Below, piece after piece: positions 1 through 64,000 of a DNA stretch of 64,000 bases. How positions within the stretch are numbered: the first letter of the stretch is position 1; each line of letters opens with the position of its first letter. Below the pieces are notes generated by a model that saw nothing but the letters and a program-made list of their open reading frames with translations, was not told the origin of the DNA and did not search any database. The stretch is from contig OX235263.1 in assembly GCA_944472135.2 (NCBI GenBank), forward strand, positions 7,671,517 to 7,735,516, in the 5' to 3' direction. The position numbers were made by a program, and so were the translations under genes. This DNA comes from Trichobilharzia regenti. Lineage: Eukaryota > Platyhelminthes > Trematoda > Strigeidida > Schistosomatidae.

Positions 1-875
1 GCCGTACTCTTCACTTGAATCCATGTTAGTCCATACTCTTTCAACTCCTCCTCCTCTTCACACGATCACCTCTATGTCACCCTTTCACTGATGTCCCACT
101 CGCCGCTTCCCTTTCGGGTTCCACTCGAGCAATGGTTTGACGTGCGCGATGTCACCCAGCGGCCTCCTCAGCCACGAGTGTCCATCTCTATCCATCTCCA
201 CTTTCTCCTTCACATCTGCTGGCTGGCGATTGCTTCTTATTTTGTTTGTTCCCAAAGTTTCTTGTTGGTGATTCTTTCCGGCCCGGCTCGGCCCGACCAT
301 CTGATCTTAAGTATAGATCCAGAGAAGACAGTTGTTGGTTGATAAAGGTAGGTCTGCAACAGGCTGTTGGAAATATTCTTTGTGACCCGCCCGCCAAGTT
401 TCTCATCCATTCCGTATAGAAGAGCTGACTGACTTGACGTTGTTTGTATTGAAAATCGGACTGACGGAATTTTGTTGTTGATTCTGGCTGGCTGAGTGAC
501 GAAGACTTCTAGATCGGTTTTAGGTTGATGAATGTGTGTGTTTCTCGCCTTCCCGATTCTCACTCGATTTGACACCCTCGTCCGTTCCGACATCCTGTAG
601 TTGAGACAATGCTCCCTAGATAAGTGAATGTATGAAGTAACTTCTTTCAAATCCCTGCCGTTGATGGTGATTGACGCTGGATGTTGTTGTTGTTGGTCGG
701 TTGGTTATTTTCATAACCTCCGTCTTGTCTATGTTCACCTGGAGTCTTGTCTTCGCCGACTGCTTCTTCGACCAGGTTGTCGGTTTTCGCTTGTAATTTT
801 CAATTTTAATTTTTTCAATTTACTTAGTCAATTTTATTCTAGTTGCAATCTGACTGATACTTTTCGCATGACGTA
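1..875 (-). mobile_element. RTE-clade LINE fragment (subfamily 1), RT C-terminal end
   Basis: Read on the minus strand, broken frames give the carboxy-terminal region of an RTE-type reverse transcriptase. Pieces include a VTSYIHLSREH-like stretch (compare FTYLGS in the intact RTE at 19691-23458), then GKARN, ILKIRW, ITNKKLWEQT and further on RRPLGDIA. These follow the usual RTE order of thumb and tail. Many frameshifts and stops make it dead. The 3' terminus lies beyond the left edge; in copy 2 (28805-29790) it is visible and ends in a short GTTCC hairpin followed by ATT repeats. Confidence 0.8.
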
Positions 876-959
876 ATTGTTATCTAAGACTTACAATTTT
901 AACGACACACATCTTTGTGAACTGTTTTTGTTGTTACCGTGAGGAATACTGAAAATTCC

Positions 960-1490
960 CGTTAATTATTTGAAGGATTTTATCATGAGCTGACATCAGT
1001 CAGAGAACCATCGGAAAACCAGCTAGGGAGTACGGCTAGACAGCTGTTTCGTCAGACCAGCGTGGGACTCCTCGTCAGTACGCACCCACCCGCCGCCACA
1101 GAGGTCCGAACCCATGGCCCTCTGATTACAAAGCGAGCTATCTCGTTGACCATTAAGCCCCTGAGATCCGATTCAATGGCTAGCCCATGAATTCTAACTT
1201 CTGCCAGACAATTTATGACCCAGCGTGACCATTTCGCAATGTCTTCTTCGAAGAGTTACTGCGTCATCTTCAACCTGCTGCATCCTACTAGTCATGGCTT
1301 CCCACTAGAACCTTAGGTGACTACTACCTACGTGAATAGGGCCAGTCACTAGTGAACAACCCAGGTGAGTGCGTACTGCTGCAGAGTCTCACACTAGGCC
1401 GACGAAACATCTGTCCAGTACTCCCAGTGCTGGTTTTCCAATGGTTTTCTAACTTATGTCGGCTCATGATGGGATCCTCCTCCAACAAAT
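960..1490. mobile_element. Hammerhead-type SINE, head-to-head foldback
   Basis: About 350 bp of the SINE lies on the minus strand (960-1310), followed at once by the 3' half on the plus strand (about 1360-1490). The minus part shows the tail (reads ATGAGCTGACATCAG on plus), the inverted ribozyme block (CAGCTGTTTCGTC on plus) and the tRNA-like box B. The plus part repeats the block as GACGAAACATCTGTCC. The same two-part arrangement recurs at 6165-6605 and 43992-44457. Confidence 0.75.
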
Positions 1491-1759
1491 ATAATTACAA
1501 TTGCATAGCTTATGAAAATAAAAAAAATGGATACGTTCTACTGAAGCCTCATGTTCCATTCGGGATCCAAGGCAATGGATATAACAAAAAGTTACAGAAC
1601 CTAAATTATATCAGGCGAGTATCGATATATGTACTGTGGATTGTGAAGAATAAAGGTTGTTACTGCTGTGGTTGTCGGAATTAGATCTGACTTCTATATG
1701 TCGACCTCAGTGCAGGAGAATATTTCCAAGCAATTAGTTGGCTACAGTATCGTGACTGA

Positions 1760-1812
1760 CGTGTGTTGTTGAAGTCCCAGCCGTATGTTCCACTCGAACT
1801 CAAGGGAATAAT
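1760..1812 (+). mobile_element. RTE 3' terminus remnant
   Basis: The sequence GTATGTTCCACTCGAA followed by CAAGGGAATAATGATAA matches the conserved RTE 3' end in this window (GTTCCA..GGAAC hairpin, then AAT repeats; compare 9310-9345). Only this terminus is present, so it is a severe 5' truncation or a piece of a SINE that borrowed the tail. Confidence 0.55.
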
Positions 1813-1904
1813 GATAATTTCGCTCTATACAGAGATACCGAATTCCAAATAAAAATATTCCTTTACCAAGTTTCTGGACATCTACCGTTACCGTTACTCT
1901 TTCC

Positions 1905-2095
1905 GTTCTGAGTGGAACATTATGGGTTCAAGCTTGGACTTTTTCACTAGCAGTGGTATTTATTTTTTCGGGGATGATATTCTTAGCCCCATGCCCACTT
2001 TTATGTCTTTAATGGTCTTTCTACCGGCTAAGTGAAGATTAGAGGTCTGTTGGCGGGGCCTGTCGAATCCTAGGCAACATGTGTCGTTGACAGCC
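1905..2095 (-). mobile_element. Decayed SINE with RTE-like tail
   Basis: On the minus strand the order is a degraded head, then a GGGGCTAAGAATATCATCCC body, then an AATGTTCCACTCAGAACG tail. The same order occurs at 25322-25562, where the tRNA-like head is clearer. The head here is too decayed to show both promoter boxes. The copy-2 counterpart is about 30815-31000. Confidence 0.5.
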
Positions 2096-2099
2096 ATTT

Positions 2100-2640
2100 A
2101 CTAGTTGATATGAATGTCATTTTATGGTGAGAGCTGGTTGCTAATCAAAATTGGTAGACAGTAATTTACGTCAATGTTTACGTCCCCAATATTGGTCATG
2201 AGAAAAGAACAAAAACAGGGACTGACTCAACAACCAATCACAGCAGACTTTGTTTACTTAGGCGGATACAATGAGCAGATAGATGATCTGACCTTCAAGA
2301 AACAGCCACAAAGAGATGAAAGATTAACTTTTAGTGAGAAACAACCAATAAGAAGATTGTGTTTGTTTGCTTACAATAATCTATAATAATGTACATTGTT
2401 GATTTCGTAAATAAACGATCTGTTTCCTGGCCCTTATCTTCTGTTGTTACAATTTAACTACCCATATCAACCAATCAGTAGTATATAATATTTTTATGCA
2501 TTAGTTAAGGAACCATTGGAAATTATGGAGTACTGAACAGCTGATTCACTCTAATAGTTTGTAACTTATAGGAGTGAATATCCACAAACCTGCTATGGAC
2601 GGAAATTAAGACCTTTAGGTTAAGCAGTTGTGCATTCAGC
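2100..2640. other. No recognisable feature
   Basis: A 70-codon open frame at 2174-2386 is interrupted by substitutions in copy 2 (31090-31300) and resembles nothing I know, so I do not call it a gene. The rest is AT-rich. Confidence 0.5.
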
Positions 2641-2644
2641 TGTA

Positions 2645-2754
2645 GCACGTTGAAAACACCGATTCTCCTCCGATCACCGAAGTTAAGAAACGTTGAGCCC
2701 GGTTAGTACTTGCGTGGGTAACCGGTTGGGAATACCGGGCATTGAAGAATTTTG
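2645..2754 (+). pseudogene. 5S rRNA-like sequence
   Basis: The stretch carries the eukaryotic 5S core: CCGATCACCGAAGTTAAG, then GAGCCCGGTTAGTACTTG, CGTGGGTAACCGGTTGGGAA and TACCGGG. This covers the internal A/IE and C-box regions. The 5' third is degenerate and the terminal stem is imperfect, so it is a pseudogene or a 5S-derived retroposon head rather than a working gene. No tandem 5S array is present. Confidence 0.75.
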
Positions 2755-2989
2755 TCGAAATGATTATTGATCCACATGGTGGCCTTCTTTAATCATTCAC
2801 TGGGCAGACTGGATTTTCATCCGAGACATTGCATCTCACCACTTTTCTTTAGTTCTCGCTGTTATAATCATCATTCTGTCATATCTTTGAGTTTCGATAA
2901 AGGATGGAAGACTAAATTTGCAGTATAAAATGATGTCATCAGCTGCGGACTACTTTAATGTTTGAGTGGTAGCAGAGAAGAGATACTGT

Positions 2990-3188
2990 GCTTTGGTGGC
3001 ACAGTGGTTAGGACTCTCGCCGACCATGCACATGGTCCGGGGTTCGAGCCCGCACTGACGCACACCTGATATCTATGATCGGCCTGCAAAATTTGGGCTA
3101 CCGATATCCATGCTGAAAATTCCATACTTGTACCGAAAATACAGTGTAGAATCAAGCTGTAAATCAAAAAAATCAAAAAAAATCAAAC
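2990..3188 (+). mobile_element. tRNA-derived SINE (family A)
   Basis: The 5' 70 nt form a tRNA-like head: box A GTGGCACAGTGG, a GACCATGCACATGGTC hairpin and box B GGGGTTCGAGCCC. About 80 nt of unrelated body and an A-rich tail with AATCAAAAAA repeats follow. Relatives with intact GCGTCG/CGACGC ends lie at 31929, 45298 and 63890. The first bases here are mutated (TTTGG instead of GTCGG). Confidence 0.8.
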
Positions 3189-3189
3189 T

Positions 3190-3954
3190 ATAAAATTAAA
3201 GCATCCAAAATGTAAGCATCACAATTTTTAGTTTAAGTTGTCATCATCAATTTATACGCTTTTAAAGTTGAAAAGAGAGGGGAGGGGTAAGACAGAAACT
3301 GGAAAAGAATAATCAACAGAACAGTGTTTGCTTGTAGCTTGTTCACATAGCAACTCAAAAAAGAAAAAACCAAAAGCGGTTACAGTTTATGAGATCAAGA
3401 TTTGTTCAGTGATGAGTTGAGATCACTGAATTAGATGACTAATTAATTAATGTAATCAAAATCAAAATTCAGTTACCAAGGGAGTGAGAGGTTAGCCACA
3501 CACACACTCTTTTTCTGTATATATAAGTCTGGTTGATTTAAATCGTCTGATTGCGATCGTTTCAGCAAATCGTAGTAAATTTGTTGTCCTTTGTCTATTT
3601 TTTATAATTTGAAGAACTTAGAAATCTCTACGAGATGTCCGGTATCAACAATATGTCTGGTAATTGTACTCCGAATGAGTCTCCAAATGTTGTACTCGTG
3701 TATATTTTTAATTGGTTAGCGGTCTATCGTTGAGCATTTCTGTGAGATCAAAGGAAAAACATACCGCAGTGGATTATTTCATTTTTCAGGTCTAACATCA
3801 GTAAGTCACATGATGTACTGCAGATGGCTGTTTTTTACTTGAAACTCCTGGGGGAAGAGAAAACATTCTGCAATAAAGTAGGCTGAAAATTGTGCACACT
3901 GTGTAAACTTATTTTTCAAATCGTGGAAAACACCCATAAAGACATTAGAAAGAA
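3190..3954. other. No recognisable feature
   Basis: AT-rich sequence with a short CA run near 3498. It is conserved in copy 2 but shows no open frame, promoter box or repeat that I can name. Confidence 0.5.
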
Positions 3955-5975
3955 GATAACATGAAGTTCAGCAAAGATGACGGACGATCTTTTCGGCGAT
4001 TTCATTTTCAAAAGTAGCTGTACAATCGCATTTAAATACATAGATACATAATACATGGATACATAATTACAACGGCGAATAAAAGGTGACAATTATTTTC
4101 AACTAGATCTGGTTTACGAGGAAAGGCTTAGATACAAAATTACACGGGATTAGAACGGATAACAAGTGTGTAAAAGATGAGTATGGAAACAAAAATTGAA
4201 ATAATAATTTTCAACTTGAAATGGAAATTAGGAGGTGTGAATATAGATTTCCTGTACGTCTCTGTACTGCAGAAGCCCTCGCCATATACATCGAGAAGCC
4301 GGAGCTTTGTGTTCAAAAGAAATTAGTCCAACGTCTACAACTACTATAGACCTAGTTTGATATGTTCCCTTAGCTTCCAATTTTTCCTGGATCTTTTTTC
4401 GTTCTCTCTGTGTGTGTGTGTGTGTGATTCTTACTCCCCCTGTCTTCATTCGCTTCACCCCATTTCTGTTTTCAGTTATAAGAACAGTTATTTTAAGTTT
4501 GTTTCCATGCTTTTCTTGCTCACATTTATAATTCGTTTAAAAATGAACTATTTTACAATTATAAAACACAAAATAATCGAGCAAGGAATATTCTTTTCGA
4601 TAAACTCCTCTTCTGGCTCTATAGTTATATATATGTTTATATACACAAAATATTCAACTGAATTATATTACACGGTTGCTAAGTGAGAATGGTTATTCTG
4701 AAAAGTTTATTGATAAGAATATGAATTTGAAACCAAAGCAGCCAAAGTTACCAACAGTTCCAAAAAAGGCCTTATTCTTTCAGATGCCGTTCCTTGGGGA
4801 CAACACTAGAGAGATACTAACACAGTGCATTAGAAATGCAGTAAAAAGAGCATTCCCTGATGCTGAATTACGTTGTACCTTTAAAACCACTCCTCTTCTG
4901 CGTTCGAGAGTAAAAGATAAACTGCCTAATTTCGCCTCATCCATGTGTATCTACCAATTTAACTGCTCCTGTGGAACCAGTCGGTTACATAGACCGCACA
5001 ATTAGGCGTGCTTTTCGTCAAATTTCCTAGCATAACCCTGTGTGGTTAAGCAAAGGCCAAAAAAAATCTATTCGTAGCGCTATTCTGGCTCATCTTGTGG
5101 ATACAGAACATAAGATTGATGTTAACCAGGCTTTTAGAGTCATTTACCGCATACCTACGAATCTCAATTTCGCCTTAAGAGTTCGACTACTAAGTATTGC
5201 TGAGGCTGGCTGTTGGGATCCATATAAACAAGCCTAATTTGTGCATGCGAAAGAAGTTAGTTCAGACGCTGTCCTTACCTTGGCCATCTAGGCTTGAATG
5301 ATTCTCAATTTTTTGTGGAAATTTCCTAATTTTAGTTGATATTCTACTCGCTATTATATCTTTATTACTATTATAATTTAAGTATTTTTACTGAACTGTA
5401 ACTGCATTGATCATACTTTACAAATCGATATTATTTAAAAATCACTAATATTGTTATTGACTACTAATCTAGAATATTCTGTGTATATAAACATGCATAT
5501 ATAACTGTAGAGCCAGAAGAGGAATTTGTCGAAAAGAATATTCTTTGCTCGATTATTTTGTGTTTTATAGATGTCTGAATGAATATTTTTGCTATATTTT
5601 ACAATTATATCTTAATCCTGTGCAATTTTTGTGTTTCTAAGGCTTTTGAAGTCTATATTCACACCTCCCAACTTCTATCTCAAGTTGAAAATTATTATTT
5701 CAATTTTTGTTTCCATACTCATTTTTTACACACTTCTTATCTGTTCTAATCTCGTGTAATTTTGTATCTAAGCCTTTCCTCATAAACCAGATCTAGTTGA
5801 AAATAATTATCACCTTTTATTCGCCGTTGTAATTATGTATCCATGTATTATGTATCTATGTATTTAAATGCGATTGTACAGCTACTTTTGAAAATGAAAT
5901 TGCCGAAAAGATCGTCCGTCATCTTTGCTGAACTTCATGTTATCTTCTTCCTAATAAACTTATTTTACATAATAA
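3955..5975 (+). mobile_element. Penelope-like element with inverted terminal repeats
   Basis: The left flank (about 3955-4665) is the reverse complement of the right flank (about 5475-5955). Shared landmarks are TGTACAATCGCATTTAAATA, CTAGATCTGGTTTA, TTTTGTTTCCATACTCAT and GAGCCAGAAGAGG in opposite sense. Between them lies the C-terminal coding end of a PLE with a GIY-YIG domain. PLEs are known to carry terminal repeats in either orientation. The RT region is missing, so this is a truncated, non-autonomous copy. Confidence 0.75.
4676..5237 (+). pseudogene. PLE GIY-YIG endonuclease region
   Basis: Frame 4676-5005 starts in the RT linker (LSENGYSEKFI, FLGDNTREI) and runs into the Cys-rich lead of the PLE endonuclease (YQFNCSCGTSRLHR, where YIG would be expected). 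After a frame break, 5040-5237 gives WLSKGQKKSIRSAILAHL and VDTEHKIDVNQAFRVIYRIP, ending at AEAGCWDPY. In PLEs this domain cuts the target DNA. The catalytic YIG is degraded (RLH) and the frame is broken, so it is inactive. Confidence 0.8.
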
Positions 5976-6164
5976 AGTTTTTTTTTACTCTTTTTAGGTC
6001 GGGATCAAGGGAGTAATAAATTTTTTGCTGTTGTTGCGGTTGTCTCAGTTAGATCTAACTCCTGTGTGTCTCTCTGAGTGTAGGGGAATAGTTCTAAGTG
6101 ATCAATTGACTGCAGTATTGTGACTGGAGGTTCATTCTAGTCAGCATAAACAACAACACCAACA
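5976..6164. other. Junction sequence between PLE and SINE
   Basis: Short low-complexity stretch including a T run and GTTGTTGCGG. No gene seen. Confidence 0.4.
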
Positions 6165-6605
6165 AAACCACTAACAGCTGTTTCGTCATATTTCTTTGGT
6201 AGTCCTCATCAGTAAGCACTCGTCACCACGGTTCGAATCCAGGACCTTCTGGTTACAAGGCTAGCGAGTTCGTAGACTATTCAGCAGACAGTGAGACCCG
6301 ATCTAATGGCCGACCCACAAATTCTAACTTCTGCCAAACAATTCAAGATATAGCGCGACTGGCACTAGCCAATGAATGTCATCGGTGGCGAGTGTTTGTC
6401 CTCCTCATAACCGACCTGCTGTGTACCTCACTGTCGGTCATAACTTCTCACTAGAACCTAGGTAACCGCAGGGTCCTAGGTTCGAACCCTGGTGTGGGGT
6501 GGGTGTGTACTGATGAAGAATCGAAAATCGGGTCGAAACATTTGTCCAGTGCTCCTTAGTTCTCTAGCTGATGTCAGCTGATAATGATATCCTGTAACAA
6601 AACAA
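6165..6605. mobile_element. Hammerhead-type SINE, second foldback
   Basis: A minus-oriented SINE (6165-6440; CAGCTGTTTCGTC, then box B complement GGTTCGAATCC) is followed by a plus-oriented 3' half (6465-6605) with GGTTCGAACCC and CTGATGAAGAATCG...GGTCGAAACA. The core is decayed in both halves. The order matches 960-1490, as expected if the foldback is a heritable form of the element or forms repeatedly. Confidence 0.75.
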
Positions 6606-6614
6606 ATCAAATTC

Positions 6615-6967
6615 CTGCCAACCAACACCTACCAGTTTGACTGCAGCTGCGGAACCAACTACATCGGGAGTACAATTGCGAAGGTTCATCATCGTATTTC
6701 CGAACATCATCCAACATGGTTAAGCAAAGGACAAACAAGATCTATTCATAGCTCTATTTTAGCACACCCTTATAGATAGTGAGCATAAGGTTGATGTTAA
6801 TACTGCATTTAAAATTATCTATTGCATTCCGACTAATCTTAATTTTTCTCTACGAGAACGTCTTCTACATACAACAGCTGAAGCAATAGGAATCCACCTG
6901 AAAATGACAAACCTGTGTGTTCAGAAGAAATTTCCTTACCTTGGCCATCGTTACATGAATGTATAAG
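6615..6967 (+). pseudogene. PLE GIY-YIG endonuclease fragment, second PLE
   Basis: The translation gives YQFDCSCGTNYIGSTIAKVH, RISEHHPTWLSKGQ and SIHSSILAH, then in a shifted frame the NTAFKIIYCIPTNLNFSL-like part and KKFPYLGHRYMNV. The YIG motif is intact. A one-base insertion near 6771 breaks the frame; copy 2 (35655-36008) lacks it. This is the C-terminal end of a PLE different from the one at 3955. Confidence 0.8.
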
Positions 6968-7027
6968 CCAGACTACTTCGTCTCCCTTCCCCTAAACCTT
7001 TAAAGTTATAAAATATTATAATTAGTA

Positions 7028-7235
7028 TACAATTGGTGGATGGTGGCTAGCAGTGGAATCCAGGATGCGCATTTCGTCGTATTTGGGACTCGTCGGCTGG
7101 ATGTACCTGCATTTCTCGGTGAGTGATGATGTTCCCACTGAGGCTCGAACCCAGTACCCATAGTTTCAAACGCCAAAGCGTTATCCACTAGACGACTTGG
7201 GCCACGAGAGCCACCTCTTGTGCAACGGGTCATGT
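7028..7235 (-). mobile_element. Sm-alpha hammerhead SINE, minus member of an inverted pair
   Basis: The minus strand reads GTGGCCCAAGTCGTCTAG (box A), GGGTTCGAGCC (box B) and then the Sm-alpha hammerhead at 7058-7102. Stem I is ATCCAG/CTGGAT, stem II is GTCC/CGAC and stem III is the loopless palindrome ATGCGCAT with cleavage after ATC. The core is CCGACGA instead of CTGANGA, and stem II has lost a G-C pair, so self-cleavage should be impaired. The pol III type 2 promoter boxes are internal. Confidence 0.85.
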
Positions 7236-7261
7236 TAATTATTGAATTAAATTTTTGATTT

Positions 7262-7425
7262 TCCCGTGGATAACGCTTTGGAGTTTGAAACTATGGGTAC
7301 TGGGTTCGAGCCTCAGTGGGAACATCATCACTCACCGAGAAATGCAGGTACATCCAGCTGACGAGTCCCAAATACGACGAAATGCGCATCCTGGATTCCA
7401 CTGCTAGCCACCATCCATCAATTGT
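7262..7425 (+). mobile_element. Sm-alpha hammerhead SINE, plus member of an inverted pair
   Basis: The plus copy mirrors 7028-7235 across a 26-bp spacer. It has box B GGGTTCGAGCC and a hammerhead at 7352-7396 with core CTGACGA, stem II GTCC...CGAC, GAAA and palindrome ATGCGCAT, then CTGGAT. It shares the stem II change (CGAC for GGAC) with its inverted partner, while copy 2 has GGAC in both members. The core is intact; stem II keeps three pairs. Confidence 0.88.
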
Positions 7426-8137
7426 ATACTAACTAAATGCCCAGACATCGTTGAAGCATCTGCACAAGAAGCCGACATGTCAACCTGAGACCGAGCACTT
7501 CGGTCCAATCAATCGACGGGAAAATCAAAAACTCAATTCAAATATTATAATTGTCCAAATTATTTCAGTTTTATTTATTTTGACCACTTCATCTTTAATT
7601 TACGTGTTATCCTGTGTAAAATTAATTTATTCTAACCATTTCTAACTTTTAACTGAGTGTATTAATTTTATTCGTTAATTATCACCCCACTGCTTGACAT
7701 GTTGACACTGACTGACTAATTATTGTTAACAAACATATCAGTGCCACTTGATGATTGGTAAACTGTTGTGTATTGTAATAAAAATAATGCTATACGCGTT
7801 TATATTAGAGTAGAGCTAGAGTGAGATGAGGATCTAATTGAAAAAAGTAAATATTTCTTCACTCGCTCAATCTTTCTGTTTTCTAAACGTGCAAATGGGG
7901 ATTTTTTTCTATATTTAACACCTGAAATGACCAACAATCTGTTATAACAGTTTTATCAGAATAACAATCTTCCCAAGAAAGAGCAAAAAACAATACGTAT
8001 TTCAAGAACATACTGTACAGTAAATCAACTATTTAAAGAATTCAGTGTATATAATACAATAAAAAGAGTATACAGGGAAAAATGACAACAACTCATTGAA
8101 GGAGGGCAAGTAACCCAACCAATAATATATATATAAT
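7426..8137. other. No recognisable gene; intron-like AT-rich DNA
   Basis: A 64-codon frame at 7451-7645 has no family resemblance and is not convincing. The equivalent stretch in copy 2 lies downstream of the DYNC2LI1 stop codon. Confidence 0.45.
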
Positions 8138-8344
8138 CTAAGCAATAAGTAATCCTTCTGAGGTGACTTGTTGTAGTAAATTATACATTTTTCGTTCAGC
8201 TTGACGTCTTTTCTCTTCCAGTTCATTGTCTTTTGCCTTTCGAGCTGTATCAATGAATGATTCAGCATATTGAGGATCTTTACTTGGATTGAAGATACCA
8301 GTTGTCTCTTGTTTCGTATGACGTAATGATGTTGTCTCAAGTTT
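8138..8344 (-). pseudogene. Orphan duplicate of the last DYNC2LI1 exon
   Basis: The minus strand carries an acceptor (GATCCAG before AAACTTGAG) and an open frame of 68 codons plus stop. It contains NPSKDPQYAE, the motif at the C-terminus of dynein-2 light intermediate chain (compare DPARDPQYAE in vertebrates), then a charged helix EEKRRQAERK. It matches the exon at 37174-37380 with two amino-acid changes (I for V, F for L). The other exons lie only next to copy 2. A left-hand gene outside the window could splice to it only if its remaining exons lay to the right, where 8.3-28.8 kb shows none. Confidence 0.8.
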
Positions 8345-8552
8345 CTGGATCATTTGTGAGCGATAACAAAAAAGAATAGCAAAAAATGTTTTTTATGAAT
8401 GCATAAATGAGAATTTGAAAATTCATGAATAATCCCCATCCAGGGTATTAATGAAAACAAAACACATAGTTCAGTGAAGAGTCTGTCTTTTCGGTGGCGA
8501 ATTCATTTTCTATCTTAGCTGTACAATCGCAAATATATATATATATATAGCA

Positions 8553-8868
8553 GGTTGAAGATGAGGCAGTAACTCATCGAAGAAGACATTACGAAGTGGT
8601 CGCGCTATGTCGTGAATTGGCAGAAGTTAGAATTCAAGGACCATTGGATCGGGTCCCAGTGGCTCAATGGTCTACGAGCTCGCCTTGTAACCAGAAGGTC
8701 CTGGGTTCGAACCCTGGCGGTGGGTGCGTACTACTGAAGAGTCCCAAACTAGGACGAAACAGCTGTCCAGTACTCCCAGTACTGGTTTTCCAGTGGTTCT
8801 CTAACCAATGTCAGCTCATGATTAAATCCTCCATGCAATCAAACAAAATCCCTACAAAAACCAGTACT
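8553..8868 (+). mobile_element. Hammerhead-type SINE, full-length plus copy
   Basis: It begins after a TA run with AGGTTGAAGATGAGGCAGTA and ends AATCCCTACAAAAACCAGT. The head is tRNA-like: box A GTGGCTCAATGG, box B GGGTTCGAACCC. It is followed by the hammerhead-like block (8728-8773) and a tail with GTTCTCTAACC and TCAGCTCATGA. Copy 2 is at 37617-37935. Head, ribozyme sequence and tail all differ from Sm-alpha. Confidence 0.82.
8728..8773 (+). ncRNA. Hammerhead-like ribozyme, second family
   Basis: Stem I is GTACTA pairing with CAGTAC (five of six pairs). The core is CTGAAGA, which fits CUGANGA. Stem II is GTCC/GGAC with loop CAAACTA. GAAA follows, then the loopless palindrome ACAGCTGT as stem III, and cleavage after GTC. 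The layout is that of the Sm-alpha hammerhead, but stems I and III have different sequence. The mismatch is the pair next to the core. Activity is not shown. Confidence 0.7.
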
Positions 8869-8929
8869 TGAAAATATATATATATATATGTGATTTTGTA
8901 TGTACTTTTATTAACAGCTGCCTACTTTG

Positions 8930-9345
8930 CTGGCTGGTTCCGTATACTGAAGATCAGATGGTCAGCCAACCGGATAGCCAGAAAGAATTAGCAACAACAA
9001 ACCCTGGTAACAAACTAGTCAATAGTCTATTGCACAATAAAAATGTAGGAGAAAATCGAGATGGGTTGATTGTGCATACGTTGAGAAGGCAATCGAATGA
9101 CATGGCGCTCGATGCAGGTCATCCCTCGAATGGAAGCCCAATGGAAAGCGTGGAGTGGGTCGTCGGTGTGAGGGTGACATGGAGGAAGTCATGCGAATTG
9201 AAGGAGAGGGAGATGAGAGATTACAGTCAATCCGGGGGCTAGCCAGCTTAAGAGGACGACAGAAAACAAAACAAAGTGTAGATGTGCTGTTGAAGCCAGC
9301 CCTATGTTCCACTTGGAACCCAAAGGAATAATAATAATAATAAGA
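8930..9345 (+). mobile_element. RTE-clade LINE (subfamily 1), truncated 3' end
   Basis: A 5'-truncated copy beginning in the RT tail (counterpart of the ILKIRW region), followed by the 3' UTR. It ends with CCTATGTTCCACTTGGAACC, then AAAGGAATAATAATAATAA. The GTTCC..GGAAC hairpin plus AAT repeats is the family's 3' terminus. Stops are frequent. Confidence 0.75.
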
Positions 9346-9539
9346 AGTGGATCTTGGAGATCACACGAAGAGTGGATGCTTCTGCTCCACTACTGACAGT
9401 AACCTTTAGCCATATCATCAACAATCTTCATTCATTGGTTTTTAGTATTTCCACGATGAAAGCCAAGCCACTCCTCACACCTCCATAAGTTGTTCAAACC
9501 ACCAGTCAAAAACTTTGCTGATAGACACCAGGTATGGAT

Positions 9540-9745
9540 TTGATCATTCTCTCTAACTCTTTTCCAATCTAATTTGATATCAGCCAATATTACTCGTCAA
9601 GGTAGCTGATAACTTGGCATGAGTGTAACTCGTAACCTAGCCATCTTGATCGATATAATTTCAAAACCTTATCGATTGATTTTCCCTCCTTACCTACTAA
9701 CAGTTTACATATATAATCTTAACATTACTTACCATATTTTACCAT
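9540..9745 (-). mobile_element. Decayed RTE (subfamily 2) RT tail
   Basis: The plus-strand text follows the order of 20060-20250 of the intact RTE: GATATCAGCCAATATTACTC, CGTCAAGGTAGCTGATAACT and TCGATTGATTTTCCCTCC all have close counterparts there. It is heavily diverged, so an old insertion. Confidence 0.65.
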
Positions 9746-9869
9746 TTAACATCAAAGGCAGAACGTTAATATCTATTTTCAAGAGTTGGTCTGTAAGGAT
9801 TAAATTTGTTTTTACAAGTTCGACCAGTGAGGTTCAACCAACCAGTCAGTCAAGTGTGAGGATGGATTT

Positions 9870-10800
9870 CCCACCGATGATATTGGTTGGTGACAGTTGT
9901 GCTAAATGCATCACGAATTGGTAGAAGTAGTTAGAATTCATGCCATTAAATCGGGTCAAGTCCCAGTGGCTGAGTGATTTATACGCTTGCCTTGTAACCG
10001 GAAGGTCCTGGGTTTGAACACCAGTGGGTGGTTAGTGCTCAGCAGTTTGTTTCGTTCTTGTCTATGGTTCTGAAACATGGCCAATATGAGTTGAAGACAT
10101 GAAAAGGTTGACTGTTTTTGATAATAGATGTCTACGATCTCTTTACCACGTTAGGTGGTATAGTAAGGTAAGTAATGTTGACGTTCGGCGTAGAGTGTTG
10201 GGCAAAGAGGGAAAATCAATCGACGAGGCTATAAAGTTACATAGACAGAGATGGCTAGGTCACGTGCTGCGCATGCCTAACCATCGCCTCCCCCGACGAA
10301 GGGCATTACTAGCTGATATAGGTGGTGCAGGTTGGAAAAGAGTAAATGGTGGCCAAACAAAAACATGGCCTCATCAATCCATGAAATCCTTGACAGTTAA
10401 ACTGAGTCAATCAGGTAGGGAGATGCAGACTTCCGGGTTGGGGCCCTCGGGACTGACTCTAGGAATCAATGGCTGGAGACAATAGGTGACATGGCTCAGA
10501 ATATTTGTCAATGGTGCAGATGTATTCAGTCTCAGTAATTTTTGATATTCCTTTCTACCATTACCCATTCTGTTTCACTCTTATACTTGTCAAACTCTAT
10601 TGATTCTCTTCACTCATCTTCTTGTCTACCTTTGTGTGCTATTTGGAACGTGGCAAGTCAAACCGCCGCACTTCGGTGCCAAGTTCTGTGTTGAATCCAG
10701 ACATACAGACTGCCGATGATTCCCAAACTAGGCTGATGAAACAGCTGTCCAGTACTCCAGTGCTGGTTTTCAATGGTTCTCTAACTGATATTTATCCGTG
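9870..10800 (+). mobile_element. Hammerhead-type SINE split by an RTE insertion
   Basis: The 5' half (9870-10043) has the tRNA-like box B (GTCCTGGGTTTGAACACC) and stops at GGTGGTTAGTGC. The 3' half resumes at 10703 with CCCAAACTAGGCTGATGAAA, then CAGCTGTCCAGTACTCC and the usual tail to about 10800. The interval is an RTE 3' fragment. The hammerhead core is broken by the insertion. Confidence 0.7.
10046..10702 (+). mobile_element. RTE (subfamily 2) truncated 3' end
   Basis: It contains an open frame at 10099-10485 equivalent to the last 128 or so residues of the RTE RT protein: MKRLTVFDNRCLRSL, VRRRVLGKEGKSIDE and RWLGHVLRMPNHRLPRR. The 3' UTR follows (GCAAGTCAAACCGCCGCAC) and it ends near CATACAGACTG, a remnant of the CAGA repeats seen at the intact element's 3' end. 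Only the C-terminal tail is encoded; no RT catalytic motif is present. Confidence 0.8.
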
Positions 10801-11096
10801 GTCAAATTCGTAAATGTCTATTATCAACGCCAATTTCTCTCTTTCAGTGACCATATCTCATAGTCATCATCAAGGAGGATAGAACGAACTATTGTGCAGT
10901 ACACACACGTCGTTCCAAGTGTTTGAAAATACTTATCAGTTTTTATATAATGACACATCCATTGGCTAGGTGTTACTATAAAATGCTTTTCAGCAAGACT
11001 GAACACACTCATCCTAGTAATATATGTGAAAAACTTGGGCACTGTGGCAGTAAGTAATTCTATATTAGTTTGTTTATTAGATGTATCACACACTGA

Positions 11097-12010
11097 GTGA
11101 AACAGTATCACATTTACTGGATCACACAGTTTCGAACACAATTCATTATTGCTGTTCATAATCATATCAATTATAATCATACGACCTGTCCTATGTCAGT
11201 GAAAATAGGATTGGTGAAATGTTTAAGTGATAGAGCACAAAAACTAAGAAGTACTAAGGAAAATGTAAGACAGGAAGTGAGGCATATAAGAGGAGAAGCT
11301 ATGAAACTTAATAATTACCATGATAAATTGGTCAGGAAATATATACGGAAATGTAAAAATAAAATAAATAATAATAGTAGTGATAGTGATAATAATATTA
11401 ATGACGACGTGCATGTCAAACATGCACAAGACAACATCAACAATAAGGAATCTAAATCATTAGTGGTACTTCTCCACAAAGAAGGAATCTCAGAAATCAC
11501 CTTATGCAGAATTCTTAACAAAGCAGGAATAAAAGTAGCTGGCATTCAAACCAACCACAAAGTCAATTAGAAACAATCTTTGTCGGTTGAAGGATTCTAT
11601 GGAGCCAAGACAATTTAGTTCACCTAATACCCTGTTGGAAATATTGTCAGGTTAAATATATAGGTCAAAGTAGTAGAACAGGGACAGTTAGACTAGCAGA
11701 GCACAAAAACCTAGCAGCAAAATCTAGATTGGTTGACCCAAATAAGATAAGAAATCTATAGAATAGGATAGCTACAGCACTCATCACATGTAATTACACA
11801 CAACCATACAATAGGATGGGATAAGATGACAGTTTTAAAATTTAATGTAACAGGGTCGAGGGGGGAGAGAGAGATAACGGAAGCTTTGTTTATCGAATCA
11901 ACTGCAAATACGTGTAACAGGAATGATTCAACACATGTTCAGTCGGATATCCGGAAAATTCTACTACCCCAACGACGACAAATAGGAGAGGACAAAGAAA
12001 ACTATAAAAC
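11097..12010 (+). pseudogene. PLE RT C-terminus and GIY-YIG region, third PLE
   Basis: Frame 11097-11570 includes LVKCLSDRAQKLRS and EVRHIRGEAMKLNNY, matching the linker that follows the RT in PLEs, then an Asn/Ser/Asp-rich spacer and an ITLCRILNKAGIKVAG stretch. After a frame break, 11571-11770 gives RNNLCRLKDSMEP, VKYIGQSSRTGTVRLAEHK and DPNKIRN, a GIY-YIG start with the YIG intact. Later frames contain stops. It is diverged from the other PLEs in this window. Confidence 0.65.
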
Positions 12011-12250
12011 TCAAGTTTCAAAGTCGTATGATTATAATTGATGATATGATTGTGAACAACAATGAATTGTGTTCAAAACATTGTCATCCAGTAAATCATA
12101 CTGTTTCACTCACTGTGTGATATATCTAATGAACAAACTAACACTCATCCTAGACTTTTGCAAGACCTGTACTATATACAACCTCATTCTGTGGTGCAAA
12201 CACAGGAGGGTGTAGATATTATAGAGAAGATTTGTAGCTCAGGTGGATGA

Positions 12251-12483
12251 TTTTGATGTGGTTTTGTTCTCTGAGCTGGATGGTTAGTTTGCGAAGCTTT
12301 CATCACCTTACTGGGTGACATCATCATCTCTCCTGGTGACCACCAGAAGAGATGATTAATAAACTCGTGGAGAAATCTAAAAACTCACTTCAAATTGAAG
12401 TATGCGCTGAAGATGTCACCCAGTAAGGTGATGAAAGCTTCGCAAACTAACCATCCAGCTCAGAGAACAAAACCACATCAAAA
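12251..12483. repeat. Perfect 72-bp inverted repeat, PLE terminal sequence
   Basis: Arms 12251-12322 and 12412-12483 are exact reverse complements around an 89-base loop. The loop itself folds further (ATCATCTCT with AGAGATGAT, CTGGTG with CACCAG). The arm sequence (CAGCTCAGAGAACAAAACC) is of the kind found at PLE ends. The right arm continues from CTGAAGA (12408-12414) through GTCACC/GGTGAT to GAAA (12433-12436), a hammerhead-like core. I could not find a convincing stem I or cleavage strand. Confidence 0.85.
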
Positions 12484-12619
12484 ACAGGAGGGTGTTCTCC
12501 TCCCACCCCGGCTCCTAGATGAACCAACCAACACAATAATACATCCATCCATCGACGACTATGAAAAACAGACTTCGAAGCTTCAAGTTGATTTCAGGTG
12601 AAACAGAACAGTTAAGTTG

Positions 12620-12984
12620 TCAGCGGTGAGGAGAAGCGGGGGTGAAAATTAGGTGCAGTTAGAAATGAAAGCTTAGAGGCTATAAAAAGTGTGAAAAATA
12701 TCAATAAAATAAATAAATAAATAAGCAATTACTTGAGGGAATTTATTGCAGAAAACAGTTTTCCACATCTCTAGTGGTGATTTCACTGTCAAACATTTTA
12801 TTTCCATATCAGAACTTGGTGGTACCCCTGTAATTCATGAAAAGAAAAAGGAACACATCTCGACACATATTAGAATACACATTCGATTTGAATAATTTTA
12901 TAAGACAATATATATTTTTAGTGAAAAGATTATTTTCAATGAATTCGTTATCAATCGTATAAATATATGATTAGGAGTGTTTCT
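12620..12984. other. No gene seen
   Basis: AT-rich stretch with ATAAATAAATAAATAA near 12708, conserved in copy 2. Confidence 0.4.
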
Positions 12985-13290
12985 CGTCGGATTTCCGAGA
13001 ACATCATCCTGCAGAGTGGTTAAGTAAGGGACAAACAAAATCTATTCACAGCGCTATTCTATCTCATCTTGTGGATACAGAACACAAAACTGATGGTAAA
13101 CAGGCAGCTTTCAAAGTCATTTACGGCAAACCAACAAAACTTGACTCCGGTTTAAGAGCTCGATTACTAAATATTGCTGAGGCTGACTGTTGGGATCCAC
13201 ATTAAGAAGTCTAATATATGTGTTCAAAAGAAGAAGCTAGTTGATTCAGACATTGTCCTTACCGCTTGGCCATCTAGGTTTGAATGATCC
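12985..13290 (+). pseudogene. PLE GIY-YIG tail, fourth PLE fragment
   Basis: With two frame changes the reading gives VSRRISE, VRDKQNLFTALFYLILWI (a frame-shifted version of the SKGQ..SI.SAI.SHL pattern) and ending AEADCWDPH. The following 3' sequence to about 13600 parallels 5250-5600 of the first PLE (GTGTATATAAACA, GAGCCAGAAG), so this is a related but older copy. Confidence 0.65.
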
Positions 13291-13609
13291 TCAGTTTTTT
13301 GTAGAAATTTCCTTAATTTTAGTTGATATTCTATGTGCTATTATATTTTTATTATTATAATTTATGCATCTTTAATGAACTGTGGTAATTCCATTGTGAT
13401 CTTACTTAACAAGTCGATATTATTCAATAGAACACTAATAATATTGACTACTAATCTAGAATATTCTATGTATATAAACACATATATATGTGATTGTAGA
13501 GCCAGAAGGAGAGGAAATTATCGAAATTGATATTACTAGCTTAATTGTTTGGCTTTTTATAGATGCCTGAATGAATATTTTCGTTATATTAAAATATGCG
13601 ATTGTTAAG

Positions 13610-13850
13610 AAATCGTATTCTACAGCCAATGAATACTTTCCACACGGATATGAAAGCCCATTCCAGCATGTTAGATGGAAGCTTTGATTGGCCTAGGTTT
13701 CGTGCTAGTTTGTACTCAGCAGTCAGAAAGTTTTATCTGGAACCTTGAAAGAACTCATGTCTCTTCTGAGATTCGAAACTTTGTCACCCACTGAGTGCTG
13801 AAGTCAGAGACGTTACCACTGAGAAGCTATTCGGGTTGACTAGCGTTTGA
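13610..13850 (-). mobile_element. tRNA-derived SINE (family C)
   Basis: The minus strand shows box A-like CTCAGTGGTAACG and box B-like GTTTCGAATCTC at 32-nt spacing, then a body ending near AGCCAATGAATACTT on plus. It differs from the family A and hammerhead SINEs. Copy 2 is at 42965-43210 and a remnant lies near 16240-16350. Confidence 0.5.
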
Positions 13851-14084
13851 CTTCCTGTAGGACTGTATCGGGTACTTTGATTGGAAAATAGTTAGTAACT
13901 AGTGTAGTGTGTCTACTCCACTTTTTGGTACAGACTGAATTCTACCAATCAATTGCTAACTAGCACAAAACCTGACTTTAAGGCTTCCTGTCGATTACCT
14001 CCAACCATCTAATACCCACATTTCACAGTGCACCATAATGGGGGCCACCTAGTGGTATGGTGGCCACATTACAAACTTGAATGG

Positions 14085-14345
14085 TATAATTCAGTCTGCA
14101 TCAAACGAAGGACTAGAGACATTACCCTAGTCATTAACTACTGTCCAGTCAAAACATTCCAACATGATTTCACAAGGGAATAGGAAAAGAATGTGAGAAG
14201 CTCTATCCTGGAACACTTGATCAACTTCGTCACTCAACCTACCCTCAAAATGATTCTAAGATCATCTATCAGCTTCATGGCAACTTGCCATGTTTTCTTC
14301 GTTTTGAACGTTAAAGAAAATGGAGGTCTTGACTATTCATAAATG
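14085..14345 (+). pseudogene. Diverged PLE GIY-YIG remnant
   Basis: The frame (best in copy 2, 43385-43699) contains EEEKNVRSSILEHLINF, then MILRSSISFMATC and VKENGGLDYS. This follows the PLE order SIRSAI.HL, VIYRIPTNLNF, AEAGCWDP. One stop interrupts it here (TAG near 14180), which copy 2 lacks. Confidence 0.45.
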
Positions 14346-14539
14346 TAAGCCAAACATTTTTGTGTTTACAAAAAGAAGTAGGTATAGTAGCTATTTCTAC
14401 CTTGACCGTAGAATAGAAAAGAGCGGGAAGGTGGCAGTTTACTCATCATTTTGATTCGACTTTTAAAATAAGTGAAGTGATCAACACGCTAAGTGACCAC
14501 TTCACTTTGGTTTTTTAACATTATTTCGAATGAGAGTTA

Positions 14540-14790
14540 ATTTGTAAGGTCAGCTATGGCATACTGGTAAAACTCTTCAGTAGAACTCACCCACCAGGTT
14601 TCGAATGCAGAACCTTCAGTTTACAAGTTAAGCTCGTAGCCTATTGCTAGCCTATGAATTCTAACTTCTACTAAGTGGGGATTATAGCACTAGCACCAGT
14701 CATTACCATAGGTGACTATTTGCCCTTACTCCTGACATTGACGGACCACACTTACGGTGATGACTTCTCACTAGAACTTCAGTCAACTTC
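14540..14790 (-). mobile_element. Hammerhead-type SINE remnant
   Basis: Degenerate but in order: TCAGTAGAACTCACCCACCA, GGTTTCGAATGC (box B complement), AGCCTATGAATTCTAACTTC and TGACTTCTCACTAGAAC, as in the other minus copies. Confidence 0.6.
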
Positions 14791-14904
14791 TTTCTGCGGG
14801 TAGTTAATCAACAGTGAGTGTCAAATCAATTTTTGGGAGTTAGTTTGTCGTGGGGATTTGATTTATTTCAGGTTTTGTGACAGACTGATATTTTTAAGTG
14901 TTGG

Positions 14905-15290
14905 TTTGTAAGGATTAGTTTTGTTTTTACAGGTTTGACCACGGATTGATATCAGTGAGAGAACTACTGGAGAACTAGAACTGGAGTACTGGACAGCTGT
15001 TTCTCCAGCCTAGTTTGGGTAATCATTGGAAGTACGGACCCACTGCCATTGTTTGAATTTAAGACCTTCCAGTTACAAGGCAAGCTAGCCTGTATACCAT
15101 TCAGCTACAGGGACCAGATTCAGTGGCTAGCCCATGCATGAATTCTAACTACTTCTACAAATTCGTGATTTAGTGTGACCATCACTCAGTGTCTTCGGTG
15201 GGACATCCATCCTCGCACACTTGACTGGATGGACCCGACTGCTGGTAACGACTTCTCACTAGAACTCCAGGAAACTCCGTCCTGTAGCAA
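14905..15290 (-). mobile_element. Hammerhead-type SINE, minus copy
   Basis: It shows the tail, GAGTACTGGACAGCTGTTTC, CAGCCTAGTTTGGG, a degraded box B, then CCCATGCATGAATTCTAAC and CTTCTCACTAGAAC. The ribozyme block is damaged (TCATTGGAA where TCTTCAGCAG is expected). Confidence 0.65.
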
Positions 15291-15299
15291 ATCACTAGA

Positions 15300-15624
15300 G
15301 AGCATCAGATCAATTTTCAAAAGTTGGTTTACAATTTTATTACTATTTATTTAAACGCATAAAACTTGGTACAGTATGGCACCAAGAAGGATGCGCCACA
15401 CAGTAATAGTAAAACAACATAGATCAAAAGAAAAATATATATAAGTAGAGAACGGATAAAGAACTTCATCTTGAAGGAAAACAGTCATTCTTAACAAGTT
15501 CAAACAGTATTCGTTAACTATCATCGGGAAGGGAAGAAAGAAGGAAATCGCAACACGTGCAATTACACGCGATAAGTTTGTTGCTTCATTTAATTCATTG
15601 TGTGAGGGCTGAGATACTGCCCAG
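15300..15624. other. No recognisable feature
   Basis: AT-rich stretch between a SINE and an RTE fragment. No open frame. Confidence 0.4.
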
Positions 15625-15960
15625 GTGCCCAGACCGAAGCAGGTGGTTTTATTAAGGGATCACCCCCCCCGAGCCTTTGATTTGGAGTCTAATCCTCAAG
15701 GCAGTGGAGCAGCGTCAGGAGCTGCATTCCCATGGTTTCCGGTGACCCATATGGGTTCATACGCCATTTTATCCGATTGGATACTGGAGCCCATGTACCC
15801 CATGGTAGCTGCTTTTAGTTTAACCTCTATCCAAACAACCTTCCTGACATGTTAGGACCTGCAGAGGGACAGAGTCCCAGTCAGTTTAGCATGTTGGGTT
15901 ATTACGGTATTCAAGCCCGACCACCACGACAGGGTAGCAGTTATCGGCTGGGATTAGATT
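15625..15960 (-). mobile_element. RTE (subfamily 2) 5'-end fragment
   Basis: Landmarks GGTAGCTGCTTTT, TCTATCCAAACAACC and TTCAAGCCCGACCACCACG occur in the same order as 23310-23445, the 5' end of the intact RTE. The 5' boundary is therefore on the right. No coding part is kept. Confidence 0.6.
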
Positions 15961-15964
15961 TGTT

Positions 15965-16135
15965 TTTACGAGTCTAATCACAGATTGATATCAGTTAGAG
16001 AATCTCTGAAAACCACTGGGTGCGTATTGAAGATGATTCCCAAACTAGGATAAAACAACTGTCCTTGTACTCCCTAGATGGCTTTCAATGGTTTTCAAAA
16101 TGATATCACTGAGTGATAAAACTTGTAATAAATCC
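15965..16135 (+). mobile_element. Hammerhead-type SINE remnant
   Basis: An inverted tail (GATTGATATCAGTTAGAGAA) is followed by a plus-sense block: GGGTGCGTATTGAAGATGAT, TCCCAAACTAGGATAAAACA and ACTGTCC. The same order of short inverted tail then plus body appears at 17045-17250. Confidence 0.55.
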
Positions 16136-16139
16136 AATC

Positions 16140-16709
16140 TCCCTACAAAAAAGAGAGAATTATATCAGTCATGTGTACAATTAGGTTATCAAGTGAAGTG
16201 TCTCACCATGACGGTGCACTTCGAATTGGTGTTTTTAGATTTTTGGAGGTGATTGGCCCGAGGTCATTGATCTAGGCTTCATGCTGTTTGGTACTGATGA
16301 AAACAGACACGCGCATTCGAATCTCAAAGGGGATATGAGTTCTGTCAAAGTTACAGATACGCCTTGATGATAAATACTGAAAATTACGAAACCTAGATCA
16401 AGGGTTCCTTGAAGATTCTATCCCTTCTGTTTCCTATTCATTTGATTTTCCCCATATAAACCTTTAAACCAACTCGCACTCAACTCATCGTTTCCTTTTT
16501 TGGTTGTATTCAACGATCTGAGTGATATGCCACGTCAGTCAACCGTCTTCTTAGCTCCTATATCCAATCCATCTCAATTTCTTTGTGAATATTTTCCGGG
16601 TTGTTTAATAGGTTGTTTCAGTTAGTTCGCTGCCTGATAGAATTACGTGTTTAATTGAATTTTAGATTTTCCTGTCGATTGATTAGAATGAAGTTCTGGT
16701 GCATAGGAT
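16140..16709. other. Mostly unassigned; possible family C SINE scrap
   Basis: About 16240-16350 shares GATTGGCC..AGG and CATTCGAATCTCA with the 13610-13850 SINE. The remainder shows nothing I can name. Confidence 0.3.
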
Positions 16710-16905
16710 GGGGCTCTCGTGGCCCAAGTGGTCATGTGGGTAACGCTTTGACGCTTGAAACTATGAGCACTGGGTTTGAGCCTTGGTGATGGGAACATCA
16801 TCACTCGCTCACTGTGGAATGCAAGTACATCTGATAGGTGACGAGTCCCAAATTGGGAAGAAATGCGCGTTATCCTAGATTCCACACTGCTAGTCACCAT
16901 TCACC
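16710..16905 (+). mobile_element. Sm-alpha SINE, degenerate
   Basis: Box A GTGGCCCAAGTGG and box B GGGTTTGAGCC are present. The hammerhead region reads GTGACGAGTCCCAAATTGGG, then AAGAAATGCGCGTTATCC. The first core base and stem II have decayed and stem III has gained bases, so no activity is expected. Confidence 0.8.
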
Positions 16906-17044
16906 AATTAGAATTCCTTGTTATTTATTCTTTCTAGTCGGCAGACCATTTGATCTTCTGTATCAGCACGTACTCATTAAGCAGAAGGAGCAAAAACTCA
17001 CTGAAATCACAATTTTCAGCTATTAGTTTTTGTAGGGATATTTT

Positions 17045-17250
17045 GTTTGATTGGTTGGAGGAGGATTTCACCATGGGCTGACATCTGTTAGAGAACCATT
17101 AGAAATTCATGGGCCATTGGATCGAGTTCCAGTGTCTTAATGGTCTACAAGCTCGCTAGCTTTGTAACCAGAAGGTCCTGGGTTTGAATCCTGGCGGCGA
17201 TGGGTGAGTACTGTTGAAGAGTCCCAAACTAGGGCGAAATCACAATTGTT
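17045..17250. mobile_element. Hammerhead-type SINE, composite copy
   Basis: A short minus-oriented tail (GGATTTCACCATGGGCTGAC) runs into a plus-oriented head and block: GGTCCTGGGTTTGAATCC (box B), then GTACTGTTGAAGAGTCCC and AAACTAGGGCGAAA. The core is TTGAAGA, with the first position changed from C to T. The sequence breaks off inside stem III. Confidence 0.65.
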
Positions 17251-17254
17251 CACT

Positions 17255-17905
17255 CTCTTTAATCACTTTTATTTTTAATAAATTATTGAGGGATATTTAA
17301 TTGAACTTATACTATTAAGTGGCCATCTTTAGTCGTTTGAAGTGTCTGAAGCTTGTATCATTACTTAGCTTTCGGCAATTCACAGGAATAAGAATATGCA
17401 GTAGAAGTTATGATGTGGTGTGTGCTGCTGACAACATTTTTCAGTAGTATATAGATACTCACAGATAAATTTGGCTAAAAATTGAAAACATCATTTTAAG
17501 TCAATGTCTACAGAAGAGGTAATAGTTTTTATTCTCCAAATCTGGATTTAGCTTATGTTGTGGTTGGGAAATAATCACTTTGGCCAACTTTTCATCTGAA
17601 GGTTTGACCTTGGGCCAAATACCAACCAATCAGAACAATTTATTGTTCGCTGACCTAGCCGACTATATTTAATAATGGCCAAAAGTGTATAAATATGGTG
17701 CATTTTTCCTCATTTAGTATAGCCCGTTACCAATTATTTTCTGTTCTTCCGTCACACTACTACTATTACTATAACGACAGAAGACAAGGGCCAGACAACA
17801 GGTCGTCTGTTGAGAAAATCAAGAGATATTCATAGATTTCTATGTACATCATTATTAGCGTTGTTATTAGCAAAGAAGCGACCTCTTCTGATTGGTCGTT
17901 TATTT
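17255..17905. other. No gene; flank of the Merlin insertion
   Basis: AT-rich flank. Positions 17545-17600 resemble 26135-26190 (TTGTGGT..GGAAATAAT, CAACTTCTCATC), a shared short repeat of unknown type. Confidence 0.4.
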
Positions 17906-17913
17906 GCTGAATG

Positions 17914-18809
17914 GGCGAAGTTAAACTTTCAACACCACTAACTACCAATTAGCGAATTATCCAATGAGATTCACGAACGATGTCGAATAATTCAATGAGA
18001 TTCACGAACGTAGTTCAGTGTTGTAGAGCGCTTGATTCATTTCTAATGCGTGACCTTACAAGGTCATGGTTGCAATTCGAGGAGGACAGTGTGTCCAGTA
18101 TTGCCTGGATTTAGGGTTGCTCCGGAAGGAGCGAACTTGTTCTTGTGTTGGTATCATGACTTTAAAAAGCTATAGCAGATCAACTGATAAGTTTGTTCAT
18201 CGTTGTGCTATATGTTTGAAGCGTGCTAACATTACAGACGGTAAGCTGATAATTTTAATATTTCGTAGGAACTTTTTTTCGCTAGGTCGCATATCTCCCT
18301 AACCCAGATTTTGTATACCTGCAACTACTGGATGTTGAAACAGCCGGTGAGAGCAGCAGCTGCCGAGACTGAGAATAGTCTCATCTCAACAGTTTAATGG
18401 TACCAGCATTGCAGAGATATTGCTTCGTATAAAATAGAGAAAATCACTCGTTTGCTGTGTGGATCCCGTTACGAGGACTCATGCGAATTCCACTGAAGGT
18501 TTTTGGGGCCGCTTGAAGAACAAGATAAGGGCTATAAATGGATCTCAAAAGGATCTCATTTATAGCCATTCAGATGATTAAAAGTACAGGATGTGGTGTG
18601 ACTTCGCCATTGACAGTTACATGCTAAACTGGGAAATGTTTCTCTCACATGTTCGAGAAAGATACCCCTTGTAACTGTCTCATCCTTTTTTATGCTTCTT
18701 TTCTATAAATATACGTTTCCATTCATCATATATACCTATTTAATGTGATTGGTCCGTTTGAGGTCGTTTGATGATTGGTTGTTAGTGGTGTCGAAAGTTT
18801 AACTTTTCC
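17914..18809 (+). mobile_element. Merlin DNA transposon
   Basis: Terminal inverted repeats of about 35 bp begin GGCGAAGTTAAACTTTC on the left and GGAAAAGTTAAACTTTC on the right (reverse complement), with CACCACTAAC further in. They are flanked by an exact 8-bp duplication GCTGAATG (17906-17913 and 18810-18817). Merlin elements make 8-9-bp duplications and are known from schistosomes. The element is 896 bp and encodes only parts of its transposase. Confidence 0.9.
18066..18674 (+). pseudogene. Merlin (IS1016/IS1595-like) transposase, internally deleted
   Basis: The N-terminus has the family's helix and zinc-ribbon pattern: CLDLGLLRKERTCSC, GIMTLK, HRCAICLKRANI. Bases 18241-18268 look like a 28-nt GT-AG intron, after which a TFFS-like motif follows in a frame one base off. 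The C-terminus gives ANSTEGFWGRLKNK (carrying the presumed catalytic E) and MWCDFAIDSYMLNWEMF, ending RYPL. The central segment with the two catalytic Asp is missing or unrecognisable. Non-functional. Confidence 0.8.
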
Positions 18810-18817
18810 GCTGAATG

Positions 18818-19075
18818 TTATTCTGTACTGCTTGTGACCGTTTCTCAGAAAGTTAAGCCATATGTCTGAGAATCGTATTTGCACACACATTAAGTCTGCT
18901 GTGATTAGTTGGTGAGTTCCTCAAGGTTAGGCTTTGTTCTTCTTTCTTTTCTCATGACCTTCGATTCAGGACGTAGACATTGATGTAAATTGTTGCCTAC
19001 AATTTCGGCTTACAGACAACTCTCACCACACTACTACCACGTACTACTTAATGAGTTCCGCTAAATCAGTTATTA
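18818..19075. other. No recognisable feature
   Basis: Right flank of the Merlin insertion; no open frame or repeat identified. Confidence 0.4.
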
Positions 19076-19679
19076 TTATTATTCCCTGGGGTTCCGAGTG
19101 GAACATAGGGCCGGCTTCAACAAAACATCTCCACTTTATTATATTTTCTATCATCCACTTCAGATGGCTAGCTACAAGATTCTCCATAATCTCTCATCTA
19201 TTCCTCCACAAATGATCTCCTCCATATCACCTTCGTACTAACTATCCACTCGTAGCTTCCTTCCCATTGGGATTCCATTCGAGCGATGGCCTGCATTGAG
19301 CGCCATGTCATTCGACGACCTACCCAACGTATGCCAAACTAATCCACCTCCATTTTTTCCTACATATTTGTTGAGCGATTGTCTCTTGCTTGTTGGTTTG
19401 TTCTCAGCTAGAGTTTTTGACCCGAATAGAAGAAGTGACTGATTTCCACGTTTGTGTTAAAAATCCGAATCTTGTTTTTTATGAAAACTCTTTCTTCATA
19501 AACTGATTTCAGGTTGATGAAGGCGTATCATACCTTTCCGATTCTGACTGGCTGGCTGGCTAGCTGGTTGGCCAGATTTGACATCTTCATCCGTTCCACT
19601 GGACTGTGGTTGAAACCATCCTTCCTAGCCAGATAAATGAAGGAAGGGATCTCTATCAAATCTCTCCCAATGATGGTGA
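19076..19679 (-). mobile_element. RTE (subfamily 1), 3' part, interrupted by RTE subfamily 2
   Basis: The 3' terminus lies at the left: ATTATTATTATTCC, then GGGTTCCGAGTGGAAC, the family hairpin plus AAT repeats. The RT tail follows on minus. At 19680 it is interrupted by a complete younger RTE and resumes at 23470 with the expected next sequence (GGTTGGTCATCTTCATGA; compare GGTTGGTTATTTTCATAA near 700). Confidence 0.8.
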
Positions 19680-19876
19680 TCGGTGTTGTTCTGTCTGTCT
19701 GTCTGTTTTCGACATAGAACTTTGCACAAATGTGCGGAAGTTCAAGTCGCCACATTCCGTGTAGCACGCGAAGCAAGAGAAGAAAGTACAAGAAAAGCAT
19801 AATAGAAACAGTGAGCAGAGGTGTGAGACAAAGGAGTAATAAAGAAATACAAAACAGTTTCATTGGAGATCATAAG

Positions 19877-21511
19877 TCACAGGGAGTGGATGCATCTGCG
19901 CCACTGAGAACGATTTTGAGCCATGTCACCAATTGTTTCCAACCATAGATTTTTACCGTCCCGAGGACCCCAGCCTGGAAGTCTACACCTTCCTACGTGG
20001 CTTAGACCAACTGTTGTGGATTTCATTGACTGATGCCAAGTTTTTGTTTGACCGCCGCTAGCTTTTTTCCAGCCTGACCCTATATCCGCTAACATTGCTC
20101 GTCGAGGGAGGCGATGGCTTGGCATACGTAACACATGTCCTAACCATCTCAGTCTTTGTAGCTTCACGACTTCGTCGATTGATTTCCCCTGTTTACCTAG
20201 AACTCTACGCCTAACCTCAATGTTGCTCACCTTATTATGCCACTTTACACGGGAAATAGAACGCAGGCACCTATGATCAAAGACAGCTAGTCTTTTCATG
20301 TCTTCCACTCTCAGTGGCCAGGTCTCACAACCATAAAGGAGGACGGAGCGGACTGATGAGCAGTACACCCGCCCTTTGGTCGATAGTCGAACATCTCGTC
20401 TACGCCAGAGTCGGCGTAAACTAACAAATGCGAAACGAGCCCCTTGTATTCGTGCTGAGATTTCGTCAGAGATCAGCCCGTTGGGGCTGATGGTACTTCC
20501 CAAATAAGTGAAGCGGTCAACGTGCTCTACCACTTCACTTCCTATTTTTAAACTAGGCGTCGATGTAGTCCAGTCCTGTAACATCATCTTGCATTTGGCG
20601 GGAGCGAATCGCATGCCAAACATTCGTAGATTGCGGCTCAAGGTGTTTAGAAGACTCTGCATTTCGTCAGCGTCTTCGCCTAGAAGGACTATATCGTCTG
20701 CATATTCCAAGTCAACGAGATTATTCCCCGGTAGCAAGTCAATCCCTGAGTCGCTGAAGTCACCTAGGGTTAAGTCCATTAACACATCTATGATGAAGTT
20801 GAATAGAAAAGGAGATAATGGGCATCCTTGACGGACACCACTGGTCGTCATCAGTTCAGATGACAGCTCGCCGTAAGCCCTCACCTGGCTGTATGAGTAC
20901 GAGTAGAGTGCCTTAATCAGTGCAATATATTTTCTCGGAATTCCCTTTACAGCCAAGCATCTCCAGAGAACTTCCCGATCGACAGAGTCGAATGCTGCCT
21001 TTAGGTCAAGAAATATAATGACTGTTGGACGCCGGTAGGAATGCCTATGTTCTAGAATCTGTCGGAGGGTGAAGATATGATCAATACACCCTCTTCCTGG
21101 TCTAAAGCCTGCCTGGCTCTCTCGTGTTTGTGCTTCCCGAGCACCACTCAGTCTACGCATGATTATTGAGCCTAAGACTTTAGATACTATATTAGTCAAG
21201 CTAATCCCTCTGTGATTATCACAGGAAGACTTGTCTCCCTTCTTGTATATGGGGATAATCAGTGACTTACACCAACCCGATGGGACTTCTTCTGATTCCC
21301 AGACGCTGCCTAGTACCTCAGTTAATCCGGACAGTAAGCTGTCTCCACCGTACTTAAATACCTCTGGAGTCATTCCATCAGGTCCCGCTGCTTTGCCTAG
21401 TTTCAGATTGGTGACAGCTTTAGTAACCTCAGTTAGTGACGGAGGACCTGTGTCTATATCCCATTCAGGGAGGTGTTGGATGCTCGGAAGGTTGAGCGTG
21501 GCTGTGGGCAA
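19877..21511 (-). CDS. RTE ORF, part 3: reverse transcriptase and tail
   Basis: RT blocks are in order: GKAAGPDGMTPEVFK (block 1), IPIYKKGDKSSCDNHRGISL (block 2), FRPGRGCIDHIFTLRQ, IIFLDLKAAFDSV (catalytic Asp), GVRQGCPLSPFLFN and LEYADDIVLLG (YADD). Then come the thumb (RFTYLGSTIS) and the RTE tail with VLLYGCETW, RCLRSISRVKWH and GHVLRMPSHRLPRRAML. The frame is uninterrupted for 544 codons. Truncated and decayed tails of this subfamily occur at 9540, 10046, 38935, 39430 and 43805. Confidence 0.92.
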   Translation of the reverse strand: MPTATLNLPSIQHLPEWDIDTGPPSLTEVTKAVTNLKLGKAAGPDGMTPEVFKYGGDSLLSGLTEVLGSVWESEEVPSGWCKSLIIPIYKKGDKSSCDNHRGISLTNIVSKVLGSIIMRRLSGAREAQTRESQAGFRPGRGCIDHIFTLRQILEHRHSYRRPTVIIFLDLKAAFDSVDREVLWRCLAVKGIPRKYIALIKALYSYSYSQVRAYGELSSELMTTSGVRQGCPLSPFLFNFIIDVLMDLTLGDFSDSGIDLLPGNNLVDLEYADDIVLLGEDADEMQSLLNTLSRNLRMFGMRFAPAKCKMMLQDWTTSTPSLKIGSEVVEHVDRFTYLGSTISPNGLISDEISARIQGARFAFVSLRRLWRRRDVRLSTKGRVYCSSVRSVLLYGCETWPLRVEDMKRLAVFDHRCLRSISRVKWHNKVSNIEVRRRVLGKQGKSIDEVVKLQRLRWLGHVLRMPSHRLPRRAMLADIGSGWKKASGGQTKTWHQSMKSTTVGLSHVGRCRLPGWGPRDGKNLWLETIGDMAQNRSQWRRCIHSL

Positions 21512-22353
21512 ATTAAACTGCTCCTCATAATGCTCTTTCCAACGATCCAGTCGTCTATCCTGGAGCTAATTATAGTGCCATTTTTTTCCGAGATTGTCTC
21601 ACTGATGATTTGTCTTCTCCCACCCGTTTCCCTGATGAGTCCAAAGAGTTGCCTGGTGTTGCCTATCCTCAAAGCTTTCTCCATCTCTTTGGCTTTTGTC
21701 GCCCACCACTGTTCACGGTCCTTGCGGAGACTTTTCGTAAGTTTCCTCTTGTGCAGCTTTCGCTCCTCATTGAATTCGGAGCTCGCCGGAATAAGTCTTC
21801 TAGCATCTATCAGTTCGGATGAGGCGGTGGAGATCCAGTGGTTTTTACTCACCTTTGGGTTTACCTTATTCACAGCTTTTACAGCTGTATCTATGGCTGC
21901 CTGGATATTTTTCCAAGCTTCTTCAGGGTGAGCACAGCTGTCGAACACAGATATGTGTTTAGCTAGTTCTTCCTCAAATACGGATTTAGTTTCCTGATCG
22001 AGCTGGGGACGTGATGGTTTTACCGCCAGCTGTTTCCTACGTCCGTTCAGTCGTAAGCACACCCGAGCGCGGACCAGTGCATGGTCGGTATCTACGCACG
22101 TGTTCCAGAAGGAGCGACAATCTCCTACCGACCCACGCCAACGATAGCTTATTGCTATGTGGTCTATTTGTGTCCAGCGTTGGTTTGATGAAGGGGGTCT
22201 CCAAGTCAAACAGTGTCTCTCCTTGTGTTTGAAGTTAGTGCTTACAAGAAACAAATGATTATCAGAGCAGAACTGTAGGAGACGGTCACCGTTGTCGGTT
22301 CGCTGGCACGGAACTCCATAGGTGCCACCGACATCCTTCTCAGATTGACACAA
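21454..22353 (-). CDS. RTE ORF, part 2: endonuclease C-terminal half and linker
   Basis: The open stretch just upstream (22353-22400) gives DIVVLAGDFNAQVG. The part listed then shows TQIDHIAIS and DTDHALVRARV, the terminal Asp-His pair of APE-like nucleases. A basic linker follows (KHISVF, WWATKAKEMEKALR, GLIRETGGRRQ). Near 21545 the frame shifts; from there the protein runs on in the next frame as DRWKEHYEEQFN. The last residues after WIVGKSIMRSS are out-of-frame read-through. Confidence 0.85.
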   Translation of the reverse strand: MCQSEKDVGGTYGVPCQRTDNGDRLLQFCSDNHLFLVSTNFKHKERHCLTWRPPSSNQRWTQIDHIAISYRWRGSVGDCRSFWNTCVDTDHALVRARVCLRLNGRRKQLAVKPSRPQLDQETKSVFEEELAKHISVFDSCAHPEEAWKNIQAAIDTAVKAVNKVNPKVSKNHWISTASSELIDARRLIPASSEFNEERKLHKRKLTKSLRKDREQWWATKAKEMEKALRIGNTRQLFGLIRETGGRRQIISETISEKNGTIISSRIDDWIVGKSIMRSSLICPQPRSTFRASNTSLNGI

Positions 22354-22391
22354 TTTCCCTACTTGAGCGTTAAAGTCACCAGCTAGAACGA

Positions 22392-23015
22392 CTATGTCTG
22401 AGCGTTTAGCCTTTCCACCAAACTAGACAGCTTTTGGTAGAACTCATCCTTCGTTTCATCTGAACTGCAGTCAGTGGGGGCGTAGGCGGAGATTACGAAA
22501 AGGCATCGGCGAGTAGTGCAGTCCTTCCTCCTTCTTACTGATCCGTTCAGGCGGACAGCACACATTCGGCTATCTACCGGGATCCAGTCAAGCAATGTCT
22601 TTTCTGCCCTAGTACTCAAAGCTATCCCTACGCCAGCTAATCCTCGTGAACTAGCTGTGGCATCTCCTGACACCCTCAAGGTGAATTTTGCAGATTCAAC
22701 CTGTTGGCCAGGTGGGGTTAGGTGAATAACCACACTTGGGTCTTGTATGCGTGTTTCTGAAACACAGCATACATCAATGGCTCGTGATGCCAGGGTCTTG
22801 GCTAGTGATGCTTGTTGTCCTATTTGGCAAAGTGTCCTAACATTAAGAGCTCCTATATGAAATTGGTGGCGCGGCTTTAAGAGGCTGTCGGTGGTGGTTT
22901 TTTGGCTTCCATCGTTTTTAGTGGACGCAGAGTGGAGAGGAAGTGGAGAGCTATCAAGTCGAGGAGTTGCATCAGTGGAAGGAAGGCAAGATGATAGAGA
23001 TGAAGATGAAGACAA
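22392..23015 (-). CDS. RTE ORF, part 1: APE endonuclease N-terminal half
   Basis: It begins with a Ser-rich leader from the first ATG in frame. The apurinic-type endonuclease follows: ALNVRTL (Asn), VCCVSETRIQD (catalytic Glu) and VISAYAPTD (Tyr). The frame ends in a stop at LVERLNAQT. One base inserted in the run at that point restores the expected GDFNAQVG block in the next frame, so the stop is a mutation. In an intact element this nuclease nicks target DNA to prime reverse transcription. Confidence 0.88.
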   Translation of the reverse strand: MSSSSSLSSCLPSTDATPRLDSSPLPLHSASTKNDGSQKTTTDSLLKPRHQFHIGALNVRTLCQIGQQASLAKTLASRAIDVCCVSETRIQDPSVVIHLTPPGQQVESAKFTLRVSGDATASSRGLAGVGIALSTRAEKTLLDWIPVDSRMCAVRLNGSVRRRKDCTTRRCLFVISAYAPTDCSSDETKDEFYQKLSSLVERLNAQT

Positions 23016-23469
23016 AGATGAGTGAGTAATAGAGAGGTTTCGTGTGCATTTCGGATTGTGAGGGCGATTGTTACTTCCCGGCTGCCCACACCGTGGAAGT
23101 TGGTTGCGTGACCGCAGAGCCCAGGGGACAACTGCTTGAGGCCGGTCACACGCGGCCTGTTTTTGTTTGTTCTTTTTTTTTGGTGTGTCTCAGTAGCATA
23201 TTTATCACTCCTGCCCTGTGACACGGCAGCAGGAAGCGCGGTCGTTGTTAATCCGGGCCACGGCCGATCCGGCATGAAATTTTGTAATTTTGTATTGGAC
23301 ATGATGTTGGATTGGGTAGCTGCTTTTTGTTTAACCGCTATCCAAACAACCTGCCTGGCATGGTAGAACCTCAAGAGACATAAGTCTCAGCCAGTATAGC
23401 TTGATTAGGTCATTGCGGTGTTCAAGCCCGACCACCACGTCAAGGTAGCAGCTTTCCGTCGGTGTTGTT

Positions 23470-24005
23470 GGTGTTGGTTGGTCATCTTCATGATGTCCGT
23501 CTTCTCCATGTCCATTTGGATTCCTGTTTTCCCTGGCTGTTGTTGTTGGTTTTCACTTGCAAGTCATCGAGTTCGAGCATAAATCATCTGTGAAATCCAC
23601 ATCTCCTAGAGTCTTCTTATTCTTCCAGTGTATTCCTGTCTTTTCAGTCCCTGTGCACAGTCTGACGCATACTCCAGTCCACCACAATCACGAATATCAC
23701 CAGTGATAGTGGACAGCCAGCTTGTCTTACTCCTGTATTCACATTGAACACCTCACCGAGTTTTCAGTTGTGGATCGCCTGACATATGGTATTGTCATAT
23801 AACCAGCTGTGACTAAATGAGGTTGATAAAGATTTGGACACTGCACGCCATAGTGTTTAATTAGTTTCCAAACTACTTCGGGGTCAGAACCATCTGTCGA
23901 AGGCCTTTTCGAAGTCGATGACGTTGAGGTGGAGGTGAGAGTTGACTGCCACTTTATTCTTTGTTCTGTGATGATGATGATGCGTAGAGTTGCAATCTGA
24001 ACAGC
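23470..24005 (-). mobile_element. RTE (subfamily 1), RT middle, continued after nested insertion
   Basis: It continues the older RTE from 19679. The plus text TTTCGAAGTCGATGACGTTG and TTCTTTGTTCTGTGATGATG matches 27970-28040 of another subfamily-1 fragment. On minus it includes a VDFEKAFD-like block (compare the FEKTFNRQ frame near 28000). Confidence 0.7.
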
Positions 24006-24010
24006 ACATG

Positions 24011-24556
24011 TGTTATGTACTCGTCGCTAAATTATTGTTATGGACTGGTCGAGAAACTAATAGTCCTGACGCGAGAAGGCGGAAATCAGAAGACCACTAG
24101 GTTTGCGATGATACTTCTATTGTCCATACACAAGGAGACGAAAATGAAATGGTCTCACACCAAAGTGATAAGTAAGTAAAGTAGTTGTAAAGTAAAGTAG
24201 TTCACACAAATTGTGAATGCGAATATATATAAATAATTCAGACAGCGTGGGAAAAATCATTAGACAGTCTTAACATGAATGGCTAATTATAATGAAGTAT
24301 CGATCCATATATACATAGCGAATATAGCAGACATGTCAACAACCACCATATATGGATATATGTCACCAAGCAACGGACTGTCAACAAACACTCATATTAT
24401 ATATAATATAATATAAGGAGAATACACATTATTAAAGGAGACAAGTCCATACAAGTGAAGTGGTCACAGACTAACCGAGCAAACAGAAAGAGAGACCAAC
24501 ATGCACACACACACATAAATATATATATGTGGATACATATCAACATGACTTACCTT
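24011..24556 (-). repeat. Dispersed repeat inserted in RTE (possible solo LTR)
   Basis: It interrupts the RTE between GCGTAGAGTTGCAATCTGAA and CCCTGAATCCAGCTTGCTC. It starts TGTTATGTACT and shares GGTCGAGAA, TAGTCCTGACGC and AGACCACTAGGTTTGCGATG with the reverse complement of 38469-38801. The TGTTATG start would suit an LTR, but I see no clean CA end or target duplication. Confidence 0.5.
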
Positions 24557-25280
24557 CCCTGAATCCAGCTTGCTCAAATCAAATTTAGACAGCATTTTGT
24601 GATGCATTCGCCAAGATGTTAGCTCATATTGAAGCACTAGCTGACTTAACATTCACGTTGAAAATCCGAATCTCGTTATTTACGCTGTCTGAGTGTTAAA
24701 GATTTCCAGATTGCCTTTAGAGTGATGGAGGTCTGTCTCGACTTTCCGATTCTGCTTTCCACTGACATCCTCACCCGTCTCGTTGGCTGTAGTTGAAACA
24801 ATGCTGCAGCCTAGATAAGTGGTGGAATTGACCACTTTCAAGTTTCTTCCGTTGATTGTGATTGGTGCTGGTTGTTGTTGTTGTTGTCGCTGTTGGTTAG
24901 CTGTCTGTCTTCATGACCTCCATCTTCCCTATGTCCATTTGAAGTCCTGCTCTTGTTGCTTCTTCTGCTAATTATTCGATTTTTTCCTGGAGGTCACAGA
25001 GTTTGTATAGCAAGAGATATAATTTTTCTGCAAGATCCTACTTAATCTTCTAAAGTCCTTTATCTTATCTGTCTAAGATGTCCCTGTTTTCTAGCATTGT
25101 GGAGTTGTTATTACACCTGTTGAACAAATTTGATGAAGGTTCGTGACAATACAGTCTATGATCCTGAAGAAGTTTCCAAATAACTTCACGATCAATGCTG
25201 TCGAAGACAATTTTCATCAAAATTAATCACTTAGAGGTAGAGAATTGACCGCCATTCTATTCTTTCTGCTCAATTAAGAT
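24557..25280 (-). mobile_element. RTE (subfamily 1) fragments
   Basis: After the insertion a short RT piece (CCTGAATCCAGCTTGCTC) is followed from about 24645 by RT C-terminal sequence again. The plus text GCCTAGATAAGTGGTGGAATT and GACCTCCATCTTCCCTATGT parallels 605-740. Then come blocks near 25140-25270 equivalent to 27900-28020. The order suggests two rearranged copies. Confidence 0.6.
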
Positions 25281-25321
25281 TCGCTTCGTCTGGTAGCTGT
25301 CTAGTTTCTTTAATTCCTTTA

Positions 25322-25562
25322 CGTTCCCAGTGGAACATAGGGCGGCACCTTCAAGCTAGAGCCAGCTTCAAGTTTTTGTAGCAATGGTGATTATTTTTAC
25401 AGGATGGGGTTGCTAGCCTCATGCCAAGCCAAAACTTCCCTCTCCACTAGTCTTACTACTGACTTAGCGAGGTAAAGGAGTACATCTGTGGCCGGGGATT
25501 GAATCCCGGACCACCCACGTGGTCGCTGAGCACTTTACCGCTGTGCCACTGACTCACAGCTG
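25322..25562 (-). mobile_element. tRNA-derived SINE with RTE-like 3' tail (family B)
   Basis: The minus strand begins with a tRNA-like head: box A AGTGGCACAGCGGTAAAG, box B GGGATTCAATCCC. A body follows (CTAGCAACCCCATCCTG), then a tail CCCTATGTTCCACTGGGAAC and GGAATTAAAG. That tail is the same as the RTE subfamily-1 3' terminus. Sharing a 3' end with a partner LINE is how many SINEs recruit its RT. A decayed relative is at 1905-2095. Confidence 0.68.
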
Positions 25563-25564
25563 TC

Positions 25565-25700
25565 TGGTATAGTGGCTGTCTAATTACATCGGAGTAGCTC
25601 AATGGCATATAAACTCTCCTTGCAACCTAAAGGTTCCAGATTCATCCGAGTGTCCTGTTGAAAAGTCCCAGAGAGGGCCGAAACAATCATCTGGGTAATT
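25565..25700 (+). mobile_element. Hammerhead-type SINE, degenerate
   Basis: It reads GGAGTAGCTCAATGGC (box A-like), AGGTTCCAGATTCATCC (box B-like), then CTGTTGAAAAGTCCC and GGGCCGAAACAATC. The core and stem III are mutated. Confidence 0.5.
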
Positions 25701-26167
25701 CTCTCATTGAAATCACTTTGTGATTATTCTTGACAATTTATTTTATTGAAAAATTTAAAAAGAAACACAGACGATAACGTGAAAACTATATTTATCATCC
25801 ACTTACACTTGTTTCCATGCTGAATACATGATGTTGTATCATATATACTTCATACGATGTAGTGAGTGATTGATTTTCTACGCTAAAGCATCAAATAGGC
25901 AGCAAGTGTAGTAATATACTATAAATAAAATTCCCTAAGTTTTATTGATTGTCATTATTTAAATTTATCGATTTTTAATACTGATTTAATAGTTTCACAC
26001 ACACTGTATATATACTGACAAGATTCATAGGTAGTCAGTACACTGACGCAGATGGATACGAAGTAGACAAAAATGAAGACAGCATTTCGAGGCAGTGGCT
26101 ACAGAAGCAGAAGTGTTTATACCTCAAATGTCAATTTAGTTTACGTTGTGGTCAGGAAATAATTTCA
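25701..26167. other. No recognisable feature
   Basis: AT-rich interval without a plausible frame. Confidence 0.4.
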
Positions 26168-26675
26168 TTGGACAACTTCTCATCCATCATATCGAAAGAA
26201 AGTAATCAGAGAGATCAAATTGAACAATTTGACGGGAAGATAACACTAAGTGCAAGAAGATTATCAGTCCTGAATTATTTGAACAAATACGATCCTCAGA
26301 TCCTGTATTTCCCCGATAATATGATCTACCGAAAATGCACAAAGAGAATGTACCACTACGTCCAATTTTGAATATGACAAATTTATCACATCATGCTACT
26401 GCCAAATGGCTCGAAGACATCCTCCTACCTATCAGAAATAATCTCAGATTTGATTGAATTCGTCCATTCAACAAGTGATGGTAATGAATCCGGGAAGAAA
26501 ATGACATCAGTGAATGTTACCTCTCTTTTCACTAACGTTCTGATCCACTGCGTTGGTGATTCCTCAATACATCCCCGAACTTTGTATATACAGAAAATGT
26601 TTATCCAGTCTCTTGTTCTACCATACATAGTCTCAACCTCTTCACTAGCCGTTCCCTGTAAAAAATTTTAATTTT
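26168..26675 (+). pseudogene. PLE reverse-transcriptase fragment
   Basis: Frame 26168-26371 ends in a degraded P-KIHKENVPLRPI-like stretch (RKCTKRMYHYVQF when read one frame off). A second frame (26393-26671) gives KKMTSVNVTSLFTNVLIH, the PLE RT block normally read as SFDVTSLFTNVP. This is the only part of a PLE RT core in the window. Several frame breaks; the YxDD region is absent. Confidence 0.65.
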
Positions 26676-26699
26676 TTTAAATTTTAAATTTTACTTTTA

Positions 26700-27880
26700 G
26701 TTTGCTTTTACTTTAATAATTAGTTCACTATTATCACTCTCTCATAGGTTCCTTTTGTGCATTTCCACACCCTCTTTACGCTTGTTAAATCGACACTCAA
26801 CTATCGCCTTTCTTCTTCTCACTGTCAATAGCAATTTAAACCTTTTCAAATTTCTAATCCTTCCTTTTTCCTTTGTGTCGTCGAGTACCATGTAATTTGC
26901 AAATTTTATTTTTACTTTTGAAGCCACTTCTGAGTGGTTATATCATTTATGTCACCCCCCCTATTACTCAATAATAGATCAGACAGTAGTCAACTGAAAT
27001 GTGCTTGTTTGCATCGATCAGCCAGTGATCAGTGTACTTGACTTCATTCCAGGTAGGATTTTCGCTCGCCTAATAATGAGAAGACTTGCAGGTACTGAAT
27101 TCCAAATATCATCTCATGAACAGAAGTTTCGTCTTATTGAAGCTGGCATGATGCAGTTAGCACGCCATCTCCCTTGTCGCCAAGTTCATGCACTGCTTTC
27201 AGGCTGTCAGAGATTTCGATGCAGTACATTGTCCTTGTTTCAATGTGAGCCTGATAGTTCTTCATTTGTGAGCCAATTACCCGCGTAAGGACAATTCTTC
27301 GCTTTCCACTTGATTTGTTGAAAGTGTACTACAGTCTGCTGGTCAATTTCAAAGGCAAACCTTTCCAAAAGCGCTATATTCACAAGTGACAATTGCACCA
27401 TGTCCAGGTGACAAGACGTAGCTATCGGATTGCAGACAGTTGTGCGGAGTGTTTTCAGTATCAACTTCAAGGGTTATACGTAAAATAGATTGGTCTGGTA
27501 TGATGACCAACTGCCTTTCTGGCATAGTCGAACACTGATACAGACCAGGAATCAGTGAATTGTGAGACATGTTTCATGAGTGAAAAGTAACCAAGCGTCT
27601 TATTAACAGTGAGTGAATAACCTTCTCCCAGATCAGCGTAATTCTCTGCACTTCTCACACACACACACATTAGAATTATTGTGTGACCAATCATTTCTCA
27701 TATTGTGAGCCGACCTTTTTGTTGTAAACATGTATACATATCATTTATCCTTCGCCTAATAAATATATAGTACAGTACAGTATCTTAAAGTCACAGACGT
27801 GCTTTTGTCTTTTGATATTTGCGTGGTTCAGTGAATCGGAAGGTGCAGCGGATAAGTAGGCAATATTAGGGTACCAGTCG
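26700..27880. other. Unassigned; one possible R2-clade RT scrap
   Basis: At 27001-27288 the plus strand reads PVISVLDFI, RIFARLIMRRLAG and ISSHEQKFRLIEAG. This faintly resembles the block around the first RT motifs in R2-type LINEs, but no catalytic motif follows. The minus frame at 27349-27570 is open for 73 codons and I cannot name it. A CA repeat lies at 27658. Confidence 0.25.
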
Positions 27881-27884
27881 AGTT

Positions 27885-28400
27885 CATTATCATGATTGCC
27901 ATGGCACTGTACGCCATAGTGTTGAAGTAGTTTCCAAATTACGTCTCGGACAAAACTGTCTGTTGAAGGTCTTTTCGAAGTCGATGGATTTGAGGCAGAG
28001 ATTTGACTGCCGTTCTATGCTTTGTTCTGTGATGACAATGCGTAGAGTTGCAATTTGATCTTCGCTTGATTTGCTTTTCCTGAATGCAGCTTGTTCTGGT
28101 TGGTCGGTCGGTCGGTCGGAGTTCTGTATCCAGTGCATCTTTTATCCCCTCCGGGATGATGCGACAAAGTATTTTACTTGGTGTAGACAGGAGCATTATT
28201 TACCGTCAGTCAGTTCTCTCAAAGTCGCCTTTCATTGGTAGCTTGACAAGGTAGCCACCCTTTCTTCTAATTGGTAGGCACCTTTCCTTACTTCCAAAAC
28301 TTTGGCAATAATGCCGTCAGAACACCCACCATAGTCTTTGGGTTCGTTTTCAATGCATCAGGGGGATTCCATGTGGCTCTGCTACCTTCCCGGCTGTCAT
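27885..28400 (-). mobile_element. RTE (subfamily 1), RT core fragment
   Basis: Minus frames at 27939-28196 read MLLSTPSKILCRII, IKDALDTELR and then, shifted, DQIATLRIVITEQSIERQS. This is the RTE block-2/3 region (GIMLLS...; DQIATLRII). The catalytic Asp block follows as IDFEKTFNRQF with frame damage. Confidence 0.75.
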
Positions 28401-28804
28401 TCAATAGCTTGATCTTCATCTCAATAGTAGTGATAATATATAGTCGGCGTTATATTATAATCAGACCGCATGTAACGGCATCACACCTAGAGAAAGAATC
28501 CATGTCTGCCAATCAAATTTTATCCAGTCACTGAAGCTATGGCAATCGATATGTTAAATCCTGAAACCTATGAACACAGAAAATGCATATTACGTCTGTG
28601 AACCTACAAAGGGCCCAATTTGTCGTAAAACATTTGATACATGATTTTTGTTCATGCTATTTAAAAACATTTTTTAAATTATTTTTCCCCTTTCCGACTA
28701 CTACATTTCTACTCTTTATGACACTGATCTCAACTTGATCTTCTTTCAGTTTTAGTTGAGTCTCACTCACTATTGTCAATTAATTATGTTACGTCATTCA
28801 ATTT
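28401..28804. other. No recognisable feature
   Basis: AT-rich spacer before the second copy of the segmental duplication. Confidence 0.4.
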
Positions 28805-29790
28805 ATTATTATATTATTATTGTTCCCTTGGGTTCCTAGTGGAACATAGGGCGGGCTTCAACTGCACGTCTCCACTTGCCAATTCTGTCTTCCTTCTGCT
28901 GTACTTTTCACCCGCATCCATCCATGTTAGTCCATACTCTTTCAACTCCTCCTCCTCCTCTTCACACGATCACCTCCATGTCACCCTTCCACCGACGTCC
29001 CACTCGCCGCGTGCTTCCCTTTCGGCCTGGTTCCACTCGAGCAATGGCCTGACGCGCGCGATGTCACTCAGCGGTCTCCTCAGTGAGCGAGTGTCTAATC
29101 CATCTCCACTTTCTCCTGCATATTTGTTGTTTGGTTCTTGTTTCGTTTGTTTGTTCCCATAGCTTCCCATAGTTGGTGATTCTTTCCGGCCCGGCTCGGC
29201 CCGACCCGACCATCTGATCTTCAGTATAGATCCAGAGAAGACAGTTGTTGGTAGATATAGGTTAGGTCTGCAACAGGCTGTTGGAAATATTCTTTGTGAC
29301 CCGCCCGCCAAGTTTTTGATCCGATCTGTATAGAAGAACTGACTGACTTGACGTTGTTTGTATTGAAAATCGGACTGACGGAATTTTGTTGTTGATTCTG
29401 GCTGGCTGAGTGACGAAGATTTCTAGATCGGTTTCAGGGTTGATGGATGTGTGTGTTTCTCGCCTTCCCGATTCTCACTCGATTTGACACCCTCGTCCGT
29501 TCCGACATCCTGTAGTTGAGACAATGCTCCCTAGATAAGTGAATGTATGAAGTGACTTCTTTCAAATCCCTGCCGTTGATGGTGATTGACGTTGGATGTT
29601 GTTGTTGTTGGTCGGTTGGTTATTTTCATAACCTCCGTCTTGTCTATGTTCACCTGGAGTCCTGTCTTCGCCGACTGCTTCTTCGATCAGGTTGTCGGTT
29701 TTCGCTTGTAATTTTCAATTTTAATTTTTTCAATTTACTTAGTCAATTTTATTCTAGTTGCAATCTGACTGATACTTTTCGCATGACGTA
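28805..29790 (-). mobile_element. RTE (subfamily 1), 3' end with intact terminus
   Basis: Copy-2 counterpart of 1-875, here with its 3' terminus: the plus strand reads TTATTATTATATTATTATTG, then CCTTGGGTTCCTAGTGGAAC. On minus the RT tail includes RRPLSDIARVRPLLEWN and IRWSGRAEP. Broken frames throughout. Confidence 0.8.
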
Positions 29791-29879
29791 ATTGTTATCT
29801 AAAACTTACAATTTTAACGACACACATCTTTGTGAACTGTTTTTGTTGTTGCCGTGAGAAGTACTGAAAATTCCCGTTA

Positions 29880-30410
29880 ATTATTTGAAGGATTTCATCA
29901 TGAGCTGACATCAGTCAGAGAACCATCGGAAAACCAGCTAGGGAGTACGGCTAGACAGCTGTTTCGTCAGACCAGCGTGGGACTCCTCGTCAGTACGCAC
30001 CCACCCGCCGCCACAGAGGTCCGAACCCATGGCCCTCTGATTACAAAGCGAGCCATCTCGTTGACCATTAAGCCCCTGAGATCTGATTCAATGGCTAGCC
30101 CATGAATTCTAACTTCTGCCAGACAATTCATGACCCAGCGTGACCATTTCGCAATGTCTTCTTCGAAGAGTTACTGCGTCATCTTCAACCTGCTGCATCC
30201 TACTGGTCATGGCTTCCCACTAGAACCTTAGGTAACTACTACCTACGTGAATAGGGCCAGTCACTAGTGAACAACCCAGGTGAGTGCGTACTGCTGCAGA
30301 GTCCCACACTAGGCCGACGAAACATCTGTCCAGTACTCCCAGTGCTGGTTTTCCAATGGTTCTCTAACTTATGTCGGCTCATGATGGGATCCTCCTCCAG
30401 CAAATATAAT
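29880..30410. mobile_element. Hammerhead-type SINE foldback (copy of 960-1490)
   Basis: The same minus-then-plus structure, with few substitutions. The plus block reads GCGTACTGCTGCAGAGTCCC, AGGCCGACGAAACATC and TGTCCAGTACTCCC. The core is CTGCAGA, which breaks the CUGANGA pattern at one position. Confidence 0.75.
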
Positions 30411-30814
30411 TACAATTGCATAGCTTATGAAAATAAAAAAAATGGATACGTTCTACTGAAGCCTCATGTTCCATTCGGGATCCAAGGCAATGGATATAAC
30501 AAAAAGTTACAGAACCTAAATTATATCAGGCAAGTATCGATATATGTACTGTGGATTTTGAAGAATAAAGGTTGTTACTGCTGTGGTTGTCGGAATTAAA
30601 TCTGACTTCTGTGTGTCGACCTCAGTGTAGGAGGATATTTCCAAGCAATTAGTTGGCTACAGTATCGTGACTGACATGTGTTGTTGAAGTCCCAGCCGTA
30701 TGTTCCACTCGAAACTCAAGGGAATAATGATAATTTCGCTCTATACAGAGATACCGAATTCCAAATAAAAATATTCCTTTACCAAGTTTCTGGACATCTA
30801 CCGTTACCATTACT

Positions 30815-31000
30815 CTTTCCGTTCTGAGTGGAACATTATGGGTTCAAGCTTGGGCTTTTTCACTAGCAGTGGTATTTATTTTTTCGGGGATGATATTCTT
30901 AGCCCCATGCCCACTTTTATGTCTTTAATGGTCTTTCTACCGGCTAAGTGAAGATTAGAGGTCTGTTGGCGGGGCCTGTCGAATCCTAGGGAACATGCGT
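30815..31000 (-). mobile_element. Decayed SINE with RTE-like tail (copy of 1905-2095)
   Basis: Nearly identical to 1905-2095, with a few substitutions. No clear promoter boxes. Confidence 0.5.
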
Positions 31001-31560
31001 CGTTGACAGCCATTTACTAGTTGATATGAATGTCATTTTGTGGTGAGAGCTGGCTGCTAATCAAAATTGGTAGACAGTAATTTACGTCAATGTTTACGTC
31101 CCCAATATTGGTCATGAGAAAAGAACAAAAACAGGGACTGACTCAACAATCAATCACAGCAGACTTTGTTTACGTAGGCGGATACAATTAGCAGATAGAT
31201 GAACTGACCTTCAAGAAACAACCACAAAGAGATGAAAGATTAACTTTTAGTGAGAAACAACCAATAAGAAGATTGTGTTTGTTTGCTTACAATAATCTAT
31301 AATAATGTACATTGTTGATTTCGTAAATAAACGATCTGTTTCCTGGCCCTTATCTTCTGTTGTTACAATTTAACTACCCATATCAACCAATCAGTAGTAT
31401 ATAATATTTTTATGCATTAGTTAAGGAACCATTGGAAATTATGGAGTACTGAACAGCTGATTCACTCTAATAGTTTGTAACTTATAGAAGTGAATATCCA
31501 CAAACCTGCTATGGACAGAAATTAAGACCTTTAGGTTAAGCAGTTGTGCATTCAGCTGTA

Positions 31561-31670
31561 GCACGTTGAAAACACCGATTCTCCTCCGATCACCGAAGTT
31601 AAGAAACGTTGAGCCCGGTTAGTACTTGCGTGGGTAACCGGTTGGGAATACCGGGCATTGAAGAATTTTG
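31561..31670 (+). pseudogene. 5S rRNA-like sequence (copy of 2645-2754)
   Basis: Identical over the 5S core to copy 1. It carries the same lesions in the 5' third, so the decay predates the segmental duplication. Confidence 0.75.
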
Positions 31671-31928
31671 TCGAAATGATTATTGATCCACATGGTGGCC
31701 TTCTTTAATCATTCACTGGGCAGACTGGATTTTCATCCGAGATATTGCATCTCACCACTTTTCTTTAGTTCTCGCTGTTATAATCATCATTCTGTCATAT
31801 CTGTGAGTTTCGATAAAGGATGGAAGACTAAATTTGCAGTATAAAATGATGTCATCGTTCTATTTCACAGGTCCTCATCAGCTGCGGACTACTTTAATGT
31901 TTGAGTGGTAGCAGAGAAGAGATACTGT

Positions 31929-32130
31929 GCGTCGGTGGCACAGTGGTTAGGAGTCTTGCCGACCATGCACATGGTCCGGGGTTCGAGCCCGCACCGATGC
32001 ACACCTGATATCTATGATCGGCCTGCAAAATTTGGGCTACCGATATCATATGCTGAAAATTCCATACTTGTACCGAAAATACGGTGTGGAATCAAGCTGT
32101 AAATCAAAAATAAAAAAAAATCAAACCATA
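31929..32130 (+). mobile_element. tRNA-derived SINE (family A)
   Basis: Counterpart of 2990-3188 with the intact start GCGTCGGTGGCACAGTGG and box B GGGGTTCGAGCCC. The A-rich tail carries ATCAAAAATAAAAAAAAATC. Confidence 0.8.
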
Positions 32131-32879
32131 AAATTAAAGCATCCAAAATGTAAGCATCACAATTTTTAGTTTAAGTTGTCATCATCAATTTATACGCTTT
32201 TAAAGTTGAAAAGAGAGGGGAGGGGTAAGACAGAAACTGGAAAAAAATAATCAACAGAACAGTGTTAGCTTGTAGCTTGTTCACATAGCAACTCAAAAAA
32301 GAAAAAACCAAAAGCGGTTACAGTTTATGAGATCAAGATTTGTTCAGTGATGAGTTGAGATCACTGGATTAGATGACTAATTAATTAATGTAATCAAAAT
32401 CAAAATTCAGTTACCAAGGGAGTGAGACGTTAGCCACACACACACTCTTTTTCTGTATATATAAGTCTGGTTGATTTAAATCGTCTGATTGCGATCGTTT
32501 CAGCAAATCGTAGTAAATTTGTTGTCCTTTGTCTATTTAATAATTTGCAGAACTTAGAAATCTCTACGAGATGTACTGTATCAACAATATGTCTGGTAAT
32601 TGTACTCCGAATGAGTCTCCAAATGTTGTACTCGGGTATATTTTTAATTGGTTAGCGGTCTATCGTTGAGCATTTCTGTGAGATCAAAGGAAAAACATAC
32701 CGCAGTGGATTATTTCATTTTTCAGGTCTAACATTCAGTAAGTCAACTGATGTACTGCAGATGGCTGTTTTACTTGAAACTCCTGGGGGAAGAGAAAACA
32801 TTCTGCAATAAAGTACGCTGAAAATTGTGCACACTGTGTAAACTTATTTTTCAGTTCGTGGAAAATACCCATAAGGACA

Positions 32880-35005
32880 TTAAAAAGAAGATAACATGAA
32901 GTTCAGCAAAGATGACGGACGATCTTTTCGGCGATTTCATTTTCAAAAGTAGCTGTACAATCGCATTTAAATACATAGATACATAATACATGGATACATA
33001 ATTACGACGGCGAATAAAAGTTGATAATTATTTTCAACTAGATCTGGTTTATGAGGAAAGGCTTAGATACAAAATTACACGAGATTAGAACAGATAAGAA
33101 GTGTGTAAAAGATGAGTATGGAAACAAAAATTGAAATAATAATTTTCAACTTGAAATGGGAGTTAGGAGGTGTGAATATAGATTCCCTGTACGTCTCTGT
33201 ACTGCAGAAGCCCTCGCCATATACATCGAGAAGCCGGAGCTTTGTGTTCAAAAGAAATTAGTCCAACCTCTACAACTACCATAGACCTAGTTCGATGTGT
33301 TCCCTTAGCTTCCAATTTTTCCTGGATCTTTTTTCGTTCTCTCTCTCTGTGTGTGTGTGTGATTCTTACTCCCCCTGTCTTCATTCGCTTCACCCCATTT
33401 CTGTTTTCAGGTATAAGAACAGTTATTTTAAGTTTGTTTCCGAGCTCTTCCTGTTCACATTTATAATTCGTTTAAAAATTAACTATTTTACAATTATAAA
33501 ACACAAAATAATCGAACAAAGAATATTCTTTTCGATAAATTCCTCTTCTGGCTCTATAGTTATATACATGTTTATATACACAAAATATTCAACATTGGTA
33601 GTTAATAACAATAGTGGTGCTTTTTTTAAAATAATATCGATTTGTAAAGTATGATCACAATAGAATTACCACAGTTCAAGAGCGATTTACTCGGACGAAT
33701 GTCTTGATTAAGAACTGAATTATATTACACGGTTGCTAAGTGAGAATGGTTATTCTGAAAAGTTTATTGATAAGAATATGAATTTGAAACCTAAGCAGCC
33801 GAAGTTACCAACAGTTCCAAAAAAGGCCTTATTCTTTCAGATGCAGTTCCTTGGGGACAACACTAGAGAGATATTAACACAGCGCATTAGAAATGCAGTA
33901 AAACGAGCATTCCCTGTACCTTTAAAACCACTCCTCTTCTGCGTTAGAGAGTAAAAGATAAACTGCCTAATTTCGCCTCATCCATGTGTATCTACCAATT
34001 TAACTGCTCCTGTGGAACCAGTCGGTTACATAGACTGCACAATTAGGCGTGTTTTTCGTCGAATTTCCGAACATCACCCTGCACCGGTGGTTAAGCAAAG
34101 GTCAAACAAAATCTATTCGTAGCGCTATTCTGGCTCATCTTGTGGATACAGAACATAAGATTGATGTTAACCAGGCTTTTAGAGTCATTTACCGCATACC
34201 TACGAATCTCAATTTCGCCTTAAGAGTTCGACTACTAAATATTGCTGAGGCTGGCTGTTGGGATCCATATTAACAAGCCTAATTTGTGCATGCGAAAGAA
34301 GTTAATTCAGACGCTGTCCTTACCTTGGCCATCTAGGTTTGAATGATTCTCAATTTTTTGTGGAAATTTCCTAATTTTAGTTGATATTCTACTCGCTATT
34401 ATATCTTTATTACTATTATAATTTAAGTATTTTTACTGAACTGTAACTGCATTGATCATACTTTACAAATCGATATTATTTGAAGAGGCACTAATATTGT
34501 TATTGACTACTAACCTAGAATATTCTGTGTATATAAACATATATATATGTAGTTGTAGAGCCAGAAGAGGAATTTGTCGAAAAGAATATTCTTTGCTCGA
34601 TTATTTTGTGTTTTATAGATGTCTGAATGAATATTTTTGCTATATTTTACAATTATATCTTAATCCTGTGCAATTTTTGTGTTTCTAAGGCTCTACATTC
34701 GCATCTCCTAACTCCCATCTCAAGTTGAAAATTATTATTTCAATTTTTGTTTCCATACTCATTTTTTACACACTTCTTATCCATTCTAATCCCGTGTAAT
34801 TTTGTATCTAAGCCTTTCCTCATAAACCAGATCTAGTTGAAAATAATTATCACCTTTTATTCGCCGTTGTAATTATGTATCCATGTATTATGTATCTATG
34901 TATTTAAATGCGATTGTACAGCTACTTTTGAAAATGAAATCGCCGAAAAGATCGTCCGTCATCTTTGCTGAACTTCGTGTTCTCTTCTTCCTAATAAACT
35001 TATTT
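32880..35005 (+). mobile_element. PLE with inverted terminal repeats (copy of 3955-5975)
   Basis: Inverted flanks at about 32880-33590 and 34530-34985. Between them 33595-33720 holds an extra piece (GATTTGTAAAGTATGATCAC) that is itself inverted relative to 34448-34470. The left arm therefore extends about 60 bp further than in copy 1, which has lost this piece. Confidence 0.75.
33733..34273 (+). pseudogene. PLE GIY-YIG endonuclease region (copy of 4676-5237)
   Basis: The same linker and endonuclease order as copy 1, with a frameshift inside AFPVPLKP (deletion of TGATGCTGAATTACGTTG relative to copy 1). The second part reads WLSKGQTKSIRSAILAHL and ends AEAGCWDPY. Confidence 0.8.
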
Positions 35006-35214
35006 TACATAATAAAGCTTTTTTTTACTCTTTTTAGGTCGGGATCAAGGGAGTAATAAATTTTTTGCTGTTGTTGCGGTTGTCTCAGTTAGATCTAACT
35101 CCTGTGTGTCTCTCTGAGTGTAGGGGAATAGTTCTAAGTGATCAATTGACTGCAGTATTGTGACTGGAGGTTCATTCTAGTCAGCATAAACAACAACACC
35201 AACCAACAAAACCA

Positions 35215-35650
35215 CTAACAGCTGTTTCGTCATATTTCTTTGGTAGTCCTCATCAGTAAGCACCCGTCACCACGGTTCGAATCCAGGACCTTCTGGTTAC
35301 AAGGCTAGCGAGTTCGTAGACTATTCAGCAGACAGTGAGACCCGATCTAATGGCCGACCCACAAATTCTAACTTCTGCCAAACAATTCAAGATATAGCGC
35401 GACTGGCACTAGCCAATGAATGTCATCGGTGGCGAGTGTTTGTCCTCCTCATAACCGACCTGCTGTGTACCTCACTGTCGGTCATAACTTCTCACTAGAA
35501 CCTAGGTAACCGCAGGGTCCTAGGTTCGAACCCTGGTGTGGGGTGGGTGTGTACTGATGAAGAATCGAAAATCGGGTCGAAACATTTGTCCAGTGCTCCT
35601 TAGTTCTCTAGCTGAAATCAGCTGATAATGATATCCTGTAACAAAACAAA
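35215..35650. mobile_element. Hammerhead-type SINE foldback (copy of 6165-6605)
   Basis: Minus part, then plus part, as in copy 1; the core is decayed in the same way. Confidence 0.75.
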
Positions 35651-35654
35651 TCAA

Positions 35655-36008
35655 ATTCCTGCCAACCAACACCTACCAGTTTGACTGCAGCTGTGGAACC
35701 AACTACATCGGGAGTACAATTACGAAGGTTCATCATCGTATTTCCGAACATCATCCAACATGGTTAAGCAAAGGACAAACAAGATCTATTCATAGCTCTA
35801 TTTTAGCACACCTTGTAGATAGTAAGCATAAGGTTGATGTTAATACTGCATTTAAAATTATCTATTGCATCCCCACTAATCTTAATTTTTCTCTACGAGA
35901 TCGTCTTCTACATACGACAGCTGAAGCAATAGGAATCCACCTGAAAAAGACAAACCTGTGTGTTCAGAAGAAATTTCCTTACCTTGGCCATCGTTACATG
36001 AATGTATA
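35655..36008 (+). pseudogene. PLE GIY-YIG fragment (copy of 6615-6967)
   Basis: It lacks the extra base that breaks copy 1, so the frame runs from the Cys-rich lead and NYIG through SIHSSILAHLVD, NTAFKIIYCIPTNLNFSL and on to KKFPYLGHRYMNV, then a stop. It still has no upstream RT. Confidence 0.8.
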
Positions 36009-36078
36009 AGCCAGACTACTTCGTCTCCCTCCCCCTAAACGTTTAAAGTTATAAAATATTATAATTAGTATACAATTG

Positions 36079-36263
36079 GTGGGTGGTGGCTAGCAGTGGA
36101 ATCCAGGACACCGCGCATTTCGTCCTATTTGGGACTCGTCAGCTGGATGTACCTGCATTTCTCAGTGAGTGATGATGTTCCCACTGAGGCTCGAACCCAG
36201 TACCCATAGTTTCAAACGCCAAAGCGTTATCCACTAGACCACTTGGGCCACCTCTTGTGCAAC
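36079..36263 (-). mobile_element. Sm-alpha SINE, minus member of inverted pair
   Basis: Hammerhead at 36101-36148: core CTGACGA, stem II GTCC/GGAC, GAAA, stem I ATCCAG/CTGGAT. Between GAAA and the cleavage triplet the sequence is TGCGCGGTGTC, so the loopless palindrome has gained bases. Confidence 0.85.
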
Positions 36264-36297
36264 GGGTCATATTAATTATTGAATTGAATTTTTGATT

Positions 36298-36465
36298 TTC
36301 CCGTGGATAACGCTTTGGAGTTTGAAACTATGGGTACTGGGTTCGAGCCTCAGTGGGAACATCATCACTCACCGAGAAATGCAGGTACATCCAGCTGACG
36401 AGTCCCAAATTGGACGAAATGCGCATCCTGGATTCCACTGCTAGCCACCATCCACCAATTGTATA
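36298..36465 (+). mobile_element. Sm-alpha SINE, plus member of inverted pair
   Basis: Box B is GGGTTCGAGCC. The element carries the best-preserved Sm-alpha hammerhead in the window (36389-36433) and sits 35 bp from its inverted partner. Confidence 0.88.
36389..36433 (+). ncRNA. Sm-alpha hammerhead ribozyme, intact core
   Basis: Stem I is ATCCAG/CTGGAT, all six pairs. The core is CTGACGA, stem II GTCC/GGAC with loop CAAATT, then GAAA. Stem III is ATGCGCAT without loop bases, with cleavage after ATC. This is the known schistosome hammerhead, open at stem I. Every conserved core position is kept, so self-cleavage is plausible, probably as a dimer because stem III has no loop. Confidence 0.9.
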
Positions 36466-37173
36466 CTAACTAAATGCCCAGACATCGTCGAAGCATCTGC
36501 ACAAGAAGCCGACATGTCAACCTGAGACCGAGCACTTCGGTCCAATCAATCGACGGGAAAATCAAAAATTCAATTCAAATATTATAATTGTCCAAATTAT
36601 TTCAGTTTTATTTATTTTGACCACTTCATCTTTAATTTACGTGTTATCCTGTGTAAAATTAATTTATTCTAACCATTTCTACCTTTTTAATTGAGTGTAT
36701 TAATTTTATTCGTTAATTATCACCCCACTGCCTGACATGTTGACACTGACTGACTAATTATTGTTAACAAACATATCAGTGCCACTTACTTGATTGGTAA
36801 ACTGTTGTGTATTGTAATAAAAATGCTGCAACGTGTATATTAGAGTAGAGCCAGAGTGAGATGAGGATCTAATTGAAAAAAAGTAAATATTTCTTCGCTC
36901 GCTCAATCTTTCTGTTTTCTAAACGTGCAAATGGGGATTTTTTCTATATTTAACACCTGAAATGACCAACAGTCTGTTATAACAGTTTTATCAGAATAAC
37001 AATCTTCCCAAGAAAGAGCAAAAAACAATACGCATTTCAAGAACATACTGTACAGTAAATCAACCTATTTAAAGAATTCAGTGTATATAATACAATAAAA
37101 AGAGTATACAGGGAAAAATGACAACAACTCATTGAAGGAGGGCAAGTAACCCAACCAATAATATATATATAAT
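36466..37173. other. No gene; 3' flank of DYNC2LI1
   Basis: Counterpart of 7426-8137. It lies downstream of the DYNC2LI1 stop and could hold its 3' UTR. I see AATAAA-like ACAATAAAAAG at 37090. Confidence 0.4.
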
Positions 37174-37380
37174 CTAAGCAATAAGTAATCCTTCTGAGGT
37201 GACTTGTTGTAGTAAATTATACATTTTTCTTTCAGCTTGACGTCTTTTCTCTTCCAGTTCATTGTCTTTTGCCTTTCGAGCTGTGTCGATGAGTGATTCA
37301 GCATATTGAGGATCTTTACTTGGATTGAAGACACCAGTTGTCTCTTGTTTCGTATGACGTAATGATGTTGTCTCAAGTTT
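37174..37380 (-). CDS. DYNC2LI1: DYNC2LI1 homologue, last exon
   Basis: The minus strand has acceptor TTATCCAG followed by AAACTTGAGAC in phase 0, then 68 codons and TAA. NPSKDPQYAE matches the conserved C-terminal motif of dynein-2 light intermediate chain, and a charged helix (ARKAKDNELEEKRRQAERK) follows. It is on the same strand as exons 1-7 at 46471-47496. Exon 7 ends in phase 1 and this exon starts in phase 0, so at least one more exon (about 20-25 residues) must lie in the 9-kb interval; I could not find it. This interval is filled with the duplicated repeats. Confidence 0.78.
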   Translation of the reverse strand, partial: KLETTSLRHTKQETTGVFNPSKDPQYAESLIDTARKAKDNELEEKRRQAERKMYNLLQQVTSEGLLIA

Positions 37381-37564
37381 CTGGATAATTTGTGAGCGAT
37401 AACAAAAAAGAATAGCAAAAAATTTTTTTATGAATGCATAAATGAGAATTTGAAAATTCATGGATAATCCCCATCCAGGGTATTAATGAAAACAAAACAT
37501 GTAGTTCAGTGAAGAGTCTGTCTTTTCGGTGGCGAATTCATTTTCTATCTTAGCTGTACAATCG

Positions 37565-37567
<3 letters not shown>

Positions 37568-37615
<48 letters not shown>
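37568..37615. repeat. TA microsatellite, expanded in copy 2
   Basis: A TA run of about 24 units; the same site in copy 1 (8533-8550) has about 8. It directly abuts the 5' end of the hammerhead-type SINE. Confidence 0.9.
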
Positions 37616-37616
<1 letters not shown>

Positions 37617-37935
37617 AGGTTGAAGATGAGGCAGTAACTCATCGAAGAAGACATTGCGAAGTGGTCGCGCTATGTCGTGAATTGGCAGAAGTTAGAATTC
37701 ATGGCCCGGACATTGGATCGGGTCCCAGTGGCTCAATGGTCTACGAGCTCGCTAGCCTTGTAACCAGAAGGTCCTGGGTTCGAATCCCGGTGGGTGCGTA
37801 CTGATGAAGAGTCCCAAACTAGGACGAAACAGCTGTCCAGTACTCCCAGGTTTTCCAGTGGTTCTCTAACTGATGTCAGCTCATGATTAAATCCTCCATG
37901 CAATCAAACAAAATCCCTACAAAAACCAATACTTG
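37617..37935 (+). mobile_element. Hammerhead-type SINE (copy of 8553-8868)
   Basis: Box A GTGGCTCAATGG, box B GGGTTCGAATCCC and block at 37798-37843. Stem I GTACTG/CAGTAC is perfect here, but the core reads ATGAAGA (first position A instead of C). Stem II GTCC/GGAC and ACAGCTGT are intact. The tail AATCCCTACAAAAACCA is as in copy 1. Confidence 0.82.
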
Positions 37936-37989
37936 AAAATATATATATATATATGTGTTATTTTGTATGTACTTTTATTAACAGCTGCC

Positions 37990-38400
37990 TAATTTGCTGG
38001 CTGGTTCCATATACTGAAGATCAGATGGTCAGCCAACCGGCTAGCCAGAAAGAATTGGCAACAACAAACCCTGACAACAAACTAGTCAATAGTCTATTGC
38101 ACAATAAATATGTAGGAGAAAATCGAGATGGGTTGATTGTGCATACGTTGAGAAGGCAATCGAATGACATGGCGCTCGATGCAGGTCATCCCTCGAATGG
38201 AAAGCTTGGAGTGGATCGTCGGTGTGAGGGTGACATGGAGGAAGTCATGCGAATTGAAGGAGAGGGAGGTGAGAGATTATAGTCAGTCGTGGGGCTAGCC
38301 AGCTTAAGAGGACGACAGAAAACAAAACAAAGTGTAGATGTGCTGTTGAAGCCAGCCCTATGTTCCACTTGGAACCCAAAGGAATAATAATAATAAGAAG
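37990..38400 (+). mobile_element. RTE (subfamily 1) 3' end (copy of 8930-9345)
   Basis: Ends CCTATGTTCCACTTGGAACC, AAAGGAATAATAATAAG. It has a short deletion relative to copy 1 near 38205. Confidence 0.75.
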
Positions 38401-38468
38401 AAGTGGATCTTGGAGATCACACGAAGAGTGGATGCTTCTGCTCCACTACTGACAGTAACCTTTAGCCA

Positions 38469-38801
38469 CCCTACTAATCATCAATTTTCTCAAAAGGGGA
38501 GGTGATATGTATCCATATAATATGTGTGTTTTGTTTGACAGTCTGATATATCTTGCTATGTATATATGGATCGATATTCCATTACAATTAGCCAATCATG
38601 TTAAGACTGTCTATTGATTTGTTCATTTGAATATTCGCTCACACACTTGTCCGGACATTCATATATTTTTGCTCTCACACACTTGTGTCATTGATTCTCC
38701 TTGTGTTTGGAATAGAGAAGTATCATCGCAAACCTAGTGGTCTTCTGATTTCCGTCTTTCTTGCGTCAGGACTATTAAATTCTCGACCAGTACATAACAC
38801 A
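38469..38801. mobile_element. 333-bp insertion present only in copy 2
   Basis: Copy 1 reads TTTAGCCATATCATCAAC without a break; copy 2 has 333 bp between TTTAGCCA and TATCATCAAC. The insert is the reverse complement of part of 24011-24556. On minus it starts TGTTATGTACTGGTCGAG. No clear target duplication beyond CA. It could be a solo LTR or a short non-autonomous element. Confidence 0.7.
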
Positions 38802-38934
38802 TATCATCAACAATCTTCAGTCATTGGTTTTTAGCATTTCCACGATGAAAGCCAAGTCACTCCTCACACCTCCATAAGTTGTTCAAACCACCAGTCAAAA
38901 ACTTTGCTGATAGACACCAGGTATGGATTTGATC

Positions 38935-39135
38935 ATTCTCTCTAACTCTTTTCAATCTAATTTGATATCAGCCAATATTACTCGTCAAGGTAGCTGATAA
39001 CTTGGCATGAGTGTAGCTCGTAACCTAGCCATCTTGATCGATATAATTTCAAAACCTTATCGATTGATTTTCCCTCCTTACCTACTAACAGTTTACATAT
39101 ATAATCTTAACATTACTTACCATATTTTACCATTT
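38935..39135 (-). mobile_element. Decayed RTE (subfamily 2) tail (copy of 9540-9745)
   Basis: Same remnant as copy 1, nearly identical. Confidence 0.65.
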
Positions 39136-39249
39136 AACATCAAAGGCAGAACGTTAATATCTATTTTCAAGAGTTGGTCTGTAAGGATTAAATTTGTTTT
39201 TACAAGTTCAACCAGTGAGGTCCACCAACCAGTCAGTCAAGTGTGAGGA

Positions 39250-40195
39250 TGGATTTCCCACCGATGATATTGGTTGGTGACAGTTGCGCTAAATGCATCA
39301 CGAATTGGTAGAAGTTAAAATTCATGCCATTAAATCGGGTCAGGTTCCAGTGGCTGAGTGATTTATAAGCTTGCCTTGTAACCGGAAGGTCCTGGGTTTG
39401 AACACCAGTGGGTGGTTAGTGCTCAGCAGTTTGTTTCGTTCTTGTCTATGGTTCTGAAACATGGCCAATATGAGTTGAAGACATGAAAAGGTTGACTGTT
39501 TTTGATCATAGATGTCTACGTTCTCTTTCTCACGTTAGGTGGTTTCACAAGATAAGTAATGTTGACGTTAGGCGTAGAGTGTTGGACAAAGAGGGAAAAT
39601 CAATCGACGAGGCTATAAAGTTACATAGATTGAGATGGCTAGGTCACGTGCTGCGCATGCCTAACCATCGCCTCCCCCGATGGACATTACTAGCTGATAT
39701 AGGTTCAGGTTGGAAAAGAGTAAGTGGTGGCCAAACAAAAACATGGCCTCATCAATCCATGAAATCCTTGACAGTTAAACTGAGTCGGTCAGGTAGGGAG
39801 ATGCAGACTCCCGGGTTGGGGCCCCCTGAACTGACTCTGGGAATCAATGGCTGGAGACAATAGGTGACATGGCTCAGAATATTTGTCAATGGCGCAGGTG
39901 TATTCAGTCTCTGTAATCTTTCATATTCCTTCCTACCATTACCCATTCTGTTTCACTCTTATACTTGTCAAACCCTATTGATTCTCTTCACTCATCTTCT
40001 TGTCTACCTTTGTGTGCTATTTGGAACGTGGCAAGTCAAACCGCCGCACTTCGGCGCCAAGTTCTATGTTGAATCCAGACATACAGACTGCCGATGATTC
40101 CCAAACTAGGCTGACGAAACAGCTGTCCAGTACTCCAGTTCTGGCTTTCAATGGTTCTCTAACTGATATTTATCCGTGGTCAAACTCGTAAATGT
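39250..40195 (+). mobile_element. Split hammerhead-type SINE with RTE 3' end inside
   Basis: Counterpart of 9870-10800. The RTE part (about 39430-40095) contains the frame 39483-39863: MKRLTVFDHRCLRSL, VRRRVLDKEGKSIDEAIKL, RWLGHVLRMPNHRLPRW. The SINE resumes at CCCAAACTAGGCTGACGAAA. Copy 1 has two small in-frame changes in this region. Confidence 0.72.
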
Positions 40196-40472
40196 CTATT
40201 ATCAACGTCAATTTCTCTCTTTCAGTGACCATATCTCATAGTCATCATCAAGGAGGATAGAACGAACTATTGTGCAGTACACACGTCGTTCCAAGTGTTT
40301 GAAAATACTTGTCAGTTTTTATATAATGACATACCTATTGGCTAGGTGTTACTATAAAATGCTTTTCAGCAAGACTGAACACACTCATCCTAGTAATATA
40401 TGTGAAAAATTTGGGCACTGTGGCAGTAAGTAATTCTATATTAGTTTGTTTATCAGATGTATCACAAAATGA

Positions 40473-41380
40473 GTGAAACAGTATCACATTTACTGGATCA
40501 CACAGTTTCGAACACAATTTATTATTGTTCATAATCATCCCATCAATTATAACCATACGACCTGTCCTATGTCAGTGAAAATAGGATTGGTGAAATGTTT
40601 AAGTGATAGAGCACAAAAACTAAGAAGTACTAAGGAAAATGTAAGACAAGAAGTGAGGCATATAAGAGGAGAAGCTTTGAAACTTGATAATTACCATGGT
40701 CAGGAAATATGTACGGAAATGCAAAAATAAAATAAATAATAATAATAGTGATAGTGATAATAATATTAATGACGACGTGCATGTCAAACATGCACAAGAC
40801 AACATCAACAATAAGGAATCTAAATCATTAGTGGTACTTCTCCACAAAGAAGGAATCTCAGAAATCACCTTATGCAGAATTCTTAACAAAGCAGGAATAA
40901 AAGTAGCTGGTATTCAAACCAACCACAAAGTCAATTAGAAACAATCTTTGTCGGTTGAAGGATTCTATGGAGCCAAGACAATTTAATTCACCTAATACCC
41001 TGTTGGAATTATTGTCAGGTTAAATATATAGGTCAAAGTAGTAGAACAGGGACAGTCAGACTAGCAGAGCACAAAAACCTAGCAAAATCTAGATTGGTTG
41101 ACCCAAATAAGATAAGAAATCTATAGAATAGGATAGCTACAGCACTCACCACATGTAATTACACACAACCATACAATAGGATGGGATAAGATGACAGTTT
41201 TAAAATCTAATGTAACAGAGTGGAGGGAGGGAGAGATTGATAACAGAAGCTTTGTTTATCGAATCAACTGCAAATACGTGTAACAGGAATGATTCAACAC
41301 ATGTTCAGTCGGATATCCGGAAAATTCTACTACCCCAACGACGACAAATAGGAGAAGACAAAGAAAACTATAAAACTCAA
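40473..41380 (+). pseudogene. PLE RT C-terminus and GIY-YIG (copy of 11097-12010)
   Basis: The same linker (LVKCLSDRAQKLRS) and spacer as copy 1, split into two frames at about 40700 by a deletion around TACCATGGTCAGG. The YIG-containing stretch at about 41020 is kept. Confidence 0.62.
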
Positions 41381-41614
41381 GTTTCAAAGTCATGTGATTA
41401 TAATTGATGATATGATTGTGAACAACAATGAATTGTGTTCAAAACATTGTCATCCAGTAAATCATACTGTTTCACTGTGTGATATATATCTAATGAACAA
41501 ACTAACACTCATCCTAGACTTCTGCAAGACCTGTACTATATACAACCTCATTCTGTGGTGCAAACACAGGAGGGTGTAGATATTATAGAGAAGATTTGTA
41601 GCTCAGGTGGATGA

Positions 41615-41847
41615 TTTTGATGTGGTTTTGTTCTCTGAGCTGGATGGTTAGTTTGCGAAGCTTTCATCACCTTACTGGGTGACATCATCATCTCTCCTGG
41701 TGACCACCAGAAGAGATGATTAATAAACTCGTGGAGAAATCTAAAAACTCACTTCAAATTGAAGTATGCGCTGAAGATGTCACCCAGTAAGGTGATGAAA
41801 GCTTCGCAAACTAACCATCCAGCTCAGAGAACAAAACCACATCAAAA
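41615..41847. repeat. 72-bp inverted repeat, PLE terminal (copy of 12251-12483)
   Basis: Arms 41615-41686 and 41776-41847 are again exact reverse complements and identical to those of copy 1, although surrounding sequence has diverged by a few percent. Confidence 0.85.
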
Positions 41848-42329
41848 ACAGGAGGGTGTTCTCCTCCCACCCCGGCTCCTAGATGAACCAACCAACACAA
41901 TAATACATCCATCTATCGACGACTATGAAAAACAGACTTCGAAGCTTCAAGTTGATTTCAGGTGAAACAGAACAGTTAAGTTGTCAGCGGTGAGGAGAAG
42001 CGGGGGTGAAAATTAGGTGCACTTAGAAATGAAAGCTTAGAGGCTATAAAATGTGAAAAATATCAATAAAATAAATAAATAAATAAGCAATTACTTGAGG
42101 GAATTTATTGCAGAAAACAGTTTTCCACATCTCTAGTGGTGATTTCACTGTCAAACATTTTATTTCCATATCAGAACTTGGTGGTACCCCTGTAATTCAT
42201 GAAAAGAAAAAGGAACACATCTCGACACATACTAGAATACACATTCGATTTGAATAATTTTATAAGACAATATATATTTTTAGTGAAAAGATTATTTTCA
42301 ATGAATTCGTTATCAATCGTATAAATATA

Positions 42330-42630
42330 TGATTAGGAGTGTTTCTCGTCAGATTTCCGAGAACATCATCCTGCATAGCGGTTAAGTAAGGGACAAACAA
42401 AATCTATTCACAGCGTTATTCTATCTCATCTTGTGGATACAGAACACAAAACTGATGGTAAACCGGCAGCTTTCAAAGTCATTTACGCCAAACCAACAAA
42501 ACTTGACTCTGCCTTAAGAGCTCGATTACTAAATATTGCTGAGGCTGACTGTTGGGATCCACATTAAGAAGTCTAATATATGTGTTCAAAAGAAGAAGCT
42601 AGTTGGTTCAGACATTGTCCTTACCGCTTG
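42330..42630 (+). pseudogene. PLE GIY-YIG tail (copy of 12985-13290)
   Basis: Same decayed endonuclease end as copy 1, ending AEADCWDPH. Confidence 0.62.
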
Positions 42631-42964
42631 GCCATCTAGGTTTGAATGATCCTCAATTTTTTGTAGAAATTTCCTTAATTTTAGTTGATATTCTATGTGC
42701 TATTATATTTTTATTATTATAATTTATGCATCTTTAATGAACTGTAATTCCATTGTGATCTTACTTAACAAGTCGATATTATTCAATAAAACACTAATAA
42801 TATTGACTACTAATCTAGAATATTCTATGCACATAAACATATATATGTGATTGTAGAGCCAGAAGGAGAGGAAATTATCGAAATTGATATTACTAGCTTA
42901 ATTGTTTCGCTTTTTATAGATGCCTGAATGAATATTTTCGCTATATTAAAATATGCGATTGTTA

Positions 42965-43210
42965 AGAAATCGTATTCTACAGCCAATGAATACTTTCCAC
43001 ACGGATATGAAAGCCCATTCCAGCATGTTAGATGGAAGCCTTGATTGGCCTAGGTTTCGTGCTAGTTTGTACTCAGCAGTCAGAAAGTTTTATCTGGAAC
43101 CTTGAAGGAACTCATGTCTCTTCTGAGATTCGAATCTTTGTCACCCACTGAGTGCTGAAGTCAGAGACGTTACCACTGAGAAGCTATTCGGGTTGACTAG
43201 CGTTTGACTT
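42965..43210 (-). mobile_element. tRNA-derived SINE (family C; copy of 13610-13850)
   Basis: Box A- and B-like elements as in copy 1, with box B here reading GATTCGAATCTC-like on minus (GAGATTCGAATC on plus), slightly closer to consensus. Confidence 0.5.
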
Positions 43211-43384
43211 CCTGTAGGACTGTATCGGGTACCTTGATTGGAAAATAGTTAGTAACTAGTGTAGTGTGTCTACTCGACTTTTTGGTACAGACTGAATTCT
43301 ACCAGTCAATTGCTAACTAGCACAAAACCTGACTTTAAGGCTTCCTGCCGATTACCTCCAACCATCTAATACCCACATTTCACA

Positions 43385-43699
43385 GTGCACCATAATGGGG
43401 GCCACCTAGTGGTATGGTGGCCACATTACAAACTTAAATGGTATAATTCAGTCTGCATCAAACGAAGGACTAGAGACATTACCCTAGTCACTAACTACTG
43501 TCCAGTCAAAACATTCCAACATGATTTCACAAGGGAAGAGGAAAAGAATGTGAGAAGCTCTATCCTAGAACACTTGATCAACTTCATCACTCAACCTACC
43601 CTCAAAATGATTCTAAGATCATCTATCAGCTTCATGGCAACTTGCCGTGTTTTCTTCGTTTTGAACGTTAAAGAAAATGGAGGTCTTGACTATTCATAA
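43385..43699 (+). pseudogene. Diverged PLE GIY-YIG remnant (copy of 14085-14345)
   Basis: An open frame of 104 codons: TREEEKNVRSSILEHLINF, then SSISFMATCRVFFVLN. The matching region in copy 1 has an in-frame stop. Confidence 0.45.
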
Positions 43700-43804
43700 A
43701 TGTAAGCCAAACATTTTTGTGTTTACAAAAAGAAGTAGGTATAGTAGCTATTTCTACCTTGACCGTAGAATAGAAAAGAGCGGGAGGGTGGCAGTTTACT
43801 CATT

Positions 43805-43981
43805 TTGATTCGACTTTTAAAATAAGTGAAGTGATCAACACGCTAAGTGACCACTTCACTTTCTATCTTTAAGGTAGCAGTCGGTGTACACCAGTCCTGG
43901 GGCATTATATTATATTTGATACGGGGGAATCGCACTCCAGATATTAGAAGATTTCTATCTACTGGAAGGCGTTCAGTAGGC
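43805..43981 (-). mobile_element. RTE (subfamily 2) RT fragment, left part
   Basis: The plus text AATAAGTGAAGTGATCAACA, CTTCACTTTCTATCTTTAAG and CACCAGTCCTGGGGCATTAT follows 20500-20590 of the intact RTE. It is interrupted by a SINE at 43992 and continues at 44469. The duplication breakpoint (43863) lies inside it. Confidence 0.75.
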
Positions 43982-43991
43982 TCCACATTTT

Positions 43992-44457
43992 CAAGTGCTA
44001 GTTTGTAGGGATTTAGTTGATTGGTTACAGGATTTCATCATGAGCTGACATTATTTAGAGAGCCATTGGAAAACCAGTACTGGGAGTACTGGACAGCTGT
44101 TTCGTCAGCCTAGTTTGGGACTCTTCAGCAGTACGCACCCACCACTGGGGGTCGAATCCAGGACCTTCTGGTTACAAGGCGAGCTCGTAGACCATTAAGC
44201 CACTGGAACCCGATCCAATGGCCCATGAATTCCAACTCCTGCCAATTGACGACACAGCGCGACCACTAGCCAATGTCTTCGGCAAGTAGTTTTCCTCACA
44301 CTCGAGCTCGCCTTGTAACCAGAAGGTCCTGGGTTCGAACCCCGGTGGGTGCATACTGATGAAGAGTCCCAAGCTAGGCTGACGAAACAGCTGTCCAGTA
44401 CTCCCAGGCTTTCCAATGGTTCTCTAACTGATGTCAGCTTATGACGAAATCCTGTGA
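43992..44457. mobile_element. Hammerhead-type SINE foldback with 11-bp target duplication
   Basis: Flanked by exact CTCCACATTTT (43981-43991 and 44458-44468) within an RTE fragment whose uninterrupted relative is known (20650). This shows the whole 466-bp foldback inserted as one unit: a minus full-length SINE (to about 44280) joined to a plus copy (44300-44457) that begins just upstream of box B. The plus block is CTGATGAAGAGTCCC with GGCTGACGAAA. Confidence 0.85.
44086..44134 (-). ncRNA. Hammerhead-like ribozyme, second family
   Basis: On minus: stem I GTACTG/CAGTAC (six of six pairs), core CTGAAGA, stem II GTC...GAC (GGCTGAC on the 3' side, two extra bases relative to GGAC), GAAA, palindrome ACAGCTGT, and cleavage after GTC. 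All core positions fit CUGANGA...GAAA. Confidence 0.72.
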
Positions 44458-44468
44458 CTCCACATTTT

Positions 44469-44660
44469 GTCAGTATCGTCATCTAGAAGGACAACAACAT
44501 CGGCATCATCATCATCCACATACTCAAAGTCAACAAAACTGTCCCCTGGTAACAAGTTGATCCCTTAGTTGCTAAAAGTAATCAGCGTCATATTGATTAG
44601 TACAATTATGATGAAATTAAACAAGAAAGAGGATAATTCAGGCGACAACTTTCAATAAGC
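44469..44660 (-). mobile_element. RTE (subfamily 2) RT fragment, right part
   Basis: Continues 43981: GTCAGTATCGTCATCTAGAA, CATACTCAAAGTCAACAAAA and GGTAACAAGTTGATCCCTTA match 20668-20745 of the intact RTE. The YADD-encoding region is altered. Confidence 0.75.
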
Positions 44661-45297
44661 TCTTAGATTAATTCATGGAAACTGCTTTGATCATCGTTTA
44701 AATGGAGAGGAAATGATAGTCTGTGAGAAGTCATGGATCCATCGAAGGAAAACGAAACAGAACAGAATATAATGGGGATTTGTTGTTAAAACTCTATGTT
44801 CACCGAGAATAATACCAATAGTTGTAAGATGCAATTATACTCCCTGGGTGTCAGATAGTTAGTGTGCATTTTTTACTTCATCAACTATGTTTAAAATCTT
44901 CTTGACTACTGAATAAATAATATAGATAAGAAAATAATTCATCATTTAAAACTTTCAAATGTTGTAAACAGATTTCAATAGTCAGTCAGATTGTTGCGAA
45001 AGTTAGCTGTTTCCCATCAACATAGTGAAATCTGTGACTATGTGCATAAGGGCACGCAAGTGTCAGTGCATAGGATATAGACAGAATACTCCCCTCACTC
45101 CCCTCTACAATTCAGGTGGATATGGATAATGATTGCATAGTAAATCATGGCTAAAAATAAACAGGGCACACTAAAAATGCAACGGTAACTCTCAGCTTTC
45201 GATTCTTGTAGTCAGTACGCAGGGTGTTCACCGAAATTCCCGGTGAAATGTTTACTGCTTTGTAAAAAATACTTGGTAAAGTAAAAACTAGAAAAAG
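44661..45297. other. No gene seen; DYNC2LI1 intron
   Basis: Lies between the last DYNC2LI1 exon and exon 7, so probably intronic. No open frame of note. Confidence 0.4.
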
Positions 45298-45485
45298 GCG
45301 TCGGTGGCACAGTGGTTAGGACTCTCGCCGACCATGCACATGGTCCGGGGTTCGAGCCCACGCCGACGCACACCTGATATCTATGGTCGGCCTGCGAAAT
45401 TTGGGCTACCGATATCCACGCTGAAAATTCCATACTTGTACCAAAAATACGGTATGGAGTCAAGCTGTAATCAAAAATATAAAAA
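45298..45485 (+). mobile_element. tRNA-derived SINE (family A), best-preserved copy
   Basis: GCGTCGG at the start can pair with CGACGC at 45361-45366, like an acceptor stem. Box A is GTGGCACAGTGG, box B GGGGTTCGAGCCC. A body of about 80 nt and an A-rich tail follow. It lies inside the DYNC2LI1 intron, in the opposite orientation. Confidence 0.85.
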
Positions 45486-46470
45486 AATAGTTTCTCTTGC
45501 CTTAAACGGGCGTCATATATTCCAGAAACAGTTTAAAGGAGGACCACACATTTGATTCCTGGTACAACCAATTTATCATACGACAAGAAACTTAAGTGTT
45601 TGAAGTCTTTTCTTGTCATATCGTAGACAGAGAGGAAATCTGATCAACATGTTCATCCTTACTAGGTCGGAACATCTTTCAACAGATGGCAAAATTTTTC
45701 AAAAGGGAAGGAGCCATTCTATTGCTCCGGAGTATTTGTTTGGTGGTGTGATACAGACAATATGTTCCGATGGAATATTATTCTCACATATTCCCACAGC
45801 TCACTACCGCACTAGCAAGAGAATACTATACATATATTTGAACATTGTATTTTATGTCGTTTAATGTTAACCAAAACCACATGCTCATTGATCGATTAAA
45901 GAATATAGTTGTATGTTTATATAAATAGCGGTTCAATCAATTCAAAAAATATACCTTGGCTTCCGTGTCTTGCATTCTGCTGTTACACTAGTTCTCTAAC
46001 TGAGTCATTAACTCACGAGACTAACCTTCGGAAGTGATCTTTATTCCTTCAACCGAGTTTTTCAAGGTGTTAGACAAAAAATTATTGGAAAGAGGGTTAG
46101 CATAATCTTCTCAACCAAAAATCTGAATCTGCAAAGTAATATTATATAGTATTAGATTTGTAGTAATGCCTTTAATGTATCGTTTGAAAAGCCAAAAACT
46201 TGAGATGTTAGAAAATATTTCGCAGGTAACCAGGGGCTTTCTGGAAAACACAGTTACTCTTGGGTTATAATTCATCAAATAACAGCTTTCACTGAGTTCA
46301 GTTGACATAGCGAAAGATATTGCATCTTTTCTCAAATTGCATGTAGTCTGGATCTAAAGTGCTTTCGAAATAGCATGTCATGCATTTGGAAGGCTTCTTA
46401 CAATTTAGGTTGGATAAGAATTAGAAACCATGTGAGAACATACGTAACTCAAATAAACAGTAATAATTAC
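45486..46470. other. No gene seen; DYNC2LI1 intron
   Basis: I searched the minus strand here for the missing penultimate exon and found no stretch resembling it. Frames at 45613-45864 and 46111-46335 have no family resemblance. Confidence 0.4.
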
Positions 46471-47496
46471 CAATGTTTGAGAATGAATCCATGCTAACAG
46501 GAATAGCTAATGGCTTTCCTGTTTTCATTTGTTCATTGAATGTTATTTTACCACCAAAAGCGATGTGATTGAGCAGAATTCTCGTTTTTTTGAGCAATTC
46601 GTCTTCTCTAATAGATGTAAACTGAGACAATTACAGAGAAAATATTACGCACCTACATATAAAGATGCTCCATAGTAATGACTAAGAAAACGTATTGTCT
46701 TGCTAATTAGATTTTGTTGCTCACTACTGAATTCCTGTAGAAATGCATATCACTTATAATTTTACTTACCCTAAAAATATCATATTTTGTCCCTAAGAAT
46801 GTAAGAGGTAAGGGAAAAGGATTTAAAAGTTCTACATCTGGGTGCGTCGATGAAATCCTTTTCCTCAAATTTTCATTCAGAGTATTCTGAATATGTGTCA
46901 CGTTCTTTTGTCGAAGTCGACTAAATATTTTCTCGACACGAGAAGAAGCTGATCTCAGTAGATTGTCCATTGTATCCCAAAGTTCTGTAGGCTTTGATAA
47001 ATCAACAACCAAAATAAGGTGAAGATTCCTTTAAGTAAAGGAAAATAAGTTTAACAGGGAGGTGATTACAACTAACAGTATGTTGTTGGGTGTGATCAAT
47101 ACATCAATTAAATCTGAAAGTTTCGATCCACCACCAAGCTCCCATATGTGCGACACAGCTCTAGTCTATATTAAAAATAAGAAATGAAGTAATGACCAGT
47201 AACCATATAGTTTCCAGCACCTTTACGTCCAAAAGTATAATCAAGTGCTAGAGTTGGTTTTGGTGTTTCATCCTTTTCAAGGAATCGGTTAATGATTGTA
47301 CTTTTCCCCTAGAAATTGTTTGTAAAGTAAAAGTCGGATGACCTTTTGCAACATACAGACTGCCTGTTTCCAGCGAAAATGATCGTAGTTTCTACATTCC
47401 CTTGAGCTATTTTGTTGTAAAAAATGAAATCCTCGGATACGTACCTGGCTTGCTTTTATTCTGCTGAACAGCGATATCCCAAACCGACTGCGTCAT
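46471..47496 (-). CDS. DYNC2LI1: DYNC2LI1 homologue, exons 1-7 (dynein-2 light intermediate chain)
   Basis: Exons on minus: 47496-47445 ([11 protein letters not shown], then donor GTACGT), 47406 to about 47364 ([10 protein letters not shown]), 47308 to about 47213 ([20 protein letters not shown]), 47165-47077 (SHIWELGGG), 47028-46770 ([19 protein letters not shown], then GTKYDIFR), 46734-46657 ([12 protein letters not shown]) and 46621-46471 ([10 protein letters not shown], then DSFSNIG). Order and motifs match dynein-2 LIC, which binds the dynein-2 heavy chain in retrograde ciliary transport. Introns are short (about 35-55 bp to 140 bp). One defect: with the donors I can see, the exon 2-3 junction leaves the P-loop GKST one base out of frame. 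Confidence 0.85.
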
Positions 47497-48265
47497 TTCA
47501 AATATTCGGGGTTGGATGTACACAATCAACGAGACGTTTTATAAGTACACATCCGATCTTCAGTGTTCAATATTCAATTCTCATGGAGATTCTCACAGTC
47601 TCAGTGAAAGACTAGAATTCCCCCTGGTTATTTACTGATTATTTTCTTATTTTAAGTTTTTTTATGCAGTGTTATTTTGTGCTTTACAAGCTCAAATGAG
47701 TGAGTATCAGCTCAAGTGGATACAGCATCACTTAATTTCAAAAACTGAAAAATTCTCAAACAGCAATTGTTAACATGTATTTCTGACGTTGTTTACTACT
47801 GAACAGCAGTGGAGGGTTACCATCAATTGAGCAATGACATTTCGAACAACACTTAAGTGCTTCAATATAATGTTGGTATTTGAATATTTCCTCAATGACT
47901 TGTCTGAGAGGATTTCTTTTGGGTTTTTCATTTGCGGCAATCCAAATTCTAGGTTTATTCTCCTTTATCTGCCGGCTGCTAACTCATATGACTACTGTTT
48001 TTCCAAGATTTCTCATGCAGTTTTTAGAACTCCGACGAAAAATATCCACGTCTTAATTAGTGGAAGAACAATCGAGTTTGTCAACGTTTGTTGAGTTTGA
48101 TCATGCCACATCAAACTTTTAACCTGCTACTTGAGCCTCTCTGTTATCTGGATACTCGCTAATGAGTCTTATAATATATACACCGCTTGCAATTCATTTC
48201 ACTTTGCAATGTCTAACGCATGCCATATGAAAATTGGTCATGAAAATTCAGCATAACAAGTTTTT
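47497..48265. other. Upstream region of DYNC2LI1, no gene called
   Basis: Should hold the promoter, but I see no clear motif. The minus strand at about 47780-47960 is open in two frames after an AG (one reads ANEKPKRNPLRQVIEE); without a family match I leave it unassigned. Confidence 0.35.
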
Positions 48266-48269
48266 CAAG

Positions 48270-48640
48270 TGTTGGTTTGTAGGGATTTAGTTGATTGGTT
48301 ACAGGATTTCATCATGAGCTGACATTATTTAGAGAACCATTGGAAAACCAGTACTGGGAGTACTGGACAGCTGTTTCGTCAGCCTAGTTTGGGACTCTTC
48401 AGCAGTACGCACCCACCACTGGGGGTCGAATCCAGGACCTTCTGGTTACAAGGCGAGCTCGTAGACCATTAAGCCACTGGGACCCGATCCAATGTCCGGG
48501 CCATGAATTCTAACTTCTGCCAATTCACGACACAGCGCGACCACTAGCCAATGTCTTCGGCGAGTATTTGTTCTCACACCCGACATTAATGTGCAGCTTC
48601 TCACTGAAATATCACTTATCTACCTAACAATAGTCTTTTT
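48270..48640 (-). mobile_element. Hammerhead-type SINE, full-length minus copy
   Basis: The 3' end (plus: GTTGGTTTGTAGGGATTTAG) is on the left, then TTCATCATGAGCTGACATT, the ribozyme block, box B complement GGTCGAATCC, box A region ACCATTAAGCCACTGGGACC, and the 5' end near CTTCTCACTGAAA. A single, non-foldback copy with the best-preserved block of this family. Confidence 0.85.
48360..48408 (-). ncRNA. Hammerhead-like ribozyme, second family, best copy
   Basis: Identical in the block to 44086-44134: GTACTG, CTGAAGA, GTC (loop) GAC, GAAA, ACAGCTGT, C, CAGTAC. Stem I can extend no further on the 5' side, but the 3' side repeats AGTACT after TCCC, which could form a stem I internal loop like that used for tertiary contacts in natural hammerheads. 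Confidence 0.73.
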
Positions 48641-49500
48641 ATCTAAGCACTATTGTACTCTATTTGATCTTTGCTGCCTAGGCCTTTATTAAAGACAAAC
48701 ATGTGATTCGCTAATATTTGTCGCTTTCTTAATTCTGGTTGCTTTGATGAAAAATACAACAACACCAATGTCTCAACAAAGCTATATTATCAACAAAAAC
48801 GCCATAGTTTCCATGCTTAGACCAATATGGTTGGCATTAAAAATTGCAGATGTATACTACAATTCCGAGGACTCTCCACCTCCTTCTTGTATATATCTTG
48901 TAAATGTACTCCGAATCATGTTTTATCCATGATCGTATCTTACGCCACTTCGCAGTTTACCAGGTCGTTCTCCCCTTCCTAAAATAGCTTTCAGTCACGT
49001 AGAGGCATTGCAGTTACCCAAATATACGCCATTCACTGGTTGACCATAGCTATCAGCTGGAAACGGAACGCAGTTTGGGTTGTCGCTCAACTTTGATGGT
49101 GGACTTGGTGGAGCGTTTACAATTTAACATTTATGAGAACCTGTTCTGATTTCTTGTACAATAACCAAACAAATGAAGCTTTTGAAAAAGTATTAATTTA
49201 TGATACCTCACGATTGTAACTTATAAGGTATCTGATCGTTTCTGTAAAATTAGCGCACATTTCTTGCAAAATTGCGGCTTATACGAAATATAAATTATCA
49301 TTAGATTATTATTGTTGTATTCGTTAGATATTTAATCTTATTGTTTGGTCAATTTGGGTTTGGTACTGCTATCTTACGAGTATAGTGCCTGCATGAATAT
49401 TTCTGAAAAATCCCTAGGAAAGATAAAATTATTTTGTTTACTATTGTCGTCAATTCTAAATATACCTTTAAGACATCATACTGAAACTGACCGAGAAAAG
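48641..49500. other. No recognisable gene
   Basis: A 62-codon frame at 48744-48932 has no recognisable domain. The interval is AT-rich and precedes the CR1 LINE. Confidence 0.4.
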
Positions 49501-49889
49501 TGAAGCTTTGATTGACCTAAAAGGCGGTTCGTATCTCACGTTTTTTGCTAAACTGCGGAGCATTTCTTGCTGGCTCAAGATGGTTCATGGACAGCCGGAT
49601 GTATTATACCGGGTGGTGAGGTTGTTTTTCCAGATGCCTTCAGTTTGATAAGTGTGCCAGTATAATGACAGTAAGATATCCTGGAGGGACGTTCGAAATC
49701 GGTGACATTTTTGCACTTGTTTGCTCTGAAATTTATTTACTGCTTATTGTCATATAATTCTTGAAATTATGGTCCAAATCTCTAAAAAACGTGTTCGTAG
49801 AAACAATTGTTTTAGATAGTGGCTAAAATTCGGTTATAACTGCATTACCGCCCGGTAATACAGTATCAACTACTAGCTCTCAAAATGGT

Positions 49890-51125
49890 TTGAGTGCAGA
49901 TCTCACTCCTGTGATACAGGTGAAAGATGTTCTGTTAGAGAACTCTGAGTTCTGTAAACTAAACCTCCTTTTGAAAGATATGCAGAGGCAAGTAAGTGAA
50001 ATTCAGAAAAAATTAGATCAGTTTGATAGTATGTCACTGCCAATCTCAAATACCACGGAGAGCCGTTCTGATATTGGCCAGGTTAAGTGTTTACTGGATG
50101 TAACTCAAAATAAGCTTTTGAATTTAGACCCAATAGCCTGTCTTTTAAAAAGGCATCCTAAAATATCTCCAGACAACCTAAATAAAGCTGAAAATCTGAT
50201 TGACTGCTTGGCTACGGAGGTGATGAAGCGTATAACCTCTTCTCACCAAGCTATAGTTTACAACGTCCCAGATTCTCTGCCCCTGAAAACTGTAAGACAC
50301 AAAATCCTGATTTGTTGCGGCATGGCTAGTGTTCCATGTGAATGCAAACGACTTCGTAAAAAGTCTAACCAGGCTAATTGCCCAATCATTTTTAAATTCA
50401 GTAATTCCCTTGATGCTAGTAAGTTTACTAAATGTCAGGATCACTTAAGACTGAATAGCAGTTATAAGTCTATAACCGTAGCTCAGGATAAAACACCGTG
50501 TCAGCGCAGAATAATGCGTAGTAATAACCTGGTCACCTCCTCTAGCTTAGATTTACCAAAAAAGGATCGTGCACAGCAACAGACACCTAGTGCTGAAACT
50601 AGCATTCAGCAAACTACACAACAACCACACCTGCCAATGGAACTAGGAACTGATTTAGATACCAGTACCCCTGTAAACAAAGCCTCATCGAAAGATGTTA
50701 AAATGACTAGAACTTCTGCAAGTTGTTCTAAGAAATTTCCCCCCAAACGTAGTAACCTCACCACGATGAACAAATTTCGCAGGGTTGAGACTAATGATGG
50801 GGAAGAATACTTTGTATTCAATAAGCCTGCTGAGAGTAAGAATGCCAACAAACCATCACTTGTTACGAAAAACTCCTCTCGAAACATAAGTATATCTGGA
50901 GGTGTTCCGCATGCTCCACCTTATAGAAAGTCAGGCTCCAAGACTCCTAAAGTCTTGCAGCCAAAGCACCTTCCTTCACAATTCCCTTTAAGTTATAAAA
51001 ACAACCCGAAGGTGTATACCGGTATGACGAATAGCAGTTGGATGGGTAGACCTTTGATGCTATGCCTTTTAACCGTCAACCTAGGCCCAACCTGTACTAC
51101 CCTTATATCCAGGAACACATGGTAA
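49890..51125 (+). CDS. CR1 LINE ORF1 protein (RNA-binding)
   Basis: An open frame of 411 codons without an ATG at its head: the nearest ATG (49885) is in another frame, so the start is probably lost by a frameshift. Residues about 20-50 form a coiled coil (LLLKDMQRQVSEIQKKLDQF). Residues about 110-190 resemble an RRM-type fold of LINE ORF1 proteins (AIVYNVPDSLPLKTVRHKIL, CGMASVPCECKRL, PIIFKFSN). The C-terminal half is basic, Ser/Thr/Pro-rich and low in complexity. It would coat the element's RNA. Confidence 0.65.
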   Translation: MSADLTPVIQVKDVLLENSEFCKLNLLLKDMQRQVSEIQKKLDQFDSMSLPISNTTESRSDIGQVKCLLDVTQNKLLNLDPIACLLKRHPKISPDNLNKAENLIDCLATEVMKRITSSHQAIVYNVPDSLPLKTVRHKILICCGMASVPCECKRLRKKSNQANCPIIFKFSNSLDASKFTKCQDHLRLNSSYKSITVAQDKTPCQRRIMRSNNLVTSSSLDLPKKDRAQQQTPSAETSIQQTTQQPHLPMELGTDLDTSTPVNKASSKDVKMTRTSASCSKKFPPKRSNLTTMNKFRRVETNDGEEYFVFNKPAESKNANKPSLVTKNSSRNISISGGVPHAPPYRKSGSKTPKVLQPKHLPSQFPLSYKNNPKVYTGMTNSSWMGRPLMLCLLTVNLGPTCTTLISRNTW

Positions 51126-51320
51126 ATTTTCCAGGTGTCCCGAATCACTGGTACGACCCATGGCACCTAGGACCACCTCATTGCACACCAACCCGATGTA
51201 CAGACACCCAGTCCGACCTCCTTTTCATTCATAAATTCTTGCGGTGCTGACGCACAAATAGATTTAGGTTATGGTGACATTTTAAGCCAGTTTGTAGTAT
51301 CCCGTGACTTATTCACGATA

Positions 51321-51755
51321 TTGCTAATTAATGCACGTTCCTTAATCAATAAGATATCTGAACTAAGGACATTATTATTAGTCGCCAAGCCTACTGTAGC
51401 TCTGATTACTGAGTCATGGTGCTCATCCTCTGTACTTGATGTGCATATAGGTATCGATGATTACACTGTACACCGTGCAAACAGAGATTGCAAGCGTGGT
51501 GGAGGATGTCTCATATATATACATAACTCATTTGTAGTCAGTAAGGTGGAAGATGAAACAATGAATAATGTACCTGACTCACTCTGGGTTGTCTTACATG
51601 GAGATAAGTACAAACTTCTCATAGGCTGTGTTTATCGAGCACCAAGCGCAACAAAAGAAACTGATGCGTTATTAGCTAAATCGTTTGCACACGCATCCTC
51701 GTTTAGTGCTAATTACAAAATAATTGCAGGGGACTTCCAGAAGTCAATTGGCTAA
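51321..51755 (+). CDS. CR1 ORF2, endonuclease N-terminal part
   Basis: It starts with the NARSLINK block (Asn). Then come VALITESWCSS (catalytic Glu), YTVHRANRDCKRGGGCLIYI, LLIGCVYRAPS (Tyr region) and IIAGDF (Asp). The frame closes after DFQKSIG; the expected NW follows in another frame. The open stretch extends upstream of 51321 without a clear ATG. Confidence 0.8.
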   Translation: MLINARSLINKISELRTLLLVAKPTVALITESWCSSSVLDVHIGIDDYTVHRANRDCKRGGGCLIYIHNSFVVSKVEDETMNNVPDSLWVVLHGDKYKLLIGCVYRAPSATKETDALLAKSFAHASSFSANYKIIAGDFQKSIG

Positions 51756-51930
51756 CTAGTTCCGGCCCCCAACGCTTCGACGAATTACTTGCCACTATAG
51801 ACTGTTATGGATGGCAACAACACGTCCAGACACCTACTCGTGGTGACAACATGTTGGACCTTGTTTTTTGTCATGACACAATCCCAGTATCCACTATGTT
51901 GGTAATAGATTTTCCAGTAGTGACCATAGA

Positions 51931-52497
51931 ATGGTACTCTGCTCTCTGCCTTTCTCACCACTAAATACAGGAAACAAACAAGACTCAGGAAGCACAATAT
52001 GTCGTAGTTACAAATATACAGACTGGGGATTAGTCCAAGAACTTATTCGACTCTGTCAATGGGATGACTATTTTACCACTGACTCCCTGGAGGCCTTAGT
52101 AACCCTGTTTTACAGGAATGTTACCCTTTGTCTAGATACAGTTGCTCCAAAGAAAATAGTGAAATTAAGTAGACACCGAACTGAATATATTCCAAGGGCA
52201 CACCGTAATAAGTTAAGGAAGTTGAAGAAACAGTACTATTCCACTAAGGACATATCACTATTGCTCTCAATCCACGAGTCTCTTGAATCTATCAAGCGCC
52301 TACGCTCTCAAAAGGACCTCGACGAAGAGTTAACGGCACTTGAAAGTACCTCCAAAGTTTATAACTTAACGGCACTTCTTAAAAAACGAATGCAGTCGGC
52401 GAGGGAAATCCCATACTTACTTCACGACAAAGTAATCTACAATGAACCTGCCACTATCTGTGAACTTTCAGTGATTGGTTTGCAAACTTTAGTTTAG
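51931..52497 (+). CDS. CR1 ORF2, endonuclease end and linker
   Basis: Just upstream the frame reads SSDHRMV, the SDH signature closing CR1 endonucleases, so the true protein enters here from another frame near 51915. The linker is rich in Lys/Arg and Leu (AHRNKLRKLKKQYYSTKD). It ends early at a frameshift; a DWFAN-like continuation lies in the next frame. Confidence 0.75.
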   Translation: MVLCSLPFSPLNTGNKQDSGSTICRSYKYTDWGLVQELIRLCQWDDYFTTDSLEALVTLFYRNVTLCLDTVAPKKIVKLSRHRTEYIPRAHRNKLRKLKKQYYSTKDISLLLSIHESLESIKRLRSQKDLDEELTALESTSKVYNLTALLKKRMQSAREIPYLLHDKVIYNEPATICELSVIGLQTLV

Positions 52498-52552
52498 AAA
52501 CACATATGCCTGGTGAAACCGCCCCCTTACTATCTCTTCCCTTGAAAGCATT

Positions 52553-54138
52553 GTGTTCACTAATCAGTTAATAGTACAAGCAATTAAAAGCCTTAAACCT
52601 TCCACTAGTACGGGACCGGATGGCCTCGCTTCGATAATTTTCAAAAACAGTGGGTGTGATATACCCTGTTACTTCTTAAATTCTTCTCAATATCTATGGA
52701 CACTGGCACTTACCCTAGTGAGTGGAAAACTAGCTTCATAATTCCACATTACAAATCTGGTGATAGGGCAAACGTCCGCAATTACAGACCCATAAATATA
52801 ACCCCAGTTATCTCACGAATCATGGAGAAAGTTGTAAAAGATCAATTGTCAGACTACCTAATTAGGGAAGATCTTGTTACAAGGTCTCAACACGGATTTC
52901 TCAAAAATAGATCCTGCGTTACTTGCCACTTCGACTTTTTCAACTGCATCACTAGTAGTCGCGAAGCACGTAAGCTAGTCGTTGTTCTCTACTTCGATAT
53001 ATCTAGGGCATTTGACATGGTATCTCACAGTATTCTCTTTGAGAAGCTGTACTCTTGTGGAATTCGCAACCCATTACTGAACTGGTTAAAATCATTTCTA
53101 AGCAACAGGGTACAAATAACCAAAGTTGGATCTGTATTGTCTCATCCTAGGCAGATCTCAAGTGGGGTCGTGCAAGGTAGTGTCCTAGGTCCACTTTTAT
53201 TCACAGTCTACATTAACAGCATTTGCAAGTGCTTCACCTCAGGTAAACCATTCCTATATGCTGACGACCTCAAAGTCGTCTACTCCTGCTACACTCATGA
53301 ATTAAGCGATATGGTTACTAAAATACATCTTGAACTAAGTAGCCTTGCAACGTGGTGTGCTGAATCCTGTCTAAATTTTAACATTGACAAATGCGGCTGG
53401 ATTTGTATCGGCAACAGTAAGCTTGATCTAACTCTTGAAATAAATGGGCGAAAACTAGCTAAGCTCAACTCAGTCGTAGATCTCGGTATTAGATACTCTA
53501 GTAACCTAACGTTCGCTGAACAGACTGATTATGCCAGACGTAAAACGCGAAGGCTGATAGGATGCATAACACGCAATTTCTTTTGTTGTGAAACTAGGGT
53601 TTTATTATACAAAGTATGTGTCCGACCTATCTTAGAATACTGCCCGTTTATTCTTAGCGGACTCAGACAAAATGACAAGCTTAAATTAGAGGGAGTGCAA
53701 CGGCAGTTTACCTCAAGAACTCTTGGTTTAGAAAGTGGTCTGGAATACCATGAGCGATGCGAAAGACTAAGATTAGAACCCCTCTGGAAAAGACGCCTTA
53801 AGCTAAACCTTATCTTTTACTATAAGCTAACTAATCTTCTCTTGCATTCCTCCGAGCCAATAACTAAACCTACCGCTGTCATCAGTTACAATCTTAGAAA
53901 TCATCACAACCTAGCTGCTATGGAGCACTGTCAGACTTACGTGCGGTACAACTTCTTCTTAAATAAGTTTTCAGTCATTTGGAATAGACTACCAGCTAAT
54001 GTGCGCGATGCAAACACACTTCCAGTGTTCATCTCCTCAGTCACCAGACTGCTCAAAGATGACAATGCACTTTTGCGCCTGACTCTTACACCTTCTTTTT
54101 CACCCTACATAGATATTTTAAGTTCTTTAAACGTGTAG
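52553..54138 (+). CDS. CR1 ORF2, reverse transcriptase
   Basis: A first piece (52553-52741) has AIKSLKPSTSTGPDGLASII. After a frame break, 52696-54138 (480 codons) reads YPSEWKTSFIIPHYKSGD, RNYRPINITPVISRIMEKVV, QHGFLKNRSCVT, YFDISRAFDMVSH (catalytic Asp), SGVVQGSVLGPLLF, FLYADDLKVV (YADD) and VRPILEYCP, and closes with FSVIWNRLPANV. The order, with the EYCP and WNRLP tails, is typical of CR1/Jockey-type RTs. The catalytic residues are intact. Confidence 0.9.
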
Positions 54139-54252
54139 TTACAACAAACTACAATTATAAATTTTAATATTATTGGAACTAGATGATAAACATTTCTACA
54201 CAGGACAGTAATATTAGTTCACACATAATATAAAAGTTAGCATAACGGGACT

Positions 54253-54608
54253 TGTCAATGTAGTTGAAGATTGAACGATCAATTCATGGTTGTTTGCTCA
54301 AACCCGACTCCATATTTTTCGCGGGAGTCATCAATACGGCAGTCATCGTCTCATCGGTCGCTGTTCAGAAAGAAGAGTAAAACATCGTCAGAAGTAATAT
54401 TATGATTTATTATTGTAATATTTGTTCACAGACCTTAGTCATACTTGATTTATATGTTGGTGTAACAATACAGAATACTCAAGTCAACAATTGGTGTTTT
54501 GGATTTTTCGTCCGTTATTACTAAGCGTTTCTGAGAAACTTCAAGGAACAGCGTGAGCCCGAGCGTAGCAAGAGCTGGACATTAACGGTTTACGAGACGT
54601 GGCTGACA
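54253..54608 (+). mobile_element. BEL/Pao-type LTR (type B), plus strand
   Basis: 356 bp, starting TGTCAATGTAG and ending GTGGCTGACA (TG...CA). It is almost identical to the minus-strand LTR at 60158-60513, which has the same length. A gag start follows 165 bp downstream, as expected of a 5' LTR. Confidence 0.85.
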
Positions 54609-54772
54609 GTTTCTGACAGTGAAGTCAGTTTTTGACGGCGGAAACATTTTCCGACGGATTCAGATAGCTGGTGACAGTTTGGATAGTCACCGTTCATCTT
54701 TCCTGGTGCCGGTCAAGTCCTCTTTGAACAAGCAATATCTGGAACGTTTTTAGAATTGGGTCAAGTTCAACA

Positions 54773-55069
54773 ATGCCTGGGTCAAAGAAGGGACAGATCG
54801 TCTTGGATGCAAACAGGAAAGTAAGTCATGGTGACTTGTCTGTTAATTGTGACGATGTGTCTGATGTTAAACATGACATGGTTGATGTTACTGTTTCGCC
54901 GTTCAGGGATAATAGGAACATCAAACTCCCTAAATTTTAACCACGGTGTTTCGATGGAAACCTGGCTGATTATTTAGATTTTGTAAGGGAATTTGAAATC
55001 ATGTTGAGTGGTTTTTATTAACTGATGAAATGAAGTTAATGTATTTGATGAGGTATTGCACTGGAGTTG
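54773..55069 (+). pseudogene. BEL/Pao gag N-terminus
   Basis: ATG at 54773 begins MPGSKKG; further on come RNIKLPKF, a stop, DGN and FVREFEIMLSGF, then MKLMYLMRYCTGVA. This matches the gag at 62445-62868 (KLPKFEPRYIDGNPTDYPQF) and the DUF1759-type gag of BEL elements. There is one in-frame stop (TAA near 54940). Gag-like sequence ends abruptly at 55069. Confidence 0.7.
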
Positions 55070-56072
55070 CTTATAATAATAATTTTTATTTCTGTAACAG
55101 AAACCAGCCATTTTTACAGGCATGAACATATGTACGCTTATTAAAACTTATAGAATATATAATATGATTTGCCAATTTAGAAATAAGTTGAATACTGGTA
55201 AATGTGAGAGAAACATTTAAAATGAAACGTACAAACAAGGAAATAGATATAGCGTCAAATCTAAACTGTGATTGAAAAAAATACATGTCAATTTCACGCG
55301 GGAATCATAAATGATTGCGTTAGTTGAGAAAGGTAAGTAGCATTTCCGTACAGGTGCTGACATTATACATAAGAGACGCAGAATAAACAATAATTATCAG
55401 CAAATGATTCATAAAGTGTTTCAAAGTTTATAGAACTTCAAATTCACCCGTAAGTACATCATATTTGTGACATTTCCAGTTGTTTATGAGACTGACTTTG
55501 AACTTGTCAGCAGATTTTATAATATCGGTAATCCCGTTATTTACCAGATGCTAGCAATATCACGAATAAATGGAGAATAGCAGCGCTGTATCAGTACCTT
55601 CGTCGAAGGCAGTACCTTTGAAAAGAGAAGAAGACAGAAGAAAACCGACAGAGAGGTGCGGAAGTATATAAAAAGTGTTAATAATTCAAAATATATAACA
55701 GGCATGGGGTTCATCATTTTTATTGCTTTTTTTTCAAGAAATATTATTTTCCTGATATTCTACAGTCTTTCCTACGAACAATTAGTTTAAGTGAAAGACG
55801 GGTGATAATTTCACCTACTTACGAGGTTTAAAAGGAGTTAAACACAAAAGTCAGAGTGCTTGAGCTATGTAAAAGAAAAGTGAGGGCCTAGTAATATATG
55901 TTTTTCTGAAGTATACAGTTCGGTGTCCTTCTGAAGTAGCGGACTCATACCATTTACTTTCATTCGTGAGTATGCATTTAAAATTCGGCTTTAAGCAAGT
56001 TTTATACTAGAAGTAATAGCAAGACACCTACCTACTCGACTGCAAAGGAAGTGGGTGAAGATAAGCTCCCGT
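55070..56072. other. No gene seen within BEL/Pao internal region
   Basis: Begins at the gag break with TTATAATAATAATTTTTATT. Noncoding, AT-rich, and not similar to anything else in the window; perhaps another insertion. Confidence 0.4.
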
Positions 56073-57269
56073 ATGGCGGATGAGGGTATCGAGCCAAAGT
56101 TTGATGATGTCCTGAAACAGGTAAAAGATAGTGTCAATCAATCTATGAGCAAGTTCGCCAGTATATTGAATCTCACCCCTAGAATAGAGCAGTCTGAGGG
56201 CAAAACGCAATAATTGATGACGAATAGGCCTCAGAGAGGTGGATATCGAGAAGACTCCATGATGTCTAGTAATGCATATAGACCTAGTGAGTGTAACACG
56301 TTTCGTAGTACATCCTCAACAGATGAGGTACAAGATGCAAGACAAACACGGTTGTGTTTTACACGTTTGCAAGAGGTGCATACAAAGGTGAACTGTGAAC
56401 CAGTGAGCAAGTTCAGTGATAAGCTAAATGTAAACTCCAGGCCTGACTCCGAATTGTGTGACGATAACGGTGCGGTGAAGAAGTCTGTAGTTGCAACTGG
56501 TAAGCCATTGTTGAATAGAGTGTCACAGAATAGAGTTGCTGCTTCAGAGTGCAGTTCTGACTCCACAAGTTTACAAGGTATTACTAGTCAGAGTGAAGTT
56601 ATAAAACCTTTAATGATTTGTGAGGAGGAACCAAAATTGTCTACTTCTGTTATTAAAGAGTTTGAAAATGATGAACTTGACGGTAAATTGAATATTCGTG
56701 ATAATGATCATGATAGTGCAGATTTGTCTTTGGTTGATCATGATGAGATGAGGGATATGCCTACTACTGCTAAGTTAAATAAAGGTTCTGTACAACTACA
56801 ACGTGAATTAGAATTGAACGCAGATGCAGTTCCAGAAGGTGTGCATACTTGTGAGACAGTCAGTGTAATTGATCAGCATGTAGCCCACCTATCATCAGAT
56901 GATAGTGCTAAACCCGAACTAGTAGTGAAAGACAGCAGTGGTGGTAATCTTGCAGTTGGACAACTATCTGAAAGCTGAAAAAGAACAGCTTCTGATCCAC
57001 CACTAAGTTCATCACCTTGTGTCACTCAGTCATCGTTGGTGTTTTTATCCACAATGAAATGGACGTCCATGAACTCACGTGCCTTATGCAATGACTATGA
57101 TAGTATTGGTGCGTTTGAAAAGACGAAAGATATTGCTCAGTTTAGTGAGAATAAGCCAAGTGTACACGAGAGAGTAATTGTTAAATTGACTTGCATGAAT
57201 AAAGGCATTTCAAGTTTCAAGTTACTAATTGAATGCTATTATCTTTGGTGTAAATTACTCTGTTTCTAA
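56073..57269 (+). pseudogene. Long acidic ORF with two in-frame stops, BEL/Pao internal region
   Basis: One reading frame stays open from the ATG at 56073 to 57269 except for TAA at 56211 and TGA at 56976. The first 46 codons include FDDVLKQVKDSVNQSMSKF. The long middle part (254 codons) is rich in Ser, Asp and Glu without a recognisable domain. The last part includes SVHERVIVKLTCMNKGISSF, which recurs on the minus strand at 62118-61990. No retroviral protease, RT or integrase motif is visible. The product is unknown. Confidence 0.45.
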
Positions 57270-57418
57270 ATTTGGTTGACCAGATACTTCGTGTGTTTGT
57301 TCGTCATCTATATTCTACGATACAATCACATGAGCGCGTTACCGTTCAGATTTGAGGATTTAGCTCATAGAAGGAAGTTAGCAAATGAACTCTGCGACGA
57401 ATTTCCAACCTAGGGCGT

Positions 57419-58062
57419 CAACCTGAGAAGGGTTGTAGGCGTACTGCTGTAAGTCCTACAGTTCTTCAAAGGGTAGCGCATCAATGAGCAGTCCAATGTG
57501 CTTGGTGTATGATCCTGTACATATGTTCATATTGTATATACTGAATTGATATCATCTGTCATCTAGCTGTTGGTATTTCTGTTTGTGTCCGGACGACTTC
57601 CGCTTGGATCATCAACCTGAGAAGGAATGTAGGCGTACTGCTGTAAGTCCTACAGTTCTTCAAGGGTAGTTCGTCAAGGCAGAATCCACAACATTTGATG
57701 TGTTGATTGTACATATATTTGTGTTAAATAATTGTGTGAGTACCAATTATTGTAATTGTTGGTTAATCTTGTTTGCGTCCGGATATTCTTCAACCTACAA
57801 TCGTCAACCTGAGAAGGAATGTAGGCGTACTGCTGTAAGTCCTACAGTTCTTCAAGAGTAATTCGTCAAGGCAGAATCCACAACATTTGATGTATTGATT
57901 GTACATATATTTGTGTTAAATAATTGTGTGAGCTCCAATTATTGTAATTGTTGGTTAATCTTGTTTGTGTCCGGACATTCCACAACTTACAATCATCAAC
58001 CTATGAAGGGTTGTAGGCGTACTGGTGTAAGTCCTGCGATTCTTCAAAGGAATTCCATCGAG
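57419..58062 (+). repeat. Tandem repeat, 192-194-bp unit, about 3.3 units
   Basis: Unit starts CAACCTGAGAAGG at 57419, 57613, 57805 and 57997 (last one CAACCTATGAAGG). Each unit has TGTAGGCGTACTGCTGTAAG followed by TCCTACAG, a potential hairpin (TGTAGG/CCTACA). The same array is present in inverse order at about 61210-61855. It lies between the coding region and the 3' LTR. Confidence 0.9.
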
Positions 58063-58757
58063 ACACGATCTGCGAGTTTGCGTGTACTGTTTGTATATAC
58101 GTGTGGTGTGTCATATCAGTTGGTGTCTTTGGATTCACTGTGTTTACTTGTTGTTTTCGTATCTTGTCGTTATTGCATAATTCTGTTAAAATTTTCGTCG
58201 TGATTACTTCTGAAGTTGTTTCTAGTCTTCTACATCCATGAATGAATTGATTGATGTTAAAGACAACAGACGGGTCGTATACACCGGAGAGGCTAGTGGT
58301 GAGAATGAAATGCACATGGAGACAATTGTTAGCTGCGGTCCCACACGCCGGGGAGAAAGAGTGTAAACGACTGAGGCTCGCATACGTCACCGTTACTATG
58401 ACTGAGACAGAATGAGTGATAAGCGATTTCAGTGGTAATTGGTAGTGAGTAGATAAGAGGATGTGCGTGGAGTATCATGAGGTGGTGCTATGGTCACGTT
58501 GCATTCTGCAAGAGTCATTCTAGCAAGTGACGATTGTGTTGCAAGAGGATGTGTCAAGAGGATGCCTTTAACTGGAAGGCGTAAGTCGTCACCGATGAGT
58601 GAGATTGTGCTGTGGGTATGCTTGTGGTGTGTTGGCTTTGCTGTTTGTTTTCCATTTCAGCTCTGTCCGTGTGACCCAGGTTCTCGCAATGGCATCCAAG
58701 TCAACATGTGTTGGTCGTGATGGAAAAAAAGGGATGGATCCCTTTTTTGGCGGGGAG
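58063..58757 (+). other. Internal 3' region with polypurine tract
   Basis: Noncoding as far as I can tell; the 76-codon frame at 58490-58720 is repeated unchanged on the right arm but resembles nothing. It ends GGGATGGATCCCTTTTTTGG then CGGGGAG directly before TGTCAATG. That is a GATCC palindrome followed by a polypurine-tract-like sequence. Confidence 0.55.
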
Positions 58758-59110
58758 TGTCAATGTAGTTGAAGATTGAACGATCAATTCATGGTTGTTT
58801 GCTCAAACCCGACTCCATATTTTTCGCGGGAGTCATCAATACGGCAGTCATCGTCTCATCGTTCGCTGTTCGGTGGAAGAGGGAAAACTATCAAAAGTGT
58901 TGTCGCGATTTATGTTTTCGACAATTATTCTTAGATTTTGTGTACAATTACCTAATGCTTTTCTCTCTATTGGCGCGTGAATAAATGATTCTCGTGTCGC
59001 CAACCTGTGTTCTGGTTTTTCGCGTTGGTTATTACATATTGTTTCTGAATGTCTTCCAAGGACAGTGTGAAGTCCAGTGTGGTTAGACCTGGACATTTGC
59101 AGATACTGCG
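58758..59110 (+). mobile_element. BEL/Pao-type LTR (type A), plus strand
   Basis: Starts TGTCAATGTAGTTG right after the polypurine tract. The first 110 bp equal LTR type B; after CGCTGTTC the sequence differs (GTGGAAGAGGGAAAAC). Its 3' boundary is uncertain. A partial type A LTR also occurs on minus at 62950-63062. Because the plus element would have type B at its 5' end and type A at its 3' end, it looks recombinant. Confidence 0.7.
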
Positions 59111-59195
59111 TCCTTTCATTTTCATTCAAACACTTCAGAGGCGCCTGTAAACTAAATCCCCTGGAAAGTGAGGTTGTAGATTTGATTGTAAGCAG

Positions 59196-59821
59196 ATGTT
59201 GAATCATCTTCGACCATCTGTGGAGTTCTCTGATTTGGCTACTAAATATTCTGTAGATCTCCGTCAAGTGCGTTTGTTTGAAGCTGTTTTTTGGCGAACG
59301 CAAGTTGAAAGTATTCCCAGTTTAAATGTCGAGTTTATGCGAATGTTTGAGCGGAAACTCAAGGTAGTCATGGTTACTATTAACGCCTACATGTCCTTTC
59401 ATATGTGTTTTTCATGTGCTTTTTCATATAAGCAGGAGACTTCATATGAGAACCATTAAGTAGATATGATCAAATACTAGATAAATTTGGATCACTGAAC
59501 GTCAATAATTAAGTGCTGTTCCGATTGGGTAAACGGTTGAATTTTAGTATTAGTCATAAGGCAGGACCATATAAATATTAAATTTTAAAGCTGTCACCTG
59601 GGTTGATTGGGAAACCCGATACTTTGGTATTTTGGGTGGACGTACTCGACTGGTCATCAACTAATATTTGACTGAGGACTCCACACACGAGTGATGAAAA
59701 TATATTTCAGGGAGAAAAACGTCGTTTTGGGAAACTGCGAATTGGGACATTATCACTAAGAAATATATCCAGGGAAGATGTATGTGAAGAAGCTATACGG
59801 ATTGCAATGCTAACGTATTAG
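59196..59821 (+). CDS. Two exons of an unrecognised protein
   Basis: Exon 59196-59363 (MLNHLRPSVEFSDLATKYS..., FEAVFWRTQVESIPSLNVEF, ERKLK) ends at AAG/GTAGTC. Exon 59711-59821 starts after TATATTTCAG and reads GEKRRFGKLRIGTLSLRNIS, EDVCEEAIRIAMLTY, then TAG. Both ends are phase 0, and the 347-bp intron has GT-AG borders. The sequence lacks the bias of the mobile elements around it. The ATG may be internal: TTGTAAG just upstream could be an acceptor, in which case earlier exons lie elsewhere. I do not recognise the family. Confidence 0.5.
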
Positions 59822-60157
59822 TTTCACTATCGAAATATGGCTTTCATCAAACGAAATGCCGTTCTTTTCTTTGGAGAAACCAGAGGTTATAACAGCAAGG
59901 AATGGGAATGAAAAGCGTGACTGAGCTAATGAAGAATGGCTGGGGCCGCTACTTTTATAAGTTCGTTGTGCACCTTCCGTAGGGCCTGATTACCGCCGAT
60001 GTCGATGTTGTTTTACTAAATGTATGTGCAGTGACCTCACATATGGAAGTGGTTTTGTTTCCATTGGAGGCCACAGTCCCAGCTGCAGTCTAGTTGTTTC
60101 TCTCCAGCATGAAAATGCAGCAACACGATCTGAAGTAATACTGTGAGTTACAATGGT
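59822..60157. other. No feature; possible 3' UTR of the preceding exons
   Basis: Noncoding interval between the TAG at 59821 and the minus-strand LTR. Confidence 0.35.
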
Positions 60158-60513
60158 TGTCAGACACGTCTCGTAAACCGTTAATGTCCAGCTCTTGCTA
60201 CGCTCGGGCTCACGCTGTTCCTTGAAGTTTCTCAGAAACGCTTAGTAATAACGGACGAAAAATCCAAAACACCAATTGTTGACTTGAGTATTCTGTATTG
60301 TTACACCAACATATAAATCAAGTATGACTAAGGTCTGTGAACAAATATTACAATAATAAATCATAATATTACTTCTGACGATGTTTTACTCTTCTTTCTG
60401 AACAGCGACCGATGAGACGATGACTGCCGTATTGATGACTCCCGCGAAAAATATGGAGTCGGGTTTGAGCAAACAACCATGAATTGATCGTTCAATCTTC
60501 AACTACATTGACA
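60158..60513 (-). mobile_element. BEL/Pao-type LTR (type B), minus strand
   Basis: 356 bp, TGTCAATG...GTGTCTGACA on minus, preceded by the same polypurine tract. It is the 3' LTR of the minus element whose 5' LTR is at 62125-62444. Confidence 0.85.
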
Positions 60514-62124
60514 CTCCCCGCCAAAAAAGGGATCCATCCCTTTTTTTCCATCACGACCAACACATGTTGACTTGGATGCCATTGCGAGAACCTGGGTCAC
60601 ACGGACAGAGCTGAAATGGAAAACAAACAGCAAAGCCAACACACCACAAGCATACCCACAGCACAATCTCACTCATCGGTGACGACTTACGCCTTCCAGT
60701 TAAAGGCATCCTCTTGACACATCCTCTTGCAACACAATCGTCACTTGCTAGAATGACTCTTGCAGAATGCAACGTGACCATAGCACCACCTCATGATACT
60801 CCACGCACATCCTCTTATCTACTCACTACCAATTACCACTGAAATCGCTTATCACTCATTCTGTCTCAGTCATAGTAACGGTGACGTATGCGAGCCTCAG
60901 TCGTTTACACTCTTTCTCCCCGGCGTGTGGGACCGCAGCTAACAATTGTCTCCGTGTGCATTTCATTCTCACCACTAGCCTCTCCGGTGTATACGACCCG
61001 TCTGTTGTCTTTAACATCAATCAATTCATTCATGGATGTAGAAGACTAGAAACAACTTCAGAAGTAATCACGACGAAAATTTTAACAGAATTATGCAATA
61101 ACGACAAGATACGAAAACAACAAGTAAACACAGTGAATCCAAAGACACCAACTGATATGACACACCACACGTATATACAAACAGTACACGCAAACTCGCA
61201 GATCGTGTCTCGATGGAATTCCTTTGAAGAATCGCAGGACTTACACCAGTACGCCTACAACCCTTCATAGGTTGATGATTGTAAGTTGTGGAATGTCCGG
61301 ACACAAACAAGATTAACCAACAATTACAATAATTGGAGCTCACACAATTATTTAACACAAATATATGTACAATCAATACATCAAATGTTGTGGATTCTGC
61401 CTTGACGAATTACTCTTGAAGAACTGTAGGACTTACAGCAGTACGCCTACATTCCTTCTCAGGTTGACGATTGTAGGTTGAAGAATATCCGGACGCAAAC
61501 AAGATTAACCAACAATTACAATAATTGGTACTCACACAATTATTTAACACAAATACATGTACAATCAACACATCAAATGTTGTGGATTCTGCCTTGACGA
61601 ACTACCCTTGAAGAACTGTAGGACTTACAGCAGTACGCCTACATTCCTTCTCAGGTTGATGATCCAAGCGGAAGTCGTCCGGACACAAACAGAAATACCA
61701 ACAGCTAGATGACAGATGATATCAATTCAGTATATACAATATGAACATATGTACAGGATCATACACCAAGCACATTGGACTGCTCATTGATGCGCTACCC
61801 TTTGAAGAACTGTAGGACTTACAGCAGTACGCCTACAACCCTTCTCAGGTTGACGCCCTAGGTTGGAAATTCGTCGCAGAGTTCATTTGCTAACTTCCTT
61901 CTATGAGCTAAATCCTCAAATCTGAACGGTAACGCGCTCATGTGATTGTATCGTAGAATATAGATGACGAACAAACACACGAAGTATCTGGTCAACCAAG
62001 TGTAGACACAGAGTGATTTACACGAACGATAATAGCATTCAAATAGTAACTTGAAACTTGAAATGCATTTATTCATGCAAGTCAATTTAACAATTACTCT
62101 CTCGTTTACACTTGGCTGATCCTC
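60514..62124 (-). mobile_element. Internal region of a non-autonomous BEL/Pao-type element
   Basis: Only about 1.6 kb lies between the two minus LTRs. It has the SVNERVIVKLTCMNKCISSF tail of the long ORF, the 193-bp tandem repeats and the polypurine tract. It contains no gag, protease, RT or integrase, so it depends on a helper. No matching target duplication is seen (GGTAAT outside one end, ACCATT outside the other). Confidence 0.75.
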
Positions 62125-62444
62125 TGTCAACCACGTCGCGTAAACCGTTAATGCCCAGCTCTTGCTACACTCGGGCTCACTCTGTTCCTTTAAGTTTTTC
62201 AGAAACGCTTAGTAATAACGGACGCAAAATCCAAAACACCAATTGTTGACTCGAGAATACTTTATTGTTACACCAACATATAAAACATATTTCCACTATG
62301 GTTTCTGACGGTTTACTGCTGACTTATTTCTGAACAGCGACCGATGAAACGATGACTGTCGTATTGATGACTCCGCGAAAATTGGGGAAGTTGGTTTGAG
62401 CAAACAACCATGAATTGATCGTTCAATCTTCAACTACATTGACA
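62125..62444 (-). mobile_element. BEL/Pao-type LTR (type B variant), minus strand
   Basis: 320 bp, TGTCAATG...GTGGTTGACA on minus. Related to type B but shorter by a deletion, with many substitutions against 60158-60513. The two LTRs of this element are therefore not a recent identical pair. Confidence 0.8.
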
Positions 62445-62868
62445 ATTACCTTTAACAGCCTCGAGTTCGTTCCTTACATTCAACGAAAATCTTGCAAATC
62501 TTTGACGCAGGATAGGTATCGCCTCAGTATATCCTTCGTTTTTGGGCATAAACTTACAGCACTGCATAGCTCTTGTAGCAACTTCAGTGCAGTACCTCAA
62601 CAAATACATTGAGTTCATTTCATAAAAAACCACTGAACATGATCCCGAACTCTTTGATAAACTGTGGATAGTCGGTTGGGTTTCCGTCAATGTACCGAGG
62701 CTCGAATTTAGGCAACTTTAAACCCTTACTATCCCTAAACTGCGAACTATGAACGACAAACTCATCATGCTGAACATAATACATATCATTACATTTAACA
62801 GGCAACTTATCATTGCTTACTTTCCTGTCTGCTTCCAAAGCGCTTTGTCCCTTCTTTGACCCAGGCAT
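62445..62868 (-). pseudogene. BEL/Pao gag, interrupted by the LTR element
   Basis: From ATG near 62868: MPGSKKGQ, KLPKFEPRYIDGNPTDYPQF, IKEFGIMFSG. After a frame break near 62640 it continues MNSMYLLRYCTEVATRAMQC and RFARFSLNVRNELEAVKGN, where it is cut by the LTR at 62444. The pattern is that of the DUF1759-type gag of BEL/Pao elements. It encodes capsid-like protein in an intact element. Confidence 0.78.
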
Positions 62869-62949
62869 CACTGAACTTGGCCAAGAAATCCGGAAAATTT
62901 CCAGATAACACTTGTCCAAAGAAGGCAGGCAGATACGAGGAAAGCCTAA

Positions 62950-63062
62950 CAGAAACTATCATAAGCTGTCGCGCCAATAGAGAGAAAACCATTAGGTAAT
63001 TGTACACAAAATCTAAGAATAATTGTCGAAACCATAAATCGCAACAACACTTTTGATAGTTG
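62950..63062 (-). mobile_element. BEL/Pao-type LTR (type A) fragment
   Basis: The minus text CAAAAGTGTTGTTGCGATTT and GACAATTATTCTTAGATTTT matches 58893-58975. It ends ATTGGCGCGACA, then about 80 bp to the gag ATG. This is the 3' part of the 5' LTR of the interrupted gag-bearing element. Confidence 0.72.
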
Positions 63063-63889
63063 CATGAGTGAATTTGTGGGGGCATATGCGGTCATGCACT
63101 TTGCGCAAAGATAGGCGTGGCCACAGCTTGGTTTCTTCTGAGGTTGTACATACCTAGGAACACTCCTTGAAGTGCACAATATCATTTCTGCCTGTTTCTC
63201 TGAAAGGAAACTAGTCTTTTGGAAAAAGTTTAAAGAAGGAAGACAAAAGGAACGTCGGGTTTCGGAAATAAACAGCAGGATGAATGTCTGAAGAAGTTAT
63301 GCCTTTCCACACTTAGCTACTGTCAAATTAGAGGTGACTGCCTATAAGACTAAGAATAACCGGAATGACCCAAACAAAGGAATCTTGCCGCTAAGTAGGT
63401 GCAGGCTCCATCGTAGAAATCCACGAAGGATAGCGCACGGAAGTCTTCTCCCGGACGCGCTCCTATTTCCTTTCACTTTGAGTTTTTCTCCTCAGGAATT
63501 CTTCGCCAGTAGATGTGACTTCTCTACCGTCCGTGGGAAGCTGTAAGCGGGGTTGGATAACCATGTAGCACCATAAAGACTGCGTCCAAACGGCCTATTT
63601 CCTCAAAATTCCAAAACACTATTAGTGGGTAAAGACCTAGACTCGTCCTTTTACTATTGCCTACTGTCTTTTGTCCGAATCTTCTGACCAGTCTCTCTAT
63701 TCATTCACACATATATATATGTCAATTTCAAATACTTTTGTCTGTTTGCACGTTTTCTGTTTTTGTCTACGTAACCTACACTAATCACATCTGCTATTGT
63801 CATCTTTCTTTTTTGATGACATCAGGTAAAAGGATCAACTCTATTTACAGTAGCAACACGGTTTTAATACACTGCATACTACAAGCTGT
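63063..63889. other. No recognisable gene
   Basis: Frames at 63334-63546 and 63657-63911 show no known domain. A short TA run lies at 63709. Confidence 0.4.
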
Positions 63890-64000
63890 GCGTCGGTGGC
63901 ACAGTGGTTAGGACTCTCGCCCACCATGCACATAGTCCGAAGTTCGATCCCCTGTCGACGCACACCTGATATCTATGGTCGGCCTGAAAAATTAGGGCTA
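63890..64000 (+). mobile_element. tRNA-derived SINE (family A), cut by the window end
   Basis: Starts GCGTCGGTGGCACAGTGG. Box B is mutated (GAAGTTCGATCCC), then CGACGCACACCTGATATC. The rest of the body lies outside the window. Confidence 0.8.

Follow-up and report, generated by a model that had tools for sequence, protein, structure and literature searches.

The window (the whole 64,000-nt stretch of DNA analyzed here) contains copies of 2 hammerhead-bearing repeats: Sm-alpha and a second repeat, of which the copy at 48262 is the one under study. Matches to the Rfam model for type I hammerheads (RF00163, gathering threshold 34 bits) were obtained for 4 motifs of the second repeat, with E values of 2e-10 to 1.5e-7, and the remaining 4 matches in the window, at 7058 (minus strand), 7352 (plus), 36101 (minus) and 36389 (plus), are Sm-alpha-like. 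The presence of such elements suggests a fluke of the schistosomatids. The features are as follows, with unit positions written as u for the second repeat and s for Sm-alpha.

48360..48408, minus strand: type I hammerhead motif of the 48262 copy, the target copy (RF00163, 42.7 bits)
44086..44134, minus strand: type I hammerhead motif (RF00163, 42.7 bits)
8728..8773, plus strand: type I hammerhead motif with an A.C mismatch at the core end of stem I (RF00163, 51.3 bits)
37798..37843, plus strand: hammerhead motif with C3 replaced by A (RF00163, 50.8 bits)
48262..48558, minus strand: copy of the second hammerhead repeat, u116-399, second subfamily (87% identical to the unit consensus)
43988..44280, minus strand: repeat copy, u116-399, half of an inverted pair (unit alignment)
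44303..44453, plus strand: partner of the 43988 copy in head-to-head orientation, u209-356, with C3 replaced by A in its motif (unit alignment, sequence)
8546..8874, plus strand: repeat copy (L031), u80-399, a simple insertion in an AT microsatellite (unit alignment)
8651..8727, plus strand: tRNA-like part of the 8546 copy, with box B GGTTCGAACCC, adjoining the hammerhead (sequence)
37611..37939, plus strand: duplicate of the 8546 copy through the 29-kb tandem duplication (unit alignment)
7014..7547 (7014-7271 minus, 7266-7547 plus): Sm-alpha-like inverted composite, outer ends s84 and s192, with a duplicate at 36057-36584
971..1495 (971-1358 minus, 1358-1495 plus): older inverted composite of the second repeat, with a duplicate at 29886-30395
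6174..6628 (6174-6458 minus, 6462-6628 plus): older inverted composite of the second repeat (unit alignment)
17013..17239 (17013-17105 minus, 17099-17239 plus): older inverted composite of the second repeat (unit alignment)

The original prediction was that a tRNA-headed SINE, seen at 4 places in the window, carries an element with all hammerhead hallmarks. The 3 segments proposed for comparison with Rfam (8728-8773, 44086-44134 and 48360-48408) all scored above the cut-off, at 42.7-51.3 bits against 34, as did the motif at 37798. By sequence, the motifs are confirmed as real, and their ribozyme activity is putative. The complete set of hallmarks was present in the target copy, which has stem I GUACUG/CAGUAC, CUGAAGA, GAAA, a stem III ACAGCUGU without a loop and a GUC triplet; stem II reads GUCC/GGAC, except in 2 copies with an additional GCU, where it reads GUC/GAC. 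It was incomplete in 2 other copies: the 8728 motif has A as the final base of stem I, giving the A.C mismatch, and the 37798 motif has A at the conserved C3 and is therefore predicted to be inactive.

The copies at 8.6 kb and 37.6 kb are duplicates of each other inside a tandem duplication of approximately 29 kb (1-14508 and 28920-43862, main blocks 94-97% identical), so that the 4 copies originally named represent at most 3. This duplication also includes 5S rRNA-like matches at 2632 and 31548 (69.4 bits each). Elsewhere in the window we observed a 1.7-kb inverted repeat (57147-58871 and 60400-62124, 99.2% identical) that includes a 192-bp tandem repeat, and an Rfam mir-3492 match at 20438-20515 on the plus strand (53.4 bits), which lies inside a minus-strand stop-to-stop frame of 562 aa (19877-21565). 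When read, this frame resembles a LINE reverse transcriptase, and the mir-3492 family may therefore be a LINE fragment.

Comparison of the flanks of 49 copies, together with a consensus from 12 copies, defined a repeat unit of approximately 399 nt. It consists of a body (u1 to about u186), a tRNA-like part (about u187-259) with box B GGTTCGAATCC, the hammerhead (u259-304, cleavage predicted after u298) and a tail (u305-399) that terminates in ACTTGAAAA. In tandem copies u1 directly follows u399, and the subfamily of the 44-kb and 48-kb copies has its own sequence at the u399/u1 junction. Short insertions are clustered at 2 places: 26 events of 2-7 nt immediately beyond the 3' side of the hammerhead, at u307-310 (about 85-fold coverage), and 17 events, mostly of 3 nt, at u245-249, close to where the tRNA-like part ends (78-fold coverage). 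The description of the repeat as tRNA-headed proved to be loose. Box B and a tRNA-like part that directly adjoins the hammerhead are present, but the repeat reaches roughly 160-190 nt to the 5' side of that part, which is consequently central; the part scored 22.3 bits against the Rfam tRNA cut-off of 29 (locus L033), and ARAGORN reported no tRNA in the window or in 25 loci. Production of the whole unit by pol III is doubtful; a TTTT run is located 3' of the hammerhead (by eye).

We searched the 954-Mb genome (548 contigs) and obtained at least 44 matches with one copy as query (best 40 of 2354 candidates scored) and at least 46 with another (best 40 of 5764), and the motif is therefore not a chance occurrence. 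Among 20 stretches of 3 kb, chosen by round-number position, 8 had a match to the second repeat at E≤1e-3 (one match of just 30 bp), which extrapolates to very roughly 55,000-250,000 insertions genome-wide; the same 60 kb contained 4 Sm-alpha-like matches. From an Rfam hammerhead search of the genome (best 74 of 304034 candidates scored), 30 candidates were fetched, all of them Sm-alpha-type, so that no count of the second family follows from them.

That the second repeat is distinct from Sm-alpha was borne out by BLAST comparison of the 2 units, in which the significant matches were restricted to a 27-nt segment of the hammerhead (core, stem II and loop II; 93%) and a 25-nt stretch around box B (84%), with an additional weak match at box A. 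The prediction that stems had been replaced while the core was kept also agrees with the Rfam alignments, where we counted by eye 6 of 14 pairs in stems I and III that are changed on both sides with pairing intact; such paired changes were seen (by eye) only between the 2 families. The resemblance fits one ribozyme module with exchanged stems. Sm-alpha (W36.2) likewise has a tRNA-like part to the 5' side of a type I hammerhead with a loopless stem III, a core, stem II and loop II that are nearly identical, dispersed copies and, in this genome, inverted composites. It differs in its unit length (329 nt here, versus 399), in stems I and III, in an unrelated body and tail, and in its 2 start sites (see below), which are about 113 nt apart.

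Sm-alpha has been recognized as a hammerhead SINE (PMC2770079, PMC8490949), and the S. mansoni satellites W25.2, W26.2 and W27.2 (399-428 bp) also bear hammerheads, of type I with a very short stem III; 3 of the 5 variants tested of W25.2 and W36.2 self-cleaved in vitro, the 3 satellites have tens of thousands of autosomal partial copies, and orthologues of W25.2 and W27.2 exist in other schistosomes (PMC8490949). Judged by length and description, the second repeat (399 nt) probably belongs to the same family, and it is unlikely to be strictly new; in itself, the existence of a second hammerhead repeat in schistosomes is no novelty. In the accessible text of PMC8490949 the word tRNA does not occur and inverted insertions are not described, and 6 short stretches of our unit found no match in open-access literature text. 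The second repeat also resembles the metazoan non-LTR retrozymes, which are elements of 150-450 bp with type I hammerheads, multi-unit copies and target duplications of more than 4 bp (PMC7229834, PMC7761336; retrozymes are also treated in PMC6155905), in that it forms multi-unit hammerhead repeats with target duplications. However, retrozymes are said to lack promoters, whereas the second repeat has a tRNA-like part with box B; the word inverted is absent from the main text of PMC7229834, and our repeat is known from DNA.

Variation among copies was described from 167 alignments, without loci L031, L054 and L015 and without the second half of the 29-kb duplication. Core and stems were intact in 53 of 115 copies that cover the motif. 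Within the family, the covariation proposed for stems I and III was not observed; of 1610 pair cells, 1477 were formed, versus 1477.8 expected from independent columns, as is expected of copies that decay neutrally from few sources. The stem I pair nearest the core is A-U in place of G-C in both halves of the L045 composite. Also, the hammerhead was not more conserved than its surroundings, the substitution rates being 0.0445 for the hammerhead, 0.0418 for the tRNA part, 0.0443 for the tail and 0.0617 for the body. Of 78 alignments, 13 have the C3-to-A variant, and L042 has it in each of its halves; it must therefore have existed in a template, and an inactive ribozyme was no bar to insertion. 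Among the resolved insertions described next, ends did not accumulate at the cleavage site (u298/299), and from these 2 observations cleavage is seemingly not required.

We resolved 43 insertions of the second repeat and 30 of Sm-alpha. We left out insertions interrupted by the end of a locus, those with a best identity below 88% and duplicates (loci L031, L054, L010, L015, L020, L023 and L026, together with the second half of the 29-kb duplication), and since most loci are the best matches to a query of 236 or 45 nt, short and old copies are under-represented. We observed that 27 of 43 second-repeat insertions (63%) and 21 of 30 Sm-alpha insertions (70%) were head-to-head inverted composites; 16 and 8, respectively, were simple, and one Sm-alpha case was neither. 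Composites with gaps of more than 22 nt are undercounted by our script, and L092 was counted as two simple insertions, although its two parts together make a composite that has a target duplication.

Target duplications with a score of at least 9 were found for 27/43 second-repeat insertions (21/27 inverted, 6/16 simple) and 19/30 Sm-alpha insertions (15/21 inverted, 4/8 simple), compared with 56/1806 and 10/870 in mispaired-flank controls. They were 10-21 bp long for the second repeat and 10-18 bp for Sm-alpha, and rich in A+T (81% in 22 chosen second-repeat examples and 71% in 15 for Sm-alpha, versus 60% in the window). Those of the second repeat tended to start with AAA (15, 15 and 17 of 22 at the first 3 positions), and A was found at position -2 before the duplication in 16/22.

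The outer ends of the composites were mostly confined to 2 sites in each family. For the second repeat they fell at u397-399 and u346-372 in 21/27 composites, 25-53 nt apart (median 33), with L021 (365/361), L027 (367/355) and L059 (399/398) as exceptions, together with L032, L053 and L065, whose other ends lay at 110, 279 and 207. For Sm-alpha they fell at s69-84 and s186-196 in 19/21 (exceptions L008 and L016), 108-120 nt apart (median 113). In contrast to these mostly fixed ends, the inner junctions were all distinct (24/24 and 20/20 composites ordered by a stricter script), so that each composite arose independently. Loci L049 and L054, about 149 kb apart on contig C1, contain an identical composite in an identical target duplication, and either the genome or the assembly is duplicated there. 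The inverted-composite architecture common to the second repeat and Sm-alpha is new; as far as we searched the open-access literature, a mirror-image insertion structure is undescribed for hammerhead SINEs, and we found nothing there linking hammerheads with twin priming.

The composites also provide information about the template. Halves longer than one unit were found in 10 second-repeat and 3 Sm-alpha cases, including a 670-nt half of the 329-nt unit in L005, and from these in-phase units the template was multimeric or circular. Among 18 inverted pairs of at least 92% identity, the halves differed at 10/135 diagnostic cells, versus 36% between loci, so that both halves derive from one RNA or one source. 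Predicted circular folds were more stable than shuffled sequences (z of -3.35 and -3.08, from 60 shuffles of a single unit sequence for each family), and the 2 least-structured 30-nt windows of the predicted circles (u349-378 and u381-11; s59-88 and s166-195) would contain or touch the start sites in both families. This overlap is suggestive only, because A-rich composition alone would favor it. The 30 nt preceding u399 are 80% A/C, versus 51% in the unit, and the excess is weak at the other 3 start sites (57-67%).

The reading we prefer, with a probability of roughly 0.55 for the explanation as a whole, is that the element is an apparently non-coding, hammerhead-bearing retroelement of about 399 nt, a SINE of the retrozyme type, and that Penelope-like machinery moves these SINE-like retrozymes by two-strand, target-primed copying. 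A multimeric or, as we infer, circular RNA would be copied by a reverse transcriptase from both cut strands of the target; u397-399 would be the start of one cDNA and u346-372 the usual start of the other, and both would extend upstream through at least one in-phase unit before being joined head to head, which would give a mirror-image insert within a single short target duplication. Sm-alpha would be inserted likewise, from its own 2 sites. The enzyme would come from a Penelope-like element, and the hammerhead with the A/C-rich start region to its 3' side would be a cis module that it recognizes.

A competing account of the template, to which we give somewhat less than an even chance, is that it was a linear read-through multimer of tandem genomic copies and not a ribozyme-made circle, the hammerhead being irrelevant to mobility; this account bears solely on the template, and the enzyme could still be Penelope-like. 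We observed that tandem in-phase units differed at 12/57 diagnostic cells (13 pairs), more than the halves did (P=0.012). This difference is evidence that some linear multimers, or switches of template, were involved, and it weighs against a model with circles only. The recurrent C3-to-A variant and the lack of ends at the cleavage site favor this account as well, and in vitro hammerhead mutants leave insertion by a Penelope-like enzyme unaffected (PMC11167929). Against it, several multi-unit inserts have near-identical units (differences of 2/263 in L033 and 0/74 in L035), and among the matches listed (best 40 of 2354 and best 40 of 5764) there were no long tandem arrays, so that a source of multimers was not seen.

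With regard to the enzyme, the repeats could instead be ordinary tRNA SINEs mobilized by a LINE that twin-primes very often, with the hammerhead as a passenger. The lengths of the target duplications and their A-rich first bases fit a LINE, the AAA start being expected from LINE-type priming too, and LINE ORFs are abundant. The L1 target site is TT/AAAA, and the bases before our duplications, with A predominant at -2, are unlike it; nor would a fixed second start site and a multi-unit template be expected. Also, twin priming is known for human L1, with inversions at 18-22%, but human Alu elements moved by L1 are inverted in 0.02% (PMC12016303), versus the 63% and 70% observed here. We therefore regard this account as unlikely. 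Far less probable is snap-back, in which the first cDNA folds and copies itself into the inverted half: the halves are near-identical, and 11/24 second-repeat and 1/20 Sm-alpha composites would allow it, but in 13/24 and 19/20 the second half covers positions missing from the first, which rules it out as a general route. Least credible of all is satellite turnover at the DNA level or inversion after insertion, for although the probable S. mansoni relatives form satellite arrays on the W chromosome (PMC8490949), a single target duplication encloses both halves in 21/27 and 15/21 composites and the inner junctions are all different.

For the Penelope-like machinery that we prefer, there are published parallels. 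Copies of Penelope-like elements have direct and head-to-head inverted pseudo-LTRs with target duplications of 8-10 bp, a 31-bp tail at one end and an inverted pseudo-LTR that is 37 bp shorter (PMC3846280). A purified Penelope-like enzyme cuts both strands and extends them from 2 internal sites; the most frequent start is in an AC-rich stem loop at 111-118 nt of the ORF, and the hammerhead cut is at 26 nt of that ORF (PMC11167929). By subtraction, the published start is 85-92 nt beyond the cut; in the second repeat this distance is about 100 nt for the primary start and about 48-74 nt for the other, and in Sm-alpha the distances are about 34-49 and 151-161 nt. The shared properties thus comprise head-to-head inverted ends within one short target duplication, in-phase partial tandems and a type I hammerhead near the start site (PMC3846280, PMC11167929). 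The difference of about 30-40 nt between the 2 ends of Penelope-like elements is matched by the second repeat (median 33, in 21/27 composites) and not by Sm-alpha (median 113), and the second repeat differs in having a paired stem III, a tRNA-like part and no known ORF of its own. By this analogy, the insertion signature points to Penelope-like machinery for both families.

Penelope-like reverse transcriptases have been published for schistosomes and for Trichobilharzia szidati (PMC4465651), and 2 such elements were examined in the present genome: a 665-aa ORF in L075 (RVT_1 at 2e-10) and a 5'-truncated Poseidon-like copy in L012 (1781-2698, minus strand; RVT_1 at 4.2e-08). GIY-YIG-like ends were assigned by eye in both ORFs and were not scored by Pfam; as a probe for Penelope elements, Pfam GIY-YIG gave a sole match, to what by eye is an SLX1-like gene. 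Neither element proved to be an intact partner. BLAST of both units against them gave only short, chance-like matches besides the SINE copies beside L012, and Rfam reported no hammerhead in 9 kb around the L075 element. The L075 ORF (449-2446; flanks in L102 and L103) is bounded by a 286-bp inverted repeat of 99.7% identity, upstream of which is another palindromic repeat, and the L034 composite appears, by eye, to be inserted in sequence that resembles the 5' region of this element. Among the titles and abstract openings that we surveyed in the open-access literature, none tied Penelope to a tRNA-type hammerhead SINE.

The insertion ends are a pointer toward the copying enzyme and yield 2 start-site predictions for each family, which are testable with the type of purified enzyme already published. 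They also suggest a reason for the presence of hammerheads in these SINEs, namely that the ribozyme is part of a module read by the enzyme. More tentatively, the hammerhead SINEs of schistosomatids may be a distinct kind of SINE, in which a tRNA-like part is fused to a cis module of the Penelope type, made up of the hammerhead and an A/C-rich region with 2 start sites, and in which Penelope-like machinery copies a circular RNA from both target strands at once. If this is true, the mirror-image insert would be the normal product of these SINEs and no accident.
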